Positions 1 through 61,690 of a stretch of 61,690 nucleotides of DNA are shown one piece after another. Source of the DNA: a virus; the IMG/VR virus record IMGVR_UViG_3300048507_001022, positions 1 through 61,690 of that record; one strand, given 5' to 3'. The position numbers were made by a program, and so were the translations under genes. Under the pieces are notes generated by a model. The model was not told the origin of the DNA. It made no database searches and saw only the letters and a program-made list of their open reading frames with translations. How positions within the stretch are numbered: position 1 is the first letter of the stretch; the number at the start of each line of letters is the position of its first letter.

Positions 1-266
1 CCTGTAACAGGTATAACATCTCCATTTTCATCGTACTCGAAAGCTTCGGATAATTCATATCTATTTGTGATGAAAGAAGTCTTTAATTCTTTAAGTTCAG
101 ACGAAATATCTATACCGTCAATAAAAACCCCGCTTGTGATATTAAACGTTGGGGCATTAATTTCATTCTCATTAATAGTAACTAGCGGATTATTTATATC
201 ATCGCCAATTATATATGTGTTTGTACCTATCCTGCGGATTGGCCTTTTAATTTCAAAAAATTCCAT
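1..266 (-). CDS. Probable virion structural protein, N-terminal part, cut by window edge
   Basis: An open frame starts at the ATG at 266 and runs off the left edge, giving 88 codons with no stop. It begins MEFFEIKRPIRRIGTNTYII and is rich in Ile, Asn, Thr and acidic residues, with no recognised motif. The start lies 2 bases after the stop of the upstream 333-residue gene, so the two are probably co-transcribed leftward. The beta-strand-like alternation and position beside a repeat-bearing virion-like protein suggest a structural or fibre component; this is inference. A plus-strand frame across the same bases is a shadow. Confidence 0.6.
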   Translation of the reverse strand, partial: MEFFEIKRPIRRIGTNTYIIGDDINNPLVTINENEINAPTFNITSGVFIDGIDISSELKELKTSFITNRYELSEAFEYDENGDVIPVT

Positions 267-268
267 AA

Positions 269-1270
269 CTAATAAGTGTTAACGTCGCTTAATCCTGTTA
301 CTTTATATGTTAGTGAGTATTTTGCGGTATATCCTGATATTGTGTGTGGCCTTTTTATAAAAATTCGCTTTGCTTCATCACTATTAATTCTAACAGCTGT
401 ATCTGGGAATAAATATAATAAATTATTATTTTCTTGATTATATGTTTGATCTTCGTCAAAAGTTTTATCTATAGTGTGAAATTGTAATGCATATGGTGAT
501 TCATTATATATTTGCACTTCATTAACTAAGCCTAATTCATATAATTCTGTAAAATCTTTTAATTCATAAGAATTTATAGCGCTAGCTCTAGGATTCTCCT
601 GCCTTAAGGCGTACAAAGTATCTGAGTGAAAGGTAGCAAAACTTTCAACACATCTACCTGTGTCTATATATTCTGCATGCAGGAAGTAGTCTGGATGACC
701 TGTTTCTGGGGAGTGACCATTTAATCTTGCATTTTGAAAATAATTTCCATTTACTTCATCCATAATACTGATATTTTGACCATAGCATTTTTCATACGGC
801 TCTCCATATCTTATATTATCAGGTATATCTTCCATTAATATAAAATCTTCTTCTATCTTTTGGTTTACGGTTTTAGAACGCAACTTCCAAGGTTGCATAT
901 CTGCTCTGTCAACATTAACCGTATCACTTTCTTGAGATTCAAGTAATCCAGATATTCCTGATAATATCTCATGCGTTCTTACATCTTCCGTGGAAAGCCC
1001 TGATAATAAACTATTTGTTCCAGATAATAATTCATGGGTTTTTACATCTTCCGATGAAATCCCTGATAAGCCTTCGAGGGATAAACCTGAAACTCCATCT
1101 AAAGATAAGCCAGATAAGCTACTAAGATCTACTGATATTTGACCCGCAGGCTCCCACCTACCGCTCTCTTTATTCCAATTGTAAGAAAAGGTTGGTTGCG
1201 GCGATAAGTGGTCAAGCTTGGTAATATCCGTGTATAACGGATTATTCTTATAATCTCCTGGGTTAGACAT
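269..1270 (-). CDS. Repeat-bearing probable virion protein, 333 aa
   Basis: Not recognised as a named family. Residues about 45-110 form a repeat tract of short SGLS/SGIS units, including two copies of a unit of about 20 residues resembling LSGISSEDVKTHELLSG and LSGLSTEDVRTHEILSG. Such tracts are common in phage fibre or decoration proteins. The remaining ~220 residues look globular and contain Tyr, Phe and acidic residues but no catalytic motif. The ATG at 1270 follows a 23-base gap that contains the G-T-G-T-A motif shared with other virion operons, so it may begin a late transcript. The role is inferred from context only. Confidence 0.7.
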   Translation of the reverse strand: MSNPGDYKNNPLYTDITKLDHLSPQPTFSYNWNKESGRWEPAGQISVDLSSLSGLSLDGVSGLSLEGLSGISSEDVKTHELLSGTNSLLSGLSTEDVRTHEILSGISGLLESQESDTVNVDRADMQPWKLRSKTVNQKIEEDFILMEDIPDNIRYGEPYEKCYGQNISIMDEVNGNYFQNARLNGHSPETGHPDYFLHAEYIDTGRCVESFATFHSDTLYALRQENPRASAINSYELKDFTELYELGLVNEVQIYNESPYALQFHTIDKTFDEDQTYNQENNNLLYLFPDTAVRINSDEAKRIFIKRPHTISGYTAKYSLTYKVTGLSDVNTY

Positions 1271-1278
1271 GTCAGGAG

Positions 1279-1287
1279 ATATTACAC
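1279..1287 (-). promoter_or_regulatory. Candidate late-promoter motif GTGTAATAT
   Basis: The minus strand reads GTGTAATAT, 8 bases upstream of the ATG at 1270. Similar GTGTA(A/T) motifs precede several virion operons in this window (42986, 49603, 49579, 45149). No TTGACA box is present. The assignment rests on recurrence alone. Confidence 0.3.
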
Positions 1288-1293
1288 TTTTTT

Positions 1294-1638
1294 TTAACCT
1301 TTATCTAAGGGATGCTTGATGCCCCTTCTTTTTTTGCTATATTCTTTGAAATATTTCTGCTGAACTGGATCGTAACCAAGTTTATCTTTTCTTTTTTGAC
1401 TTAATTCTTTACTTTGGTCAATGATGTCACCGTATGAACCTTTTTGACTTGCAGTTTTATTTATAAACGCTTTATTATCAAAAGGATCCGTACCTGAGTC
1501 TATACTTGCTTGAGGTATATCCCAAACTCTTTTCCATGTTACGCCTTTTTCATCAACATATACATGTTCATCATTCATACCTTGAATTATATCAATAGTT
1601 TCTTCTGTCTCTGGATGTTCGTATGTATATAAAGGCAT
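1294..1638 (-). CDS. FmdB-like small phage protein lacking zinc cysteines, 114 aa
   Basis: The N-terminus MPLYTYEHPETEETIDIIQGM matches the start of FmdB-type zinc-ribbon proteins and of a conserved short protein in marine tailed phages. The C-x-x-C pairs of the ribbon are absent. The Lys-rich C-terminal half (residues 65-114) may bind nucleic acid. It overlaps the glycosyltransferase gene upstream by one base (TAATG), which indicates translational coupling. Function is unknown. Confidence 0.7.
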   Translation of the reverse strand: MPLYTYEHPETEETIDIIQGMNDEHVYVDEKGVTWKRVWDIPQASIDSGTDPFDNKAFINKTASQKGSYGDIIDQSKELSQKRKDKLGYDPVQQKYFKEYSKKRRGIKHPLDKG

Positions 1639-2693
1639 TATTCTAAAATGTTATTTAATGTATTTTCGTATGTAAATTTATCTTTAAGTTTTTCACCTTC
1701 ATTATTTACTGTTCTGCATTTTTGTTCTGCAGTTTCCATGGCAGAGATAAACTCTTCTTCGTCAAAAGTATATATATTTCCTTGATTAAATTCACTACCT
1801 TTATGAAAGAAGATGTTGTCGTATACAGGTTCTTTTCCGTCTGGATCTATGAGTATACAGTTATCTTTGGTTGCCCAGTCTTTATGGCTTGTACTATTTA
1901 AAACTATACTCCATTTTCCCAAACAAGATGCATTAAAAGCTGGTAGATTCCATCCTTCCGCTCCACTCATTCCTCCTAAATCAATATCTATTGAATTTAA
2001 AAAATCATTAACTTGCGCATTATGAGGTAAAAATGGTAAAAAATTAATATTTCCATATCTTTGACCTTGCAATGCTTCATTGATTAATGATTGCATTTGT
2101 TCTTTTTTAAAGAATGGATTAGAAATACAACAGGTAAGTTGATAATCAAAGTTATTTCCATATTTCTTAATCCAAGATTGGATTATTTTTTTAGTATGCT
2201 TACGCTTTTCAAATTTACCCATTAATCCAAAATGAGTCTTTCCTTGTAAATATGTCTTGTTTGTTTTGTGAAAGTCTGTATCGAATCCTAAAGGAGAAAA
2301 TCTTGAACCTTCAAATTTATCTTTTGCATAACTACTACTAAAGACAGTTTTATTTTGCAGATTACATAAATTTATTTCATTCTCTGTAGGCTCGTCTAAT
2401 TCATAAAAAGTATAAAGAGTTTGGTTTTCACTAATTCTATTTTCAGAACCATTGAGATGCCACATTTGTAATGTATGCCAATCTCTCTTAACTTTCTTGT
2501 ATCTATTTTTTATTCCGTCTTCCAGCCAAGATTTAAATTCTTTAGATTGAGGCCCGAATGAACTAACATCAACATTACCGATTGGGAAAATCGCGCAATC
2601 TATATTTTTATTAAAAATTTCTCTTAATAAATTAAATGATACATTCCCGAAGGAAAGCGGATTAATTGGTCCCTTGTATATTAAGTTTTGCAT
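1638..2693 (-). CDS. GT-B fold glycosyltransferase (GT4-like), 351 aa
   Basis: The C-terminal half carries the sugar-nucleotide-binding signature of GT4-type enzymes. A segment near residues 240-275 reads GAEGWNLPAFNASCLGKW, equivalent to the E-x-x-G-x-P-x-x-E-A-x-A-x-G region. Before it come FGLMGKFEKRKHTKKII (the usual G-R/K-x-x-x-K region) and a Rossmann-like N-terminal half. The second Glu of the usual E-x7-E motif is replaced by Asn. It would transfer an activated sugar, acceptor unknown. It stands apart from the main glycan cluster (5007-16582), in the leftward operon downstream of SSB, starting at ATG 2693 directly against the SSB stop. Confidence 0.75.
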   Translation of the reverse strand: MQNLIYKGPINPLSFGNVSFNLLREIFNKNIDCAIFPIGNVDVSSFGPQSKEFKSWLEDGIKNRYKKVKRDWHTLQMWHLNGSENRISENQTLYTFYELDEPTENEINLCNLQNKTVFSSSYAKDKFEGSRFSPLGFDTDFHKTNKTYLQGKTHFGLMGKFEKRKHTKKIIQSWIKKYGNNFDYQLTCCISNPFFKKEQMQSLINEALQGQRYGNINFLPFLPHNAQVNDFLNSIDIDLGGMSGAEGWNLPAFNASCLGKWSIVLNSTSHKDWATKDNCILIDPDGKEPVYDNIFFHKGSEFNQGNIYTFDEEEFISAMETAEQKCRTVNNEGEKLKDKFTYENTLNNILE

Positions 2694-3079
2694 TAAAATG
2701 GTATATCTGCGAATTCGTCATCTATAATATCTTCGCTATTATCTTTTTCAAAATTATCCTCTTGATTGTTTTGTTTGTCGTCTGATTTTTGTAAAAAAGT
2801 AACTCTATCTGCGATACAGTATAATTTACTTCTGTTTTCCCCTGATTGAGATTTCCAAGTGTTTAATTGCAGCCTACCTTCAATTAATGTTTGACGACCT
2901 TTCTTTAAAAATCTTTGACAGTTTTGAGCAACCTTTTCCCAAGATTCGACATCAAGGTATGTTACTGTATTATTTTGATTATTGATCGCAAGAGAAAAGC
3001 TACAAACAGTCTTTCCGCTTTTGGTTTCTCTTGTGACTGGATCTTTGGTTAAATTTCCTAAACCTATAAATTTATTCAT
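2693..3079 (-). CDS. ssb: Single-stranded DNA-binding protein
   Basis: This 128-residue protein has the bacterial SSB layout. An OB-fold spans residues 1-100 with the hallmark start MNKFIGLGNLTKDPVTRETKSG and the strand YLDVESWEKVAQNCQRFLKKG. A low-complexity acidic linker follows, then the C-terminal tip DDEFADIPF, which in the family docks partner proteins. It coats replication ssDNA. It overlaps the sigma-like gene by 8 bases. A second protein in this window (12952-13509) and a third (54872-55237) also end in acidic tails finishing with Phe. Confidence 0.93.
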   Translation of the reverse strand: MNKFIGLGNLTKDPVTRETKSGKTVCSFSLAINNQNNTVTYLDVESWEKVAQNCQRFLKKGRQTLIEGRLQLNTWKSQSGENRSKLYCIADRVTFLQKSDDKQNNQEDNFEKDNSEDIIDDEFADIPF

Positions 3080-3677
3080 TATTAATTTCCTCCTTTAGTT
3101 CTTTTCTTATATCTTTTAATGCTGAGTTGTGAATGTTAATGCAACCTTGTATACTTAAATTTAATTTGTTACCTATATTTTTCCATGGAGTAACTTTATT
3201 AAAAGAACATGTTATGTATCTCATTTTGAAAATCTCTTCAACTCGATTATCGGGATGAGTTTCAATGATAGATAATACTTTATTGAATAGATCTTCTTTA
3301 ATACTTTCGGATATAAAATCTATGGATTGATGTTCTTCTTCTGGCATATTTTCTAGATAATCGTTATGAAATACAGGTCTACGTTTATTCTTGTTGTATA
3401 AGTTTAAGCACATCCACTTTGTTTCATTACCAAGATAAGTACTAAATTTCGCACCTTTGGTTTCGTCATACTTTAGTATTGCTTGATAGATTTTGTAATC
3501 TTTATCGCTTATCAATTCATCTTGATTTATATAAGGGTTATCTTTACTTGAAAATGCATTTACCATATCAAGGTAAATTCCACTGTGGCGGTTAATGATT
3601 TCTTGAAGATTACAATCTACATTGATACCTTCTTGTATTTCATTAATTAAGGTTTTATCTTCAATATTTTCTATCAT
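3072..3677 (-). CDS. RNA polymerase sigma-factor-like protein, 201 aa
   Basis: Residues ~65-120 resemble sigma-70 region 2: an acidic segment, then YDETKGAKFSTYLGNETKWM and a basic KNKRR stretch, like the core-binding and -10-recognition helices. Residues ~150-195 resemble region 4, a helix-turn-helix: a spacer with RVEEIFKMRY, then IGNKLNLSIQGCINIHNSALKDIRKEL. Length and two-domain layout match short phage sigma factors. It may redirect host RNA polymerase to late genes, possibly at the GTGTA motif. It is co-transcribed with dNMP kinase (ATGA overlap at 3674-3677) and SSB, from the leaderless promoter at 4532-4560. Confidence 0.75.
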   Translation of the reverse strand: MIENIEDKTLINEIQEGINVDCNLQEIINRHSGIYLDMVNAFSSKDNPYINQDELISDKDYKIYQAILKYDETKGAKFSTYLGNETKWMCLNLYNKNKRRPVFHNDYLENMPEEEHQSIDFISESIKEDLFNKVLSIIETHPDNRVEEIFKMRYITCSFNKVTPWKNIGNKLNLSIQGCINIHNSALKDIRKELKEEINNE

Positions 3678-4219
3678 AGTATTTGCTCTAGGATATTATT
3701 GGCTATTTTCTTAATTTCAACATTATTCAAATTACTGAAATCTCCCCATGATAGTTCATGCTTACATTCTTTTCTTGTAATCGGATCATTTTTTAATTCT
3801 TCTTCATTAGGTGCTTCGTTTCCTATTCTATTAATATAAACAGAGGATCCTCCTTGGTTATGTATCCATTGAACTTCATTTAGGTATCTTGCGTCGGTTA
3901 TAAAAACATACTCCGATTCTGTATCTCGAGATATTAATTGCCCTATTTTCTTTACCCAACAATCAGGATCAAGCTTTCTCCTTACTTCAGATCCGTATGT
4001 GACAAGAAATGGTCTGATTATTTTTTTCTCAGAATCATTTTCGGTAAAAGATGAAATACCTATATTTGTTTTTAAGAAATCATCGCACTCTTGTTTTAGT
4101 GCGTCCGCGAATGCATATCTTTTACATTTTATTTTTCTTAACCCCAATTCTTCTTTACATAGTTCAAAAAAAGAATCCTTACCTGCTCGTGCTAATCCTG
4201 ATATTCCTATTACTTTCAT
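3674..4219 (-). CDS. Deoxynucleoside monophosphate kinase
   Basis: The P-loop GISGLARAGKDSF (residues 5-17) is of the G-x-x-x-x-G-K-D/S type seen in phage dNMP kinases such as T4 gene 1. It is followed by FADALKQECDDFL, the usual F-A-x-x-L-K substrate region, and FLVTYGSEVRRKLDPDCWVKKI, matching the Y-G-x-x-x-R...D-x-W-V element. FITDARYLNEVQWI is the Walker-B-like strand. It phosphorylates dNMPs from degraded host DNA and de novo synthesis, complementing the dCMP deaminase and dUTPase at 59001-60466. Length of 181 residues is on the short side of the family. It overlaps the sigma-like gene by 4 bases. Confidence 0.88.
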   Translation of the reverse strand: MKVIGISGLARAGKDSFFELCKEELGLRKIKCKRYAFADALKQECDDFLKTNIGISSFTENDSEKKIIRPFLVTYGSEVRRKLDPDCWVKKIGQLISRDTESEYVFITDARYLNEVQWIHNQGGSSVYINRIGNEAPNEEELKNDPITRKECKHELSWGDFSNLNNVEIKKIANNILEQIL

Positions 4220-4221
4220 AA

Positions 4222-4524
4222 TTAAGCGCCAAATAATTGTTTTACATTAGCTGATAATTCATGCTCTCCTGCATTTGCTAACATTCTTGATACAGAATGA
4301 TAGGAAACAATTTCATCCTCACTATAATCCTCTGAATAAACATCAGGTTTTAATTCTTCGGAAATTATTACAGAAGAAAGCTTTAAACTTTTTCCTTGGC
4401 TTGACAACATTTTTGATAGAGAAATTGTGCATGCTTCCTCGGGCCCTACTGCCTCTACTACAGTAGACCAATCAGAACACTTTACTAGAAAACATTTCTT
4501 TTCAGTTAGATCTATAAATTCCAT
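4222..4524 (-). CDS. Small unknown phage protein, first gene of leftward operon, 100 aa
   Basis: Not recognised. The start is set at the ATG at 4524 (MEFIDLTEKKCFLVKCSDW), because a strong promoter ends 8 bases upstream and an earlier TTG-initiated reading would begin inside the -35 box. The segment WSTVVEAVGPEEACTISLSKML resembles small domains found in T4-like marine phage proteins, with no known activity. It is an early gene by promoter type, 2 bases ahead of dNMP kinase. Confidence 0.7.
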   Translation of the reverse strand: MEFIDLTEKKCFLVKCSDWSTVVEAVGPEEACTISLSKMLSSQGKSLKLSSVIISEELKPDVYSEDYSEDEIVSYHSVSRMLANAGEHELSANVKQLFGA

Positions 4525-4531
4525 ACTCACA

Positions 4532-4560
4532 ATCCTATCATTATTTTCACCAATTGTCAA
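4532..4560 (-). promoter_or_regulatory. Sigma-70-type promoter giving a leaderless message for the leftward operon
   Basis: On the minus strand TTGACA (4560-4555), a 17-base spacer and TAGGAT (4537-4532) are followed by 7 bases and then the ATG at 4524. Transcription is expected to begin on or next to the A of the start codon. The AGGA inside the -10 box could be mistaken for a Shine-Dalgarno sequence. Confidence 0.8.
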
Positions 4561-4617
4561 ATCTTATTTATTATTTATATAAAATAAAAATATATTATTA
4601 AACCTTATCTATTAACA

Positions 4618-4639
4618 TTGTACAATTTTTCGTACGTAC
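4618..4639. promoter_or_regulatory. Two 8-bp palindromes in the divergent promoter region (possible operator)
   Basis: TTGTACAA (4618-4625) and GTACGTAC (4632-4639) are both perfect palindromes sharing the core GTAC, with centres 14 bases apart. They lie between the leftward promoter at 4532-4560 and the rightward one at 4664-4691. The adjacent gene encodes a winged-helix protein, a natural candidate binder. In AT-rich DNA 8-bp palindromes arise by chance, so this is tentative. Confidence 0.3.
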
Positions 4640-4663
4640 CACGTTTAAAAAATTAAATGATGC

Positions 4664-4692
4664 TTGACATTTCTCTTGTTTATGATAATATT
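4664..4692 (+). promoter_or_regulatory. Sigma-70-type promoter, leaderless start for the winged-helix gene
   Basis: TTGACA (4664-4669) is followed after 16 or 17 bases by TAATAT/AATATT (4686-4692), and the ATG at 4699 comes 6-7 bases later. The predicted start falls on the initiation codon. It drives the winged-helix gene and probably the glycan cluster behind it. Confidence 0.75.
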
Positions 4693-4698
4693 TATCGA

Positions 4699-5010
4699 AT
4701 GAAGAAGTTTATTCAAATTCCCACTGCTGTTCAAGATGATGTTATTAATGGAAAATTAATTGGCAATGATCTTGTAGTTTACAATTATCTCGTATCCAAA
4801 GCTGGACACGGCAAGCCTATCTTTTTTTCAAACGAGAGGATAGGCCTAGATCTCGGAGGCATGTCGTATGGTAAGATCTCTGCGAGCTTAAACAGATTAG
4901 CTAAAGCAAGACATTTAAAGAGAAGAAAAACCTGCAATAAGACATCAACACAATTAACAACTCTAGTGGTAGATAGGAGTAATATTATGATTCGAGGAGA
5001 AAAGGAATGA
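4699..5010 (+). CDS. Winged-helix DNA-binding regulator, 103 aa
   Basis: The ATG at 4699 is preferred over an upstream frame that would run through the promoter. Residues ~22-75 have a winged-helix pattern: LVVYNYLVSKAGHGKPIFFS (first helix), NERIGLDLGGMSYGKISASL (turn and recognition helix) and NRLAKARHLKRRK (wing). This resembles helix-turn-helix domains of phage replication or transcription regulators. Being the first rightward early gene and beside two palindromes, it may autoregulate the divergent region. It overlaps the next gene by 4 bases. Confidence 0.7.
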   Translation: MKKFIQIPTAVQDDVINGKLIGNDLVVYNYLVSKAGHGKPIFFSNERIGLDLGGMSYGKISASLNRLAKARHLKRRKTCNKTSTQLTTLVVDRSNIMIRGEKE

Positions 5011-5960
5011 AGATATCGGTTAGAATGGAGGGCGGCCTAGGGGATCATTTTGCCGCCAATAGATTTATTCCAGCAATCAAGGAACTGCATCCTAATTGTG
5101 AAATAGATTTATATTCGGATACAGAAGGAAAACAAGAACAATCCAATATCCTCAAGAAATTCTGGCCGTCTTATTTTAACGATATTCATGTTATAGATAG
5201 TAAAAAGTTTAAGCAATTTAAAATAAAAAGCACTAATTTTGGCGAAGAAAATTACATAGGATCAATAAAAAATATACCAGATGAAATATATCATAAAATG
5301 ACCAAGGATTATGATAAGTTTTACGATTTACACATTGATTCTTTAGATTGGTTGAATCATGATTATGCATGGTTGAAGTATTTCAATTTCTTTTCAGCTC
5401 CAGAAAGATCGCCCGAACAAGAACAAGCAGTGCCCTTTGATAATTTTATTTTGGCGCACCTATACGCTAGAGATGACGCAGATTCCAACATGGAATCCTG
5501 GTATATCAATAAATTGCTAAAAAATATTTCCAAAGATTTTAATGTTATTGTTCTATACGACGATAATTCAAAAAAAGAGTATGAAGAATTAATCTCTCAA
5601 AGCATACCTAATCTACGTTTCACACACGCCTCATTGTCGCAAATTTTTTATTTATCAAGCAAATGTACAGCTATGTTTGGAATTGATTCAGGAATAAGAT
5701 ATATACCATATCATTTTGGAAAACCTGTCTTCACTTTTTCTAAATACTGCAAGGTTTATGGCAAAACTCAATATTCATATCTTATTAGATGGTTATTTAA
5801 TGAAAAATTTGTATTTCCATTACATTTTGAAGTTAGTTCTGCGGGAGAAATAATAAAAAACACATTAAGAAATCCTGCATATAAATTATACCCCTTCTTG
5901 CTTAATGATATAGAAAAACTTGTTGCTCAAAGAAATATAACGGAATATATATCTCAATGA
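5007..5960 (+). CDS. GT9-like (heptosyltransferase-fold) glycosyltransferase, 317 aa
   Basis: The N-terminus VRMEGGLGDHFAANRFIPAI corresponds to the GT9 opening (R-x-x-x-x-G-D-x-x-x-x-x-P-x-I). Residues ~225-250 (CTAMFGIDSGIRYIPYHFGK) match the family element D-S-G-x-x-H-x-x-x-x-x-G-K-P, although His is replaced by Tyr. ADP-heptose:LPS heptosyltransferases have this fold; the donor here is unknown. It has one of the few Shine-Dalgarno-like starts (aaaaggaATG) and overlaps both neighbours by 4 bases, the first gene of the glycan cluster. Confidence 0.7.
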   Translation: MKISVRMEGGLGDHFAANRFIPAIKELHPNCEIDLYSDTEGKQEQSNILKKFWPSYFNDIHVIDSKKFKQFKIKSTNFGEENYIGSIKNIPDEIYHKMTKDYDKFYDLHIDSLDWLNHDYAWLKYFNFFSAPERSPEQEQAVPFDNFILAHLYARDDADSNMESWYINKLLKNISKDFNVIVLYDDNSKKEYEELISQSIPNLRFTHASLSQIFYLSSKCTAMFGIDSGIRYIPYHFGKPVFTFSKYCKVYGKTQYSYLIRWLFNEKFVFPLHFEVSSAGEIIKNTLRNPAYKLYPFLLNDIEKLVAQRNITEYISQ

Positions 5961-6688
5961 AAGTAGCTTTGTGCTTTAGTGGTAAACTAGGTAACTGGCA
6001 AGGTTGTTGCGACTCAATACTACAGAACATCATCGCCCCACTTAAGCCTGATATTTATTTTGCGACATGGAACACTGAAGATTATCAAAACTTCTTCAAG
6101 CAATATCGCCCCACCAAATTCATGGTTCATGATGAGAGTTGTATAAAAACATTTGATATTTTCAAACACGAAGTTGAACCAAACCCTGCATTGCTTCCTA
6201 TGTTAATAAACATGAAAGCTGTATATAAGGTGATTGAAAATCAAAAAACTAAATATGATTTAGTTATTAGATTAAGACCTGATATTCAAGTACTAGAACA
6301 AATAAAAATACATGAAATACAAGATTGTATAAAATCAAAAAGCATAAGACTACCATTCTTCGAAAGCTCAAATATATATAACCATGAAGAAGAATTAAAA
6401 AAAGAGTTTGCATTCAGCTTTGTTTACGATCAAGCCTCCCTACCCAACCAAGTTAATGATCAAATCGCTATTGGCCATCCAAGTGAAATGAAAAAATATA
6501 TGTCTTGCTTGGATAATTATGTACATGCAATCAATTTATTATGGAACGAAGGATATCCTGAATATATGATTAAAGTAAATGAATCAGTATTAACAATTGC
6601 ACTTCAATTAAAAAACTGTAAATACAAACAATTAACAGGAACTAATTCATTTAATAATATAAAAACAAAATTAATTAGACAAATTTGA
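5957..6688 (+). CDS. Probable glycosyltransferase (WaaJ/capsule-associated type), 243 aa
   Basis: The start MKVALCFSGKLGNW and the internal segment YDLVIRLRPDIQVLEQIKI match a class of capsule- and LPS-associated putative transferases that share a S-G-x-x-R/G-N opening and a Y-D-x-V-I-R-x-R-P-D motif. PDIYFATWNTED is the expected second strand. The acceptor and donor are unknown. Its ATG overlaps the stop of the GT9-like gene, with no ribosome binding site, so it is translated by coupling. The gene is very AT-rich towards its end. Confidence 0.6.
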   Translation: MKVALCFSGKLGNWQGCCDSILQNIIAPLKPDIYFATWNTEDYQNFFKQYRPTKFMVHDESCIKTFDIFKHEVEPNPALLPMLINMKAVYKVIENQKTKYDLVIRLRPDIQVLEQIKIHEIQDCIKSKSIRLPFFESSNIYNHEEELKKEFAFSFVYDQASLPNQVNDQIAIGHPSEMKKYMSCLDNYVHAINLLWNEGYPEYMIKVNESVLTIALQLKNCKYKQLTGTNSFNNIKTKLIRQI

Positions 6689-6709
6689 TTTTAATTACAT
6701 TATCATATA

Positions 6710-7612
6710 ATGAAAACACCAATTGTACTTACTGCATACAATAGACCCGATTACTTCAAACAGGTATTAGATTCTGTATCAAGTCAGTGTTGGGATAGAA
6801 AAGTATATTGTGTAATAGACGGACCTAGATTTAAAGAAGATGTAGATTTAGTAAAAAAATCCTTTGAATTATCAAAACAAATCATACCTCATTGCGAAAC
6901 TGTTGTGGCCAACTCCAATCAGGGAGTAGCTAAAATAATGAAGTATGCCAGAGAATTAGTTTTTAAGGATCACGAGTTTCTAATATTAATTGAAGATGAC
7001 TCGGTACTACAACCGCATTATATTCAACAGCTAGATCTATTAATTGATAAATTTAGAGATGACGAAAGAATTGCAATGATAAATTGTTTTGGCGAACATC
7101 ATAGATCAAAAAAAACACATAAATATTCATACATCGATTATACTGGAGAACAAAATAATAGAGTCTCATTTCAAGAACAAGAAAATAACAAAGATAAATT
7201 AATTCTCATGGACCATCTGTGGGCATATGCTATGAGAAGAAGCTCTTATGAGAAAATCTTAGATATCATGGAGGGTTTCTGGGCTTTATTACCTCAGGAA
7301 TATAGAGCTCGCCCTCATTTAAAAATACTTGAATATATGTCTCAATTTGGAGTAGATCCAAATAAAATTGTATCAAGTCAAGACTCCTGCACTTCATCAG
7401 CTTTAGTCTCAAGAGGTATGATTAAAGTCTCAACATTTACAAACAATTTTGAATATATAGGAGAAATAGGAGAACATAGCAGACCTAATAATTTTAGGGA
7501 AGCTGGTTGGTGCGACCAAGATGTTTACGGTTCATATCAAGACGATTTCGCTTGGAATGAAGATGTCTTTAATGAAATTAAAACTCATGCCGAAAATAAG
7601 TATTTAAAATGA
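6710..7612 (+). CDS. GT-A family glycosyltransferase (GT2-like), 300 aa
   Basis: The N-terminal 110 residues form a GT-A Rossmann domain: PIVLTAYNRPDYFKQVLDSV (nucleotide-binding start), then VYCVIDGPRF and FLILIEDDSVLQPHYIQQ. The EDD is in the position of the metal-binding D-x-D. The overall layout resembles both GT2 and the GNT-I-like group. The C-terminal half is rich in Trp and His (HLWAYAMRR) and may bind acceptor. It probably adds a sugar to a host or virion glycan. It overlaps the methyltransferase gene by 4 bases. Confidence 0.72.
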   Translation: MKTPIVLTAYNRPDYFKQVLDSVSSQCWDRKVYCVIDGPRFKEDVDLVKKSFELSKQIIPHCETVVANSNQGVAKIMKYARELVFKDHEFLILIEDDSVLQPHYIQQLDLLIDKFRDDERIAMINCFGEHHRSKKTHKYSYIDYTGEQNNRVSFQEQENNKDKLILMDHLWAYAMRRSSYEKILDIMEGFWALLPQEYRARPHLKILEYMSQFGVDPNKIVSSQDSCTSSALVSRGMIKVSTFTNNFEYIGEIGEHSRPNNFREAGWCDQDVYGSYQDDFAWNEDVFNEIKTHAENKYLK

Positions 7613-8145
7613 ACGTACCAAATCAACCATGGATGTCTCAAGAGGAGATCAATCTCGTATTAAGTTTTTTAAAAAAAGATGATATAATGCTCGAATATGG
7701 TTGTGGAGGTAGTACCATGTTTTTTCCTAAATATGTAAAAGAATATTACAGTATTGAATCAGATAAATCTTGGGCAAATTCAGTTGAAAAAATTATGCCA
7801 AAAAACGTAAAAATGCATTGTATTCCAACCATAAGGCCCGAAGACCCAAATCAAAAACATGCAGTAAAATGGAACCAACTCTATACAACTAAAATGTATG
7901 AAGCTTACAAAGAGTACATAGAAACAGGTTCAAAAATTAATAAAAAATTTACAAAAATATTAATAGACGGAAGAGCTAGACCTCAATGCGCAAGATATAT
8001 GTATGACTTCATAGATAAAGACTGCATTATATTTATGCATGACTGGCACCCAGGGCGCACACACTACAGATCCATTCTTGAAAAATATAGAGTAATAAAA
8101 GAAACTCGCAGAGGGCAAATGATAGCAGCCTTAACTAAAATTTAA
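7609..8145 (+). CDS. Class I SAM-dependent methyltransferase-like protein, 178 aa
   Basis: MLEYGCGGSTMFFPKYVKEYYSIE (residues ~28-51) is motif I of class I methyltransferases (E/D-x-G-C-G-G-S-T), with the acidic end of strand 2 at E51. ILIDGRARPQCARYMYDFI corresponds to the D-G-R motif near the active site. Related short proteins sit in glycan clusters, where they may methylate sugars or contribute to nucleotide-sugar synthesis. The substrate is unknown. It lies between two transferases in one operon. Confidence 0.65.
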   Translation: MNVPNQPWMSQEEINLVLSFLKKDDIMLEYGCGGSTMFFPKYVKEYYSIESDKSWANSVEKIMPKNVKMHCIPTIRPEDPNQKHAVKWNQLYTTKMYEAYKEYIETGSKINKKFTKILIDGRARPQCARYMYDFIDKDCIIFMHDWHPGRTHYRSILEKYRVIKETRRGQMIAALTKI

Positions 8146-8161
8146 AACCAAACAACAATAC

Positions 8162-8755
8162 ATGAATCAAAAAAAATATACAGCCCTAGGGCCAGGACCA
8201 ACCATAGCAAAAGCCTTACGAAGGAAAAGTTTAGATCTATGCATGGAAATAGGGGTATTCGAAGGGGCTACCTCAAACCTAATAGCTAGACACCTATCAA
8301 AGGAAGGGAAATTGATTTGCATAGACCCACTAGAGGATAAATATATAACCACAGACATAAGCGAAAAAACAAAAGAATTAAACGAAACTAAATGGAAATA
8401 TTTCAGCGGCCAATATGAAAGATTTATACATAACACTAAAGACCTCATATCTTCAGGTAAAATAGAATTAATAAGGGAAACTAGCGATAACGCATTTAAA
8501 AAATTGGGTAATATAAAAAACCTAGTCGATTTCTGCTATATCGATGGAGACCATAGAACTAAAGCCGTACTCAAGGATGGAATTAATTGTCTCGCAGCCT
8601 GCAAGGTTGGCGGCATGATACTCTTCGATGATTACAAATGGGGAAAAGGAGACTTCGATTGCGGAAAAGGTATCGATATCTTTCTTAATGAGAATGAAGA
8701 TAATTTGAAAATTTTAGAAAAAAACCAACAAGTCTTGGTTCAAAAAATAAAATAA
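8162..8755 (+). CDS. Methyltransferase family 24-like protein, 197 aa
   Basis: MEIGVFEGATSNLIARHL (residues ~23-40) is the SAM-binding glycine-rich loop and LICIDPLED is the strand-2 acidic site. DFCYIDGDHRTKAVLKDG is the Y-I-D-G-x-H signature of the Methyltransf_24 / cephalosporin-hydroxylase-like group, and GGMILFDDY follows. Such enzymes often O-methylate sugars in surface polysaccharide loci. It is the second methyltransferase in the cluster. A 16-base gap separates it from the previous gene and no ribosome binding site is visible. Confidence 0.72.
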   Translation: MNQKKYTALGPGPTIAKALRRKSLDLCMEIGVFEGATSNLIARHLSKEGKLICIDPLEDKYITTDISEKTKELNETKWKYFSGQYERFIHNTKDLISSGKIELIRETSDNAFKKLGNIKNLVDFCYIDGDHRTKAVLKDGINCLAACKVGGMILFDDYKWGKGDFDCGKGIDIFLNENEDNLKILEKNQQVLVQKIK

Positions 8756-8762
8756 TATACAT

Positions 8763-9578
8763 ATGAAAATTGTAGCAGGAATACAATGTTACAACGAAGA
8801 AGACTTTATAAGGGAAACTTTATTAAGTTTATACGATTTCTGCAGTAAAATAGTTATTACAGAAGGATGCTGGTCTAGCGGAATAAAAAGCGGTAAGCCA
8901 GCAAGAAGCTTTGATAAAACAATGGATTACATAAAATCAATCCCCGATCCACTAAATAAAATTAAAGTATTCCACTATAACGGCGAATCTCAAGCTGACC
9001 ACAGAAACTTTACTCTAGAAAAATGCAAACAGTATAAGCCAGACTGGTATTTGAATGGTGATGGAGATGAAATTTTTCATGAAAACGAGTTGGACAACCT
9101 AATTGATATTTTTAATTCAAAAATAAGATCGGTCAACCCGACCCACAAGTTATTCTGGAACGGTTTAGAATTTTACGAAAAATGGAAACCTATGGGTAGA
9201 TTCTTTAACTTTACCAAGCTAGATTTAAATAAAGTAAAAGCATCAAAAATTCACTGCAACCACATAGAGTACACTAGCAACATATTCCGTAACCCAGTCA
9301 CCCCAAAAGATATCTACATTTACCACCCATCGTACAGCAAATGTATTGATAGGCAAAAATTTAAAATAGACCACAGAACAATAGATAATAAAAAAAAATT
9401 CCCCCACTACATAAAAGATAACTTAATCATAAGAGGCAATCAGGACTTAAAAACATGGCTGAGTTCACTAAAGAGACAAGAACTAGCAAAACTACCAAAG
9501 TATCTACAGAACCATTATTTATGCAAAAAAAACACACAGTTCCATAATTTAATTAACGCAACAATAACACACAATTGA
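8763..9578 (+). CDS. GT2-type glycosyltransferase, 271 aa
   Basis: MKIVAGIQCYNEEDFIRETL is the canonical N-E-E start of inverting GT-A enzymes. WYLNGDGDEIFHENEL carries the D-G-D metal-binding motif around residues 99-107. The central part, with many aromatic residues and the segment FYEKWKPMGRFFNF, probably forms the acceptor site. The product would be a beta-linked sugar on a phage- or host-derived glycan. It overlaps the next gene by 4 bases. Confidence 0.75.
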   Translation: MKIVAGIQCYNEEDFIRETLLSLYDFCSKIVITEGCWSSGIKSGKPARSFDKTMDYIKSIPDPLNKIKVFHYNGESQADHRNFTLEKCKQYKPDWYLNGDGDEIFHENELDNLIDIFNSKIRSVNPTHKLFWNGLEFYEKWKPMGRFFNFTKLDLNKVKASKIHCNHIEYTSNIFRNPVTPKDIYIYHPSYSKCIDRQKFKIDHRTIDNKKKFPHYIKDNLIIRGNQDLKTWLSSLKRQELAKLPKYLQNHYLCKKNTQFHNLINATITHN

Positions 9579-10270
9579 TGATTCCGAAAAAATTATTCAC
9601 ATCTTATAAGCCTGATTTAGAAAAATGTAAAGAATGTCAATCCATCGTAGAAAAATGGAGAACCCTAAATGAAGGGTTTGAGGTTCATTACTTTTCAGAT
9701 GAAGACGTAAGGATTTTTTTTGAAAATTTTAAAGTCGCGAAAGAAACCTATGAGACTCTTAATAATGGCACTGCCATAGCTGATTTTTTTAGAATATCAC
9801 ACATTTATAAAAACGGAGGAATATGGTTTGATTTCGATATGGAACCATTTCAGCTATCTAGCAAATTCGATCTAAAAGAATTAGATTGTAACGAAAATCT
9901 TTTCTTTGACCTTGGACATAAAAATATAAGTTATATGCTTATTTCCGGCAAAGAAAATAGCAATCTTTTCCTTAACGCAATTAATTTTATCTCAAAAAGA
10001 GTCTTGTCTTCCGCTCACTTAATTAAAGGGAAAAATATATACCCAGGCCTACAAGTAGTAGGTCCACATGCATTTCAAAATTACATATCAAAGGAATTTG
10101 AAGTTACAGCAATAGATGGGCTTTTTCCCGCTGATAATAAAACGCATCAATCAAGAAACTCCCTAGCATTTAAGTATCTAACTTGCTATAACCTAAATAA
10201 AAAAACCGAAAAATACTTAACCATATCAAACACTCATAAAACAAAACACTGGAGAGAATATCATATATGA
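9575..10270 (+). CDS. GT32-type glycosyltransferase (OCH1/capsular family), 231 aa
   Basis: The start IPKKLFTSYKPD fits the I-P-K-x-I-x-x-x-W opening of the sugar-binding DXD family. AIADFFRISHIYKNGGIWFDFDME (residues ~67-90) is the family signature: A-x-x-D-x-x-R-x-x-x-L-x-x-x-G-G-x-Y-x-D-x-D, with FDFD as the DXD. C-terminal HKTKHWREYH is the common terminal H-x-x-x-x-S-W-like element. It transfers a hexose from a nucleotide donor. It is tightly embedded, overlapping neighbours by 4 bases on both sides. Confidence 0.8.
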   Translation: MMIPKKLFTSYKPDLEKCKECQSIVEKWRTLNEGFEVHYFSDEDVRIFFENFKVAKETYETLNNGTAIADFFRISHIYKNGGIWFDFDMEPFQLSSKFDLKELDCNENLFFDLGHKNISYMLISGKENSNLFLNAINFISKRVLSSAHLIKGKNIYPGLQVVGPHAFQNYISKEFEVTAIDGLFPADNKTHQSRNSLAFKYLTCYNLNKKTEKYLTISNTHKTKHWREYHI

Positions 10271-11643
10271 TTAAATTAATTATATTTGATCTAGATGGAG
10301 TGTTAGTTGACTCTCGCGAATTACATTACATCGCACTCAATAAAGCTCTATCTGAAATAGGTGATCAATATACAATTAGTAAAGAAGAACACCTTTGTAA
10401 ATACGATGCATTAACAACAACTCAAAAATTAAAAAAGTTAAGCGCCGAAAAAAATCTTCCAGAAAAATATCACAACAGAATCTGGAAACTTAAGCAGCAA
10501 AAAACATTACAAGAAATAGATAACTATCAGCGCGACTACAGAATAATAGATATTTTTAAAAAATTAAAATCGCAAAACTACAAAATTGCATGTGCAACAA
10601 ACTCTATAAGAGAGACTTCAAAATTAATGCTAATAAGAAAAGGTTTTTTTGATTATATAGATTTTTTATATTCAAATGAAGACGTCAATCACCCTAAGCC
10701 CAACTCCGAGATTTATATGAGGTGCATGTTAAGATGTGGAGCCAATCCAGATGAGACAGTTATCATAGAAGATTCTCATATAGGTAGAAAAGCGGCTAGT
10801 AGAAGCGGTGCGCATTTATGCGCTGTAAAAGATTCAAATGACTTGACATTTACTAAGGTAAATAATATTATACTTAACGCAGAGAAGCAATCTAAAATTT
10901 CACCAAAATGGCAAGGAGATAAAATGAATGTATTAATACCTATGGCAGGAGCAGGTTCTAGGTTTGAGCAAGCTGGATATACTTTTCCAAAACCTCTTAT
11001 TGATGTAAACGGAAAGCCTATGATTCAGCGAGTCGTAGAAAACCTTAATGTAGATGCAAAGCATATATTTATTGTTCAAAAATCTCATTACGAAAAGTAT
11101 TCATTAAAGCACACCTTAAATCTTATATCACCAAATTGTGAAATCGTGCAAGTAGAAGGCATGACTGAAGGGGCTGCCTGCACAACTCTTTTAGCTAAAG
11201 AATTAATCAATAACAACGAACCTTTAGTTCTTGCAAATTCTGATCAATATGTCGATTGGGATAGTAATCAATTTATGTACGCATCAATGGCGGATGATAT
11301 AGACGCATCAATTCTAACGTTTCATTCCACTCATCCAAAATGGAGTTATGCTAAATTAAATGAAAACGGATTTGTGGTAGAGGTTGCAGAAAAAAAACCT
11401 ATCAGTGAACACGCTACAGTTGGAATTTACTTTTGGAAGAAAGGTTCTGATTACGTTAGATGCGCGGAATCAATGATACAAAAAAACATTCGAGTAAACA
11501 ATGAATTTTATGTTTGTCCAGTTTACAACGAAGCATTATTAGAAGGCGCCAGAGTAAAAACTTTTCATATCGATAAAATGTGGGGATTGGGCACACCTGA
11601 AGATTTAGATACCTTTTTAAAACATGATATTAGTATCTCATAG
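10267..11643 (+). CDS. Fusion of HAD phosphatase and sugar nucleotidyltransferase, 458 aa
   Basis: Residues 1-215 are a HAD hydrolase. Motif I is IFDLDGVLVDSREL, motif II is CATNS, the lysine is in HPKPNSEIY and motif IV is IIEDSHIGRKAA, as in beta-phosphoglucomutase-like enzymes. Residues 220-458 are a nucleotidyltransferase: MNVLIPMAGAGSRFEQAGY (G-x-G-x-R loop), FPKPLIDVNGKPMIQ, LANSDQYVDW (metal-binding D) and the C-terminal GLGTPEDLDTF. Together they could dephosphorylate a sugar and make an NDP-sugar donor for the neighbouring transferases. An excellent internal Shine-Dalgarno sequence precedes Met 220, so the second domain may also be made alone. Confidence 0.82.
   Translation: MIKLIIFDLDGVLVDSRELHYIALNKALSEIGDQYTISKEEHLCKYDALTTTQKLKKLSAEKNLPEKYHNRIWKLKQQKTLQEIDNYQRDYRIIDIFKKLKSQNYKIACATNSIRETSKLMLIRKGFFDYIDFLYSNEDVNHPKPNSEIYMRCMLRCGANPDETVIIEDSHIGRKAASRSGAHLCAVKDSNDLTFTKVNNIILNAEKQSKISPKWQGDKMNVLIPMAGAGSRFEQAGYTFPKPLIDVNGKPMIQRVVENLNVDAKHIFIVQKSHYEKYSLKHTLNLISPNCEIVQVEGMTEGAACTTLLAKELINNNEPLVLANSDQYVDWDSNQFMYASMADDIDASILTFHSTHPKWSYAKLNENGFVVEVAEKKPISEHATVGIYFWKKGSDYVRCAESMIQKNIRVNNEFYVCPVYNEALLEGARVKTFHIDKMWGLGTPEDLDTFLKHDISIS
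10913..10926 (+). promoter_or_regulatory. Internal Shine-Dalgarno and ATG at the HAD/nucleotidyltransferase boundary
   Basis: AAGGAG (10913-10918) stands 5 bases before an in-frame ATG at 10924. Most genes here have no such sequence, and this one falls at the domain junction. It could yield a separate 239-residue nucleotidyltransferase (10924-11643), or be a remnant of an ancestral gene fusion. Confidence 0.55.
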
Positions 11644-12046
11644 AGGAAATTTGACTGGACCTAATCCAGAAAAAGAAAATCACCCAGATTACATTAAAGA
11701 AGCTTTATCTAAAGGCTTTGATGTTGAAGTAGATATTTGGGGAGATAAAGAATTATGGTTTGGTCACGATAAACCTCAATACAAATGCTCTCTCAGCCTT
11801 CTTATAAATAATTATCAAAAACTATGGATTCACTGCAAAAACTTAGTTGCTATAGATATATTATCAGAGTTCAAAGTTTTAAATTACTTCTGGCATCAAA
11901 ACGACGACTATACATTAACATCAAAAAATTTCATTTGGACTTATCCAGGAAAATATGTTTGTAATAAAAGCGTTCTTGTTGTAGATGACGCAAGAGAATA
12001 TGCTGGACCTATTTGCTTTGGTTTGTGTTCAGACTATATTCTGTGA
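11624..12046 (+). CDS. GDPD/PI-PLC-like barrel protein of glycan loci, 140 aa
   Basis: MILVSHRGNLTGPNPEKENHPDYI matches the H-R-G-x-x-x-G-x-x-P-E-N opening of glycerophosphodiester phosphodiesterase-like proteins. VEVDIWGD supplies the E-x-D metal site and LWFGHDKP the following G-H-D motif. The chain is only ~140 residues, shorter than full GDPD enzymes (~240). Similar short versions occur in polysaccharide loci beside nucleotidyltransferases. It overlaps the fusion gene by 20 bases. Activity is uncertain. Confidence 0.65.
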   Translation: MILVSHRGNLTGPNPEKENHPDYIKEALSKGFDVEVDIWGDKELWFGHDKPQYKCSLSLLINNYQKLWIHCKNLVAIDILSEFKVLNYFWHQNDDYTLTSKNFIWTYPGKYVCNKSVLVVDDAREYAGPICFGLCSDYIL

Positions 12047-12915
12047 ATGATACTGATAAGCTTTTCTCAAACTATTTTGGCCACAATGAACACTTAAGTT
12101 CTAGTCAAAGATTTTACTATAAATTCCTCAAGAATCATCTCTCTACAATGGAGAGATATTCTAACACTGTATCAATAATCATACAAGGTCCATTAAACAA
12201 TAGATCTATAAACACAATAGATAATTATCTTAAATACGGCGAAGTTATAGTTAGCTGCTGGAATAACAACGATATATCAAAACTAGATAAATATAAAGAC
12301 AAAATAAAAATCGTAGTTAATAATTATTATGATGTTAAAGATTTGCAAATTAAAACAAATTTAAAAAACCCAAATATTTTTCAAAACCATACAACATTAA
12401 ATGGACTAAAAGAAGCTAGCGGATTTTTTTCAATAAAATTAAGATCTGACGAATCCTACCCTAACCTTAACAACTTGATATCTCGACTGAAATCAATCAG
12501 AGATTCTAAAGATGATCGCGGCGTTTATAATGATCATAAAATAATTACTTCTAATATTTATTTCAGATTCGACAAACAGGCAAAATTTCATCCCTCGGAC
12601 CATATCATTGCAGGCCAAACAAAACGCATGATCGATATATTCAAGAAATCTACTTTTTTATCTCACCAAAAAAACATAAAATTATCCCCCGAACAAATTA
12701 TATGTAAAGCCGCGATCGAAACATATTATGATCCAATAAATAAAAAACATGACTACTTAGATAATGCAAGATCAATAGAGTTAATGAAAAAGCATTTTGA
12801 TATCATAAGAATAAATAGTTTACCCAATTGTATATGGACATCTAGCTATAGAAAATATGATCCATTAAGAGCAGAAGAAGTATGGTGTCATGATATAAAT
12901 CAACTAGATAAATAA
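12043..12915 (+). CDS. WavE-type LPS/polysaccharide synthesis glycosyltransferase, 290 aa
   Basis: VSIIIQGPLNNRSINTIDNY is the hallmark start of the WavE family, followed by VIVSCWNNNDIS, TLNGLKEASGFFSIKLRSDE and IYFRFDKQAKFHPSDHI. I place the start at GTG 12043, which overlaps the previous stop as GTGA. An ATG at 12013 would give a longer protein but lies deep inside the previous gene, and M at 12148 would trim the N-terminus. WavE proteins are needed for core-oligosaccharide synthesis in Vibrio. It is the last gene before a promoter and a replication-type gene. Confidence 0.75.
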   Translation: MNDTDKLFSNYFGHNEHLSSSQRFYYKFLKNHLSTMERYSNTVSIIIQGPLNNRSINTIDNYLKYGEVIVSCWNNNDISKLDKYKDKIKIVVNNYYDVKDLQIKTNLKNPNIFQNHTTLNGLKEASGFFSIKLRSDESYPNLNNLISRLKSIRDSKDDRGVYNDHKIITSNIYFRFDKQAKFHPSDHIIAGQTKRMIDIFKKSTFLSHQKNIKLSPEQIICKAAIETYYDPINKKHDYLDNARSIELMKKHFDIIRINSLPNCIWTSSYRKYDPLRAEEVWCHDINQLDK

Positions 12916-12918
12916 AAG

Positions 12919-12946
12919 TTGATAAAACTAATATTGTTTATATAAT
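12919..12946 (+). promoter_or_regulatory. Sigma-70-type promoter, leaderless start for the 185-aa gene
   Basis: TTGATA (12919-12924), 16 bases, then a perfect TATAAT (12941-12946), then 5 bases to the ATG at 12952. The start of transcription is expected at or within a base or two of the AUG. Its -35 box differs by one base from the TTGACA of the other six strong promoters. Confidence 0.72.
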
Positions 12947-12951
12947 CATGC

Positions 12952-13509
12952 ATGAGTATTTCATTATATAAACCAAATAGTAAAAACACAGGTTGCGCAT
13001 TTAATTTTAAAATGGGAGTCAACAAAAAAAAGGAACCAGTAATTTATGTTAGCGCTATTCAACAATATAGTTGGGACGAAAAACGAAAAACTGGTAACTT
13101 TTCTGGAAATCGAGATGACGCAGAAAAAAAGATAAACGTTAAATTTTCAGAGTTTGAAATCGGGGGATTTATTAGCGCTTTTTCTAATCGTCATGAATAC
13201 TCTACATTTCATAGCTACGAAGACAACAAGACTAGCATAAAATGTGTTCCATGGGACAAACAAGTTAAAAGCGGATCTGAATCTATTGTGGTTCCTGCAT
13301 TTGGAATTACTTTAACCAGAAATGGAAACCAAACATTTCGCGTACCACTTGAACCAGGAGAAGTAGAGGGATTAAAATCTTTTTTTGACTTTTACCTCAA
13401 AGAACTTTACAGACATCGCAGGAAAGTTGAAATTGCTCAATATCAAAAATCTTTAGAAAAAGATGAGTCCCCAGCAGAAGCTCAAGAGACTTCTGAGGCT
13501 CCCTTTTAA
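12952..13509 (+). CDS. Putative ssDNA-binding protein with acidic C-terminal tip, 185 aa
   Basis: The family is not firmly recognised. Residues 1-150 alternate basic and aromatic residues (IYVSAIQQYSWDEKRKTG, FISAFSNRHEYSTFHSYED, FGITLTRNGNQTFRVPL), as in compact ssDNA-binding beta-folds. The last ~20 residues are an acidic linker ending TSEAPF, like an SSB tip. It has its own early promoter inside the glycan cluster and ends one base into the next gene. The tip resemblance and promoter class suggest a replication or recombination role; this is inference. Confidence 0.6.
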   Translation: MSISLYKPNSKNTGCAFNFKMGVNKKKEPVIYVSAIQQYSWDEKRKTGNFSGNRDDAEKKINVKFSEFEIGGFISAFSNRHEYSTFHSYEDNKTSIKCVPWDKQVKSGSESIVVPAFGITLTRNGNQTFRVPLEPGEVEGLKSFFDFYLKELYRHRRKVEIAQYQKSLEKDESPAEAQETSEAPF

Positions 13510-15416
13510 TGAAGAAGAAAAAAATATTAATACATAGCAATCATTGCAAAGCGTTTACTGGTTTCGGTAAACACACTAAAAATATACTTATTCACTTATA
13601 CAAAACGGGTAAGTATGATATTGTTGAGTTTTCAAATGGGGTAAGGTGGGGAGATGAATCATTAAAAACTTTACCATGGAAATGTGAAGGATCTCTACCT
13701 AACGATCCCGCAATACTTAGTCAACTTAATAAAGATCCTAATTTAGGTAGAGCTGCCACATACGGCTCCCACACAATCGACAAATTCATAGAACAAGAGA
13801 AACCCGACGTTTATATCGGTATAGAGGATATATGGGCTTTCTCAGGCTTTACGGATAGGCAGTGGTGGAATAAGATAAACTGCATGATTTGGACTACTCT
13901 CGATAGCCTTCCTATCTTACCTGATGCAGTAAAAAATGCGCCTAAAATAGAAAACTATTATGTTTGGGCTTCTTTCGCTGAAAAAGCCATGAAAGAATTA
14001 GGTCACGATCATGTAAAAACATTACATGGAGCATTAGACACTCAAAACTTCTTTCGATTAAAAGATGAACAAAGATTACAATTAAGAAAAAATAATAATA
14101 TATCAGAGAATGATTTTATTATTGGATTTGTATTCAGAAACCAATTAAGAAAAAGTGTTTCTAATTTATTAGAAGGATTTAAAATATTTTGCCAACAAAA
14201 TCCAGAATCAAATGCAAAACTACTTTTACATACTCACTGGAAAGAAGGTTGGGATATACCTAGATTATTAAAAGAAAAAAATATTGATCCTAAAAGAGTA
14301 TTAACAACATATGTTTGTAAACAATGCAGACAGTATGAAGTAAAACCTTATACAGAAGAAGGTGTTGATTGTAAATATTGTGGTTCAAAGAAATCTCAGG
14401 TAACTACTAGCACTAAGGCTGGAGTTACTGAACCTCAATTAAATGAAATTTATAATTTAATGGATGTTTATTGTCACCCATTTACTAGTGGTGGCCAAGA
14501 AATACCTATTCAAGAAGCTAAATTAACAGAGTTAGTAACATTGGCAACAAACTATAGTTGTGGAGAAGATTGCTGCACACCAGAAAGTGCAGGGCTTCCA
14601 TTATCGTGGACTGAATACCGTGAACCTGGTACTCAATTTATTAAAGCTAGTACAGATCCCAATAGTATCGCCAGTCAATTAAGGAAAGTTTTCAATATGA
14701 ATAAAAAGAAACTCTCAGAGCTTGGAAAGAAAGCTCGAGATTTCGTTATTGAAAACTATAGTATTGAATCTATTTGTGAAAAACTTGAGAAAATTATTGA
14801 TAACATGCCCGAAAAATCTTGGGATTTTAATTTCAAGAAGGAAGAAAAAGATGCAAGTTATAATCCTCCAGAAATAGAAAGTGACTCGGATTGGATTAAA
14901 GATATATATAAAAATATATTAAAACTAGATATTACAGAAAGTGATGAAGGTTACAAACATTGGATGTCTAGATTAAATTCAGAGCTCAAACGAGAAGACA
15001 TATTAAAACATTTTCATAAAGTTGCTGAAATTGAAAACCAAAAAAATGCAAAAATAGAATTCGAAGAATTACTAGACAAGGATGATGAAGGAAATAGATT
15101 ATTAATTTCCATGCCAGAGAGTATTGGCGACGTATATATGTGCACATCTTTACTTAAAAATATAAAAACAACATATCCAGAATATAATATTTATTTCGCA
15201 ACAAAACCAGAATACTTTGAAATATTAGATGGAAATAAATATATACATAAATGCATTCCGTATAATAAAGCTCTTGATCGCCTAACAGCAATGGAAGGTC
15301 AAGGTAATCATAAAGGATTTTTTGAAATAGCATTCTTACCATTTATTGGGACTCAACGAATGCTCAATTATATTCATAACGGCAAAGATAAAATACAATT
15401 TGATTTATGCACTTAG
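13509..15416 (+). CDS. Multidomain GT4 glycosyltransferase with zinc ribbon, DUF4214-like and GT9 N-half, 635 aa
   Basis: Residues 1-430 are a GT4-type enzyme: GFGKHTKNILIHLY near the start and TSGGQEIPIQEAKL (~327-340) as the donor E-x-x-E region. A four-cysteine ribbon is inserted at 270-291 (C-x2-C, C-x2-C). Residues 460-509 (WIKDIYKNILKLDI...GYKHWMSRLNSELKREDI) resemble DUF4214. Residues 530-635 (RLLISMPESIGDVYMCTSLL) are the N-terminal half of a GT9 domain whose C-terminal half is in the next gene, in the -1 frame. It starts right at the end of the 185-aa gene. Confidence 0.75.
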   Translation: MKKKKILIHSNHCKAFTGFGKHTKNILIHLYKTGKYDIVEFSNGVRWGDESLKTLPWKCEGSLPNDPAILSQLNKDPNLGRAATYGSHTIDKFIEQEKPDVYIGIEDIWAFSGFTDRQWWNKINCMIWTTLDSLPILPDAVKNAPKIENYYVWASFAEKAMKELGHDHVKTLHGALDTQNFFRLKDEQRLQLRKNNNISENDFIIGFVFRNQLRKSVSNLLEGFKIFCQQNPESNAKLLLHTHWKEGWDIPRLLKEKNIDPKRVLTTYVCKQCRQYEVKPYTEEGVDCKYCGSKKSQVTTSTKAGVTEPQLNEIYNLMDVYCHPFTSGGQEIPIQEAKLTELVTLATNYSCGEDCCTPESAGLPLSWTEYREPGTQFIKASTDPNSIASQLRKVFNMNKKKLSELGKKARDFVIENYSIESICEKLEKIIDNMPEKSWDFNFKKEEKDASYNPPEIESDSDWIKDIYKNILKLDITESDEGYKHWMSRLNSELKREDILKHFHKVAEIENQKNAKIEFEELLDKDDEGNRLLISMPESIGDVYMCTSLLKNIKTTYPEYNIYFATKPEYFEILDGNKYIHKCIPYNKALDRLTAMEGQGNHKGFFEIAFLPFIGTQRMLNYIHNGKDKIQFDLCT

Positions 15417-16582
15417 TAGAACAATATGCGTTAAGTTGTGGGGTTAAAATTGATCAGCCTCATATAGAGCAATCTTATTATCCAATTATACATGATAAGT
15501 TTATAACTCTTCATGCTAGTAGCGGTATGGGTTCCAAAAATTATGATTACTATAAAGATGTAATTGAAATGATCATGCCTTATCTACAAGAGCAAGACAT
15601 ACAAATTATTCAAATCGGAGATAAAAAAGATCAAAAAATTAATGGATGCATAGATTATTGCGGAGCAACAAATTTAAAACAAAGCGCGTATTTAATTAAT
15701 AAAGCTCTTCTTCATTTCGGAAATGATTCGTTTAGTGCTCATGTAGCTTCGGGTTTTGATACTAAATTAGTTTGCTTGTATAGTATCTTATATAAAGAAT
15801 GCTGCGGACCATATTGGGGAAATAAAGAAAATCAGACTTTAATAGAGTCAGACAGAATGGGCCTCAAGCCATCCTTCTCCAATAAAGAAGCTATTAAAAT
15901 GGTTAACCGAATCAAACCTGAACAGGTAGCCTCAGCAGTATTAGATCTTCTTGATATATCTCATACGATAAACAAGATAGAAACAATTCATATTGGTAAA
16001 GAATATCATCTTCCAACAATTTCTGTAATACCGAATCATGTTATGCCTAAAAGTTTTGCGGCTGGTCAAGCAGTCAATATTCTTGGAGATGAATGTTTCG
16101 AACCTCAAAATATTGCCCACTGGGCAAACAATAGAATCGCGAATATCTTTATAGATCAGCCAATTAAAATAAACTATCTTAAACTTATACAAAAATTCAT
16201 ACATCAGATAAACTACTATGTATCAATGGATACCGATATATCTTATATAAATAGCGTTAAAAATATAGGAATAAAAATCAATCTATTATGCAAAGATGAA
16301 AATATATTAAATGATTTAAAAATTAAATTTTTTGATGATGGAGTAAAACTTGTAAAGAAAAAAACAAAAAAAGATCTTGACAACATAGATTTAATATGCG
16401 ATAATAGTCGTTATAAAAATTCAAAGAAAATTATTTCTAACGGGAAAATCTATTCCAGTAAAGCCGCATATTCCCAAGGCTTAGAAGGAGATCATGACAA
16501 AATCATTGATTGTGATGAATTCTGGGAAGAACTGGATACAATAAAAATTTATAATGACACCAACACAAACAGCGACAGATAA
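15407..16582 (+). CDS. GT9 C-terminal half plus unknown C-terminal domain, 391 aa
   Basis: MHLVEQYALSCGV and ITLHASSGMGSKNYDYYKDVI match the start of the GT9 donor-binding half. IQIIQIGDKKDQ, YLINKALLHFGNDSFSAHVA and the following G-x-x-x-V-x-L-Y complete it. The ATG overlaps the previous stop by 10 bases, and a TGA in this frame just upstream rules out simple read-through. The two polypeptides may therefore pair to form one enzyme. Residues ~200-391 are of unknown fold. The very AT-rich 3' end carries a promoter-like element. Confidence 0.65.
   Translation: MHLVEQYALSCGVKIDQPHIEQSYYPIIHDKFITLHASSGMGSKNYDYYKDVIEMIMPYLQEQDIQIIQIGDKKDQKINGCIDYCGATNLKQSAYLINKALLHFGNDSFSAHVASGFDTKLVCLYSILYKECCGPYWGNKENQTLIESDRMGLKPSFSNKEAIKMVNRIKPEQVASAVLDLLDISHTINKIETIHIGKEYHLPTISVIPNHVMPKSFAAGQAVNILGDECFEPQNIAHWANNRIANIFIDQPIKINYLKLIQKFIHQINYYVSMDTDISYINSVKNIGIKINLLCKDENILNDLKIKFFDDGVKLVKKKTKKDLDNIDLICDNSRYKNSKKIISNGKIYSSKAAYSQGLEGDHDKIIDCDEFWEELDTIKIYNDTNTNSDR
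16377..16405 (+). promoter_or_regulatory. Promoter-like element inside the GT9 gene
   Basis: TTGACA (16377-16382), a 17-base spacer and GATAAT (16400-16405) form a well-spaced sigma-70 match. No ATG follows within 10 bases, so unlike the others it would produce a leader of about 140 bases before the gene at 16554. It could be fortuitous. Confidence 0.4.
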
Positions 16583-17378
16583 CTCAGTAACATTCGAATC
16601 AGAAATTAAAACAAAACCACGCAAAACAAAACTGCCTAAAAATTACGCAGAAGGACCTGGTAAATTCAAGAGAAACGAATTTGGGTTATTAGATTATGTT
16701 GATTATTCTTTTGCGGAAGATGGATCAGTAAATTGGAGATCAATGATTAAAGATGAGCATTTATTTCCGAATCGTTCATGGTTTGATTTAAGAAAGAAAG
16801 ATATGCCGCGAACAATTGACGGACTAGGTGATCATCAACTTTTGATCAAACTTAGCGGTATCAAAGAACTTGCAAAGCTTAGGGGTTTTTCTGATGTATC
16901 ATATGAGACTGTAAAGTGTGAAGCAGATCATGTAGCAGTTATATGTAAAGTAACATTTTTACCCAACTATGAAACCGGAGGTAAGTTAGTCACTTTTCAA
17001 GATATGGCTAATGCTACATTAGATAATACAAGTAGTTTCGCGACAAAGTTTTTAGAAACTATTGCTTGTAATCGAGCATTTGTACGATGCGTAAGAAATT
17101 TTCTTAATGTTCATATCGTAGGAGACGATGAAATAGATAAATCCAATAACAAGCCAAACAACTCATCTAGTTCAGCGCCGTCATTAAATCCACATTCTAT
17201 GGTAGAAAATTTAGCAAAAGATAAATTAAACTGCTCTAGTTTTGAAGAATTTAAAGTTGTATTGCGAGACTGGTGGAGTACAGGTAAGTATAAGAATAAT
17301 GAAGTTAAAGACTGGAATGATTACTCAGATATTCCCGCAACTCACGCCAGAATACTTATGAAACTAATGAACGATTAA
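16554..17378 (+). CDS. Putative recombination (single-strand annealing-like) protein, 274 aa
   Basis: No family is certain. A Lys/Arg-rich N-terminus precedes a core of ~150 residues. It contains a helical segment SSFATKFLETIACNRAFVR with alternating Ala and Arg, followed by FLNVHIVGDDEI. Rad52/Erf-type annealing proteins have a comparable A-x-K...A-x-x-R-A-x-x-x-x-x-G region. A Ser/Asn linker then leads to a ~65-residue C-terminal helical domain. The gene overlaps the GT9 gene by 29 bases. It ends convergently with the S74 fibre gene, stops overlapping by 4 bases. Confidence 0.45.
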   Translation: MTPTQTATDNSVTFESEIKTKPRKTKLPKNYAEGPGKFKRNEFGLLDYVDYSFAEDGSVNWRSMIKDEHLFPNRSWFDLRKKDMPRTIDGLGDHQLLIKLSGIKELAKLRGFSDVSYETVKCEADHVAVICKVTFLPNYETGGKLVTFQDMANATLDNTSSFATKFLETIACNRAFVRCVRNFLNVHIVGDDEIDKSNNKPNNSSSSAPSLNPHSMVENLAKDKLNCSSFEEFKVVLRDWWSTGKYKNNEVKDWNDYSDIPATHARILMKLMND

Positions 17379-18145
17379 CGTTCTTTTAATTCTTTTATTT
17401 CTGCGCGCATTTCTTCAATAATTTTTTGTTGGTCTTGTATTGCTCCAACCAGCAAAGGAATAACCTTTTCGTACTTCATTGCTAAATAACCATCAGGTCT
17501 TTCGCTTACAATCTCTGGAGCAATACCACTAACCTCTTGAGCTATTAAACCTATATCGTGACCATAATATCTACTTTGATTATCGGACCAATCGAACTCA
17601 ATAGGATTTAAAGATTGAATTTTATTCAAAGAGCCTGACAAATAAGTTATGTTATCCTTTAATCTTTCATCTGAAGAGGCAAATGCGATGACATCATCGG
17701 TAGCTTCTATTTTCCCATCAACAAATATGTCACCGACTATAGACATGCCATTTGAAGTTTGTATCTGTCCATTAAGAGTTAAATCTCCATACAAATCTAA
17801 GCCCATTCTGGCCTCTATAGGGCCATAAACATGAAGTCCATTATTACACCCTAAATATATCGCATCACTTAGTAAAGGTTTCGAAGGATCATTTGTTCTA
17901 AATCCATCACCAATAATATGAGTATTATAATTACCTACAATTTTATTATAAGCTCCATTTATTATTGTACATCTCCTAGAATTAATAATTTCATTATTTA
18001 CTCCCTGTATAATTGCATTGCTAGGTTCATAACCTGAAAGAGTATTAAATTCATTGCCTGGAGGAGTAAATTCAAAACTACCTGGATCATAAAATGATAA
18101 AGGTGAATCTTTAATCGTCGAGGGTATATTAACTGGATCAGACAT
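17375..18145 (-). CDS. Tail fibre with C-terminal S74 intramolecular chaperone, 256 aa
   Basis: Residues ~155-256 are the self-cleaving Peptidase_S74 chaperone: SSDERLKDNITYL (catalytic Ser with the downstream Lys), then IEFDWSD, GHDIGLIAQEV, YLAMKYEKVIPLLVGAIQDQ, and a terminal coiled coil. In the family this domain trimerises the fibre and releases itself. The N-terminal part has short beta-helix repeats (IIQGVNNEIIN, IINGAYNKIVG) like the end of the upstream 2528-aa protein. It is the last gene of the leftward tail operon. The ATG at 18145 follows AATATAATT without a Shine-Dalgarno sequence. Confidence 0.88.
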   Translation of the reverse strand: MSDPVNIPSTIKDSPLSFYDPGSFEFTPPGNEFNTLSGYEPSNAIIQGVNNEIINSRRCTIINGAYNKIVGNYNTHIIGDGFRTNDPSKPLLSDAIYLGCNNGLHVYGPIEARMGLDLYGDLTLNGQIQTSNGMSIVGDIFVDGKIEATDDVIAFASSDERLKDNITYLSGSLNKIQSLNPIEFDWSDNQSRYYGHDIGLIAQEVSGIAPEIVSERPDGYLAMKYEKVIPLLVGAIQDQQKIIEEMRAEIKELKER

Positions 18146-18167
18146 AATTATATTTTCATTAAATTTA

Positions 18168-21100
18168 TTACAAGGTTAAAATTCCTACATCTTGATAGAT
18201 TGAAGTATTTTTATTATAAAAAAGAACCTTATTATCCGCGGTTCTACAAAACCCGAATTGATCTCTTGTAAGATTATAAAACCACTGACCAACAACATCC
18301 TCATTATTGTTTTTGGCTTGCATAGTAGTAGAATTTGTCCAATTCCAACCGTTTATATTAGTAGAGCTTGTGCCCCTAGTCCAGTAAGTAGTTGTTGACG
18401 ATGCAGAGGGTTTTTGTCCCGAATGAACTACTCTACATGTATATTTATAGGGATGCCAATCAACTTCGGAAACATAAACAATATCACCAACATTGTATTT
18501 TTTATCCTGACTCCACTCTTCCCCTTGAAAGGGAGGATGAAACCACATAGAGCCTTCCTGGGCGCTTGAACTATTAAAAATTATAAATACCCAACCTGAT
18601 ACTGAAGTTTTGAGAAAATTTTGAGCAAAAGCCCAACCTACTTCATTAAAAGCAGGAAAGTCCCCGCGTGTCATCTGAGAAGTGATATTGCTAGAGGTTG
18701 AAGCGTTTGGAGATAAATAAGCTGCAGTAGAGAACCAAGTGTTTTCGATCCATATTCCACCTGAAGATCCTTCTAAGCCTATATAAGCCGCTCCCTTTAC
18801 AGTTCTATTCCAAAATTCAGAATTATCATTTTTAAAGGGTTTTTGCCCCGAATGAACTACTCTACATGTATATAAATGAGCTGCCCAATAACCATTATCA
18901 TCTTCACCCCAATCAGTTTCAGAAACATAAACAATATCATTTTCATTATATGTTTTATATTGACTCCATTCTTCTCCTTTTCCAAAAAAATAACCACTTA
19001 AAAAATAGCCGCTATCACTTACAACACTTTTTATTTCTTCTCCATATATTCTTTTTATAGTTATAGGGTTTTCATCGCTATCATGAATAATTTTATTAAA
19101 AGTTCCACCTAGTATAACTTGATTACTTCCTCCTTCAATTTTATTAACCTGGCCAGCTCCAATGAAATTAGCTCCTTCATTTTCTTTATCATTATCAGGC
19201 ATTGAATTTTTATAGCCTGCGGCAATTGCAGAAAAATTATCATCACATTCATTTTTATAACCTGCACCTATAAAAGAAAATCGTCCTTCTATTTTGTTTT
19301 CTCCTCCACCTATAATTGCAGACGCTAATCCCTTATATGTAATTGGGCTCCTAGTCCAGTAAGTAGTTGTTGACGATGCAGAGGGTTTTTGCCCCGAATG
19401 AACTACTCTACATGTATATTCATAGGGCTGCCAATCAGCTTCGGAAACATAAACAACATCATCAACATTGTATTCTTTATCCTGATTCCATTCATTATGT
19501 ATAGTATTAGCAAATCCTCCTGCAATAAATGTGGCTTTTAAATTATTATTGACTGCTAGAAATGCTGACCAATCAATAGAGACGCTTCCAACAGCCGAAC
19601 TATCGGTTAGTAGTGTTCCATTAAAATCAACTGCGTTTAATTGTAATTGCTTGGTGGAACTGTCAAATCTTAAATATGAATTTAATCCATTCGCTATTTT
19701 CGCTCCTATATCAAAATAAACACTTTCTTCCTTTGTTCTAGCTAATAAAAATCCTGCAGTAGAATAGTCCTCGTTCCCCTGAGTTATAACGGCAGGAGGT
19801 CCATCTTCTGTATTGTATAATCCACCCTTAAATTTTGCAGATACAATAATTCCATCTTTTGCAGCGGTTAATTGATTTCCTCCTTCGCCAAGAGTTAATT
19901 TTTGTTGCACAAAAGCTTCTTTTGTTAATAATAATTCAGTGGCTACGCTAGAAAATTCAGCACCAAACTCTTTCCAATAATCTGAAGTAGACGAAGGAAT
20001 TTGTGCACTTGCAATACTAGTATCAGGCCCACTATCTTGAATAGCTATATAATATTTTAAAGTACCTTCATGATAAACAATATCACCTCTCCCAGGTTGA
20101 TTATTTGCAGCAACCGGATCTACAGCATAATAATTTTCGCCTTCTGAGTATTTACCTCTAAATGTTGGAGATCTACCTTCTTCTCCTTTATCTCCTTTTT
20201 TACTAAAAACGACTCCAGGAGTTAACCAATTTATAGTTGCATCTTCTTGATTTTTGTAACCATAAGCGACTCCAACTAGAACGCTAATTTCATCCGACGA
20301 ATCCAAACCTACAGGGCTCGATGTCCAGCCGCTATTGATATCATCACCGTGTATACTTAATGGGCTAGTATTTGACCCGTGATTAGAAAAATCGTATGTC
20401 GTGTCAGTACTAGGTGTTTCTGTAACGTCAAGAGTGCCTTGTTTATAAATATAAACTTCAGCTATAGCATCAGCGTCTACTCTAAATACCTCTCCTTCTG
20501 TTTCATTTCCGTCTTTATCTGTGGTGATTTTAATAGCCCATAAAAAACCGCCTTCGCCAGGAGGATCATTTTTCCAATTATCATCATATGATGGAGCCGT
20601 ATTAGTAGGTGTTGTTGTAAATTTGAGATTAACTGAAGAACCATTATCTCCGGGCGCTCCATCGCTAATTAAAGATATTGTTGTAGATGTTTCTATACTC
20701 GCACCAACTCCTGATGCATATAATATAACTGCAGACTCTGAATATGTATCGTATATATTATCAAAACCCGGATTTATTGAACTTGGAGAACTTATCTGAC
20801 ATTCAAACTCAGCATGTGCGATTTTTATATCTTGATCAGAAAAATCCTGAAAGCCATCCGTCGGATCATATGTAAAACCTGATATAGAATTATCGACTCT
20901 ATTCTCAAATTCATCATATGTAAAAACGCTTTGACCATTTGCTGTAGTCATTCTAAATCTAACATCTTCAGCAGATATATCACTATTTTGATATCGCGCA
21001 TAAATATCAATAGCTTCCTGGCTGTCAGGATTTAAATCACCATTTACATCTTCACTATAATAAAAATAAGAAGGTTCTGCACTTAAATTAATAAAAGTAT

Positions 21101-24100
21101 ATTCGCTTCCGTCTACTTGCCTTAGCTTACCTTCCAGTACTAACTCGTCATTATCAAAATATAATCGACCATCATCTGCGGCGAACACGAAACTACCATC
21201 ACCAGAAACAACAAAACCTTTACCGGTATCAGATAAACCCTGAAAACCATTACTTCTTATATTCCCTTCATTTCCAATTTGAATATCTTCAGCTCCAATT
21301 GTTCCTGCAGTAATTTTATCAGCAGTCAAATCATTAATTTTTGCACTAATAATTGCCGCATCAGCAATGTTTGCCGTTCCGATTAATGCGTTCGCAAAAA
21401 CATGAAAAACTGGAGTTGCAATTCCGCCTCTTGATCTAGCGATTATAAAATCTCCATCATCAAAACCAGCAACGCCATCTGTTCCATCGGATCCCGCTGG
21501 ATGAATTTCGCTAAATGAATATTGACTATCTCCAGAATTCCACCAAATATATCCGCTACCAGCATTACTTCCAGAAATTTCATAATAGTTTCCATTATGA
21601 AACAAAGTATGAGTATCCCAAGATACTTGACTCTCAATAGGAGTATTGTTTTTGAAAGGGTTATTGGGTTCTAAGGCTATAGTATTAGGAAAGCTATCTG
21701 TTAATGATAACTCAAAACCATCGATATCAGTAACATCCATTTGTCCTAGTTGTAACCTTAAACCTTCAACATTATCTCCTTCAAGATCCGCTTTACCAGT
21801 AAATGGACTTTTATTTCCTGCTTTATCTACAGCTCTAACCCAAAAGTAAGCTTCTTCATTACTTATGCCTTCTCTAGAAACCTGAGTTGAGTTTCCATTG
21901 GCTGCGACATTAAATATATTCACCGCATTTGTTATACCCTCAGCAGGATCAAGTTGTTCCAATGGAATATTGCCGAGACTCTGCAAATCTCCGAATATTC
22001 TTCTGAATCCATCTTTATTTGTTTCTTGAGTTAACGCAACATTAAGAGAATCAAAATATAAGTGATCGCTTTTCCCAGACCAAACCTCATAATGACTTAA
22101 ATCATTGGGAATATTTTTTAATAAATTAGTATTTTCTGAACCAGGAATCTGCCAAGATAAAAAGAAATTCTCAAATGCAGTTCTTCCTTCAAAATTAACA
22201 ACTGGGCCAGGAATATCGTCTGAGGTAGTTCTAATGACTGGTCCGGCAGGAGCAGAAGGGTCTTGGGTATTAAAATTTTTAGGATAAACTAATACTTTAT
22301 TATTAATTGAGTATAAGTCTCCAGACCCAAAGTCATCAAAAGGTAATATCTTGTAATAATAACCTGTAATTTGTTCATCTCCATTCTCAACTGGTATAGG
22401 AGGAGTATCAACAATCTCCGTAATATTATCTCCAAATGTAGCATCTCCAGCTCCCAATAATACTTTAACAAGAGATCCGCCTTCTTCTACATTAGATAAT
22501 GCTAATCCATCAGATCCAGTGATATCGAATTGACGTTCACTTGACCTATACAAATGAACTTTTGTTGTTTTTTCGCGCAAACCAAATGCATAGTTAAAAT
22601 CAAATTTAACTTTACCAGCTTCACTCAAACTATCAACCTTAAAACCTGCATCCAATATACTAGGCTCAGGATTCCTGCCTACAATTTTTTGTACATCTAA
22701 AACTTCACCATCACTAGATATAATACCAACCTCAAGACCAACACTTCTTTTTCCGCTCTCATTAATACCTACATGACCAAAAACAAAATCATTATATTCA
22801 TCATTTAATTCCCAAAATGGCATCCATTGAGAATTAATATAATCAGAATTTATTTCTTGCGGTGAAGTTGTAGAAGCTATAATAGGAGCTCCTGTAGGAT
22901 TAAAGTCTAGACACTGATATACAGCTTCGTTATGATAGATTTTATCGCCAGGCTGATTTTCGCTGAAAAAATCTACGCCACCAATATTGTTTGCCCAATA
23001 ATTAGAAGCAAAAGCAGAAGTAGAAGGAGTTACCGCTCCTGCATCAGTATCAGGCCCACTAGCACCAACCCCACTCCATATATCATTATTATACACAACA
23101 AGACTTCCTGTATTAAATTCGTCTTGATTATTCCAATTTCGTAAATCTGGATATTGATAACCAGAAGCATACAAGTCAAAAAATGATAAATTTTCTGGAG
23201 TTTTAATCGGCCAATTTTCTACCGCAGGAATAGAATTAATAGAAGACCCAGGAGATTCATAGTAAGCGCACTCTATATCAAAAAATGGAGACAATAATTT
23301 CCATCTTCTTCTGTTAGTGCCAGGAGCAACAACATCTGCAGAACTTTGATATACTAAATTTTGATATATACCATTTGAGTATAATACAATATCACCAATA
23401 GCATAATTATTATTACTATCATATTGCCTTATCCTACTATCAGTTGGAGCTATAACAATATCGCCCAATGAATATATTGTATTATAATTAAATAAACCTC
23501 TAACAGAAGTAGAAGTCGGGCCAAAAGTTTGATTGGTTACATAAAGTTCATCATTATATTCAAAAACATCAGCCCAAGGAGCGCTTGAATTATTATAATA
23601 AGTTTCGCTCGGATTCCAAGACTCGTAAGATGGTTTAACATAAGCTGAATCACCTTGTCCTCCCCCAACATTTGTTCCATTCCATTTGGTTAATGCATGA
23701 CGTTTCCAACCATCATTAGTGTTAACGTATAAATAATTTAAATCATAATCAATTTCACCAACTACAGCTTCTTTACTTAAATCAGCATCAGCTAAAGGTA
23801 TTTTAAGCCAAGAAGTTGTTTGTTTGCATATATAAAAATAATCATCATCAAAATCAGTATCACCCAAATACGAAGATGTTCGCGTTACTGTTGCTGCTCC
23901 AATTCTACGCCAAGTATTCGCGGCAACACATAAATAATAATAATTATCATCTACCGCAAAAGATCCAGGATAACCATGATATTGATCATCAGGTGGAACA
24001 TCATTATCACCAATAACAGGTATACCATCAACAACATTATACAAAAATCCATCACCACCTATAACAAAATCACCATAAGAATATACCCCCGTGTCTTTAA

Positions 24101-25754
24101 AATATTCCCAACCCTCTGGATATCCCCTGCTTTTAAATATTTCATTATTTAGGTTTCTTGTAAATTCAAAATGATCAAATACTTTTGTCGTGGGCAAACC
24201 ATAAGCAACGAATTCGTTACCTTGCTCATCAATTGTTTTTGTTCGCGATTTATCTCCCTCGGTAATACCAGTTAAAAATAAATCTGTATCATTATTATAT
24301 AAATGACCACTAATACCCAAAACAGAAGGAATATCATTAGATGTAAATGCAACTCTATACTGTTCTAAATCAACAACATTACCATCTTGATCTAAAATAT
24401 CCCAATCAAAAACTAAATCATCTTTTCTTTCTCTATATCTTAGATTAGAAATATTGATTTCGGGACTTAATGCATATAATTCCCTAAACTCTCCTGTATC
24501 AGTAGAGTCAACAGCTCCACCTTCAGTTAGATTAAACACTTCTCCAGGACCAAAATCATCTACAGCCTGAAATGTATAATAATAAGAATACCCCCAAACC
24601 TGAGGAATTTCTATTGATTGCTCGAAAGATGTATATTCATTATATTGAAACTGGTAATATTCGCCAATTTCAGTCCAGTAAGTTGTATTTGTTGGTAATT
24701 TCTGACTTGAAGTTGTAGTATGATCTTGTATACATTTATACAAAAGGCCTTGATACTCAACTTTTTCTCCAGAAGCATATTCTATATTTGGAACATTACT
24801 CCAGTTTATTGCGTCTTCGCACTCTTGCAGATATTCTCTGCTACTTTGTAGATCTTCTGGATATTCTAAAGTTTGAGAGCTAGGAATAGCAAGAGTATTT
24901 ATATTAATAGCAACAAAATCCGCAGTATTTATATCCCACGAAAATGCAGCATTTATTCCATTAAGTGAATAAGCTACAGATTCTGGTTCTGGCGCAAAAT
25001 TAATTCCAGATAATATACCTGTTGAAGTATTACCATTTATATCATGAGCAACAATTTCAAAAGAAACTTCTCTTCCAAAATTAAGATTATCATCATTAAA
25101 TATTTGAGGAGTTAAATTAAAATTAAAATTTCTATAATTATTTAATTCGCCAGTTACATTACTGGTTCGAAGATAACCTTGTAAGGATGTCGAGTTTGAT
25201 AAATTAGTATCACTTACAACAACTCCGTTTTCACCTGTTTTAATAGAGATTGAAAAATGATCAAAGAAAGTATCATTTAATAATTCAGAAGTAACAACCT
25301 TACCTTCTAAAGCGTGACCAGGAGGTGGAGACAAAGACCATGCCAAGTTAATATTTTTTCCGGGATACTGCGAGAATACAACTAAATCATCACCAACACC
25401 AGTAGGAGCTTCAATTATTTCTGACGTTAGAGCGGGATCCTCTCTTGCATTAGTAACCTCTAAAGTCGCAAACGTAAATGTTCCATTAAACTCTGGAGGA
25501 TTAACAATTAAAGTTCCTTCGATAAAATCTGATCGAATACCAATATCACTAACAGCAAATATGCGAACATCAAATTCTCCATAATTGCCTTCTAAAGAAA
25601 TAACTCTTTGAGCGGTTTCTCCTTCAAACCCAACAAGATCACTACCTTTTCCGAGTTTATACTGAAAAGAATAATTGTCAGATGAACCCAATACCTCATA
25701 ATTAGCATCAAGATCATTGACGTCAAATTGAATACCTATTGCTGTCGACTTCAT
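18168..25754 (-). CDS. Giant tail-tip/fibre protein with repeated carbohydrate-binding-like modules, 2528 aa
   Basis: The N-terminal ~1000 residues are fibronectin-III-like strands broken by modules resembling CBM5/12, for example residues ~325-364 (GEKVEYQGLLYKCIQD...YW). Three closely similar modules lie near the C-terminus (pattern W-x5-Y-x3-D-I/V-V-Y-V...Y-T-C-R-V-V-H-S-G-Q-K-P...W). The mid-section ADKITAGTIGAEDIQIG resembles the C-terminal part of lambda J-type proteins. A tract of I-G-A-G-Y-K-N repeats resembles trimeric adhesin heads. It probably reads host surface glycans. It follows the I/J fusion with a one-base overlap. Confidence 0.8.
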   Translation of the reverse strand: MKSTAIGIQFDVNDLDANYEVLGSSDNYSFQYKLGKGSDLVGFEGETAQRVISLEGNYGEFDVRIFAVSDIGIRSDFIEGTLIVNPPEFNGTFTFATLEVTNAREDPALTSEIIEAPTGVGDDLVVFSQYPGKNINLAWSLSPPPGHALEGKVVTSELLNDTFFDHFSISIKTGENGVVVSDTNLSNSTSLQGYLRTSNVTGELNNYRNFNFNLTPQIFNDDNLNFGREVSFEIVAHDINGNTSTGILSGINFAPEPESVAYSLNGINAAFSWDINTADFVAININTLAIPSSQTLEYPEDLQSSREYLQECEDAINWSNVPNIEYASGEKVEYQGLLYKCIQDHTTTSSQKLPTNTTYWTEIGEYYQFQYNEYTSFEQSIEIPQVWGYSYYYTFQAVDDFGPGEVFNLTEGGAVDSTDTGEFRELYALSPEINISNLRYRERKDDLVFDWDILDQDGNVVDLEQYRVAFTSNDIPSVLGISGHLYNNDTDLFLTGITEGDKSRTKTIDEQGNEFVAYGLPTTKVFDHFEFTRNLNNEIFKSRGYPEGWEYFKDTGVYSYGDFVIGGDGFLYNVVDGIPVIGDNDVPPDDQYHGYPGSFAVDDNYYYLCVAANTWRRIGAATVTRTSSYLGDTDFDDDYFYICKQTTSWLKIPLADADLSKEAVVGEIDYDLNYLYVNTNDGWKRHALTKWNGTNVGGGQGDSAYVKPSYESWNPSETYYNNSSAPWADVFEYNDELYVTNQTFGPTSTSVRGLFNYNTIYSLGDIVIAPTDSRIRQYDSNNNYAIGDIVLYSNGIYQNLVYQSSADVVAPGTNRRRWKLLSPFFDIECAYYESPGSSINSIPAVENWPIKTPENLSFFDLYASGYQYPDLRNWNNQDEFNTGSLVVYNNDIWSGVGASGPDTDAGAVTPSTSAFASNYWANNIGGVDFFSENQPGDKIYHNEAVYQCLDFNPTGAPIIASTTSPQEINSDYINSQWMPFWELNDEYNDFVFGHVGINESGKRSVGLEVGIISSDGEVLDVQKIVGRNPEPSILDAGFKVDSLSEAGKVKFDFNYAFGLREKTTKVHLYRSSERQFDITGSDGLALSNVEEGGSLVKVLLGAGDATFGDNITEIVDTPPIPVENGDEQITGYYYKILPFDDFGSGDLYSINNKVLVYPKNFNTQDPSAPAGPVIRTTSDDIPGPVVNFEGRTAFENFFLSWQIPGSENTNLLKNIPNDLSHYEVWSGKSDHLYFDSLNVALTQETNKDGFRRIFGDLQSLGNIPLEQLDPAEGITNAVNIFNVAANGNSTQVSREGISNEEAYFWVRAVDKAGNKSPFTGKADLEGDNVEGLRLQLGQMDVTDIDGFELSLTDSFPNTIALEPNNPFKNNTPIESQVSWDTHTLFHNGNYYEISGSNAGSGYIWWNSGDSQYSFSEIHPAGSDGTDGVAGFDDGDFIIARSRGGIATPVFHVFANALIGTANIADAAIISAKINDLTADKITAGTIGAEDIQIGNEGNIRSNGFQGLSDTGKGFVVSGDGSFVFAADDGRLYFDNDELVLEGKLRQVDGSEYTFINLSAEPSYFYYSEDVNGDLNPDSQEAIDIYARYQNSDISAEDVRFRMTTANGQSVFTYDEFENRVDNSISGFTYDPTDGFQDFSDQDIKIAHAEFECQISSPSSINPGFDNIYDTYSESAVILYASGVGASIETSTTISLISDGAPGDNGSSVNLKFTTTPTNTAPSYDDNWKNDPPGEGGFLWAIKITTDKDGNETEGEVFRVDADAIAEVYIYKQGTLDVTETPSTDTTYDFSNHGSNTSPLSIHGDDINSGWTSSPVGLDSSDEISVLVGVAYGYKNQEDATINWLTPGVVFSKKGDKGEEGRSPTFRGKYSEGENYYAVDPVAANNQPGRGDIVYHEGTLKYYIAIQDSGPDTSIASAQIPSSTSDYWKEFGAEFSSVATELLLTKEAFVQQKLTLGEGGNQLTAAKDGIIVSAKFKGGLYNTEDGPPAVITQGNEDYSTAGFLLARTKEESVYFDIGAKIANGLNSYLRFDSSTKQLQLNAVDFNGTLLTDSSAVGSVSIDWSAFLAVNNNLKATFIAGGFANTIHNEWNQDKEYNVDDVVYVSEADWQPYEYTCRVVHSGQKPSASSTTTYWTRSPITYKGLASAIIGGGENKIEGRFSFIGAGYKNECDDNFSAIAAGYKNSMPDNDKENEGANFIGAGQVNKIEGGSNQVILGGTFNKIIHDSDENPITIKRIYGEEIKSVVSDSGYFLSGYFFGKGEEWSQYKTYNENDIVYVSETDWGEDDNGYWAAHLYTCRVVHSGQKPFKNDNSEFWNRTVKGAAYIGLEGSSGGIWIENTWFSTAAYLSPNASTSSNITSQMTRGDFPAFNEVGWAFAQNFLKTSVSGWVFIIFNSSSAQEGSMWFHPPFQGEEWSQDKKYNVGDIVYVSEVDWHPYKYTCRVVHSGQKPSASSTTTYWTRGTSSTNINGWNWTNSTTMQAKNNNEDVVGQWFYNLTRDQFGFCRTADNKVLFYNKNTSIYQDVGILTL
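18376..18525 (-). repeat. Intragenic repeat, copy closest to 3' end of giant tail gene
   Basis: About 150 bases encoding a W...Y-W module, nearly identical at DNA level to 19351-19495 over a run beginning ctagtccagtaagtagttgt on the plus strand. A third, more diverged copy lies at 18837-18985. Such high DNA identity indicates recent duplication or recombinational homogenisation. Confidence 0.8.
18837..18985 (-). repeat. Intragenic repeat, diverged middle copy with an insertion
   Basis: Shares the run ccgaatgaactactctacat with the flanking copies but carries extra codons (the W-G-E-D-D-N-G-Y-W-A-A-H loop) before Y-T-C-R-V-V-H. The middle module has diverged most. Confidence 0.75.
19351..19495 (-). 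repeat. Intragenic repeat, upstream copy
   Basis: Nearly identical to 18376-18525 in DNA sequence, with a few substitutions (for example gccccg versus gtcccg), encoding the same carbohydrate-binding-like module. Confidence 0.8.
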
Positions 25755-28700
25755 TATTTTGTCAAATCAGTTAGTATTAAATTCTCTGGAGATTCAGGAA
25801 TCGCCATATCAGCTTGAGGAGGAATAGGCAGTACAGGTTTGCGGATAACGCCTTTTTTATCGACATTACTAAATTTAGCTTGGTTATACTCGAGTCCAGT
25901 AACTTCATATTTATTTTCAGAAACTTCCTTTACACTTATAGTTCTAAATAACTGACTCTGTAAATATCTCTGAATTGCGCTTTGCGGATTTTCAAGGTAA
26001 TTAACTTTTGCTTGATTACTTATAGTTATAGTAGAACTTGATGATGCATACTGAGATTGAGAATCAATTAATTCTATCATATTATCATTTACCTTAAGTA
26101 TCTTCCATTTCCCATCTATATTAGAATTTACGTCTTTTATTTCAACAGTTATATTGTTTTTTAATACAATTTGATGACCTTCAGTTAATTCTACCCTTAT
26201 TGCATTTTCTTGTTGCAATGAATCGTCGGCATCTATTTTAAATACGCTACTGATATCAGACGTTTTATAATAGAAAAAATCTGAACTCCCAATATCAAAG
26301 CTCTGGTTGTCCTCTCCAAGAGTTAAAGACGAAGGCTCATCTATTTCTGAATTAAATTTAAAAAAGTATCCTTGAGGAGAAGAACTACTATCAACAATAT
26401 AACCTACATATTTTTCACCAATAACATACTCAGATCCATTAGCAGCTGCATTAGTAAAATTATCATATATAAATATTTTACTTATATTAGATTTTTTTGC
26501 ATCATCATAATATATATAAACCCAGCCACTAGAATTATCATTTTTTTCATCATGTTTAAAAATGTACCAATATTCATTTTTTAATGTAGTGTTTGTATAA
26601 ACCCAGCCGATCGATGTAATATAAAACCAGATATCATCACCACTTTCTCTATCAGCAATTTCTTTAACATAAACCCAACTATGTAAACCCTGAACATAAA
26701 GCCATCCATTATTATCTGCATTAAAAACCAATCCAAAAATATCAGAAAAATTCCAAGATTCAGCTGCTGCTGGACTTAAACCTAAATTAGTTCTCTGATC
26801 TAGAGTTAAAGGTAGTTTTGATTTTGTTCCAATTATGCCTTTAATAGAATAAGTTGCACCTGCTTGAATTTGATCAACAGCTTCTTTTGTTTTTGTTTTA
26901 TCTTCCGGACATACAAAATGAATACCGCCGATATTGCCCAATCTATCTTTACCAATATCTGTTATATTAACAGGGGCACCATTTGAATTTTTAGAGACTT
27001 GAAACGTGCTTTTTGTAGCGTTGATTATATAATACGCGCTTGCGCTTATTCGATCAGGATCTAAACCTCCAGGAAGCTGTCCGTCTGAAACAAATCTTAC
27101 TCGATCTCCATCAACAAACTTATGATCGTATATAGAGAATTCATTTTTAGAAACTGATAATTGAAAATCTCTTTTTAGTAATAAATTTGAAACAATTGTT
27201 TTTTGACCGCTTCTTCCCTCAACCTCCAAACTAGGGTTGACAGATATCATGCCATCAAATCTTAATATTTGAGGAGCACTTACAGAAACTATTTCCGCGT
27301 CTTGATCTTGTTCAGATTTTTCAAATTTAGATCGCAGATCTATTCTTTCATAAGAAGAATTTGTTGAACCGGCGGTTATAGATATTTCTACTCTATCAAT
27401 TACGGGAGACTCTAAGATAAGTCTATCAATTAAAATAAAAGGGTCATCGATTTCTAAAGTATCAGTAATCTTTCTTTTATCAAATATACCTAAAACCCTA
27501 CCGCTATTAGATCGACCAGCCCTCATTTCATCAGATACTTCAAATATTGACCCAGGAAATAAATAAGAAGCTTCTTGACCCGCGGTGAATGTTATTGTTT
27601 CCGTTTCTAATTGTGAAGAAAAAAGCATCCATTTAGCTAGACGTCTTGCTTGACTAGATGAAGTTATACCAAATCCTAAAGTTTCATTCTCTTGATAGCC
27701 TAATTTTTGCATAGCTTCTGCGTCTTCTTCATATACAACGTCAGGCCTAAAGCCCTTATCCTTATTATTGAATCTAATTATAGAAGCCGTAAATTTTTTA
27801 TTTTTATGCATTCCTGAATACCTAAAACCTCCACCGATTATATTAGAATTTGTAAACAATTGAGAGGGATTTTTAAAAGAATCTTGAATAGATAATATTT
27901 TTCCAGCAGAATATGCTACGATGCCTCTAAATATAGAACACATAGAGTTCATTGCCTGCAACGCATCAGATCTGTCATGCATAAGTAGATTCGCAGAAAA
28001 TCTAGGTTCAACAACAGGATGATTGATTTGTACCGCGCAAGCTCCATATGTAGATCCATTTGATTGAGTCGCAGGATTACTACTAAACGATGGACCTGAA
28101 ATAGTAACCCTTTTATTCTCAGGGTCGCTATAATGCAATATCCTTTCTTCGATTAAAATCTCTCCAATTCGGAGTGCAGATTTCTTTTTTAATTGCGAAG
28201 CAGACACAGACCCCTGATGTATAAAAAATGCAATTTTTCTACCTCTGTATTCAGCTCCGTTACCAAATTCGTTTTCAAATTCTGCAGAAGAATAAGCTTT
28301 ATATGAAGATTGTCCACTCTCTTGAGTATTCCCAGATTTACTATAGTAAGAATTTCCATCGAGAATAATATCAAAATATTCGTCTGCTTCATTCATATTG
28401 TTGTCGGTAGAAAAACCTCTTGGAGCACCTGTAGATGTTTCAATTGGATAATCTGTTTCAACAAGTTCGTCGCAGTATTTAGCTATTTTGTATAATTGCC
28501 ACTTATCAATATTTGTTTCTTCAATTCCATATTTACCTAGTCCATATCTAGCATTATACAACATATCAAAAAATATCCAAGCAGGATTATCACTCCATAC
28601 TTTAAATTCATCAGATACAGCGTGAACTGATTGATCATCACTGTCTTGACCCTTGAATAAACCATCCCAAGGTCCATCATATTTTCTTGCTACAGGATCA

Positions 28701-30217
28701 TAATTACTAGGAACTAAAATTTTCTTTAACTTCAAATGATAATTCCTTTCTGGCATTTGAGAGAAATTTTTACTATCAAAAGTTAATTTACAAATTGCAG
28801 TATGAGGATAAAGCATTGGAAGATCAATTTCTTCAACAATATGCGTCAATTGAAGGTTTTTTGATTTACCGACCCCACCCACCTCTCCAACTTTTACAGA
28901 TGGATCAAGCTCTGCAGACAGTTTAATTATATTAAATACGACACCTTGACTTAATTCCTCTGAATTTATTTTTGCATTAAAGTTAACAATAATATCAAAT
29001 TGATAAGTTCCTGTAGCAATACCAGTTAATTCAAAGTAAGCGTTTTCAAGGTCATCACTTTCTTCGGTATTATCGCTTACACCATTATCCATTGGTTCAA
29101 GCTCGCATCCAGATTTAGGATCTAAAATATTAAAAGTTCCATTATGACGTTTCATTAATATAGCAAACCTAACAGTATTTGCGACAGTTTCGCCATCATC
29201 TTTTTGAATAAAAACCTCAGAACTTAAACATATTGTAATTCTTCCGACATTAGGATTACTTATCGTGTGAGAAAATATTTTAGCGCCTTGCTCAATTGCA
29301 TCGTCGATAATATCGTAATTCGCTTTCGCGTCGCCAGATGAATATGGGCCAGCTCCATAAAGAAGTTGTTTGTATTCTATAAAGGTATTTATTCCATAAG
29401 AAAGTATTTTAGTTTCATTATCTGCGCCCGCTTTTAGTTCTGGTATGATTTCTTGCTCGGATAATATATAATTATATGTGCCCTCTTCTTCTGAGTTAAG
29501 AGGAGTATTTTTTACTTGAACATTATTTAAGAAAATGCCTTCCTCTACGTTAGAATCCGCGACTAATGCGCCATACTTATTAACAAAGCCTTCAATTGGT
29601 CCCTCGCACAAAAGATCTAAAATTTCAGTTTGCACATAAGACTGGAGTGTATCTGCATTTTTAGAGTTGCTAAATTTTATAGTTCTATTTGATGAACTAA
29701 TTTGAGACGACCCAATTTTTAATCTGCCATAGCCAACAGGTACAGGAAAACCTTGAGCCCTGCGATTTTGCACTCCACCAAGTAAAAAAGATTTTGTGGT
29801 AGTTGAGTCCTTACGGTCTATTTCGGGAGGCTTAAAAAGAGCCTGCATCACAAAGGATATCGCAAGTGAAATCACAGACATAACTAGAACAGCCCCAATT
29901 CCCTCGAACGCCACACCAAAAAGAACAATTTCTAATCCTGTAGCACCTTGAACTATTGGAACGATATGAATTTCCTTAGATCCGTTATAATGCAATTCTT
30001 TTTCAGTATAAACGTCTTTTTCCGAGAGAGTGTCTTCGGGACGCTTTTTTAATAATACATATCTTTTTTGCTCGAAAAGTTCTTTGCAAAGATATTCTAA
30101 AAAGCCTTCAGAGTTTACATCTATAGCGCTCATCGCTTCTGGAATAGTGTCCACAGCGAGCTTCCACTTTTTACCAAAGCGTTTACCTAATTTACCATGT
30201 AAATATACCGTCTTCAC
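25754..30217 (-). CDS. Tail tip protein: fused lambda I-like and J-like (host specificity) protein, 1487 aa
   Basis: Residues 1-135 match lambda gpI: VYLHGKLGKRFGKKWKLAVD, SAIDVNSEGF and a hydrophobic Gly/Ala segment (~95-130), separate from J in lambda. Then the J core follows: SFLLGGVQNRRAQGFPVPVGYGRLKIG, LCEGPIEGF, a domain with WDGLF, NPAWIFFDMLYNARYGLG, and ETITFTAGQEASYLFPGSIFEVSD. J proteins form the central tail tip and contact the receptor. Translation starts at GTG 30217; no ATG suits. The C-terminal ~300 residues contain GWVYI-type repeats and unknown domains. Gene order M-L-K-I/J confirms the role. Confidence 0.9.
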   Translation of the reverse strand: MKTVYLHGKLGKRFGKKWKLAVDTIPEAMSAIDVNSEGFLEYLCKELFEQKRYVLLKKRPEDTLSEKDVYTEKELHYNGSKEIHIVPIVQGATGLEIVLFGVAFEGIGAVLVMSVISLAISFVMQALFKPPEIDRKDSTTTKSFLLGGVQNRRAQGFPVPVGYGRLKIGSSQISSSNRTIKFSNSKNADTLQSYVQTEILDLLCEGPIEGFVNKYGALVADSNVEEGIFLNNVQVKNTPLNSEEEGTYNYILSEQEIIPELKAGADNETKILSYGINTFIEYKQLLYGAGPYSSGDAKANYDIIDDAIEQGAKIFSHTISNPNVGRITICLSSEVFIQKDDGETVANTVRFAILMKRHNGTFNILDPKSGCELEPMDNGVSDNTEESDDLENAYFELTGIATGTYQFDIIVNFNAKINSEELSQGVVFNIIKLSAELDPSVKVGEVGGVGKSKNLQLTHIVEEIDLPMLYPHTAICKLTFDSKNFSQMPERNYHLKLKKILVPSNYDPVARKYDGPWDGLFKGQDSDDQSVHAVSDEFKVWSDNPAWIFFDMLYNARYGLGKYGIEETNIDKWQLYKIAKYCDELVETDYPIETSTGAPRGFSTDNNMNEADEYFDIILDGNSYYSKSGNTQESGQSSYKAYSSAEFENEFGNGAEYRGRKIAFFIHQGSVSASQLKKKSALRIGEILIEERILHYSDPENKRVTISGPSFSSNPATQSNGSTYGACAVQINHPVVEPRFSANLLMHDRSDALQAMNSMCSIFRGIVAYSAGKILSIQDSFKNPSQLFTNSNIIGGGFRYSGMHKNKKFTASIIRFNNKDKGFRPDVVYEEDAEAMQKLGYQENETLGFGITSSSQARRLAKWMLFSSQLETETITFTAGQEASYLFPGSIFEVSDEMRAGRSNSGRVLGIFDKRKITDTLEIDDPFILIDRLILESPVIDRVEISITAGSTNSSYERIDLRSKFEKSEQDQDAEIVSVSAPQILRFDGMISVNPSLEVEGRSGQKTIVSNLLLKRDFQLSVSKNEFSIYDHKFVDGDRVRFVSDGQLPGGLDPDRISASAYYIINATKSTFQVSKNSNGAPVNITDIGKDRLGNIGGIHFVCPEDKTKTKEAVDQIQAGATYSIKGIIGTKSKLPLTLDQRTNLGLSPAAAESWNFSDIFGLVFNADNNGWLYVQGLHSWVYVKEIADRESGDDIWFYITSIGWVYTNTTLKNEYWYIFKHDEKNDNSSGWVYIYYDDAKKSNISKIFIYDNFTNAAANGSEYVIGEKYVGYIVDSSSSPQGYFFKFNSEIDEPSSLTLGEDNQSFDIGSSDFFYYKTSDISSVFKIDADDSLQQENAIRVELTEGHQIVLKNNITVEIKDVNSNIDGKWKILKVNDNMIELIDSQSQYASSSSTITISNQAKVNYLENPQSAIQRYLQSQLFRTISVKEVSENKYEVTGLEYNQAKFSNVDKKGVIRKPVLPIPPQADMAIPESPENLILTDLTK

Positions 30218-30236
30218 CTTACCTTAAACCTTATAT

Positions 30237-30246
30237 CCTTATACAC
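30237..30246 (-). promoter_or_regulatory. Weak candidate late-promoter motif GTGTATAAGG
   Basis: The minus strand reads GTGTATAAGG at the end of the K-like gene, 20-30 bases before the GTG start at 30217. It overlaps coding sequence and may be fortuitous. Confidence 0.2.
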
Positions 30247-30604
30247 CTACAGAATCGTAAATGTAAAAATCATCATCTCTTAAACTATATATTAAATATG
30301 GAATACATAATTCATCACACATTTTCTTATCTAATTTAGAAGGTTTAGAAGAACTATTCACATGAGAATGATAAATATATAATATATTATAATCTATTAA
30401 AATTTTTGGATTTATAGCGAAATGAATATTTTTTTTAGGACTAACATTTTCACACGGTTTAAAATATAAACCAGAATCATTATTAAAAATTATACCACAA
30501 GATTCTTGATCGGGAAATTTATGGGCATAAGTTTTTATTTCATCAAGAATTATATCAGGTATATTACTCAACAGGATATCTTTCTGTTCCAGGAAAACCT
30601 CCAA
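30239..30604 (-). CDS. Lambda K-like tail assembly protease, JAMM domain only, 121 aa
   Basis: A JAMM/MPN metalloprotease signature is complete: ESCGII supplies Glu, and HSHVNSSSKPSKLD supplies H-x-H-x(7)-S-x-x-D for zinc binding. In lambda K this domain is joined to an NlpC/P60 peptidoglycan hydrolase domain, which is missing here. The protein probably processes or folds tail-tip components. With the ATG at 30604 it overlaps the L-like gene by 41 bases; a TTG at 30571 would reduce this to 8 and still keep the whole domain, so the start is uncertain. Confidence 0.85.
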   Translation of the reverse strand: MEVFLEQKDILLSNIPDIILDEIKTYAHKFPDQESCGIIFNNDSGLYFKPCENVSPKKNIHFAINPKILIDYNILYIYHSHVNSSSKPSKLDKKMCDELCIPYLIYSLRDDDFYIYDSVGV

Positions 30605-31847
30605 ATCGAATACCGCGATGAGTTCGCTCGATTTTACTATGTTTTAAAAATGGATTGATGTTTTTAATAATACGACTCGGTTCATTTTGTCCATAAGCGA
30701 GCCAATGATCCCTACCCCAATCTTCTTTTGTTCGAGTATCACCATCGGCAACTTGATTATTATATGCGTTAATTAAATCTGTGTGATCATCAACATATTG
30801 CGCATAATCATGCCCGTCACCTGGATCAAATCTTTTTTTACAAGCTTCAATACTTTTTTGACATTCATCTTTTAACCAATATTCTTTATCAAAAAATGGG
30901 TGATGCTGACTAGCCAATGAATGTGTTTGAATACAAACAAACACGTGAGGCGTTGATTTGTATGGATTATTAGAATTTCTAGGAGTTATTTTTACCGTCT
31001 CTCCTAAATTATAACCGCTAGGATTAATATCTGGATCATTAGCATTTTTTGATCTTCCATTTCGGTTCCACTCCGGGATATCTAATAAGCCTCTAGAGTA
31101 AACATCAGGATCAACATAACCTAGATCGTAAACCCCTTGTGTGTCAGTAATTTCTGCATTTTTAGCGAATCCTTTAGTTAGATCTTTACCGTCAATAGTT
31201 TCAATAGCTAAACCTTTATATCCGCAACCAACAGAACATCTATATGTCCAATTACAATAATTTGACAATACAACCCTAGCAGGCACTCTAGATTCTTCTA
31301 ATTCTAAAGCGGAGACTAATTCAAACTGAATATGATCCTTAGTTTCTTCTGTTTTTTTATTTATGAAATATACATCATCAGGCAAATGAGAATCTGGATC
31401 TGATTTGCCAAACGGATTTTTACCTTTTTCATTCAGGTTTCTGTTTTGAAAATTATCATCATCTAAAAATCTAGCATAAGTTCTTTTTCTTGTAACCTTA
31501 CAGTTCGCGAAATCATCATTGGAATGAACTATATTTGATAATAAACCTTCTGGATTAGCAATTGTAAGCTTGGGCCTTGGCAACCTCCCATCTGCTCGAG
31601 CTTCAAACTCTTCTGCTTTAATAGGAAGTGGTTGATAGGCATAACCTTGCCAATAAATAGGATTTGTTCCATTTATCATTCCGCAAAATCTGTAAATAGG
31701 TTCAGAACCAATATTTATACCTTCTAAATCCTTTAGCATTTCAAAAGAGTGTTGTATATTACTAAAGTCTATTTCATAAAGATCGATTACGACATCTGGA
31801 TTGAGAGATGCGAGTTGTTTATTTAAATTTGAAATTGCTTTACTCAT
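30564..31847 (-). CDS. Minor tail protein L-like, 427 aa
   Basis: Residues ~10-130 have the L-type N-terminal beta domain (VVIDLYEIDFS, RFCGMINGTNPIYWQGYAYQPLPI). Cysteines in YCNWTYRCSVGCGYKG (~205-220) and in ECQKSIEACKKRF (~330-342) resemble the four Cys of lambda gpL that bind an iron-sulfur cluster. It carries an extra ~90-residue C-terminal stretch compared with short L proteins (~232 aa). Its position between M-like and K-like genes is the lambda order. Its start overlaps the M-like stop by one base. Confidence 0.82.
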   Translation of the reverse strand: MSKAISNLNKQLASLNPDVVIDLYEIDFSNIQHSFEMLKDLEGINIGSEPIYRFCGMINGTNPIYWQGYAYQPLPIKAEEFEARADGRLPRPKLTIANPEGLLSNIVHSNDDFANCKVTRKRTYARFLDDDNFQNRNLNEKGKNPFGKSDPDSHLPDDVYFINKKTEETKDHIQFELVSALELEESRVPARVVLSNYCNWTYRCSVGCGYKGLAIETIDGKDLTKGFAKNAEITDTQGVYDLGYVDPDVYSRGLLDIPEWNRNGRSKNANDPDINPSGYNLGETVKITPRNSNNPYKSTPHVFVCIQTHSLASQHHPFFDKEYWLKDECQKSIEACKKRFDPGDGHDYAQYVDDHTDLINAYNNQVADGDTRTKEDWGRDHWLAYGQNEPSRIIKNINPFLKHSKIERTHRGIRFGGFPGTERYPVE

Positions 31848-34207
31848 TATAATGGAGATGAAATATATATTTTAAGTTCACCAGTTTGGGGGCTGTAAGC
31901 TGTAGAGCTATTAATTTCTATATCGCAATAGTAATATCGTTCATTATTTGAAACTACCAAATCATGCTCATCGGATGTGACAAAATTCGGATCTGTGCCA
32001 CTTACCCAATTTATTTGAGGCTCTTCACCAAAAAGATTGTGAGTAGGCTCAGTAATTTCTCCAGCAAGTATATTTTTATCTTGCTCGCTTACGCCATTAA
32101 ATTTTATATCAATATAAGCTTCTTCGCCGCCATCAATTTGTGTTGTCGTATTTTCTTTTAAAAATTCAGATATCGTAAAATATTCACAATCATAAAACTC
32201 AGTTGGGGAATTTGTTGAAACACCGGATTTTATTTGTCCTCTATTGTTTTGAAAAAATGTATTCTTCGCACCTTCAATCACCTCGGGATAGTAAGGATTT
32301 GACCCAGTCATAATATCAAACATATGTCCATTCTCAAGCCCATTACTATAAGATTTAGAAAATCTTACAACCTTATTTCTTAAATCGAATTGAGAAAAAT
32401 TTAAAGCACCACTGTTCGGTAAAGTAACTATATAATCATTTCTATTTAATAGATTTGGTTGCACTGCAGGAACATTGTTTCCCACTTGCCCTAATATAGA
32501 AAATGTATTTGGAAGTTGAGGATTAAGACTGGCACTAGTTAATGTAATAGGTTTATCTCCAATATTTTTTAAGAACATTCTTTTTTTTGCAACTTGATCT
32601 GTTGTTACTATGCCTCCTTGACCCTTAATTGCCAACGCAAGAGGAGAAGAGAAAACTAATTCTCCATCAGCTAATATCGGAGGAGATTGAGCCGAGTCTA
32701 ATTTTTCAGGATCTATATTAATAGGAAATTCTTCAAATTTCGCAGATATACTATGATTATTTTTATAATTGTATGTATGAGTCCATTCTTGACACACAAA
32801 ATTTCTTTTAGTATCGTACGGAGATGGAGGAGTAAAAGCAAAAGGTAAATACGCAAGATGTTGCTCTAAAAAATGCAGTATCGCATACGCTTCGTCATCA
32901 TCTCTATTGTTAAATTGAAGATTTAAATTGAGCAAGCTTTCATTCATGCCATCTTTATAAATTTGCGTATAACTTGTTCCCATAGCAATTTCTTGCATTC
33001 TTGGTTTTTGAGAAACACTTAATCCAATAGAAGGCTTCCAAAAGAAATCGCGCGTCCAATAGTCTTTATTTAAATCTTGATAATATCCGCTTTCGCGCGT
33101 CCAATTTAATTCGTCTGATACCGGAGGAACGTTTGAAACACCAACATCATAAGCATCACCACTATGAAAATAATAGTATCTATGATTTCCAGAAGCAAAT
33201 ACAACATCATTTTTTGAATAAAAAGCTGTGCCAGTATAATCATCTGCAGACTTGACATACAATTCTTGAGATTTTCTCAATATCGATGTATTTAAGTTTC
33301 TTAATCTTAAAGTAACATCATTACTATTTTCAAAATTTAAAGAATGATTAAATTCAGAACAATAAAATGTTTTTGACTGCATTTCATTTGAATCATATGG
33401 ATGAAAAGTTGCGTTACCATCCCATCTAAAACCCGAAATTCCTTGCGTATATGCCAAATTAGTAGATGCAGAATCTTTTTCCATTTGCCCAAAATGATTT
33501 TCAACAAAATGAATAATCGCATTCGCTTCTCGGCTTGTTCTATTCTTAAAATTTAAATCTACTTCAAAAGATAATGAATTTATATTTTTTGGCTGTAAAA
33601 CATAATATCCATTACCAAATTCTTGCTTAAAATTATTACCCTTAAAAGATGCAGAAGATCCATAATCAGCATCAAAAAAGAATAAATCAGTTGTCCATAC
33701 ATCAGGATCATTTGCGGGGCTTAAATTGATCCCAGATAAAGATATATTATTTGTAGACTCGGGTTCATAATTATTAACTTTAACATTTTCATTTATTCCC
33801 TGAATTTGAATTCGAATAGTTTCAGAGGAAGGATCTTGAAAATCCTCTTCTATTTTTAATATATTATAAAATCCATCAGAATTGCCAGTAGTTCCATTAA
33901 GGTAAACCCGTTGACCTTCGTGCAGTTCATTACCTACTGGGTTAGTTTGATATGCACTATCATAAATAAAATAAGAAGGTAATCCATTGATATGAGGCCC
34001 CTGAGTATCATCTATCGTAAATCTACCTGATCCAGAAATATATAAAGAACCACCATCAGCAACATCTTGTCTTGCATAATAAAATAATCCATCGCCAGTA
34101 TTAAAAACAAAATCAAATTTTTTATAATTAACTCCAGTCGTAAATATTCCAGAATAATTAGAGACATTTGTTTTCGGCATTAAACCGTCTATTTGCGGCC
34201 CACTCAT
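31847..34207 (-). CDS. Minor tail protein M-like with duplicated M domain, 786 aa
   Basis: Two copies of an M-like unit are visible. The first is near residues 225-310 (REANAIIHFVENHFGQM...KTFYCSEFNHSLNF...VTLRLR). The second is near 430-500 (DDEAYAILHFLEQHLAYLPF...RNFVCQEWTHTYNYKNNHSI). Lambda M has one copy in ~109 residues, so this is a seven-fold longer version. N-terminal and C-terminal extensions (~200 and ~290 residues) are beta-rich and of unknown fold. It probably joins the tube or tape-measure terminus to the tip. ATGA overlap with the gene upstream. Confidence 0.75.
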   Translation of the reverse strand: MSGPQIDGLMPKTNVSNYSGIFTTGVNYKKFDFVFNTGDGLFYYARQDVADGGSLYISGSGRFTIDDTQGPHINGLPSYFIYDSAYQTNPVGNELHEGQRVYLNGTTGNSDGFYNILKIEEDFQDPSSETIRIQIQGINENVKVNNYEPESTNNISLSGINLSPANDPDVWTTDLFFFDADYGSSASFKGNNFKQEFGNGYYVLQPKNINSLSFEVDLNFKNRTSREANAIIHFVENHFGQMEKDSASTNLAYTQGISGFRWDGNATFHPYDSNEMQSKTFYCSEFNHSLNFENSNDVTLRLRNLNTSILRKSQELYVKSADDYTGTAFYSKNDVVFASGNHRYYYFHSGDAYDVGVSNVPPVSDELNWTRESGYYQDLNKDYWTRDFFWKPSIGLSVSQKPRMQEIAMGTSYTQIYKDGMNESLLNLNLQFNNRDDDEAYAILHFLEQHLAYLPFAFTPPSPYDTKRNFVCQEWTHTYNYKNNHSISAKFEEFPINIDPEKLDSAQSPPILADGELVFSSPLALAIKGQGGIVTTDQVAKKRMFLKNIGDKPITLTSASLNPQLPNTFSILGQVGNNVPAVQPNLLNRNDYIVTLPNSGALNFSQFDLRNKVVRFSKSYSNGLENGHMFDIMTGSNPYYPEVIEGAKNTFFQNNRGQIKSGVSTNSPTEFYDCEYFTISEFLKENTTTQIDGGEEAYIDIKFNGVSEQDKNILAGEITEPTHNLFGEEPQINWVSGTDPNFVTSDEHDLVVSNNERYYYCDIEINSSTAYSPQTGELKIYISSPL

Positions 34208-35106
34208 TTAATGATTTGCTTGATTGTAACAGATCCAGCGGAGTATTGGCCTTCGGCAATTGATAGAGATTGATTTTGTATTTTTCCAACGCAAGAAAAT
34301 TTAGCAATTTTACTACCATCAATAGAATATAAAAACGCAGAAATAGAAGAATCAGTTTGAGTATTTAATCCTTGTCCATATGTTTGCGATATTCCATATG
34401 GATTTAAATTAGAAACAATGTCATTCGCCTCAACACTCATTTCAGCTTCTATACTCTCAACAGAAACTCGCGTAGGAACAACGCCATCTGGAGAAGTATT
34501 TACAGATGTATGTTCGCCGTCTCTGATATGATTATATTCTTTTCTATTCACTACTATATTATAACCTAATTTTTTAATTTCAAAATCAGAACCTCCAGTC
34601 GATGCGTTCAAATTCCCAAAAGATTTTAAAGCATGAACAAAATCATTTTCTGTTTTACTTGTTTCCATTGCCGAACTTTTTCTTACTGATCCATATATAT
34701 TATAAGATGCAGTAGCTTCAATTATCTGAAACGGAGTCAAACTAAATCCAAAAGACTTTAAATACATATTATCAAATCTATATCTACCAACTAAATTATT
34801 ATGTATAGGATATTCATCCATACCATCTTTAATCTCAAACATGCGTTGAATATTATTAGTAATATTATCTTTTTTAAAATCTTCTGCAGTAATTAAAAAT
34901 GTTATATCTAAAGTGCCGCGAATACCACCGACTGGAGCAAAATTTACAAAATCAACTTTTGCACCTCCTGTTTCTGGATCGTAATCTCCGTATACTCTTT
35001 CTGCTTGCAGCGAGGGAGCTATAGATAGATTTGCGGATTTAACAAACAGGTCTTTTCCGCCGACCATAATCTTGCCTCGTTCAAATCTTAAAAAAGGATC
35101 ACTCAT
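34204..35106 (-). CDS. Tail tube-like protein (distal tail), 300 aa
   Basis: Sequence is beta-rich. It opens FLRFERGKIMVGGKDLFVKSANLSIAPSL and contains GGIRGTLDITFLITAED and VSVESIEAEMSVEANDI, the pattern of phage tail-tube or tube-initiator folds. Between the tape-measure and M-like genes, lambda-type phages do not normally carry tube genes, so these may form an extended tube-to-tip adaptor. It overlaps the preceding gene by 4 bases. Assignment rests on pattern and position. Confidence 0.6.
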   Translation of the reverse strand: MSDPFLRFERGKIMVGGKDLFVKSANLSIAPSLQAERVYGDYDPETGGAKVDFVNFAPVGGIRGTLDITFLITAEDFKKDNITNNIQRMFEIKDGMDEYPIHNNLVGRYRFDNMYLKSFGFSLTPFQIIEATASYNIYGSVRKSSAMETSKTENDFVHALKSFGNLNASTGGSDFEIKKLGYNIVVNRKEYNHIRDGEHTSVNTSPDGVVPTRVSVESIEAEMSVEANDIVSNLNPYGISQTYGQGLNTQTDSSISAFLYSIDGSKIAKFSCVGKIQNQSLSIAEGQYSAGSVTIKQIIK

Positions 35107-35990
35107 GAGACTGGATTGTGCAAGGTTTCGTAACCTTTATATGTTAAAGAAATTGATATTTCTCCTTCCACGCTGGAAGATATTGATTCGCTGATTAATC
35201 TTACATTACTACCCGTAAAAGAATTGATCATTTCGTCTGTCTGTCCATCTTTCAATTCTATTCTTACATTACTTTTCGGCGCAGAAATAATTCTATCTTT
35301 TATTTCTCTTATTTGATATTCATCTGCAATCATCGTAAAATTTATATCTGTTTCAATCGGATATTGAGTATCAACTTGAACTGGCTCTAAGTTCGCGTAT
35401 GCTGGCCCGCTATCTTCTTCCTTATCCCAATCATTTTTATTTCCTCTAGGAATAGCATATACAGGCAAAAGATTTAATGTTCTACTATAACTAAAATCAG
35501 TAATTGCATCTATACTAAAATCATCTACATTAATTAATATACTAGATTGATCTGGAAATTGAATAGGAGGATGAGTATTAGTTTCTGATTGAATGCTTAC
35601 TCCACTACCAAGCTGACCGTATACTCGAATATCTGTTTGAACATCAGGAATATCGCCAACAGTACAGCTGACAGTATATCTCGATATACGACCTTTATTA
35701 AACCCAAATCCTTTAGTATCGTTATCGTATAATATCGCGCCACTAATTTCTTGATTATCGTAAGTATATTTACCAAGGGAGTCGATTTCAATTAAAGGAT
35801 CGCGGCTCACCATTTTTCTAGATATTGAAAAGTCGCCTTCAAGTGGAGCATCTATCATCGCATCAACAAAACCAACACCAGCGACTTTTATTGGCTTTTC
35901 TGCTATACCATAACTTCCATTTACATCAACAACACCAGATAAAGCATAACCATTAACAATTACTTTTTGTTCGTAATTTGAATAACTCAT
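35103..35990 (-). CDS. Tail tube-like protein, 295 aa
   Basis: The protein opens with QKVIVNGYALSGVVDVNGSYGI. Alternating strands such as GDFSISRKMVSRDPLIEI, the central ILINVDDFSIDAITDFSYSR and the final VRLISESISSSVEGEISISLTY resemble major-tail-like beta-sandwich proteins. The S-x-x-S-x-G-x-x-S/T-V final strand is shared with the product of 34204-35106 and with the two major tail paralogues at 47155-49572. It overlaps the tape-measure gene by 4 bases, so it is translated in the same operon. Confidence 0.6.
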   Translation of the reverse strand: MSYSNYEQKVIVNGYALSGVVDVNGSYGIAEKPIKVAGVGFVDAMIDAPLEGDFSISRKMVSRDPLIEIDSLGKYTYDNQEISGAILYDNDTKGFGFNKGRISRYTVSCTVGDIPDVQTDIRVYGQLGSGVSIQSETNTHPPIQFPDQSSILINVDDFSIDAITDFSYSRTLNLLPVYAIPRGNKNDWDKEEDSGPAYANLEPVQVDTQYPIETDINFTMIADEYQIREIKDRIISAPKSNVRIELKDGQTDEMINSFTGSNVRLISESISSSVEGEISISLTYKGYETLHNPVS

Positions 35991-38900
35991 GATTTTCCAC
36001 TCAACAAGCCTCCAGGTCTTTGCTCTTCAACAATCACACTTACTACTTGAGCTTTAATTCTTTCTGCTAGTTGAGATGAGTTTTGTTGCTCTTCAGATTT
36101 TTCTGCAGGATTTGTTCCAACATCAGAATCAGAGCTTTTTTCTTCAGAAGATTTACCGCGTTCCATATTAATTGATATATTAATATTATTAGTATTTCCT
36201 CCAGATATTCCAGAATCAGAAGATTCTTGCATTGGAGTTACAGGTCCACCTTCATTAAATTTGCCTGCATTAATCATGTCAAGCATGGGCTTTCCAAGTT
36301 GTCTTGCAGAACTCGCGCGAATAACATATTCTCCTTCGCTAAGCATTGCTGGAATTTGATCTATTCCAGATTTACCAGAAATATGACCGCCGCTGGCGTA
36401 TTTATTTATTTTTCCTCCGAGATAATTATTATTAACCCCAAAACGTCGCGGACCTTTAAGTCTTCCAGATAATCCACTCATGTTAAATCTAGCTAAAGTC
36501 GCATCGTCTAAATCAAGAGCGTGACGCATAACTCCTGAACCCCCTTCAGACACAGGGGTTATAGTGGCTCCGCCACCCTGATCTCCAGATAGAGGAGTTG
36601 AGTCTGCTCCCCCTAAATTTATACCTTGCATAGCGTAATTAATACCCACATTTGCAACTGTGCCAATAACTTGTTGTAACAAAGCTCTTCTTTTTGCTTT
36701 TTTTGCAAGAGCTTCCTGACGCTTCTTTTCTTCGGCAGCAAGCACTCCCATAAGAGCGCTTTCATCTTCTTGAAGAGCTACGCTACCAGCTTGACCACTA
36801 TAAAAATACCCGCTCATAGGTTTTGACTGATAAGCTCTTCCTGAAACAACATGTTTTCCTCCGCCAAATCCTGCTGAAACTGCAGATCCAGGAACTGCAC
36901 CTCCATCAGCAAAACCCCTAATTGAACCGCCGTAATATTTACCCATCCCAAGCATAGATCCAATTGCCTTAAACGGCGCAAAAATCATTTTAAATAATCC
37001 GCCGAACAAGTTATCGATAAAACCGCTTTGTCCTAAAGCTGCTTTAGATCCAGTTTCGCTTAAGGGATTAGGCTTGGACATAGGTGATTGAGGAGAACCT
37101 TCAAAAAATGCAGCTAAACCTGAACTTGGAGTTTTTTTGAAGCTAGCAGCGGCTTGAGCTTTTTTAAATTCTTGCTGATATAAACGCATATTATTTTCGT
37201 CGTCCAAAAAAGAAGTCATTCTTTGCCCCATGGTTCGTTGAGGCATCATACTGTATTCAGGTCTTGGAGCAAAAGCTTCAGCTAAGCTTGTTTGTTTGAT
37301 ACCCCTTGGAGCTGGATTTATTGGTTGACCAAATGCTTGTGCAAGACCCATGGTTGAACCTCCGTTAGAGAATCCAGGTAGTTTTCCTCCTGCATTTAAA
37401 CTATGCATAAAGGCTCCGCCATATTTATTTACGGCATTGCGATTCATGACATATTCGCCATTAGTAACCATAGCAGGAACTCCTCCTCCTCGAGAGTAAT
37501 TTCTGATATTACCCCCTCTGCTTCTAGGATTCATGTTAAATCCTAGACCACCTACAATAGAATATGCAGCTTGCTGCATGAGCGCTTGTTGTATTGCTCC
37601 TAAAAAGTTAATCGCGGCATCTGTTAGAGCATCATCAAGATCTTTAGCTCCATTAAGAGCATCAGTCATTGCTGAAGCTAAACCATCGGCGAAATTACGA
37701 GGAATATTTTGACCAAGCTCGTAGTTCATCATTTTAACTTGTTTTCCCATTTCAATTCGCGCATCTTTCATTCCTTCACCAAATGCCCCTGGACCAGTTT
37801 TTCGCGCATATTCTTTTTCTCTGATTCGTTGTAGTTTTTCTTCTTTTGAGATTTGAGCGTCTTTTAATCCAACTTGTCGCTCTAGTTCTTCTGTTATTTT
37901 CTTGGATTCCTTAGTTTGTTCAGCTTTAGCGTCATTGATTGACTGTTGGAGCGTTTTTAATAACTGCAATTCCTCAAGTTCTTTTTTCTGAGTTTTTTGC
38001 GCTTCTTCGTATTGTTTCTTATCAGTTTTTTGGTCTGCCTCGGGTCTTGTCGAAAATTCTGTGAGCTGTTCTTGTCTTTTTGTGGTGTCTTCGGTTAATT
38101 TTTTAATATATAAAGACGGATCATAGCCTGCTTTAGATTTTAAAACTTCTTCTTGCGCCGATATTGCGGTTGCAGATATTTCTGATAACTTAGATGGGTC
38201 TTGTATAATTTGCATTCTTTGCTCTTCGCTTAACCCTACTTTATCTGCAAAAGATTTTGTTGTAGAAAGTGCGCTCTTAATATATTCTGATTGAATATTC
38301 TGTTGCCGTTCTCCGACAAGCCTTTGTTGTTCTGCAAAAATTTCTTGTTGAGTTCGTGCTGGTCCAGCCCCAAATCTAGCAGCTTGCAATTCACTTGAAA
38401 TACCTCGCAACTTAGACGCGTAATCTAGATTACTAACATACGAGTCCATTTCACGATTAATATTTTCCATTAATGTTTTTCGCTCTGTAAGCTTCATATT
38501 TAAGTCGCGCTCTAATTGACTTTGCTTGTTTGTCAATTGTTCTTGCTTTTTTAGAGTATCAATAGCATTTTCGTACAATAAATTTCTATTCGAAACAATT
38601 TCATTTGCTTCTTGCTGTGTCTTGCCAATTTTTAATAGAATAGCCTCAAGTTCTTTTGCGTTCATTTTTGCAAGCTTGCCAGTTACATCAACCATGGTTT
38701 TATCTCCTGCCTCACCGCCAAACAATTCTTTTTTCAATTCTTGCTGCACGGCAGGTTTGCTGGTTATGTCTTGAATGAGCCCGGTTTTATAAGTTTTAGC
38801 AGCTTCTTCAGCTCCTGCTTCATATGCCTCAGAAGCTTTTAGCAGGCTTTTATTGTACTTAATTCTAACTTTTTGTTCCTCACTGATTAATCCACCAAGC

Positions 38901-41900
38901 AGTTTTTCTTGAGAATCAAGCAAATTCACTTGATCCAAGAATTTGCTTTTTATTTCCAGCTGCGCATTAGCACTTGCTTTTTGAGCAGTAATCATAGCTC
39001 GCTGCAAATTTAATTGAATGATTATACTTTTTTTGCGCTCTTCTGCAACTTTTGTACTATCCTCTACAGTGTCAACAAAATTTTTATAATATTTTGCGGC
39101 CTCCTCATCACCCAAATCTTGTATTTCTTTTTTGTATTCTTCGGGAGTAAATTTTCTTGTTTTTGGTTTGTAATCTTTTCCTAATAACGTACGCTCTTTT
39201 TCGCTTAATATTTCTTCTGCTTCAAATACCATACCTTTAGGTAAAGCATCCAATATTTCAGACATTGAGGATCTAGCTTTTCCTGCAAGCTTACCTTGAG
39301 CTGCGTCAACTAATTCACTCTTAAGCTTTGCAAATCTTTTAGCTGTTTTTCCTTTTTTTGCGGTCGCTAAATTTGATTCAAAAGTTTCGATGCCTGGGGT
39401 GTTTCTGGAAAGTATACCTTGAACAGCAGGCGTTTGACCAAATGCAGCAGCGGCTTGAGATCCCAGTCCCCCCGCATATTCAATTCTGGCTTTTGATTCT
39501 TTTCTTGCAGCTTCTTCTGCTTCGTTTAAACCGCTAACGAGTCCACCGAGGGCTCCAACTGCACCGCCTATTGCCATACCAAGAGGACCAAACATCATAC
39601 CCATGGCGGCTCCGGAACCTGCGCCAGTTAACATTCCCCCTATTGCTGAGCCAGCCCTACCACCAACATTTTCTTCTATAAATCCACCGGCCATAGGTAG
39701 CCCCATCATTAAGCCCATTTGACCTCCTGTGCTACCAAGCATTTTACCTGGTTTTGATTTGCCAAATTTTTTATTCATTGAAGAGAACCCGTGCTTCATC
39801 TTATCCATGGGACGCTTCATGTCATTAAGTCTATTGCTCATATCCAAATGAGCAGAAGCGCTCAAGCTATATTTTTGATTTAAATTATTAGAACCTTTTA
39901 TTAATTGCTCGTGAGATATTTTGCCTTTTTTATATGTGTCTATTAAAGCCGATAAATGCTTATTAGCTTTACCCACAAGCTTTGCGGTTGACCTAAACTG
40001 TCCTGTAGTATCTCTGGGATTAAAATCGCTTTGTTGAAACGCATAATTCGGCACAAACCCATTCGCACCAAACACATCACGCAAACCATTTGGTTCATCT
40101 TTTGTATTGGTTACGCCGAGACCAAGGGGGTTACCTTTACTCATGAGCGCATTGTGTGAACCAACTCTAATTTGTGAAACAGGAACACCTGCAGCTTTCT
40201 CTCGACCTATTGCATCTGATAATGGATCGGCAAAGTTAGGAATAAAACCGTAAGCTTTAGTTTTACCTTTTGTTTTTAAGTGGGAACCAGTGTGTAAACT
40301 GTAAATTTTTCTGGCTAAACTTTTAACATTTTTTGCTGCTGTGTTTATCTTTACTTCTGCGCCATCTTTCCCCTTTACTTCTCCCTTCTCTATGCCGAAT
40401 AATTCGTAAAGTTCTTGGTTGGGGCCTAGATCTATAAGTTCATTTGATTTATCTGAAATTGCTCCCTCTGCACCAAGTTGCCTCAACACAGTTTTTGTTA
40501 CCGCCTCAAAGATATGCCCAGAAACCACAGCCATTTTGCTGTGAGGCAAGTCGGTGTTCAAGTCGTCCTTTTTAATTGGGGGTCTCCCAAGTCTACCCAA
40601 TATTTTATCCGCAACAACTTTACTCTCAGCTTGCAGACTGGAATTCATTTTGTCATCCAGTCTTCCATAAGCCTTTTGTTTATCTGAACTATCTAAAGCT
40701 TTAAATTCTACATCAATTTTTGCTCCATATTTTCCATTTTTCCTTGCATTTTGAAATCCTGCTGCAGTAGCGCTCGCATATATTCCACTGTCTGTACCTG
40801 CGCCTCCTGCGACATAATAGGTTTGCTTGGGAGAGTCAGGACCAAGAGATGCAGATAAACCTATATAGTTCAACGAATTTGGATTAAGGTAGCCATCAGT
40901 CGCTACGTCGCTTGAATTACTGACTTTAGTTTTCCCCTTGTTATTTTTTGCTTTTAATGCGTTTGCTCGCGCTTTCTCCATAATCTCATCCTCAAGATCT
41001 GTTCTGGCATTCCATCCTTGAGGATTTTTTCCTTCCTTAATCATTTTTGTGGCCTCAGTCGCACTTAACTTGGCGTAATTTGGTATATAACCTTTCGCAG
41101 CATAAGGATCGAATCCATGTATACTACCAAATGCTTGTTGATAATTTTTTCCAGCTTTGCTAGACTGAGGAGGCATAATCGCGGGTTGCGTCATACCCTT
41201 GAAATTTTTAACTGTTTCTGCGCTATTATAGATGATTGGCCCTTCACCAGGCATATTCATACTACGAATATTGCCAGCGGCATACCCACCTCTTGCAGCT
41301 TGTTCTCGCTCTGGATGAGCAAAGTTAGGAATATGCCCATAAGCACGACGTCTTTTTGGAGTTAAGTTTGGGCCATAACCTTTTGTATATAATGTAGCGG
41401 CAGCTTGTTTGCTGATTGCATTTAAAGCATTAGCTTCTGCGACTTGAGCCTTAAGTAGCCCTAAAATCATTTTTTCTTTTTCCGTTCTGCTTATATCTGT
41501 TCGAAGCATCTCTTTGCTTAATGCAGCGTTTTGACCAAACAAGGAAACTAAAGACGCTTGAATAGCTTTTTGCTTTTGAGCTTCAGTTGTAATACCTATT
41601 AGAGAAGACAAACTATCTCTTGTAAACTTAAAAGCTTGACCAAAAAGTTTAAAGAATACGGTTGTCAATACAACCAAACCTGGGCCTGTAATAATATTAC
41701 CTATACCCTTGAGTAATCCTGTAGCAAATTTATTTCCTGTACTCTCACCGTCTCCGAGCATAGTGTTAATACCCTCTGCCATACTCTTAACAGCATTTAG
41801 TATTTTTTCCATTCCAGGGCCAAGCGTTATTTCTCCAAGCTTGGAGCTCATTTCTATGATAGAAGTTCCTGTTTGACTAACTAATGCAGATATAGTTTTA

Positions 41901-42961
41901 TTTAATTCTTTATTTTTGTCAATAGCTTCATCTGTAGCGCTTGCAGAAATCTGAGTTGCATTTGCAAGAATACCGTTTTGTTTTGCAGCGTCTCCCAAGA
42001 TAGCTTTTAAAACGTTTATTTGAAAAACGCCACCAACAGTTTGAGCGATTTGCGCTTTTTGGGCTTCGCTTAATGAATCAAAAGTGTTTGCGAGATCAGT
42101 TAATATTCTTTTAGCGCCAAGAGTTTTACCTTCAACATCTCTTACGGCTATACCTAAATTTTCTAATTGATTTAAAGTATCTGTTCTGCCAACACGAGTA
42201 AAAATTGTTTTCAAGGAGTTACCAATAACTTTACCACCTCGGGCAGTTTGTTGTTGTGCAGCAGTTACAATACCAATAAGTTCATCAATATCTACTCCAG
42301 CTCCTTTAGCTGCAGCACCAGTTCTAGAAATAGCGTCAGCGAAATCTTCTGCGCTAACCGCGAATTGAACATCTACAGCTGCAAATTTACTTACCAATTG
42401 AGTAGTATCTTTAATCTGATGACCATAAGTATTCATTGCGGCAGTTAAAGATTTTACTGCTTCAGCAGAATCCATTCCTGTCAATCGAGTAAGAATAAGA
42501 GCGTCTTTTGTACGCTTTAAAGATTCTTCAACACTTAAACCTTGACGAGCGTATTCTGTTGCTGCGTCAGCGGCAATTTTAAAAGAAGACGCGGTATCTT
42601 TTGCAACTTTAAATAAGCCATCACTAAATGCATCTAGATTTTTTGCGCTTAAACCCATGACAACATTTATATCTGCCAATGATTTTTCAACTTCAACCAT
42701 GTTGCGAACCATACCTTTAAATGCATCGGACACACCATTAATAATAGCCATACTCGCACCGAACGCCAAAATACGAGCATTAGCAGCCTCCATGGATTTA
42801 GTAAACTCGTCCGCACCACGTTTCATGTTGCCCAAGGGTTGAGTTGCACCCTTGTCATCGATAGTGATTCTTATTGGGGTTTTGCGGATTCTATTTACCG
42901 CAGCTTGAACCTGCGCCTCAAGAGGCGATGTATTACCATGTACATCAAGATTTATAGCCAT
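35987..42961 (-). CDS. Tape measure protein (TP901-type core) with embedded domains, 2324 aa
   Basis: Residues ~80-330 are a TP901-type tape-measure core (VEKSLADINVVMGLSAKNLD, AVKSLTAAMNTYG, FADAISRTGAAAKGAGVDI, RGGKVIGNSLKTIFTRVG). Hydrophobic segments lie at ~420-450 and, Gly-rich, at ~1080-1145. Long coiled coils fill ~1150-1800. The C-terminal third has two copies of a VPAMVTNGEYVM-type motif common in tape measures. Four G-x-I/V-P-N-F/Y-A motifs (~541-974) frame an inserted segment with nuclease-like residues. At ~0.15 nm per residue the tail would be roughly 300 nm or more. No Shine-Dalgarno; ATG follows AAGGTAAT. Confidence 0.92.
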   Translation of the reverse strand: MAINLDVHGNTSPLEAQVQAAVNRIRKTPIRITIDDKGATQPLGNMKRGADEFTKSMEAANARILAFGASMAIINGVSDAFKGMVRNMVEVEKSLADINVVMGLSAKNLDAFSDGLFKVAKDTASSFKIAADAATEYARQGLSVEESLKRTKDALILTRLTGMDSAEAVKSLTAAMNTYGHQIKDTTQLVSKFAAVDVQFAVSAEDFADAISRTGAAAKGAGVDIDELIGIVTAAQQQTARGGKVIGNSLKTIFTRVGRTDTLNQLENLGIAVRDVEGKTLGAKRILTDLANTFDSLSEAQKAQIAQTVGGVFQINVLKAILGDAAKQNGILANATQISASATDEAIDKNKELNKTISALVSQTGTSIIEMSSKLGEITLGPGMEKILNAVKSMAEGINTMLGDGESTGNKFATGLLKGIGNIITGPGLVVLTTVFFKLFGQAFKFTRDSLSSLIGITTEAQKQKAIQASLVSLFGQNAALSKEMLRTDISRTEKEKMILGLLKAQVAEANALNAISKQAAATLYTKGYGPNLTPKRRRAYGHIPNFAHPEREQAARGGYAAGNIRSMNMPGEGPIIYNSAETVKNFKGMTQPAIMPPQSSKAGKNYQQAFGSIHGFDPYAAKGYIPNYAKLSATEATKMIKEGKNPQGWNARTDLEDEIMEKARANALKAKNNKGKTKVSNSSDVATDGYLNPNSLNYIGLSASLGPDSPKQTYYVAGGAGTDSGIYASATAAGFQNARKNGKYGAKIDVEFKALDSSDKQKAYGRLDDKMNSSLQAESKVVADKILGRLGRPPIKKDDLNTDLPHSKMAVVSGHIFEAVTKTVLRQLGAEGAISDKSNELIDLGPNQELYELFGIEKGEVKGKDGAEVKINTAAKNVKSLARKIYSLHTGSHLKTKGKTKAYGFIPNFADPLSDAIGREKAAGVPVSQIRVGSHNALMSKGNPLGLGVTNTKDEPNGLRDVFGANGFVPNYAFQQSDFNPRDTTGQFRSTAKLVGKANKHLSALIDTYKKGKISHEQLIKGSNNLNQKYSLSASAHLDMSNRLNDMKRPMDKMKHGFSSMNKKFGKSKPGKMLGSTGGQMGLMMGLPMAGGFIEENVGGRAGSAIGGMLTGAGSGAAMGMMFGPLGMAIGGAVGALGGLVSGLNEAEEAARKESKARIEYAGGLGSQAAAAFGQTPAVQGILSRNTPGIETFESNLATAKKGKTAKRFAKLKSELVDAAQGKLAGKARSSMSEILDALPKGMVFEAEEILSEKERTLLGKDYKPKTRKFTPEEYKKEIQDLGDEEAAKYYKNFVDTVEDSTKVAEERKKSIIIQLNLQRAMITAQKASANAQLEIKSKFLDQVNLLDSQEKLLGGLISEEQKVRIKYNKSLLKASEAYEAGAEEAAKTYKTGLIQDITSKPAVQQELKKELFGGEAGDKTMVDVTGKLAKMNAKELEAILLKIGKTQQEANEIVSNRNLLYENAIDTLKKQEQLTNKQSQLERDLNMKLTERKTLMENINREMDSYVSNLDYASKLRGISSELQAARFGAGPARTQQEIFAEQQRLVGERQQNIQSEYIKSALSTTKSFADKVGLSEEQRMQIIQDPSKLSEISATAISAQEEVLKSKAGYDPSLYIKKLTEDTTKRQEQLTEFSTRPEADQKTDKKQYEEAQKTQKKELEELQLLKTLQQSINDAKAEQTKESKKITEELERQVGLKDAQISKEEKLQRIREKEYARKTGPGAFGEGMKDARIEMGKQVKMMNYELGQNIPRNFADGLASAMTDALNGAKDLDDALTDAAINFLGAIQQALMQQAAYSIVGGLGFNMNPRSRGGNIRNYSRGGGVPAMVTNGEYVMNRNAVNKYGGAFMHSLNAGGKLPGFSNGGSTMGLAQAFGQPINPAPRGIKQTSLAEAFAPRPEYSMMPQRTMGQRMTSFLDDENNMRLYQQEFKKAQAAASFKKTPSSGLAAFFEGSPQSPMSKPNPLSETGSKAALGQSGFIDNLFGGLFKMIFAPFKAIGSMLGMGKYYGGSIRGFADGGAVPGSAVSAGFGGGKHVVSGRAYQSKPMSGYFYSGQAGSVALQEDESALMGVLAAEEKKRQEALAKKAKRRALLQQVIGTVANVGINYAMQGINLGGADSTPLSGDQGGGATITPVSEGGSGVMRHALDLDDATLARFNMSGLSGRLKGPRRFGVNNNYLGGKINKYASGGHISGKSGIDQIPAMLSEGEYVIRASSARQLGKPMLDMINAGKFNEGGPVTPMQESSDSGISGGNTNNINISINMERGKSSEEKSSDSDVGTNPAEKSEEQQNSSQLAERIKAQVVSVIVEEQRPGGLLSGKS
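40037..41344 (-). other. G-x-I-P-N-F-A motif region with inserted cargo-like domain in tape measure
   Basis: Residues 541-548 (YGHIPNFA), 622-630 (AKGYIPNYA), 903-911 (AYGFIPNFA) and 966-974 (ANGFVPNYA) are near-identical short motifs. Between the second and third lies a ~270-residue segment (about 40256-41071) unlike coiled tape-measure sequence. It carries GHIFEAVTKTVL, LIDLG and GEVKGK / AEVKI, an order of E, D, E-x-K reminiscent of PD-(D/E)xK nucleases. The segment may be a delivered or assembly-related domain. Confidence 0.6.
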
Positions 42962-42985
42962 ATTACCTTATTCCTTAATTCAGGT

Positions 42986-42996
42986 AATTTATACAC
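42986..42996 (-). promoter_or_regulatory. Candidate late-promoter motif GTGTATAAATT before tape measure
   Basis: The minus strand reads GTGTATAAATT, 24 bases upstream of the tape-measure ATG at 42961, just after the end of the preceding gene. It also contains TATAAAT, close to the T4 late box. Recurrent with 1279, 49603, 49579 and 45149. Confidence 0.35.
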
Positions 42997-43001
42997 TAAA
43001 A

Positions 43002-43988
43002 TTATGTCACACCATGTAATTTCATTAAATCTTGCATATTTAGCTTGCCACCTTTTTTCTTTGCTTCGTCATGCAAGCTCTTCCCACCAGTGGGTTTTTT
43101 GATCCCAAGATACTCATAATCTTCATCTTTTGCGCCAACAAGAGTTCCTGCGTCTCCTTTTGATAATTTATCTTTTACTTTTTCTCTTTCTTCTTTTGAA
43201 CTGCTACCAAATTCTAATAATTTTGCTGGATCTTGTTTAATATTTTCTGGTATATTTTCATTTGTATCAAATATATTTTTAAATACTCTAGTAAATACTA
43301 TCAATCTTATTTGGTTGTATGTTAAATCACAAAATGCTTTTCCATAAAATTGCATACTATCTTCAGCAAAACTTAAATATGGACTATAAAAATCTTCTAA
43401 TATTGTATATTGTATATTTTCTTCATCAAAAGCGGTAAAAATATGATTATAATTTAAAATATATTTTTTGATATCATGATCTTCCAATTCATCATAAGAT
43501 TCTTCATTAAATAAAACCTGACTTAAATCTTTATCTTTATAAAAACTTTTAATCATATAAAAATCATTCATACGATCTTTTGCATATTTTTCGCAAGTAT
43601 TACCAAGAAGATTAGCTTTTTGCGCGCTTTTCTCAATCAGCTCTTTTTCTTCTTTTTCAATAAGTGCGGCCTGTTTATCGATGGCGCTTTTAAGAACCAT
43701 TTTATTTTTAGCCGTTCTTAATCTTTCTAAAAAGCCTTGCTTTTCTTGAATGATCGCATCATCCTTGTCGCTCCACTGACCTTCCTTTTTAAGAAATTCC
43801 ATCATTTCAACTTCAGATGGAACACCTCGCTTTTGCGCGACTTTGTAATATTTTTCTTCTATTTCCTCGAGTTCAACCTGATCGTGAGGAGTCAGGTGTT
43901 TAATATATACAAAATCTTCGTCTATGATCGCAGTAGAATAGCCGCGAACAACGTCTCTAAATATTTTTCTGCGCTTGACAGTTTCCAC
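43002..43988 (-). CDS. Tail assembly chaperone-like protein, second of pair, 328 aa
   Basis: A charged, helical protein with no named domain: it starts VKRRKIFRDVVRGYSTAI and has a coiled, Lys/Glu-rich segment at ~85-150. YSPYLSFAEDSMQFYGKAFCDLTYNQIRLIVFTRVF forms its hydrophobic core. It sits directly before the tape measure, where lambda-type phages place assembly chaperones (G/T). Translation starts at GTG 43988, 5 bases after the preceding stop and in its -1 frame, but without a classical slippery heptamer. Confidence 0.6.
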   Translation of the reverse strand: METVKRRKIFRDVVRGYSTAIIDEDFVYIKHLTPHDQVELEEIEEKYYKVAQKRGVPSEVEMMEFLKKEGQWSDKDDAIIQEKQGFLERLRTAKNKMVLKSAIDKQAALIEKEEKELIEKSAQKANLLGNTCEKYAKDRMNDFYMIKSFYKDKDLSQVLFNEESYDELEDHDIKKYILNYNHIFTAFDEENIQYTILEDFYSPYLSFAEDSMQFYGKAFCDLTYNQIRLIVFTRVFKNIFDTNENIPENIKQDPAKLLEFGSSSKEEREKVKDKLSKGDAGTLVGAKDEDYEYLGIKKPTGGKSLHDEAKKKGGKLNMQDLMKLHGVT

Positions 43989-43993
43989 GCATA

Positions 43994-44812
43994 TTAAATT
44001 TTACCTTCTTCGATATCTTGATCTAGTTTTTCAAAGTCTTTATGAGATACTGCTCCAGAGCTATAGTACCAAAAACTAAATAGTGCGGCAACTTTACTTC
44101 CAATCAAATTGTAAATTTCTCCGCCTTCTTCTTCGAGCTCATAATATCTTTCTAATTTTTGTTCAAAATCAAGACCCTCAAATAAAGGACTCATTTCATC
44201 TTCATCATTTTTCTGCACATGAGTCAAATGTAAAATATACCATTGAATCACTTTATTTTCTGCGCGAACATCTGCAGTATGATTAAATAAATTAGAATAT
44301 GAAGTTTCAACATTAATAATGTCTTTTCTTAAATTTGTAATTTGTTCAGAGATTTCTTCCAATCTCTTTTCATTGTCTTCAGTTAAATTTGTCTTCAATC
44401 GAATTCTTTCGCTTTCTTGAGACAGCTCACCATAAGTAATATACATTTTGGTCAAAGCTTTTGCGTCGTCTTCGGGTAGAAGTCCACCTGTATCACTGTA
44501 TTTCTTAGCGAGCATGGCTTTCGTGAGTATTCCTTTTTTCACGCATTTACTCATCTCTACGCTAAACTCAAGCTCGGCTTCTTCAATCTGCCTACGAGTT
44601 GGTTGCTTCATGACCAATCTGTAAGGAACATTATCCTCAACTTCTTTAGTAATAGAAACCTCTTCTTCTTCTCCAGTCTCTTCGTTCTTGACTACCTTGG
44701 TTTCAGTTTGCTTTGTTTTTTCTTTCTTTTCAAACGTGAAGCTATAAATCTCGCGTAATTTCTTGCGAGTATCATCCATTGTAGGAGTTTTTTCTAATGT
44801 TGTATCTGCCAT
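43994..44812 (-). CDS. Tail assembly chaperone-like protein, first of pair, 272 aa
   Basis: A Glu/Lys-rich helical protein with TRRQIEEAELEFSVEMSKCVKKGI, coiled coil ~125-175 (EKRLEEISEQITNLRKDI) and a C-terminal helical hydrophobic segment ending HKDFEKLDQDIEEGKI. Size, acidity and position upstream of the tape measure fit the G-type chaperone that coats the tape measure during tail assembly. It follows the small gene at 44816 by 3 bases. It could also be a virion component; assignment is positional. Confidence 0.6.
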   Translation of the reverse strand: MADTTLEKTPTMDDTRKKLREIYSFTFEKKEKTKQTETKVVKNEETGEEEEVSITKEVEDNVPYRLVMKQPTRRQIEEAELEFSVEMSKCVKKGILTKAMLAKKYSDTGGLLPEDDAKALTKMYITYGELSQESERIRLKTNLTEDNEKRLEEISEQITNLRKDIINVETSYSNLFNHTADVRAENKVIQWYILHLTHVQKNDEDEMSPLFEGLDFEQKLERYYELEEEGGEIYNLIGSKVAALFSFWYYSSGAVSHKDFEKLDQDIEEGKI

Positions 44813-44815
44813 GAT

Positions 44816-45103
44816 TTATTTAAATGTGAATTCTATAGTATAATTATCAAATTCTCCTTCGATATTTCTAATACTTTCGTTACCAATATCTAAAGTTCTT
44901 TTGCGAAGATATTGTAATTTGTCTTCATCGAAGTAATCTGCTTGTTCGATAATAGGTCTACAGCCTTCGGGCAGATTATCCCTAAGCTTATCAAATTGTA
45001 TTTGATGCTCTTGATGTAAATCCTCCAGAATAACGAGGAAACCCTTAAATAGGGAAACCGTATTCCTTTGGCAATATTTTTTAAAAATGCCTTCTGCGTC
45101 CAT
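44816..45103 (-). CDS. Small unknown protein, first gene of leftward tail operon, 95 aa
   Basis: Not recognised. The ATG at 45103 (MDAEGIFKKYCQRNTVSLF) is preferred to an upstream in-frame codon at 45133 because it is preceded by AAGGTTTAT and leaves room for the divergent region. It is helical at the N-terminus and beta-rich at the end (FDNYTIEFTFK). It is likely a tail-assembly accessory factor by position. Confidence 0.6.
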   Translation of the reverse strand: MDAEGIFKKYCQRNTVSLFKGFLVILEDLHQEHQIQFDKLRDNLPEGCRPIIEQADYFDEDKLQYLRKRTLDIGNESIRNIEGEFDNYTIEFTFK

Positions 45104-45162
45104 ATAAACCTTATACCTTGGAATTAGATACACAAAAAAATAGCTTTAGTGTAAATGTATTC
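45104..45162. promoter_or_regulatory. Divergent intergenic region between the two late operons
   Basis: The 59-base gap has no TTGACA/TATAAT pair. The minus strand has GTGTATCTAAT (45133-45123) and AAGGTATAAGG close to the ATG at 45103. The plus strand has GTGTAAAT (45149-45156), 6 bases before ATG 45163. Both directions thus carry the GTGTA-type candidate late motif. Confidence 0.35.
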
Positions 45163-45621
45163 ATGGCAGAATTTTTAACAGCTTCAGAAAGAGCAGCAAT
45201 GGCGGCAAATTTACTTGATCTTCATGATACATTCGGCAGAGACATAGTCGTATACAAAGAAGCTAAAAAGGTTATTATAAGTACTGATCCTAATTACAAT
45301 TATTTATATGGATCAGGTGGAGCCTCTACGCAGAGCGTTCAAAATGTTCCTGTTAAGAAAGTATTTAAAGCAAGAATCAGATACGACACAGATCGTAGTT
45401 TGGAATTTTACGGCGAAACAGATACTCAAGTAAAAGTAAACAGAATAGATCCTAATTCTACAGTCAGAATAAAATTAAAAGTTGAAGATTACGAATACAT
45501 AAAAGAAGCAAAAAGAATTGAGCTTGACGGCAGAATGTTTCATGTTGAATCTGATCCAAGATCTCACGGATTGTTTGATGTTGTACAATTTATAACATTA
45601 TTTTTAAGACCAATAGAATAA
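45163..45621 (+). CDS. Head-tail connector/neck-like protein, 152 aa
   Basis: The ATG at 45163 (MAEFLTASERAAMAANLLDL) is chosen over an earlier frame start at 45118 lying in the intergenic region. Residues 1-30 are helical. Residues 45-110 are beta strands (KKVFKARIRYDTDRSLEFYG, DTQVKVNRIDPNSTVRIKL), like neck or head-closure proteins that precede the tail-completion gene. It overlaps the next gene by one base (TAATG). Role inferred from layout and gene order. Confidence 0.6.
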   Translation: MAEFLTASERAAMAANLLDLHDTFGRDIVVYKEAKKVIISTDPNYNYLYGSGGASTQSVQNVPVKKVFKARIRYDTDRSLEFYGETDTQVKVNRIDPNSTVRIKLKVEDYEYIKEAKRIELDGRMFHVESDPRSHGLFDVVQFITLFLRPIE

Positions 45622-46247
45622 TGCGTACTCCATTAAATAAATCTCTACAAAAAACAATAAGAAGTCAAGTAAAAAATGATAAAAGGCTTTTTATACAAAT
45701 AAATAATATGATTAATGGTCAATTTAGATCAGCTAAAGAAAAATTAATCAAAGAATTTGAAGAACATGCAATAACAAAAGAATTAAAAGCTGGCCCATCC
45801 GCATCAAATATTAGCGGAATTGTACCAAAAGGTAATCTTTTTAGTTTTATTGGTTTTGAAAGTGGAGAAGATCCAACAAAAGGAATAGAAAATTTACTAA
45901 ATCAAACTAACATATTAATTAAACAAAGACCAATGGGAAATTTAGGACTAATATGGACATATGCAATTAATATTGCTCCAATCGCCGAATTTTACAGTGC
46001 AACTCCATTGCCTTGGGCTAGTGGAGCGAGTTGGTTGCGCCAGCTTGAAGGAGGAGGAATACCAAATTTAGGACAATATCTTTTTAAAAGAGCTCCGTCA
46101 AGCAGGTCGGGCACAGGAGTGCAGTCGAAACTCAGAGAAGGTGGAGGCAGAGCCAAAGCTAAATATCTCAAACCTTTACTAGAAAAATTTGAAAGAGAGA
46201 TTAATTCAATTTCTGGAGCAACAAGAATTTCAAAACGCTATTTCTAA
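45621..46247 (+). CDS. Tail completion protein (HK97 gp10-like), 208 aa
   Basis: The N-terminal ~50 residues are helical and basic, followed by a short alpha/beta core (FSFIGFESGEDPTKGIENLL, WTYAINIAPIAEFYSATPLP) and a Gly/Arg-rich loop near 150-175. Length and the K-x-x-P-F-ring position between connector and tail genes suggest the HK97 gp10 fold. It overlaps both neighbours by one base. The match is based on position and general pattern only. Confidence 0.5.
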   Translation: MRTPLNKSLQKTIRSQVKNDKRLFIQINNMINGQFRSAKEKLIKEFEEHAITKELKAGPSASNISGIVPKGNLFSFIGFESGEDPTKGIENLLNQTNILIKQRPMGNLGLIWTYAINIAPIAEFYSATPLPWASGASWLRQLEGGGIPNLGQYLFKRAPSSRSGTGVQSKLREGGGRAKAKYLKPLLEKFEREINSISGATRISKRYF

Positions 46248-47092
46248 TGAAGCCGCAATTCCAACATCAATTAACAACCAGCTTCATGTTATGGGCTGAT
46301 AATTTTATAACAAGAAAAGGCGAAGCTTACAAAAACTATACTTCTACTTTTTATCCCACACAAGATGCAAGATTTGGTGATGGATATGCAATATATAGTA
46401 GCCCACACAAGCAATGGGTATTTGATAGCAGCATTGGTGGCGCAGAAGTTCCAACGGGAATATATGATAACGGAACACTCATAGGAAGAGGAGAGCATGA
46501 TTTAGCACTTGATTTTGATAATGGCAGAATAATCGCCGATTCATCATTAGGTTTAAATAAAAGCACAATAAGCGGAACATATGCAGTAAAAGATTTTAAT
46601 TTTTATATCACAAATCAAACAGAAGAACAATTAATTATTGAAAGCAAATTTGATTCAAACAGTCGATTCAAACAAGAATTATCAGGAATCGCTCCTTATA
46701 AACAAGTTGTGCCAGCTATTTTCGTTAACCCTGAGACGGCAGAGAATGAACCTTATTCTTTTGGAGGAGAAGATAAAACTAGAACAAATATAAGATGCGT
46801 TGTTTTTGCGGAAAATACATATCAGCTTGACGGCGCACTATCTATTTTTAATGATTCCAAAAATGAAGTTTTTCATAAAATGGAGTTCGAAGATTATCCG
46901 TTAAACGAATTTGGTGACGCAGTAAATTATAATTATGAACAAGCAGTTTCCGAAAAAGGCAGAAACTTTTTTCATATAGAAGATGTTAATGTTTCAAAAT
47001 TAAGTGATAGAGTATCTAAAAATGTAGATCCAACATTATTTGTAGGTTTTATTGACTTTGATATTACAAACACTAGATTTCCAAGAAGTTAA
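46247..47092 (+). CDS. Tail-associated structural protein, possibly tail terminator role, 281 aa
   Basis: Not recognised. It is beta-rich throughout with aromatic residues (FMLWADNFITRKGEAYKNYTS, FYPTQDARFGDGYAIYSSPH, FGGEDKTRTNIRCVVFAEN) and ends in a strand VDPTLFVGFIDFDITNTRF. It lies just upstream of the major tail protein, where tail terminators are often found, but at 281 residues it is much longer than lambda gpU (131). No signal or membrane segment. Overlaps the completion gene by one base. Confidence 0.55.
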   Translation: MKPQFQHQLTTSFMLWADNFITRKGEAYKNYTSTFYPTQDARFGDGYAIYSSPHKQWVFDSSIGGAEVPTGIYDNGTLIGRGEHDLALDFDNGRIIADSSLGLNKSTISGTYAVKDFNFYITNQTEEQLIIESKFDSNSRFKQELSGIAPYKQVVPAIFVNPETAENEPYSFGGEDKTRTNIRCVVFAENTYQLDGALSIFNDSKNEVFHKMEFEDYPLNEFGDAVNYNYEQAVSEKGRNFFHIEDVNVSKLSDRVSKNVDPTLFVGFIDFDITNTRFPRS

Positions 47093-47154
47093 TTTCCCTT
47101 TTTTCAACAAAAAATGTAACATAGATAAGTATAACAATTTTAACCTAAAATATT

Positions 47155-48441
47155 ATGGCAAATTCAAGAGCACGAGTAATTTATCAAAGTGAAGCATTAT
47201 ATGCTGGAACAGTTGATGCCACAGGGCAACACTTTACTGTTTCAGGGCTTAATTCTGCAGGGTTCGTAGGCGCGAACAAACTTTCAGATGCAGAGACAGT
47301 AACAGGAAACGCGGGTGGCGGAGAAATTCGCAACGGAATTCAGCAGCTTCGTAGAGTACAAAGCGCAAATTACAGCTTTACAATCAATAGGCAAGATGTA
47401 AACCAATTTGGACAACTCGCAAGAATTGACTCGGTACCAATTGACCCACCAACAGTTAACTTAGATTTCTCATACTATTTAACCAACGGAGTTAACGAAA
47501 AGATTTTAGGCTTTAATATTGATGGACAAACTAGCGCCCTACCAGCTGAAGTGCTCTTAGGTGGAAGTAGCGATAGCGCAAATCCAGATGGACACAACTT
47601 TTTTATCTTGACCGTACCACAAGGTCAAGACGCGGTAAATAACTCTTCAGTGGCCAGCGATCATAATGTTATAGCTTTAGGAAATGGCTTTGTTACAAAT
47701 TATTCGATTGAAGCTGCTGTAGGAAGTATGCCAACAGCTAGCGTAAGTATTGAAGGTTTAAATTTACAAAGTTACATTGGCAGCGAAAACCTTGACACTC
47801 CCGCAATTAACACTCAATTCGGAACACCAATTGACGGAATTGAATTCTCTATTCCTGATGCGATCAGTGGAGTAACAGATGAACCAACTACAGATACAGA
47901 CGAAGGTATTTCTTGCTTGCGACCAGGTGACATCAGTATGTCTCTCGGTCATGGCAGAGCAGGAGGTTTTGAACTACTTCCTTCTAAAGAGCCTTGGCAA
48001 GATTACGAAGGTTCTGGATCGGCTCATATTCAAAGCTTCAGCATTGATGTGCCGATCAGCAGAACTACATTGCAGCGCTTAGGTAACTCTTTTGGATATA
48101 GTAAAGTTGTAGATTTTCCTGTTAATATTTCTGTTTCTGTTAGCGCAATTTTATCTGAGCTTAAAGCAGGGAATGTTACAGATATTCTTTTTGATAAAGA
48201 AGAGCATGATTTAATTTTCACAATGCGTGAACCAGATCAATATGGTACTGGCGATATCGCAATGCAATTTAGAGTTGGCGCAGCTCAACTTGAAGGTGAA
48301 TCATTTAGTTCCTCTATCGGAGATAATAAAACAGTTGATCTTACATTTACAGCTCAGCTTGGCGGACCTGAAGATACTGCAAGAGGAATTTTCGTTTCTG
48401 GATCAAGAAACGCTCTGAATATAGATCAAAGCTTCGCTTAA
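47155..48441 (+). CDS. Major tail (tube) protein, 428 aa
   Basis: The sequence has the tube-protein pattern RRVQSANYSFTINRQDVNQFGQL, FSYYLTNGVNEKILGFNI and a final long strand pair (GESFSSSIGDNKTVDLTFTA). It contains about 250 residues closely similar to the opposite-strand gene at 48445-49572: VIALGNGFVTNYSIEAAVGSMP and HIQSFSIDVPISRTTLQRLG recur there in altered form. It is probably the abundant tube subunit. Located after the tail-completion genes, with a 62-base leader lacking a Shine-Dalgarno sequence. Confidence 0.7.
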   Translation: MANSRARVIYQSEALYAGTVDATGQHFTVSGLNSAGFVGANKLSDAETVTGNAGGGEIRNGIQQLRRVQSANYSFTINRQDVNQFGQLARIDSVPIDPPTVNLDFSYYLTNGVNEKILGFNIDGQTSALPAEVLLGGSSDSANPDGHNFFILTVPQGQDAVNNSSVASDHNVIALGNGFVTNYSIEAAVGSMPTASVSIEGLNLQSYIGSENLDTPAINTQFGTPIDGIEFSIPDAISGVTDEPTTDTDEGISCLRPGDISMSLGHGRAGGFELLPSKEPWQDYEGSGSAHIQSFSIDVPISRTTLQRLGNSFGYSKVVDFPVNISVSVSAILSELKAGNVTDILFDKEEHDLIFTMREPDQYGTGDIAMQFRVGAAQLEGESFSSSIGDNKTVDLTFTAQLGGPEDTARGIFVSGSRNALNIDQSFA

Positions 48442-48444
48442 TAT

Positions 48445-49572
48445 TTAAGCTTGATAAAGCTTTAAACCTTTATCTTTAGTAACCTCAAAAATTAAACTTG
48501 AGGTTACTATCAAGCTATCTCCTATTCCAACAGAAAAGTTCTGAGATCTTAATTGCGCATCTTGAATTGAAAATACAGTTGTATTATCTTTTGTAGTAAA
48601 AGATCCACCTGTATATACTTTATCCAAATGAGATATTGTTAAATCATATGTTGCTGCACGATCAAAAAATTCTTCTACTTGTCCTTCGGAATATTCTCTC
48701 AAGATCATATTTATAGATACGTTACCAATAATAGGTAATTTTAATTTTCTATCAAATACATAATTACTACCAAATCCATAAATACTTTGCCTTTCGATAG
48801 GTAGATCTATGGATATGCTTTGAATCGCGGCATGAATTGATTCAATCGGAGAACCTCCATGCGACCCAAAATTTTTAGTTATATCGATCTCTATATTTCC
48901 AGGTGCTATAGCGCTAGATTGTAAGTCAGATAAACTTTCATTGAAAGAATTTTCGTCTAATGCTATTTGTTCGTTTGAAAATTGATTATCAACACCTAAT
49001 TTAATCGCAGGCATGGTTGGCAAGTCATTTGGATTATATGTATCAAATTTCATATTGCTAGCTTCATAAGCAAAAGAGGTTTCTGGTAAAGCTCCAACTT
49101 GAGCATTATAACCGTAACTACTTAAAAATGCATTTCCAATTCCAACTACATTATATCCTGAAAATTGATTCTCGTCATCAATATGATTCAGATCAGTAAC
49201 CTGAGATTCGTTCGAGGCAATGATAATTATATTAGTATCATCAGTTGACGAAGCATCAAAAAAGTTTTTTAAAACACTATAGTCTTGACCTGTATATAAT
49301 CCAATTAGACTTTCGTTTTCTGCTTGAGAAAATAAGCAACTCACACTACATCCAATATCAGGCTGCCTAATAACAGGAGATTCACCACTCTTTGTCATTA
49401 ATCTGTCAGATCCAACGACCTTAATATCTTGAACAACATTACTAAATTGATAGTCTATACCTTGAACTCGAATTAAACTATTTACAGCACTATTTTCTTT
49501 GTACGCTGGAAAATCAGTAAGTAATACTCCGAGTCTTTCGTAGGATAAGCGGCTGATAGTATTTTGTGCCAT
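48445..49572 (-). CDS. Inverted paralogue of the major tail protein, 375 aa
   Basis: Corresponding blocks are VVGIGNAFLSSYGYNAQVGALP (versus VIALGNGFVTNYSIEAAVGSMP), IQSISIDLPIERQSIYGFGS (versus IQSFSIDVPISRTTLQRLGN), and LRSQNFSVGIGDSLIVTSSLIF for the last strand. The genes face each other, with stops 3 bases apart. It may be a second tube subunit or a tube cap, in line with phages that have two tube proteins. Divergence suggests an old duplication. An ATG at 49572 follows ATTGCTTTA. Confidence 0.72.
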   Translation of the reverse strand: MAQNTISRLSYERLGVLLTDFPAYKENSAVNSLIRVQGIDYQFSNVVQDIKVVGSDRLMTKSGESPVIRQPDIGCSVSCLFSQAENESLIGLYTGQDYSVLKNFFDASSTDDTNIIIIASNESQVTDLNHIDDENQFSGYNVVGIGNAFLSSYGYNAQVGALPETSFAYEASNMKFDTYNPNDLPTMPAIKLGVDNQFSNEQIALDENSFNESLSDLQSSAIAPGNIEIDITKNFGSHGGSPIESIHAAIQSISIDLPIERQSIYGFGSNYVFDRKLKLPIIGNVSINMILREYSEGQVEEFFDRAATYDLTISHLDKVYTGGSFTTKDNTTVFSIQDAQLRSQNFSVGIGDSLIVTSSLIFEVTKDKGLKLYQA

Positions 49573-49578
49573 TAAAGC

Positions 49579-49612
49579 AATTACACAATTTCTCGTCTTT
49601 ATGTGTAATAAA
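49579..49612. promoter_or_regulatory. Paired candidate late-promoter motifs in a divergent gap
   Basis: The minus strand reads GTGTAATT (49586-49579), 6 bases before the ATG at 49572. The plus strand reads GTGTAATAAA (49603-49612), 11 bases before the ATG at 49624. The 51-base gap therefore has one motif facing each way, the clearest pair in the window. Confidence 0.4.
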
Positions 49613-49623
49613 CATTACTCATT

Positions 49624-51045
49624 ATGCCAAATAGTAGAATTTCAGATTTAACAGAGAGTGATCTTCTGTATACACAAAATTTTTCATACAATTACTCTTA
49701 CCAAGAACCAGCAATTCCAGAATCTCAAGAAGCAGACTCTTTTCTTCTGATTGCTAGAGAGAAGTCGCATAATGAGAAAATTTCTTTAGATAATTTCAGC
49801 CATTCAATAATTGATAATGCACTGTATCTTACTGGAAATCAACTAGTTAGCGGACATAAAGTATTTAAAGATAAATGCACATTTGAAAAGCAAACAAGAA
49901 TACATAAATTTATTGATGTTACAGAAACAGGAGATATTAGTGGATATATTTTTGGCGGAGCGAGTGGTTTATTTGATAATTTAAACATTGGAGATAAAGA
50001 CTTTCAAAGATCCGTCGCCGGAGATGCTGTATTAAACTTATCTGGCACAGCTCTATTTGATGGATCCTTTACTTTAAGTGGAGATCTATTATTTGGCGGT
50101 ACTTTAAATTTAAATAATAATATTATTTCTGCTGAATTAATTGCAACAGGAACAGCTTCTTTTAATGAAGATGTTTATACAATTGGAAATGTCTTGAGAA
50201 GCGGCAATCTATATCAAACTGGCGATCAAAGCATAGAAGGAGATATGCATATATTTGATGATTTTAGCGGAGTAAATAATATCTACCACTTAGATGACGC
50301 TGATACATTTATAAAATACAATGAAGATAACATTGAAATCACCGCAAGTACAGGCTCAAAGATAAAGTTAGACAACACAATTGAATTGCATACAAATAAT
50401 CAAACCAATTTAAATATAACAGGAGAACATGTTGTTATCGGAGATTCTCAAATAACAGGCAATCTTTCAGCAGGAACTTCATATATAGAAAATTTATATT
50501 CAAAAAATATCAATACATTTGAAAAATTTAATGCGGTATTCGATGAGTCTATGTGTTTTAGAACAAGAATTCCAGCGGAGAGCGACAGATATATCATTCA
50601 ATTCCCAAAAATATTTGAAGCGAAACCTTTAGTTATAGTCTCTTTAGAAAATTCTAACGGCGAAAACATTATGCCTATCTCTATTAGCGATGTAACAGAA
50701 GAGCAATTTATTTTAAATTTAGGAGCAGAAACAGAAACAAATAATTATATCGCTCACACGATCGCTTCGCCGCAATCTAACTCGGTATATTCAACAAATC
50801 CAAATATACAGAAATTTATAACGCCTGTTATAAACACTTCAAATATACAAACTATTTCTTTCCCAAATCCACATTCTTTCATTCCTACATTATCTACTTC
50901 AATAGAAGGCCCAAACAACATAATCCCTTATGTAATATCTGGTGTAAATAATACGAACTACACAATAATTTTTGGATCAGATATAAATTCGCAATATAAT
51001 ATACATACAATATCAACAACAGAAAATAATCAATTTATAGATTAA
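49624..51045 (+). CDS. Virion fibre-like protein, tandem paralogue 1, 473 aa
   Basis: It has four parts: an N-terminal adaptor (PNSRISDLTESDLLYTQ), a conserved block (LTGNQLVSGHKVFKDKCTFE, then FIDVTETGDISGYIFGGASG), a beta-helix-like central tract of S-G-D/N-x-x-x-T-G repeats, and two C-terminal ~55-residue modules. The two modules run at about 325-380 (FPKIFEAKPLVIVSLEN) and 415-468 (FPNPHSFIPTLSTSIEG), each ending in N-L-G / I-I-F-G-S-D and H-T-I. The modules resemble compact lectin-type sandwiches. It is probably displayed on the tail or capsid. Confidence 0.65.
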   Translation: MPNSRISDLTESDLLYTQNFSYNYSYQEPAIPESQEADSFLLIAREKSHNEKISLDNFSHSIIDNALYLTGNQLVSGHKVFKDKCTFEKQTRIHKFIDVTETGDISGYIFGGASGLFDNLNIGDKDFQRSVAGDAVLNLSGTALFDGSFTLSGDLLFGGTLNLNNNIISAELIATGTASFNEDVYTIGNVLRSGNLYQTGDQSIEGDMHIFDDFSGVNNIYHLDDADTFIKYNEDNIEITASTGSKIKLDNTIELHTNNQTNLNITGEHVVIGDSQITGNLSAGTSYIENLYSKNINTFEKFNAVFDESMCFRTRIPAESDRYIIQFPKIFEAKPLVIVSLENSNGENIMPISISDVTEEQFILNLGAETETNNYIAHTIASPQSNSVYSTNPNIQKFITPVINTSNIQTISFPNPHSFIPTLSTSIEGPNNIIPYVISGVNNTNYTIIFGSDINSQYNIHTISTTENNQFID

Positions 51046-51046
51046 T

Positions 51047-52465
51047 ATGAAAGACAATAGAATATCAAGTTTACCAGAAGTTAGAGCATTATATGCAAAC
51101 ATACCTTCTTTTAGTCTTTCGCCTACCACTCCAATACAATTCGATGATGACGCATTATTTTTGGTTACAAAATCAGGCATAGGCAATGAAAAAATTACAT
51201 ATAAAAATTTAAAATCATCTATTGTTGGCAATACTGTTTCACTGACTGGAGCGCAAATTATAAGTGGAGAAAAAACTTTTGCAGATCCATGCACATTTGA
51301 AGACACAATCTTCATGCATGAAGTAATAGATGTCACAAAAACAGGCGATATTAGCGGAAATATTTTCGTAGCAAACACTGGTTTATTCGAAAACATTGGA
51401 GTTGGCTCGGGATTTGTTGATAAAACAGTGTCTCCAGAATATAATTTGCATGTTATTGGAGATTCTTTTTTTCAAGGAGATATTGTATCTACAGGAAACA
51501 TCTCTTTTCTTGGGGATGTTGCGATTCAAGGAGCATCAATAGAAGGTGGAGACCTTTCTATCACAGGAAATTCATTTTTTAAAGCTGGAACAGTAACTAT
51601 TGGAGACGCTTATCTCTCTGGAAATATGCAACAAACAGGAGATTCTTATATCGATGGAAATGTTAGCATTACAGAAGATCTTTTTGTTGGAGAGAAAATA
51701 GTGCACGAAGGAGATGAAGATACTTTTATTCACTTTACAGATGATAGAATCGCACTGCAAGCAGGTAATGAATCTAAAATCATACTTGAAGAAGCGATAG
51801 AAGATTTCATATCTTTCGAAACGCAAGGAGTTGAAAGAATGAGGTTAAATAATGACGGATTTTTGAGTATAAATTCTCAAGAAGCGCTTGGCGAATTATC
51901 TGTTACTGGATCTGCTTATCTAGAAGATTTATATATTACTGGTCAAAATGGACAATGGGTAAGAGTTGCTCCAGTACCGAAAGATGAATCTGTTAGTTTT
52001 TCTACGAGCTTAGCACAAGGTCAATCTCAACACAAAATAGATTTCCCAAAAACATTTGGAGAAATTCCAGCAATTTCTACTTCAATAATCAACTCTGCAG
52101 GAGGGGCAATTATACCTCATATCGTATCTGGAGTATCCGAAGATTCATATTACATAAATTTTGGCTCAGCATTAAATAGCAATGATTATAGCGTTCATAC
52201 TTTTGCGCGACCAACAGGCTTCTCCTCGGATACAAAAACTAAAATACTTTCTTTTAGAAAGTTCTTGCTTCCACTAGGCGATAGAGTATTTAATATATCA
52301 TTTGATCCGCCTTTCACATCTACTCCTTCTGTATCAGTAACTATTCAAACTGATTCAGAAATTATACCGTATATGCTATCAGGAGTCACAAAAGATTCAT
52401 ACAATATAGTATTTGGCTCAGATATTTCAGAAAATTATACTGTTCATACCCACGCCACAAGATAA
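51047..52465 (+). CDS. Virion fibre-like protein, tandem paralogue 2, 472 aa
   Basis: Paralogous along its length with the preceding gene: NRISSLPEVRALY, LTGAQIISGEKTFADPCTFE, VIDVTKTGDISGNIFVANTG, central T-G-N/D repeats, and two C-terminal modules (FPKTFGEIPAISTSI, FDPPFTSTPSVSVTI). It follows its partner with one base between stop and ATG. The N-terminal 30 residues are the most different, suggesting different attachment or register; C-terminal modules may read different ligands. Function inferred from layout. Confidence 0.65.
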   Translation: MKDNRISSLPEVRALYANIPSFSLSPTTPIQFDDDALFLVTKSGIGNEKITYKNLKSSIVGNTVSLTGAQIISGEKTFADPCTFEDTIFMHEVIDVTKTGDISGNIFVANTGLFENIGVGSGFVDKTVSPEYNLHVIGDSFFQGDIVSTGNISFLGDVAIQGASIEGGDLSITGNSFFKAGTVTIGDAYLSGNMQQTGDSYIDGNVSITEDLFVGEKIVHEGDEDTFIHFTDDRIALQAGNESKIILEEAIEDFISFETQGVERMRLNNDGFLSINSQEALGELSVTGSAYLEDLYITGQNGQWVRVAPVPKDESVSFSTSLAQGQSQHKIDFPKTFGEIPAISTSIINSAGGAIIPHIVSGVSEDSYYINFGSALNSNDYSVHTFARPTGFSSDTKTKILSFRKFLLPLGDRVFNISFDPPFTSTPSVSVTIQTDSEIIPYMLSGVTKDSYNIVFGSDISENYTVHTHATR

Positions 52466-52468
52466 TTC

Positions 52469-52497
52469 TTGACAAGCTTTGCTTTTCATGCTAGAAT
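52469..52497 (+). promoter_or_regulatory. Sigma-70-type promoter, leaderless start for deoxyribosyltransferase-like gene
   Basis: TTGACA (52469-52474), a 17-base spacer and TAGAAT (52492-52497), then 7 bases to ATG 52505. A longer reading beginning at TTG 52469 would start within the -35 box, so it is discarded. It separates late fibre genes from the early block. Confidence 0.82.
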
Positions 52498-52504
52498 ATT
52501 TAGT

Positions 52505-53044
52505 ATGAAGAATCTACTATATAAAACTAAATGTTATCTCGTTGGGCATATGCAATATGTCAGCGGAAGAAATTGGCGTGAAGAAGTTGCAGAAAAACTC
52601 GCGCCATTAAGCATTACTTGTTTTGATCCCTACAAAAAACCTTTTATAAAGGATGTAGAAGAAGATGAAGCTAATCGCCAAGAAATGGAAACTTGGATGA
52701 GAACAAAGCAATACGACAGAGTCACAGATAGAATGAAAACAGTGAGAGCCTATGATTTAAATCTAGTAGACAGAAGCGATTTTATTATTGCTCATCTTGT
52801 GCCCGAAGTGGCGAGTTGGGGAAGCGCTGAAGAAATAGTCACAGCGGTTAGAGAAAAAAAACCCGTATTTGTGAGTATGGAGGGTGGAAAAGCTAAGACT
52901 CCACTATGGATGCTTGGCATGTTTCCGCATAAATATATTTATAACAGTGTTGAAGAAATTATAGAAATGCTTTTTGCAATCGACGACGGAAATAAACCTA
53001 TCGACTCAGACAGATGGAGATTATTAAGGAAGGAGTTTAGATGA
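52505..53044 (+). CDS. Nucleoside 2-deoxyribosyltransferase-like protein, 179 aa
   Basis: The start YKTKCYLVGHMQYVSGRNWREEV has the G-x-x-x-x-x-x-x-W pattern of the Nuc_deoxyrib_tr / DUF4406 fold. RAYDLNLVDRSDFIIAHL supplies the central D-L-x-x-x-D-S/R-D, and SWGSAEEIVTAVREKKPVF supplies the G-T/S-x-x-E-x-x-x-A element with the catalytic Glu. The enzyme swaps bases on deoxyribonucleosides, salvage for DNA synthesis. The 4-base overlap (ATGA) with the 40-aa gene, which has a good GGAG site, suggests coupling. Confidence 0.68.
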   Translation: MKNLLYKTKCYLVGHMQYVSGRNWREEVAEKLAPLSITCFDPYKKPFIKDVEEDEANRQEMETWMRTKQYDRVTDRMKTVRAYDLNLVDRSDFIIAHLVPEVASWGSAEEIVTAVREKKPVFVSMEGGKAKTPLWMLGMFPHKYIYNSVEEIIEMLFAIDDGNKPIDSDRWRLLRKEFR

Positions 53045-53163
53045 TAGAAGCTCTAGCATCATCATATTTTGAATTTTTCACTGGAGACTTTTTAGTTTTT
53101 GGTTTCGTTGGATACATCGTTTGGCATTTTAGAAAGAAAGAAGACGAAGATTTTTATGAGTAA
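53041..53163 (+). CDS. Small single-pass membrane protein, 40 aa
   Basis: A short frame starts at ATG 53041 with a clear Shine-Dalgarno sequence (aaggag, 7 bases upstream). Residues ~15-30 (GDFLVFGFVGYIVWHF) form a membrane helix followed by a charged tail RKKEDEDFYE, so the C-terminus is probably cytoplasmic. It overlaps the deoxyribosyltransferase-like gene by 4 bases and the GMP reductase gene by 8 bases. The function is unknown; a short membrane protein could inhibit a host process or anchor an enzyme. Confidence 0.65.
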   Translation: MIEALASSYFEFFTGDFLVFGFVGYIVWHFRKKEDEDFYE

Positions 53164-54130
53164 ACAACTAAAATACTCTGATGTTGTATTAATACCTAAT
53201 TATAGTGAGTGCAATAGTCGCGCAGAGTGCGATACAAGTGTTGATGTTTTAGGCAAAAAATACAAGTTACCAATCATTCCTGCAAACATGAAATCCGTTA
53301 TCGACATGAATTTATCTAAATGGATGAGTGATAATGATTATTTTTATATCATGCATAGGTTTGATAACGATTTAGCAGAAGAAGTCGCTATTGCAAATTC
53401 AGAAAACTGGAAAACAATTTCATTTAGTATAGGCATTCAAGACTCAGATAAAGATAAGATTTTAAAAATTAAAAAACGCGGACACAGAATAGATTATCTC
53501 ACAATAGATATTGCTCACGGTCATTCAAAAAACATGATTGATATGATTAAATTTATTAAAGATACATTACCTGATACAAAAATTATTGCAGGTAATGTAG
53601 CGACAAAGCAAGCAGTCATAGATTTAGCTGGGGCGGGAGCAGATATTGTAAAGGTTGGAATCGGCCAAGGCTCTCCTTGCACAACAAAAGACAAAACTGG
53701 GTTCACGCTACCAATGTTTAGTTGTTCAGAAGCTTGTAGCAATATTTATATCGGAGAGAATGAAGACGATTTACAAAAAGTTCCAATTATTGCGGATGGA
53801 GGAATTGGATGTAATGGAGATATCGCGAAAGCGATTGTAGCGGGAGCAAACATGGTAATGGCAGGAGGTTTATTTGCGAGTTGCTCAGATAGTCCTGCAA
53901 CACTTGTGCAAATTAACGGGGAGTACCACAAAGCTTATTTTGGATCAGCGAGTTATGAAAGCAAAAAACATCGAAACCATATAGAAGGCAAATTAAATAA
54001 GTTAAAGAATAACGGAATGACGTATTCTCATAAATTAAAAGAGATCGAACAAGACCTGCAAAGCGCAATTTCATATGCTGGAGGTTTAGATTTAAAGGTG
54101 TTAAATAATGTTTCATATCTTAAAGTATGA
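53156..54130 (+). CDS. guaC: GMP reductase (IMPDH/GMPR family)
   Basis: The ATG at 53156 (MSKQLKYSDVVLIPNYSEC) gives 324 residues, the usual size of GMPR enzymes; an upstream TTG reading is discarded. Family features are ANMKSVID, YLTIDIAHGHS, IIAGNVAT and GIGQGSPCTTKDKTG (catalytic Cys). IIADGGIGCNGDIAKAIVAGANMVMAGGL is the phosphate site, and YFGSASYESKKHRNHIEG is the GMPR-like flap. CBS domains of IMPDH are absent. It reduces GMP to IMP with NADPH, feeding adenine nucleotides for an AT-rich genome. IMPDH activity is less likely but not excluded. Confidence 0.87.
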   Translation: MSKQLKYSDVVLIPNYSECNSRAECDTSVDVLGKKYKLPIIPANMKSVIDMNLSKWMSDNDYFYIMHRFDNDLAEEVAIANSENWKTISFSIGIQDSDKDKILKIKKRGHRIDYLTIDIAHGHSKNMIDMIKFIKDTLPDTKIIAGNVATKQAVIDLAGAGADIVKVGIGQGSPCTTKDKTGFTLPMFSCSEACSNIYIGENEDDLQKVPIIADGGIGCNGDIAKAIVAGANMVMAGGLFASCSDSPATLVQINGEYHKAYFGSASYESKKHRNHIEGKLNKLKNNGMTYSHKLKEIEQDLQSAISYAGGLDLKVLNNVSYLKV

Positions 54131-54660
54131 TTAAAGAAATAACCGACATAGATTCTTTTGATAAAGCTGTAGAAGAATGGAATAACGATACAAATCTTTC
54201 TTTTTGGCAAGAGCTAGGGGTCGAACAAAAACATAATTTTAATGCAGACTCTATAGAAACGAGATTCAGGCTTATGTTCTTGCAAAGTCTAACGAACCCA
54301 AAACAAGAAGAAAAAATTAAACTATGGTCTTACGAAGAAGATGGAAAAAGCATAGCTGGATGCGCTTTCTCGGAGAACTATAACTTTCTTATGGGAGAAA
54401 ATGTTCTACAAGAAATGTTATGGCAATTCAATGGTAAATTCGCAAAGACTTACAAAGAAGTAAAAATATTAAATCTTTTATTAAAACATGCTGAAGAATA
54501 TGCTCGATCTAAAAAATTAGATTCAATTATTATTGGCAGAGACCCAAGATTGCACAAACCATTTATGAATAACAAGATAGAAATCAAAAATTACTATACA
54601 AACCAAGACTATACAGCATTTAGTGTGTTTTATATTAAATCTTTGAAAAATAAATCTTGA
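54127..54660 (+). CDS. Possible GNAT-type acetyltransferase, 177 aa
   Basis: The centre has a GNAT-like order: strand KIKLWSYEEDGKSIAGCAF, loop, then YKEVKILNLLLKHAEEYARSKKLDSIIIG, comparable to the helix and strand that hold acetyl-CoA. The Q/R-x-x-G-x-G/A pyrophosphate loop is not clear, so binding is uncertain. It is a soluble protein translated with GMP reductase (ATGA overlap). Alternatives include an unrelated small phage protein; treat as tentative. Confidence 0.55.
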   Translation: MIKEITDIDSFDKAVEEWNNDTNLSFWQELGVEQKHNFNADSIETRFRLMFLQSLTNPKQEEKIKLWSYEEDGKSIAGCAFSENYNFLMGENVLQEMLWQFNGKFAKTYKEVKILNLLLKHAEEYARSKKLDSIIIGRDPRLHKPFMNNKIEIKNYYTNQDYTAFSVFYIKSLKNKS

Positions 54661-54685
54661 CATTATTGACTTTATATACTATAAT
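54657..54685 (+). promoter_or_regulatory. Consensus sigma-70 promoter, leaderless start at 54693
   Basis: TTGACA (54657-54662), exactly 17 bases, TATAAT (54680-54685), then 7 bases and the ATG at 54693. Both hexamers are perfect consensus, the strongest promoter in the window. It overlaps the end of the preceding gene. Confidence 0.9.
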
Positions 54686-54692
54686 CAATCAC

Positions 54693-54869
54693 ATGAACGG
54701 TAAAACATCTAAACAAATTAGAAAAATTTTAAACTTTGACCCGAACAGTTCGGAATCAACACAAAAGCGAGTTTATTCTCGCGCTAAAAAACAATATAAT
54801 AAACTTAGTAAAGCAGCTAGACCTGTATTTTTACAAGAGCTACAAAACCTATACAATCAATCAAATTAA
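54693..54869 (+). CDS. Small basic protein, 58 aa
   Basis: The ATG at 54693 is fixed by the promoter. The protein MNGKTSKQIRKILNFDP... has a predicted helix-rich, Lys/Arg-rich composition (STQKRVYSRAKKQYNKLSKAARPVF) compatible with nucleic-acid binding. It is the first gene behind the best early promoter, so it may be among the most abundant early proteins. Function unknown. Confidence 0.65.
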   Translation: MNGKTSKQIRKILNFDPNSSESTQKRVYSRAKKQYNKLSKAARPVFLQELQNLYNQSN

Positions 54870-54871
54870 TT

Positions 54872-55237
54872 ATGAGTAATCAAACAAACGATAACCAAGA
54901 ATCAAAGTGGCGCAGTAGAGAGCTTGGAGCTCTTTGGGTGCGAAGCGGTAAAAATCAAAAGTACCTATCAGGTACAGTAAACATCGAAACGATGCCAGGC
55001 GTAACAGAAGCTCTAAAAGTTGTTGTTTTCACCAACAAGGGTCGAGACAAAAATGAAAGAGCTCCTGATTATGTTATTTACCGATCAGAAGATCAACAGC
55101 AAGACGTTGGAGCGGTCGCTCAACAAGCAGCGCAAGAAGTTCAATCTTCTCAATCTACAGAGGTTACTGCGCAAGCAGAAGCTTCCGCCCAAGCAAAAGT
55201 ATCAAAGGATGAAGACATTCCTGAGGAGCTTTTCTAA
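54872..55237 (+). CDS. DUF736-like protein with SSB-type acidic tail, 121 aa
   Basis: Residues ~17-70 (ELGALWVRSGKNQKYLSGTVN...VVVFTNKGRDKNERAPDYVIYRS) match DUF736, small beta-rich proteins often next to plasmid and phage replication genes. A Gln/Ala linker follows, and the final 10 residues (KDEDIPEELF) imitate an SSB tip. This may bind the same partner as SSB and the 185-aa protein. It is 2 bases after the 58-aa gene. Function is inferred. Confidence 0.72.
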   Translation: MSNQTNDNQESKWRSRELGALWVRSGKNQKYLSGTVNIETMPGVTEALKVVVFTNKGRDKNERAPDYVIYRSEDQQQDVGAVAQQAAQEVQSSQSTEVTAQAEASAQAKVSKDEDIPEELF

Positions 55238-55249
55238 TAAAAGTTAAAA

Positions 55250-55435
55250 ATGGAGAAACAATTCTGGCATAGCAAAAAGTTCTGGGCAGCGTTAATTGCT
55301 GCGGGTGTACCTGCTCTAAATCACTTTTTAGACTTAGGAATGACTCAAGATATTGTCACACAAATTGTAGGGCCAATCGTGGCTTATATTTTAGGGCAAG
55401 GTCTTGCGGATCTAGGCAAGAATAAAAACAATTGA
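55250..55435 (+). CDS. Small membrane protein, holin-like, 61 aa
   Basis: HSKKFWAALIAAGVPALNHFL is a short membrane segment, and a second one (DIVTQIVGPIVAYILGQGLADLG) follows, with a charged C-terminus. Such two-helix proteins of ~60 residues occur as holins or holin-like proteins in phages. No endolysin gene is visible in this window, so lysis function cannot be confirmed; an alternative is a membrane effector. It ends 14 bases before the tmRNA. Confidence 0.6.
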   Translation: MEKQFWHSKKFWAALIAAGVPALNHFLDLGMTQDIVTQIVGPIVAYILGQGLADLGKNKNN

Positions 55436-55449
55436 TCTTTAACAGTTTA

Positions 55450-55817
55450 TGGGCGTGTACTGGATTCGATTTAAATTGAATTTGTATACTGCAAGTAGGA
55501 GTGTGTCTGGCTCCTAAAAAAGGCACAAAAAATTACATGGCAAAAATCTTAGTCGTGTCGAAAGCTTCGCTCCAAAAAGCGAAGTTTTCGCTTTGGCAGC
55601 ATAACGTCTGTCACCTCGCACCTCTTGACGCAGATAGAGAGATTGCGGGGTCATCAATCTGCAAAACAGAAAAAGTTTTCTTGAATCACAAACTGTAAAT
55701 AATTGAAACAAGAAGTTGGATGTTAATATCATAACTATAAAAAAAATTAACTAAACTTGTAGATGTATATTATTGAAGATTTAAAGACGCGAGAATCGAA
55801 GCTCGCCGCGTCCACCA
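55450..55817 (+). ncRNA. ssrA: Phage-encoded tmRNA
   Basis: The 5' GGGCGTG (55450-55456) pairs with CGCGTCC (55807-55813) ahead of A-CCA, and CTGGATTCGA follows, the conserved tmRNA 5' block. The 3' end has the T-arm GCGAG...CTCGC and the ACTAAACTTGTAGA stretch typical of tmRNA. PK1 is readable (AGGAG/CTCCT with GTGTC/GGCAC). Twelve bases after it, GGC at 55539 is the resume codon with U and A at -5 and -4. The tag begins GKNLSRVESF, ends KSEVFALAA, and stops at TAA 55602-55604 (21 residues). It releases stalled ribosomes and marks products for ClpXP. Confidence 0.92.
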
Positions 55818-55830
55818 TTTTTTAATAAAA

Positions 55831-55980
55831 ATGAAAAACTTAAAAACTCTAAAGAAAAAAATATATAAACTCAATGTTCTTAGAAAAAGCTCTGAGCGCT
55901 CGCTAAAACTAGCGAAGGCTCATCTCGCAAAATATAAAAGAAAAAATAAAATTGAGCGCAACCAAAAAAATAATTTTTAG
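55831..55980 (+). CDS. Small very basic protein, 49 aa
   Basis: ATG 55831 begins a 49-codon frame immediately after the tmRNA (MKNLKTLKKKIYKLNVLRKS...). About one third of residues are Lys or Arg. It overlaps the following frame by 29 bases. The start has no Shine-Dalgarno sequence. It could bind nucleic acid or simply be a small early product; coding status is likely but not proven. Confidence 0.5.
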   Translation: MKNLKTLKKKIYKLNVLRKSSERSLKLAKAHLAKYKRKNKIERNQKNNF

Positions 55981-56398
55981 AAAATCCGCAAGAATACCTT
56001 TTTATGAAATTTTAGATAAGTTTCATGAAAATTTTGTAGATTGCTTTCTATTAACAGGCGTAACAAAAAATAACGCTGATCTAGAAGAAATACCATTTAC
56101 AAAACATCCAGACTATTCATTAGATTTCTATAAAATTTTAGTAGGTGGACTTAAAAAGTTTAAGCCATCGCTTGTATGTAGATTGCAAGAAGAAAAATAT
56201 TTAGAGCTTGAATGTTTATATTATAATTTTGGAGAATACGAAGGAGAAAATCAAGTGTACATGATACAAAATGTTATGAATTGGACTAATAAAAATGATT
56301 TTTGTTGCCAAGTATGCAATCTTTCATTGCGAGATATTGATCTAATAGAAACATTCTGGACTTCTTCGAAGCTTCATGGCTTTACAAAATACGAATGA
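55952..56398 (+). CDS. Unknown early protein, 148 aa
   Basis: Not recognised. The only suitable start in frame is TTG 55952, inside the end of the 49-aa gene; an internal start would lose a well-formed N-terminus (TKKIIFRKSARIPFYEIL). It contains CCQVCNLSL (Cys pairs at ~121-126, incomplete for a zinc site) and alternating aromatic residues. It ends ATGA-coupled to the next small gene. Confidence 0.55.
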   Translation: MSATKKIIFRKSARIPFYEILDKFHENFVDCFLLTGVTKNNADLEEIPFTKHPDYSLDFYKILVGGLKKFKPSLVCRLQEEKYLELECLYYNFGEYEGENQVYMIQNVMNWTNKNDFCCQVCNLSLRDIDLIETFWTSSKLHGFTKYE

Positions 56399-56589
56399 GT
56401 TCAAGACAAGAAAGAAGAGAACCGTGGAAACTTTCTTATCAAAAACGGAAGAGTGTTTCTAAAAAATTCAAAGACACAGAAATTGAAATACAAAAAGCAA
56501 AACAATCTCAAGATTGGACAAAAGTTAAAAGATTAAAATATATATTAAGAAAAGTATGGTGGGGAATAAAAAGATATAAAAATAAATGA
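56395..56589 (+). CDS. Small basic protein, 64 aa
   Basis: A highly basic helical protein (SSRQERREPWKLSYQKRKSVSKKF...). It overlaps the previous stop by 4 bases and the next start by 4. No homologue is recognised. Likely to bind nucleic acid or an acidic host factor. Confidence 0.55.
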   Translation: MSSRQERREPWKLSYQKRKSVSKKFKDTEIEIQKAKQSQDWTKVKRLKYILRKVWWGIKRYKNK

Positions 56590-56888
56590 AATTATTAAAA
56601 ATAATAAAAGATTTTTTCTTTAAAACAAAACAAAAGAAAGCAAACTTTTCAGTTTTATTTTTGACCGCGCTCAAAGATCAAATTCATTTTAAAAAAATTG
56701 ACAACAAGAGCGTCCCCGAAGAACTCTCAGCGCAAGAATGGAATAAAATTTTAGACAAGATCTGGTATGCGTTTGCGGCATTAGATAGAGGTTCAATTTT
56801 AAAATCGCCTCGAAAACGAAAGCTTAGAGAAGCGAATATCAACGAGGGTATGGAACTATTTAAAAAATATTACAAACAATTAAAATAA
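56586..56888 (+). CDS. Unknown early protein, 100 aa
   Basis: N-terminal ~40 residues are basic and hydrophobic, followed by SVPEELSAQEWNKILDKIWYAFAALDRG and KSPRKRKLREANINEGMELF. This looks helical and compact, like small phage proteins of unknown role. It sits in a row of four short genes, the first joined by 4-base overlaps. Confidence 0.6.
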   Translation: MKLLKIIKDFFFKTKQKKANFSVLFLTALKDQIHFKKIDNKSVPEELSAQEWNKILDKIWYAFAALDRGSILKSPRKRKLREANINEGMELFKKYYKQLK

Positions 56889-56890
56889 TT

Positions 56891-57085
56891 ATGACCGACG
56901 AAGAACACGAAGAAATCGAAGACGATGACGATGAATATGAAATGACTTTTGATCCAGACGAAGCATTGATCTTGGCTGTTAATGAAGTGAATGAACTTAA
57001 AGATTTAGTTGAAGATCAAAAGAGTGAAATAGAAAAGCTCAAAGGGGACGTATCTTTTCTTCTTAAAAATTATAAAAAGCCTTGA
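56891..57085 (+). CDS. Acidic coiled-coil protein, 64 aa
   Basis: The first 25 residues are nearly all Asp or Glu (DEEHEEIEDDDDEYE), then a heptad coiled coil (VNELKDLVEDQKSEIEKLKGDVSFLL). The highly acidic head may mimic DNA or bind basic host factors. It starts 2 bases after the previous gene. Its last codons overlap the next early promoter. Confidence 0.6.
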   Translation: MTDEEHEEIEDDDDEYEMTFDPDEALILAVNEVNELKDLVEDQKSEIEKLKGDVSFLLKNYKKP

Positions 57086-57110
57086 CATTATATATTTTCT
57101 ATGGCATAAT
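57082..57110 (+). promoter_or_regulatory. Sigma-70-type promoter, leaderless start at 57119
   Basis: TTGACA (57082-57087), 17 bases, CATAAT (57105-57110), then 8 bases to ATG 57119. It starts the RuvB-like operon. Confidence 0.82.
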
Positions 57111-57118
57111 AGTGTCAT

Positions 57119-57391
57119 ATGAAAAAAGTATCATTAAACAAAGATGGAACTCCCCGCAAACGCCGTAATTCAGGCAAAAAAGGCGGTTCAACTATTGTTT
57201 CCTTGTCGATTGACGAGATCTTAGAGCTCGCATCACAAGAAGTATCTTGTATCCCCGTAAGTCAAGATTGGGTCAAAGGAAGGCTTTATGCAAACTACCT
57301 TGCAAACAAAAAAGTTTCCCATGATTTTTCTGAATTACAATCAGCAGAAGACAAGATTGAATATGCAATAACATCTTTTGATAATGAATAA
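57119..57391 (+). CDS. Small basic protein, 90 aa, leads the RuvB-like operon
   Basis: A Lys/Arg-rich N-terminus (KKVSLNKDGTPRKRRNSGKKGGS) precedes a helical acidic domain (SIDEILELASQEVSC, FSELQSAEDKIEYAI). The N-terminal tail resembles DNA-binding tails. The gene overlaps the RuvB-like ATG at 57384 by 8 bases, so it may assist the ATPase. Function unknown. Confidence 0.62.
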   Translation: MKKVSLNKDGTPRKRRNSGKKGGSTIVSLSIDEILELASQEVSCIPVSQDWVKGRLYANYLANKKVSHDFSELQSAEDKIEYAITSFDNE

Positions 57392-58310
57392 TTATTTTTC
57401 TCATTTAATAGGTCAAGATAACGTCAAGAAAAAGTTAAACTTTTATCTTAAAGCTTATCACGCAACAAGTGTTTGTCCGTTCCTCAACTTAGTAGGAGCA
57501 AAAGGTCTCGGCAAAACTTTGTTTGCAAAAGAATTCGCGAAGAATCTTAACAATAAAGACGGCAGCAAGCGACCATTTTTAGAATTAAATTGCTCTACGA
57601 TCAAAAACAACGAGCAATTTTTTGAACAAATTTTTATTCCATTGATCATGAATAATGAGATTACTATTCTGTTTGATGAAGCGCATGCTTTGCCTAAAGA
57701 TTTAACGATGGCTTTTCTGACTATTTTTAATACAGAAAAAACCAACACAAAAGAATTTGTTTATGACGATCAGACATTTACTTTTGATTTCACGAAGCAA
57801 ACTTTTATTTTTGCTACGACAGAAAGTGATAAATTGTTTCCTCCATTAAAAGATAGGCTTAGTACAGTTGATTTTGAACAATACTCTTCTAATGATCTTT
57901 CAGATATTATTAAGCTTAACTGCGAAGGAATTAACTTTAGCGAAGACGCTCTAAATGCACTATCCCTAACTGTTCGCGGTAATGCTAGAAATGCAGTTAT
58001 GCGTTCAAAAGAAATTGTTTTGTATTGCGAGTCAGAAAATCAAAATACGTTTACTATGGCAGATTATAATAAACTTACTGACTTGTTGGGCATTCTTCCT
58101 CACGGAATTACATGTACAGAAAAACAAATTCTACAGATTTTAGATGACAGAGGTAGCTGCAAACTACAAACTCTTTCTGCTGTGACAGGCTTAAGTCCTA
58201 CTTCTCTCAGAAGAGATCACGAAGTGTATCTTTTGAGAAAGAATTTTATTCAAATAGATGGAGAAAGAAAAATTACAAATTTTGGTAAAACACTCATTCA
58301 ATCAATATAA
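57384..58310 (+). CDS. RuvB-like AAA+ branch-migration ATPase, 308 aa
   Basis: The ATG at 57384 (MNNYFSHLIGQDNVKKKLNF) corresponds to RuvB's G-Q-x-x-x-x-x-x-L start. Walker A is GAKGLGKT (38-45), Walker B ITILFDEAHAL, sensor I IFATTESDKLF, and LKDRL carries the arginine finger. The C-terminal ~75 residues (LQTLSAVTGLSPTSLRRDHEVYLL...FGKTLI) form a winged-helix domain as in RuvB. The family moves Holliday junctions; here it may act with the resolvase-like protein at 59484. No RuvA is seen. Confidence 0.8.
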   Translation: MNNYFSHLIGQDNVKKKLNFYLKAYHATSVCPFLNLVGAKGLGKTLFAKEFAKNLNNKDGSKRPFLELNCSTIKNNEQFFEQIFIPLIMNNEITILFDEAHALPKDLTMAFLTIFNTEKTNTKEFVYDDQTFTFDFTKQTFIFATTESDKLFPPLKDRLSTVDFEQYSSNDLSDIIKLNCEGINFSEDALNALSLTVRGNARNAVMRSKEIVLYCESENQNTFTMADYNKLTDLLGILPHGITCTEKQILQILDDRGSCKLQTLSAVTGLSPTSLRRDHEVYLLRKNFIQIDGERKITNFGKTLIQSI

Positions 58311-58311
58311 T
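58282..58311 (+). promoter_or_regulatory. Weak promoter-like element before 58317
   Basis: TTGGTA (58282-58287), 18 bases, TATAAT (58306-58311), then 5 bases to ATG 58317. The -35 box is poor but the arrangement copies the leaderless pattern. It overlaps the end of the RuvB-like gene. Confidence 0.4.
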
Positions 58312-58316
58312 ATAAT

Positions 58317-58511
58317 ATGACAGAACAAACAAAAAAAACAGTATATGTGGTCACACGAAATTCCAGAAGAATTGAAGAACGCAATTATGCCTCCAAAGAA
58401 GATGCTGAATCTCGAGCGCAGCAATTAGTTACAGTGCTGAAAACATGGAAAGACCCAGATCAGAATAAAGTTCGCGTAGTTAAAACAGATCGTCCTACAA
58501 AAATCAGATAA
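58317..58511 (+). CDS. Small unknown protein, 64 aa
   Basis: A short charged protein (KTVYVVTRNSRRIEERNYAS...) with a beta-alpha pattern: strand, helix (KEDAESRAQQLVTVLKTW), strand (NKVRVVKTDRPTKI). No family recognised. Its stop overlaps the next gene's start by one base (TAATG). Confidence 0.62.
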   Translation: MTEQTKKTVYVVTRNSRRIEERNYASKEDAESRAQQLVTVLKTWKDPDQNKVRVVKTDRPTKIR

Positions 58512-59023
58512 TGGATTCTCTTCCTACCCAAGAACAGTTTCTTTCTTTTGAAGAAATGGCCAAGAAAAAAGGTTATTCGCCTGAATATGTTGGTAGAAAA
58601 AATGAATACAAAAGTGTTTCTCACATCTTCAAGGCAAAAGGAAAAGATGGAAAACCTATCTTCTTGAGATTTGATTTGAAGAAAGCTAAAAATCTAAAGC
58701 AAAATCAAGACTGGATTTGGATTGAGTTTAAAAACTCTGAAGGAGAAAATGGGTGGATTCACGGCGATTCTCATTTTGTAGCTTTCGAAAGACAAAAAGA
58801 TTTTGTTATAGTTAATCGATCTGAGCTTCTATCATGGTTAAGTTCTGGAGAAAAAATTCGGTATGATTTACCTTTTGTGTCTCTAGCTAAAAAAGCTAAA
58901 TACAGAATATATAAACGCGCAGGAAAAAAAGATGAAATTACTCAAATTCATTTTAAAGATTTGAAAAAATTAGAATCTTTTCAAGTGTGGAATAAAGAAT
59001 ATGCCGAACCAGATCAAATTTGA
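58511..59023 (+). CDS. Possible nuclease-like protein, 170 aa
   Basis: The centre WIWIEFKNSEGENGWIHGDSHFVAFE contains E-x-K followed by an acidic and His residues, the order seen in some PD-(D/E)xK nuclease folds. FVIVNRSELLSWL and a basic C-terminal part (LAKKAKYRIYKRAGKKDEI) follow. A first catalytic Asp is not evident. It lies between the RuvB-like ATPase and dCMP deaminase, so a recombination role is conceivable. It overlaps the deaminase gene by 23 bases. Function remains tentative. Confidence 0.55.
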   Translation: MDSLPTQEQFLSFEEMAKKKGYSPEYVGRKNEYKSVSHIFKAKGKDGKPIFLRFDLKKAKNLKQNQDWIWIEFKNSEGENGWIHGDSHFVAFERQKDFVIVNRSELLSWLSSGEKIRYDLPFVSLAKKAKYRIYKRAGKKDEITQIHFKDLKKLESFQVWNKEYAEPDQI

Positions 59024-59468
59024 TCTAACTTATCTTAAAATGGCTCGAACTTGGGCATCTCTATCTCAAGCCAATAGAAAAAAAGTTGGATGCTTGATAG
59101 TGAAAGATGGAATGATTATTTCGGATGGTTATAACGGAACACCAAAAGGTTTTGATAATTCTTGCGAAACAAGTATCATGCCAGAATCTATAGCTCCAAA
59201 TGATTTAAATATGCATCCACCAAATGCGTTGATAACCAAACCCGAGGTTTTACATGCAGAAAGTAATGCTATCACAAAGCTCGCCAAATCAACTCAATCT
59301 AGCGTTGGTGCTACATTATATACCACAGCTTCGCCATGTATTGACTGCGCTAAATTGATTATACAATCTGATATACATAGAGTTGTTTATGATGAGCTAT
59401 ACAGGGATTCCAAAGGAATTGATTTGCTTAAACAGGCAAATGTTATAGTTGAAGCTTGTAATATTTAA
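59001..59468 (+). CDS. Deoxycytidylate (dCMP) deaminase
   Basis: Zinc-site motifs are intact: HAESNAI (His and catalytic Glu) and PCIDCAKLII (P-C-x-x-C). RKKVGCLIVKDGMIISDGYNGTPKGFDNSCE is the family N-terminal region with the G-Y-N-G-T-P substrate loop. It converts dCMP to dUMP, the thymidylate precursor, and dUTPase lies two genes downstream. Starting at 59001 gives 155 residues, a normal size; M at 59040 would cut the first helix. Confidence 0.9.
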   Translation: MPNQIKFDLTYLKMARTWASLSQANRKKVGCLIVKDGMIISDGYNGTPKGFDNSCETSIMPESIAPNDLNMHPPNALITKPEVLHAESNAITKLAKSTQSSVGATLYTTASPCIDCAKLIIQSDIHRVVYDELYRDSKGIDLLKQANVIVEACNI

Positions 59469-59483
59469 TTTACTATTATCGAC

Positions 59484-60050
59484 ATGATCGAAAGTATACT
59501 AATTATAATTATATTAGCTTTATGCTACAAACTTTATGGGCGCGAGGCAGAAGATGACAATTTTGAATTAGATGATTTGCGAAATGAAAATGAGTTTTTA
59601 AAATTAAAAATCAATGAACACACAGTAGAATCAAAAGGTAGAGAAGATAATTTAACGAAGATTATTAATGAACTACAAACATCTATTCCAAAAGATAGAG
59701 AAGATTTCGAGAAAAGAAACGGCCTTCAAGCACAACAGATAAAAGAGCTTGAGGAAAAGCTCGATAGTGAGACTGAGGCTCGCAAGAAAGTCCTTTCTCA
59801 AAAGAAGAGCGGGGAAGTTAGACTTGGGCATATAGCGGAGACCCTAGCCCCCTTCTTGGATCAATTTGAATTTGATCCAGAGAGATGTTCCTTTATGGGT
59901 AAACCAATTGATTATATATCATTCGGAGATGATGAGATAACTTTTATAGAAGTAAAAAGCGGTAACGCACAATTAAATCAAAGACAAAGACAAATTAAAA
60001 AATTAGTAGAACAAAAAGCAATATCATGGAAAGAAGTAAGGATAAAATAA
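59484..60050 (+). CDS. Membrane-anchored Holliday-junction-resolvase-like endonuclease (Endonuc_Holl type), 188 aa
   Basis: Residues 2-18 (IESILIIIILALCYKLY) are a membrane anchor and ~25-110 a coiled coil. The C-terminal 75 residues are a PD-(D/E)xK core: GHIAETLAPFL (Glu), FMGKPIDYISF (Asp), FIEVKSGNAQLNQRQRQI (E-x-K and Q/R motif). This matches the family of endonucleases related to archaeal Holliday-junction resolvases. It could resolve recombination intermediates produced with the RuvB-like ATPase, possibly at the membrane. A weak TTGAAG / TACTAT pair stands upstream. Confidence 0.75.
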   Translation: MIESILIIIILALCYKLYGREAEDDNFELDDLRNENEFLKLKINEHTVESKGREDNLTKIINELQTSIPKDREDFEKRNGLQAQQIKELEEKLDSETEARKKVLSQKKSGEVRLGHIAETLAPFLDQFEFDPERCSFMGKPIDYISFGDDEITFIEVKSGNAQLNQRQRQIKKLVEQKAISWKEVRIK

Positions 60051-60466
60051 AAGTAAAGTTTAAAAAATTAAACAAACGCGCAGAAATCCCTTTTTACTCA
60101 AAAGATGGAGATGCGGGAATGGATTTAATCGCTACAACACTAGTTCGTACAGGCAAGTTTTCTGAATACGGTACAGATTTGGCCGTAGAGATACCTAGAG
60201 GGTATGCAGGATTGCTTTTTCCTAGATCCAGCATATCAAACACAGATCATTTTTTAAGAAACTCTGTAGGCGTTATTGATTCAGGTTATAGAGGAGAAAT
60301 TAAACTAAGAATGAGCATTCCGGCTTTAGGAGAAAAAGAATATCTCATGGGAGACAAAGTGGGTCAATTGGTTATCATTAAACTTCCTTGGGTGGAAGTC
60401 GAGGAAGCTGATGAACTTTCAGATACTGATCGTGGAGAAGGTGGATTTGGAAGTACAGGAAATTAA
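60026..60466 (+). CDS. dut: dUTPase (dUTP pyrophosphatase)
   Basis: All five trimeric dUTPase motifs are present in order: DAGMDL (I), PRSSIS (II), GVIDSGYRGEI (III), VGQLVI (IV) and RGEGGFGSTG (V), in a 146-residue protein. It hydrolyses dUTP to dUMP and PPi, keeping uracil out of DNA. The start overlaps the resolvase-like gene by 25 bases, so translation is probably coupled. PPi is presumably consumed by the pyrophosphatase at 61159. Confidence 0.95.
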   Translation: MERSKDKIKVKFKKLNKRAEIPFYSKDGDAGMDLIATTLVRTGKFSEYGTDLAVEIPRGYAGLLFPRSSISNTDHFLRNSVGVIDSGYRGEIKLRMSIPALGEKEYLMGDKVGQLVIIKLPWVEVEEADELSDTDRGEGGFGSTGN

Positions 60467-60476
60467 ATTTTAAGTC

Positions 60477-60505
60477 TTGACATTAAGCCTAATTTATGAG
60501 ATAAT
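60477..60505 (+). promoter_or_regulatory. Sigma-70-type promoter, leaderless start at 60512
   Basis: TTGACA (60477-60482), 17 bases, GATAAT (60500-60505), then 6 bases to ATG 60512. It begins 11 bases after the dUTPase stop. Confidence 0.82.
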
Positions 60506-60511
60506 ACTAGC

Positions 60512-60760
60512 ATGTTCAATATTAAATCAAAGTTAAAAAACAAAGTTATGAAAAATCAAGATCAACGTTATTTCGTAGTATATAAGAATGCAGAAGACGA
60601 GGTTAAGACTTATGAAATTGGTCGCCCTCAATTAGCAGATTCTTTTGGAAACAAGGAAGAAGAAAGAAACAATATTGGATTCAAGGCTTTTTGCTTTGGT
60701 CGCCAAGAATTTCGCTCTTTTCGTCACGACAGAATTGTTTCTCTAACACGAGCATCGTGA
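60512..60760 (+). CDS. Small WYL-like protein, 82 aa
   Basis: The ATG at 60512 is fixed by the promoter. A basic N-terminus (NIKSKLKNKVMKN) leads to RYFVVYKNAEDEVKTYEIG and FKAFCFGRQEFRSFRHDRIVSL. The last segment resembles the final strands of WYL domains (Y-C-x-x-R-x-x-R-x-F-R-x-D-R-I), though the W-Y-L triplet itself is absent. WYL domains sense ligands or nucleic acids in regulators. Here it stands alone, without the usual HTH. Tentative. Confidence 0.55.
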   Translation: MFNIKSKLKNKVMKNQDQRYFVVYKNAEDEVKTYEIGRPQLADSFGNKEEERNNIGFKAFCFGRQEFRSFRHDRIVSLTRAS

Positions 60761-60963
60761 ATGGAGCGATCATCAATTATTCTCTAAACAAATTTTGTCC
60801 TTTATTGATCATAGGGTTCCTCTTGTTATATAATTACGGTTACGCAACATGGGAGCCCTATATCATTATGGGGCTTATTTTTTTTATAGAGAAATTTAAT
60901 TTTAATGTGGGATATTCGGTTGCATTCTGTGAATTGAATAATATAAACATTAATCATGATTAA
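60757..60963 (+). CDS. Small two-helix membrane protein, 68 aa
   Basis: GTG 60757 overlaps the previous stop (GTGA). Two hydrophobic segments are visible: CPLLIIGFLLLYNYGYATW and EPYIIMGLIFFIEKF. It could be a holin-like or superinfection-related membrane protein; nothing more can be said. The codons before the GTG are unlikely to be used, as they lie within the WYL-like gene. Confidence 0.55.
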   Translation: MNGAIINYSLNKFCPLLIIGFLLLYNYGYATWEPYIIMGLIFFIEKFNFNVGYSVAFCELNNININHD

Positions 60964-61151
60964 TGAAACTCTCCGAAGAGCAAGAAAGATTCTTTTTAAA
61001 ATTAATTGAAGAAATGCAAGAATTATCACTAGAGTTAATACATGCAGTGAATAAACCCAAAAAAAACAATCAATCTAAAATTCTTTCTGAGATACAGGAC
61101 GTAGAAACATATATTGAAAAAGTAAAAAATACTGTAAATACCTCCCTGTAA
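60963..61151 (+). CDS. MazG-like (all-alpha NTP pyrophosphohydrolase-like) protein, 62 aa
   Basis: FFLKLIEEMQELSLELIHAV carries the E-E-x-x-E metal site and ILSEIQDVETYIEKV the matching E-x-x-D. This is the four-helix MazG/dUTPase-like arrangement reduced to two visible helices. Full-length MazG-like proteins are ~90-110 residues, so this is unusually short. It may cleave (d)NTPs or ppGpp-like compounds. It overlaps the previous stop by one base and precedes the pyrophosphatase. Confidence 0.65.
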   Translation: MKLSEEQERFFLKLIEEMQELSLELIHAVNKPKKNNQSKILSEIQDVETYIEKVKNTVNTSL

Positions 61152-61158
61152 GTGTATT

Positions 61159-61680
61159 ATGAATAAAATTTTTATGTCTTCCAATCTATTCCACACGCCT
61201 CAACCAGATAATTTCCCAGAAGTTATTAATGCAGTTGTAGAGATACCAAAAGGTACAAATGTAAAGTATGAATACGACCACATCGAAGGTCATTTTGTAT
61301 ACGATCGAAGCTTACTTAGCCCAATGGTTTACCCTTCAAGCTATGGATTCATACCTCAAACAATAGGGCCTGATCACGATCCCCTAGATGTGCTTATTTA
61401 TAATAATACTCCCATAGATAGAGGCACCGTGGTGGAATCAAAAGTTCTTGGAGTTTTAGACATGGAGGATCAGGGAGAAAAAGATTATAAAGTATTAGTT
61501 ATTCCTACTTCTCACATTAGAGACCATTCATCAATTGAAGATATAGACCCATTATTCTTAAAATTATGCAAAAACTTTTTTGCGCATTACAAAGATTTAT
61601 CCCAAAAAAGAGTAGTTGTTCATGATTGGCACAGCAAAGAAGAAGCGTATAAAATTATCAATCAATCAAAATTAACTTAA
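61159..61680 (+). CDS. ppa: Inorganic pyrophosphatase (family I)
   Basis: VVEIPKGTNVKYEYDHIEGHFVYDR is the family opening (E-I-P-x-G-x-x-x-K-Y-E). YPSSYGFIPQTIG is the G-F-I-P element, DHDPLDVLIY the D-x-D-P-x-D signature, and MEDQGEKDYKVLVIP supplies the remaining metal and substrate residues. It hydrolyses PPi to phosphate and drives DNA synthesis. All catalytic positions I can check are retained, in 173 residues, the usual length. It is the last gene here, 7 bases after the MazG-like gene. Confidence 0.94.
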   Translation: MNKIFMSSNLFHTPQPDNFPEVINAVVEIPKGTNVKYEYDHIEGHFVYDRSLLSPMVYPSSYGFIPQTIGPDHDPLDVLIYNNTPIDRGTVVESKVLGVLDMEDQGEKDYKVLVIPTSHIRDHSSIEDIDPLFLKLCKNFFAHYKDLSQKRVVVHDWHSKEEAYKIINQSKLT

Positions 61681-61690
61681 AAATTATAAT

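What the first reader, a model, noticed from the sequence alone, without database searches (positions are those of the whole stretch)
40037..41344. Tape measure carries a nuclease-like cargo segment framed by G-x-I-P-N-F-A motifs
Four near-identical short motifs at residues 541-974 flank non-coiled sequence. The largest block (631-902) has Glu in GHIFE, Asp in LIDLG and E-x-K in GEVKGK or AEVKI, the order of a PD-(D/E)xK active site. A tape measure is ejected into the host, so an enclosed domain could be delivered with the genome, for example to cut host DNA or exclude rivals. I do not know of a described function for these motifs.
Basis: partly seen in the sequence, partly recalled or inferred. 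Interest (0 to 1): 0.72.

Follow-up and report, generated by a model that had tools for sequence, protein, structure and literature searches.

The report
Swappable enzyme cassettes in phage tape-measures
The ruler protein inside the tails of many uncultured phages carries an interchangeable slot, marked off by a short repeated motif and usually filled by a nuclease-like enzyme with intact catalytic residues, which suggests that these phages inject swappable enzymes into the host together with their DNA.

Summary
The 2324-aa tape measure protein (TMP) has four G-x-[IV]-P-N-[FY]-A motifs; none of 20,000 shuffles gave four. A scan of viral contigs, without regard to gene, shows the motif marks TMPs: 152 of 159 motif ORFs with enough sequence upstream have a TMP head. 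The motifs bound a swappable block. Window and L034 TMPs are 99% identical over the head, but their blocks are no more alike than shuffled sequence (23% vs 22%). In aligned pairs, similarity ends at the motifs. The window block belongs to a divergent superfamily (143 domains, many pairs under 20% identity). Its conserved residues are a PD-(D/E)xK-like set: G815 100%, E819 97% (rest D), D844 99%, acidic at 869 100%, K871 100%, K/Q at 885. Two confident AlphaFold models show a mixed alpha/beta domain, not a rod, but no solved fold matched, so a nuclease is inferred, not shown. Other cassettes resemble P-loop, ART-like and SNase-like enzymes. The slot lies between the TMP's two hydrophobic segments. 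No immunity gene adjoins it. Best reading: TMP-borne, exchangeable effector cassettes delivered into the host cell. No description was found in the held literature.

The parts
35987..42961 (-). Tape measure protein gene, 2324 aa, carrying the cassette slot
41621..41713 (-). Hydrophobic segment 1 (residues 417-447), before the slot
   Evidence: present before the cargo in 86/86 complete relatives
41318..41338 (-). PNFA motif 1, GHIPNFA, residues 542-548
41093..41317 (-). Conserved spacer module A (residues 549-623, EREQAARGGYAAG...HGFDPYAAK)
   Evidence: 54 loci
41072..41092 (-). PNFA motif 2, GYIPNYA, residues 624-630: left cassette boundary
40250..41071 (-). Exchangeable cargo block, residues 631-904
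40301..40747 (-). Nuclease-like core domain, residues 739-887
   Evidence: profile of 143 domains; AlphaFold model
40505..40507 (-). E819, catalytic-type Glu in a helix (GHIFE)
   Evidence: E 97%, D 3%
40430..40432 (-). D844, catalytic-type Asp (LIDLG)
   Evidence: 99%
40349..40357 (-). E869-x-K871, (D/E)xK motif on a strand
   Evidence: 869 acidic 100%, K871 100%
40307..40309 (-). K885, motif-IV-like K/Q in the following helix
   Evidence: K 79% / Q 21%
40229..40249 (-). PNFA motif 3, GFIPNFA, residues 905-911: right cassette boundary
40061..40228 (-). Conserved spacer module C (residues 912-967, GREKAAGVPVSQIRVGS...DEPNGL)
   Evidence: (62 loci)
40040..40060 (-). PNFA motif 4, GFVPNYA, residues 968-974
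39527..39613 (-). Hydrophobic glycine-zipper segment 2 (residues 1117-1145; GxxxGxxxG runs from about 1100)
   Evidence: GxxxGxxxG within 500 aa after the cargo in 72/86 relatives
43002..43988 (-). Upstream neighbour, conserved 328-aa gene (leaves no room for an immunity gene)
   Evidence: homologue in 124/124 loci
35103..35990 (-). Downstream neighbour, 295-aa gene overlapping the TMP stop
   Evidence: homologue in 93/101 loci, median gap -1

Best explanation
The block is an exchangeable effector cassette carried inside a siphophage tape measure protein. PNFA motifs and short conserved spacer modules form fixed boundaries of a slot between the TMP's two hydrophobic, probably membrane-active segments, and whole domains are swapped in and out at those boundaries (shown by comparison). 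In this phage, and in most relatives, the slot holds a divergent metal-dependent nuclease of PD-(D/E)xK type (E819, D844, E869-x-K871, K885; inferred from the invariant signature, fold not matched). The TMP leaves the tail ahead of or with the DNA; hydrophobic segment 417-447 and the glycine zipper about 1100-1145 insert in the inner membrane, so that the loop holding the cassette folds on the far side and acts in the host cell at the moment of entry (inferred from TMP biology). Diversity among near-identical phages suggests an arms race, with host or rival-phage nucleic acids, or nucleic-acid-based defences, as targets (inferred).
For: Swap: the window TMP is 99% identical to L034 over the head, with unrelated blocks (23% vs shuffled 22%), while its closest block (L019, 51%) sits on a head only 79% identical; 10 of 37 TMPs show this clear pattern, with similarity ending at the motifs. 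Motif is TMP-specific: 152/159 ORFs; 123/129 internal nuclease-like domains are framed. Catalytic signature 97-100% across 143 domains and in independent MAFFT alignments. Purifying selection within cassette families, median dN/dS 0.18. Two models of similar topology, pLDDT 80 and 87. Only two hydrophobic segments in the TMP, bracketing the slot. Other cassettes carry enzyme signatures: Walker A in 17 of 200 vs 0.46 expected, ART-like, SNase-like.
Against: Foldseek and VIA-align found no PD-(D/E)xK or other fold match for either model. Profile comparison to YraN and Mrr was not significant (prob under 1, E 0.17-0.33), though the E and D (and, for YraN, the ExK) fall in register. The D-to-(D/E)xK spacing of about 25 residues is long. 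No deposited phage carries a match, so nothing is known experimentally of this group. Neither delivery nor activity is shown.
Confidence: 0.66

Rival explanations
1. The slot is an effector cassette as described, but the conserved E/D/(D/E)xK/(K,Q) site belongs to a new enzyme fold with another activity (another phosphoryl-transfer or nucleotide-modifying reaction), not a nuclease.
For: No fold match for two confident models; no Pfam, PADLOC or PDB sequence match; extra N-terminal strands and a helix between D and (D/E)xK are unlike the canonical core.
Against: The order E, D, (D/E)xK, K/Q, with D and E exchanging at the acidic position of the xK motif and K with Q in the next helix, is the PD-(D/E)xK pattern (general knowledge); other cassettes in the same slot show canonical spacing by eye (C38, C30), and C16 bridges weakly to both the family (E 4e-4) and YraN (E 5e-4).
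Confidence: 0.2
2. The block is a variable surface of the TMP that evolves to escape host recognition (for example SNIPE-like defences that bind tape measures), and any enzyme activity is secondary.
For: SNIPE binds siphovirus TMPs and phages escape by TMP changes (PMC13190303); the block is the most divergent part of otherwise near-identical TMPs.
Against: Escape needs no invariant catalytic residues, yet these are 97-100% conserved; turnover is by whole-domain replacement with purifying selection within families, not by point change.
Confidence: 0.07
3. The block is a selfish insertion (intein-like or homing element) or an assembly chimera.
For: It is an in-frame insertion with a nuclease-like domain, as inteins and homing endonuclease genes are.
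Against: All complete TMPs of the close clade have the site filled; no intein or HEG profile matched; the boundaries are a protein motif with varied codons; identical backbone-plus-cassette combinations recur in separate metagenomes, for example L003/L004 and L005/L006/L008.
Confidence: 0.03

Closest known systems
Phage polyvalent proteins (Iyer et al. 2017, PMC5512222)
   Same: Multidomain virion-associated proteins combining enzyme domains thought to be injected and to act early; one TMP cassette (L334) resembles ART-PolyVal (E 1.3e-5, 26.5 bits, below the curated cut-off of 31.2).
   Different: The word 'tape' does not occur in that paper; here the carrier is the TMP itself, with motif-bounded exchangeable slots and a nuclease-like family as the main cargo.
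Tape-measure-related effectors of contractile injection systems (Sle1, Tme; PMC13277306)
   Same: A TMP-like carrier with functional domains that differ between relatives and can be reconfigured.
   Different: Those are effectors of bacterial nanomachines with a C-terminal variable domain; here it is the TMP of a phage, the domain is internal, and PNFA motifs bound it.
T6SS DNase effector Tde1 with glycine zipper (PMC10240207)
   Same: A nuclease next to a glycine zipper that is also found in some tape measures; the zipper is needed to cross the target membrane.
   Different: Ntox15 nuclease with an immunity protein, secreted by T6SS; no PNFA motif, no phage tail, no swappable slot of this kind.
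PD-(D/E)xK nuclease superfamily (for example YraN/UPF0102, Mrr_cat)
   Same: Order and exchangeability of E, D, (D/E)xK and K/Q.
   Different: No significant profile or fold match here; long D-to-(D/E)xK spacing and extra N-terminal strands.
Polymorphic toxin systems (Zhang et al. 2012, PMC3482391)
   Same: Conserved carrier with a domain exchanged as a unit between close relatives (general knowledge of these systems).
   Different: Internal, not C-terminal, position and no adjacent immunity gene.

Membership tests
PD-(D/E)xK nuclease superfamily | Catalytic E (helix), D, (D/E)xK (strand) in order | tested here: met
   E819 97% (rest D), D844 99%, 869 acidic 100%, K871 100% in 142-143 domains; helix and strand placement of E and ExK in both models
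PD-(D/E)xK nuclease superfamily | K or Q in the helix after (D/E)xK (motif IV of many members) | tested here: met
   K 79% / Q 21% at 885; lies in the predicted helix 252-267 of the model
PD-(D/E)xK nuclease superfamily | alpha-beta-beta-beta-alpha-beta core fold | tested here: inconclusive
   mixed alpha/beta models, but no strand between E helix and D, and no Foldseek or VIA-align match
PD-(D/E)xK nuclease superfamily | Profile similarity to a known family | tested here: inconclusive
   vs YraN prob 0.2, vs Mrr prob 0.4, control YraN-Mrr prob 85; weak bridge through cassette C16
PD-(D/E)xK nuclease superfamily | Metal-dependent nucleic-acid cleavage | not testable with these tools
   needs purified protein
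Phage tape measure protein | TMP-family core and long-tail gene context | tested here: met
   PhageMin_Tail 4e-29, PHROG TMP families; tail fibre J and minor tail protein L genes nearby
Polymorphic toxin systems | Variable domain at the C-terminus | tested here: not met
   internal slot, with more than 1,000 residues following it
Polymorphic toxin systems | Adjacent cognate immunity gene | tested here: not met
   conserved neighbours abut the TMP on both sides across different cassettes
Phage polyvalent proteins | Several effector domains fused in a virion-context protein | tested here: inconclusive
   some TMPs carry several cassette types (L148, L201, L292), but domain identities are mostly from motifs; one ART-PolyVal match below cut-off
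Intein / homing insertion | Empty alleles and splicing or homing-enzyme profile | tested here: not met
   close-clade TMPs measured are all occupied; no intein/HEG profile

The most novel reading that the evidence does not exclude
A large, so far undescribed group of uncultured siphophages uses the tape measure protein as a modular injection vehicle. PNFA-bounded slots accept interchangeable enzymes (a new nuclease superfamily, plus P-loop, ADP-ribosyltransferase-like, kinase-like, protease-like and SNase-like domains) that enter the host with the genome, making the TMP a phage counterpart of polymorphic effectors without linked immunity genes.
Probability: 0.55. Interest if true: 0.9.

Novelty: new variant of a known kind. 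Interest (0 to 1): 0.8.

Why it matters
Tape measure proteins are usually treated as rulers and channels. If they are also routine carriers of swappable enzymes, then a large class of phages delivers effectors at the first moment of infection, before any phage gene is expressed. The PNFA motif gives a simple sequence handle to find such cargo in metagenomes. It also makes direct questions testable: which side of the membrane the TMP loop reaches, how cargo passes a narrow tail tube, how the phage spares its own DNA, and what drives cassette turnover between near-identical phages.

Tried and rejected
tblastn of the block and of three other cassette regions against 50,697 deposited phage records gave nothing. 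Pfam, PADLOC and PDB sequence searches of the nuclease-like family gave nothing usable. Foldseek and VIA-align on both models gave no match; a family that is not listed is not thereby excluded. The A2 profile rang in none of 198 genomes of one bacterial phylum, but there was no positive control. The scan of 257 Gb of cellular genomes found only ten motif sites, several of them in proteins unlike a TMP, so prophages are not the main home. GEVKGK as the catalytic ExK: rejected, not conserved. A DNA-level role of the motif (recombination sequence): not supported, since its codons vary synonymously. Intein, assembly artefact and recognition-escape: see rivals. Literature searches for the motif or for enzyme cargo in TMPs found no description; the library lacks most subscription papers and preprints.

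Full report
WHAT WAS CHECKED. The ORF at 35987-42961 (-) is 2324 aa and is a tape measure protein (TMP): Pfam PhageMin_Tail 4e-29 at 119-311 and several PHROG tape-measure families. Its motifs GHIPNFA (542-548), GYIPNYA (624-630), GFIPNFA (905-911) and GFVPNYA (968-974) are as reported. Shuffling the protein 20,000 times gave on average 0.00035 such motifs and never four.

THE MOTIF MARKS TAPE MEASURES. A search with the 77-aa module between motifs 3 and 4 found 62 viral loci, with one regular plan: motif 1 near residue 543, motif 2 82 residues on, a variable block of about 240-305 aa, motif 3, motif 4 63-64 residues on, sometimes with an extra block of 93-127 aa. Two scans of the viral collection by DNA pattern alone stopped at their limit of 120 hits each. 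Of 233 non-redundant motif ORFs then held, 159 had at least 450 residues before the first motif, and 152 of these match the TMP head profile. The collection of deposited phages has no match to the block, and cellular genomes (257 Gb) gave only ten motif sites, several in proteins unlike a TMP. Synonymous codons vary freely within the motif, so it is kept as protein.

THE BLOCK IS A SWAPPABLE CASSETTE. Among 37 TMPs of the nearest clade, median identity is 81% in the head, 82% and 88% in the two spacer modules, and 27% in the block, against a shuffled background of 22%. The window TMP head is 99% identical to L034 (over the part held), whose block is unrelated (23%); the window's nearest block (L019, 51%) sits on a head only 79% identical. 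Ten of 37 TMPs show the same conflict under strict thresholds. In seven of eight swapped pairs inspected, similarity stops just after motif 2 and resumes just before motif 3; the eighth pair (window/L034) could not be resolved by the simple method because of short indels beside the motifs. When a cassette type is kept it is under purifying selection: median dN/dS 0.18 over 70 pairs. The same backbone and cassette recur in separate metagenomes, which speaks against chimeric assembly.

WHAT THE WINDOW'S CASSETTE IS. An iterated profile started from the window block recruits 104 of 153 TMPs and, in the larger set, 140 of 233; 123 of 129 internally placed domains are framed by motifs. In MAFFT alignments of 39, 49 and 64 members, mostly 12-30% identical to the first sequence, the invariant columns are those of G-x-x-F-E, D, and (D/E)-x-K, plus in the smaller sets a lysine in the next helix. 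Over 143 domains: G815 100%, E819 97% (rest D), D844 99%, position 869 D 61% or E 39%, K871 100%, position 885 K 79% or Q 21%. This is the order and the permitted exchange of a PD-(D/E)xK active site, including the K/Q of motif IV (general knowledge of that superfamily). AlphaFold2 gives a confident mixed alpha/beta domain for the window block (mean pLDDT 80, core above 90) and a similar topology for a distant member from L130 (pLDDT 87, pTM 0.82). It is not a helical rod.

WHAT IS NOT SHOWN. Neither model matches any solved fold or predicted viral fold (first model only). The profile does not match YraN or Mrr significantly, though the best alignments bring the E and D (and, for YraN, the ExK) into register; the positive control YraN-Mrr scores E 6.5e-6. 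One other cassette (C16) bridges weakly to both sides (E 4e-4 and 5e-4). So a nuclease is the best reading of an invariant signature, not a demonstrated family membership.

OTHER CASSETTES. Framed segments outside this family include P-loop domains (Walker A in 17 of 200 against 0.46 expected by shuffling), ART-like domains (four against 0.08; one further cassette, in L334, matches Pfam ART-PolyVal at 1.3e-5 but below its cut-off), SNase-like domains (two; Pfam SNase 0.011, below cut-off), and HExxH protease-like and kinase-like ones. These identities rest on motifs and are leads. Taken together they look like an effector repertoire.

HOW IT PROBABLY WORKS. The window TMP has only two strong hydrophobic stretches, 417-447 and the glycine-zipper 1117-1145, one on each side of the slot; of 86 complete relatives all have a hydrophobic stretch before the cargo, 73 have one within 500 residues after it, and 72 a GxxxGxxxG there. 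TMPs leave the tail and act at the inner membrane during DNA entry (PMC10240207 and PMC13190303). A glycine zipper carries the Tde1 DNase across a membrane (PMC10240207). I infer that the slot is a loop between two membrane-inserting parts that reaches the host interior when the genome enters. Both TMP neighbours are fixed genes with median gaps of about 37 and -1 bases, so there is no adjacent immunity gene. The target is unknown; host DNA or RNA, rival phage DNA, or a defence component are all possible. The turnover of cassettes between near-identical phages suggests an arms race. How the phage protects its own DNA, and whether PNFA is a linker, a hinge or a cleavage site, remains open.

KNOWN OR NEW. 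Polyvalent proteins (PMC5512222) and TMP-like effectors of contractile injection systems (PMC13277306) share parts of the idea. I found no description of motif-bounded exchangeable enzymes inside a phage's tape measure in the held library, which lacks most subscription papers and preprints. I rate it a new variant of a known kind: an injected phage effector, with a new carrier, a new boundary motif and a probably new nuclease-like superfamily.

Noticed in passing
L130, L138, L162, L178, L182, L190, L224 (PNFA-framed segments of about 155-170 aa): A P-loop domain (for example GPAGSGKST ... DILSGAARTKDGG) sits in its own PNFA-framed slot, often directly before the nuclease-like block; Pfam gives only a weak AAA_30 hit.
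   Followed up: partly
L148, L201, L292, L334 (TMP ORFs with several framed blocks): Some TMPs carry several different framed domains in a row, including ART-like, protein-kinase-like, acetyltransferase-like and HExxH protease-like ones.
   Followed up: partly
window 40061-40228 and 41093-41317: The two spacer modules (EREQAARGGY... and GREKAAGVPVSQIRVGS...) are far more conserved than the cargo and match each other weakly at their start, so they may be copies of one repeat; function unknown.
   Followed up: partly
window 5957-16582: A run of glycosyltransferase and methyltransferase genes (GT2, Gly_transf_sug, WavE, GT9 heptosyltransferase-like, Methyltransf_24): surface-sugar synthesis or other decoration carried by the phage.
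   Followed up: no
window 59484-60050: A separate stand-alone nuclease gene (Pfam Endonuc_Holl, 6e-23) next to dCMP deaminase and dUTPase genes; it was not compared with the TMP cassette.
   Followed up: no
window 18168-25754: A 2528-aa protein between the tail fibre J gene and a Peptidase_S74 gene, with almost no PHROG match; perhaps a giant tail fibre.
   Followed up: no
L329 (contig of a Flavobacteriaceae MAG): A cellular-genome hit with a near-identical spacer module C; a hint, through binning only, that hosts include Flavobacteriaceae.
   Followed up: partly

Follow-up and report, generated by a model that had tools for sequence, protein, structure and literature searches.

The window analysed here, the whole stretch of 61,690 nt, is a viral contig (61.7 kb) from a large, uncultured marine phage; among its genes are those for tail proteins, a holin, a clamp loader, a dCMP deaminase and a dUTPase. 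It also carries a nucleotide-metabolism set, with a nucleoside deoxyribosyltransferase-like gene at 52469–53044, a gene of the IMP dehydrogenase/GMP reductase type at 53099–54130 and an inorganic pyrophosphatase gene at 61159–61680. The only Rfam match in the entire window, found with cmscan, is a one-piece tmRNA gene (ssrA) at 55451–55817 on the plus strand, the strand of all window features described below. The gene is 367 nt long, covers positions 1–374 of the full RF00023 model, and scores 105.9 bits (E 2.2e-40) against a gathering score of 47 bits. A first-pass annotation, made from the letters alone, had recognized a phage tmRNA here and proposed scoring it with a covariance model; the reading is borne out, with a score above the family threshold. 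Of the 368-base gene that it had placed from 55450, the 3′ end at 55817 stands and the start moves to 55451. Directly upstream lies a holin-like gene at 55250–55435 (phrog_9987 holin, 4.7e-10), whose stop codon overlaps a boxA-like leader, GATCTTTAACAGTTTAT, at 55434–55450, immediately 5′ of the tmRNA. A promoter and terminator scan around the tmRNA gave nothing convincing.

The gene follows the standard one-piece order and is not of the circularly permuted two-piece kind (cmscan). In the acceptor stem, GGGCGTG at 55451–55457 pairs with CGCGTCC at 55807–55813 at seven of seven positions, two G.U pairs among them, and the 3′ strand continues into an ACCA that is encoded in the DNA (55807–55817 for strand and ACCA together). 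The acceptor pair G3.U70, the mark of alanine tRNA, is present, and it is invariant in 35 of 35 aligned relatives. The PK1 region, placed at 55497–55527 by the Rfam alignment, shows double-sided changes in five of the seven nested-stem pairs. A resume codon GGC at 55539 opens a tag reading frame of 21 codons, GKNLSRVESFAPKSEVFALAA, which occupies 55539–55601 and is closed by a TAA stop codon at 55602–55604. The acceptor stem pairing, the CTGGATTCGA block, PK1, the resume codon with its 21-residue tag and the conserved 3′ stretch (ACCA) are all as the first-pass annotation described them. The T-arm at 55789–55806, GCGAG-AATCGAAG-CTCGC, has an 8-nt loop where a 7-nt TTCRANY-type loop is usual and is without the usual T54-A58 arrangement, and the PK3 and PK4 parts of this copy fit the RF00023 model poorly. 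The model accepts the gene despite the 8-nt T-loop, a detail that the first-pass annotation had passed over, and the tmRNA at 55451–55817 is genuine, complete and phage-encoded.

When run on the window, ARAGORN called no tmRNA. The program also misses 20 of 43 related phage tmRNAs (21/44 with the window copy included) and, for several others, reads a different tag. That it is silent here does not count against the window gene, because related tmRNAs with ordinary T-loops are missed too; nor is the 8-nt loop the cause of the failure, since the program also overlooks 7-nt-loop copies such as L076, L075 and L061. With about half of the tmRNAs of this clade missed, counts of phage tmRNAs that are based on ARAGORN may be too low.

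A clamp-loader scan retrieved 50 related contigs of viral origin, the longest of 211 kb, and a tmRNA above the family cut-off was found in 43 of these 50 marine contigs. The remaining seven do not show absence of the gene, because those contigs may be fragments. Among isolated phages there was no DNA match to the locus, one weak clamp-loader match and some weak tail matches, and scanning viral contigs for sequence patterns taken from the window's tmRNA gave no match. With 35 phage tmRNAs aligned, 90.7% of the cells are paired and 40 of 61 base pairs show double-sided changes, a level reached in none of 500 shuffles, with slid versions of the alignment pairing at 40–53%. The PK1 stem, the long P2 helix and a PK2-type helix are all paired and covarying. 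The tmRNA block is 92–93% identical to its counterparts in L003, L006 and L010, against 66–79% for most flanking genes, which makes it the best-conserved DNA of its neighbourhood.

The tag is preserved along with the fold. In 44 of 44 phage tmRNAs the frame is open and ends in [LM][AV]A-stop, with two pairs of copies having a tag that ends in VA, and tag length ranges from 19 to 41 codons across the clade. Values of pN/pS are 0.08–0.23 for the last five tag codons, as opposed to 0.55–0.69 for the remaining tag, a sign of strong purifying selection at the tag end; RNA structure may be a shared cause of the low values at the tag end. Judged by sequence comparison the phage tmRNA is under strong selection, and the comparative evidence says that it is functional. 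This pattern bears on the possibility that the RNA chiefly disarms or diverts the host system, either as a decoy for SmpB and ribosomes or by tagging host proteins to feed the phage. There are precedents for both variants: the tmRNA of mycobacteriophage DS6A is approximately a tRNA-like domain alone, and a molecule of this kind acts as an inhibitor of tmRNA (PMC4131195, PMC11915505), while host-protein recycling has been proposed for the tmRNA of phage Melnitz (PMC9004378). A decoy, however, needs no tag frame, and all 44 copies retain the resume codon, the frame and an LAA-type end under selection; unlike the DS6A type, which has no tag frame, the window tmRNA has a full mRNA-like domain and a tag. 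The preservation of the tags argues against a pure decoy like that of DS6A and leaves the protein-recycling variant unaffected, and we regard diversion as the chief role as unlikely.

The 3′ end of the window gene has a history of its own. The relative L002/L076 (contig L002) matches the window by blastn at 99.2% over 52403–55791 and at 98.7% over 55925–61687, with nothing between. The abruptly differing segment, 55792–55924 (blastn and alignment), begins inside the T-arm and takes in the exchanged tmRNA 3′ end and the first part of what lies downstream. In the window copy, the 3′ end (GCGAG-AATCGAAG-CTCGC, CGCGTCC and ACCA) is identical to that of L086, L087 and L090, and the phage tmRNA copies beyond these four have a 7-nt TTC T-loop. 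In L086, L087 and L090 the 5′ strand is GGGCGCG, which pairs with CGCGTCC without a wobble at position 6; the GGGCGTG of the window produces U6.G67. Because CGCGTCC fits the former and gives a wobble in the latter, the T-arm and acceptor 3′ strand of the window were most likely imported by recombination from an L086-like phage. A different cassette, AGCGG-TTCGACT-CCGCT, is found in L076, L082 and L092; these tmRNAs end in CCAAAA, so that CCA addition by a host enzyme would be required. Misassembly is an unlikely source of the difference between L076 and the window, given that both 3′ ends recur elsewhere, in L082 and L092 and in L086, L087 and L090. These cases show the T-arm of a tmRNA to be exchangeable as a cassette. 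In L076 the tmRNA is followed by an apparent remnant of an older, decayed 3′ end (CCCCACATCCACCA).

The 8-nt T-loop and U6.G67 could lower the activity of the window copy. Taken further, the window would hold a weakened allele, poor or inactive through its imported T-arm and wobble, of a gene that is functional in the clade as a whole. The missing T54-A58 arrangement, the wobble itself and a score of 105.9 bits, compared with 124.1 for the close 7-nt-loop relative L076, are what such an allele might show. Nevertheless, the identical 8-nt arm, with all five T-stem pairs, occurs in three phages with different tmRNA bodies, and the remainder of the window gene is intact and ~99% identical to the L076 copy, which makes a weakened window allele improbable.

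A candidate agent of the exchange lies next to the gene in some relatives. L062, L087 and L090 each have, immediately 3′ of the tmRNA, a 192-aa gene with similarity to phage endonuclease and HNH families (phrog_3322, 2e-20), and in the viral collection all three complete copies of this gene are located at a tmRNA 3′ end, a fourth match being broken by a contig end. It is plausible, from these positions, that a homing endonuclease drives 3′ cassette exchange. More tentatively, the tmRNA 3′ end may be a homing site at which the HNH enzyme would cut the T-arm region of rival alleles, its spread exchanging cassettes of T-arm and acceptor strand that restore the tmRNA and alter the target; the 8-nt loop would then be an immune, functional allele. 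We consider this fuller scheme possible but doubtful. Intron-bearing tmRNAs, with a group I intron in the T-loop, offer a parallel in that the T-arm is likewise the target of a mobile element (PMC11915505), although here there is no intron and the HNH-type gene of L062, L087 and L090 is free-standing. A non-exhaustive literature search turned up nothing relevant to homing endonucleases at tmRNA among the titles and abstracts listed, and both the recombined 3′ end and the HNH-type gene at that end look new. The 192-aa genes of this HNH/endonuclease VII-like type at L062:883–1458 (−) and L004:1596–2171 (+), both adjoining the tmRNA on its 3′ side, belong to two divergent branches of the clade, and their 5′ flanks contain what seem to be the degenerate remains of a second tmRNA end, CCTGCACTTCCACCA in L004 and CCTCCACTTCCACCA in L062.

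Several lines of comparison point to the hosts of these phages. In six sister phages a DUF1501 gene lies directly 3′ of the tmRNA, and the copy in L077 (L077:216–1493, −) is 64–74% identical to genes of marine Opitutales, as against about 41% or less for the next groups, which are mostly Planctomycetota. The L077 gene was possibly taken from a host. That sister phages carry a DUF1501 gene resembling the Opitutales version suggests hosts in this order, and on such sequence grounds the hosts are probably marine Opitutales (Verrucomicrobiota). The tmRNAs of this group have a GGC resume codon and tags of 16–18 residues, for example GENNIVNFEPELEALAA, in 19 of 19 cases in one family. A start with glycine and a long tag had been flagged as unusual in the first-pass annotation, the commonest tag length among tmRNAs overall being 10 residues (PMC11915505), but marine Opitutales ssrA typically has both; for the glycine resume codon a meaning peculiar to phages can be set aside, given that the probable host lineage has GGC too. 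Comparison of the tag with candidate hosts, which the same annotation had suggested, gave a mixed answer: the GGC start and a long tag are shared, but the window tag itself does not discriminate and matches the family no better than it matches other Verrucomicrobiota tags, so tag similarity is no proof of host family. Several sister-phage tags do match the Opitutales host family well. The ssrA genes of marine Opitutales (L175–L180, L242–L254) resemble the phage gene in being one-piece, with a GGC resume codon and a boxA-like leader directly 5′. They differ in that the phage tmRNA is more AT-rich, has a clearly different PK2–PK4 part and a longer tag and, in the window copy, an 8-nt T-loop.

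In the tmRNA tree the phage copies form one clade (100/99) in a mixed Verrucomicrobiota part and join Verrucomicrobiota without resolution, a placement that suggests an old rather than a recent acquisition. This has a bearing on whether the tmRNA could be a passenger, either host DNA captured through imprecise excision or a retained integration site. It is true that ssrA is a frequent integration site of genomic islands (PMC11915505) and that, in these phages, recombination is concentrated at the tmRNA 3′ end. But the gene is complete, the phage copies group together in the tree, and the tmRNA is retained in most contigs of the clade and is more conserved than its neighbours; we find a passenger origin scarcely credible. 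In the host family, two MAG contigs, L188 (G054:C62) and L180 (G056:C63), end inside the tmRNA gene, and a full tmRNA match is absent in about half of the genomes (22/41). These breaks and missing genes could reflect incomplete assemblies or islands integrated at ssrA.

The leader provides a further link in the comparison of phage and host genes. TCTTT occurs at the leader site in 39 of 44 phage tmRNA loci, and the leader takes the forms GATCTTTAACAGTTTAT or GTTCTTTGAAAATTTT in phages and GCTCTTTGAAACTTTGAT or similar in marine Opitutales. In the host family it precedes 19 of 19 tmRNAs, versus 2 of 24 elsewhere in the order, counts in which the genomes are related and the tests therefore not independent; none was seen among the remaining tmRNAs sampled in the class. 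We call the leader boxA-like because the same kind of sequence, GTTCTTTGAAAGTTATTT, which resembles GATCTTTAACAGTTTAT, sits 113–118 nt upstream of 16S rRNA in two host-family genomes (L211 and L212), and we infer that it binds NusB/S10. The window contains no other exact copy of the leader and no excess of near matches. No description of boxA at ssrA was found among the titles and abstracts listed in a non-exhaustive literature search, and the present data suggest that ssrA can carry a boxA-type leader. A boxA-like element near ssrA is also seen in two small-genome relatives, L257 and L277.

No SmpB gene was detected in any of 40 related contigs by a search that recovered SmpB from each of 10 bacterial controls; since the phage genomes compared are all fragmentary, SmpB is possible in their unseen parts. 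Unless it is encoded there, the phage tmRNA probably uses host SmpB, which lends indirect support to the same proposal in the first-pass annotation. We consider it likely that the window holds a working tmRNA that supports trans-translation during infection and whose 3′ end was recombined from a related phage. The basis for expecting a working molecule is its full predicted fold, an acceptor stem with invariant alanine identity, a conserved resume context and a ClpXP-type LAA end. The tmRNA would be transcribed together with the adjoining lysis-side genes and then processed, charged with alanine by host AlaRS, and delivered by the host's SmpB and EF-Tu to ribosomes that have stalled. It would free those trapped on broken mRNA, which is expected to build up as phage and host mRNAs degrade, and the tag added to the stalled products would direct their destruction by host ClpXP-type proteases. 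The likely gain for the phage would be rescue capacity once host ssrA transcription fails. That phages can depend on trans-translation is indicated by the lambda hybrid phage lambda-immP22, which infects ΔssrA or ΔsmpB Escherichia coli ~10,000-fold more poorly (PMC2862035).

Phage tmRNAs are already known, though uncommon as the first-pass annotation noted, with genes in 402 of 18,146 phage genomes, stated as 2.3% (PMC9004378). What is unusual here is the leader, the clade's tags of up to 41 residues and the 3′ cassette exchange. Mycobacteriophages (Bxz1 and its relatives, and Wildcat) and Bacillus phage G also carry tmRNA genes (PMC4131195); compared with these by description, not by sequence, the present group is set apart by its probable Opitutales host, boxA-like leader, long tags and recombined 3′ end. 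Methylophage Melnitz and pelagiphages are likewise marine tailed phages with their own ssrA, but the Melnitz tmRNA is two-piece and under a glutamine riboswitch (PMC9004378), whereas that of the window is one-piece. The cultured marine verrucomicrobial phage P8625 has a 32.9-kb genome and no RNA genes (PMC4642752). The contigs described here tie a large group of uncultured marine phages to probable Opitutales hosts, and they show a ribosome-rescue RNA retained by phages throughout a clade that apparently has no SmpB of its own. With its tags of 19–41 residues and its different T-arms, the clade amounts to a natural series for asking what phages need from a tmRNA. At the long end of this range, L081 and L083 have tags (GEGYN...) that reach 40 and 41 residues, and the 31-residue tags of L062, L066 and L093 contain an apparent internal duplication (RALGFKNRLAAKRFGFK).
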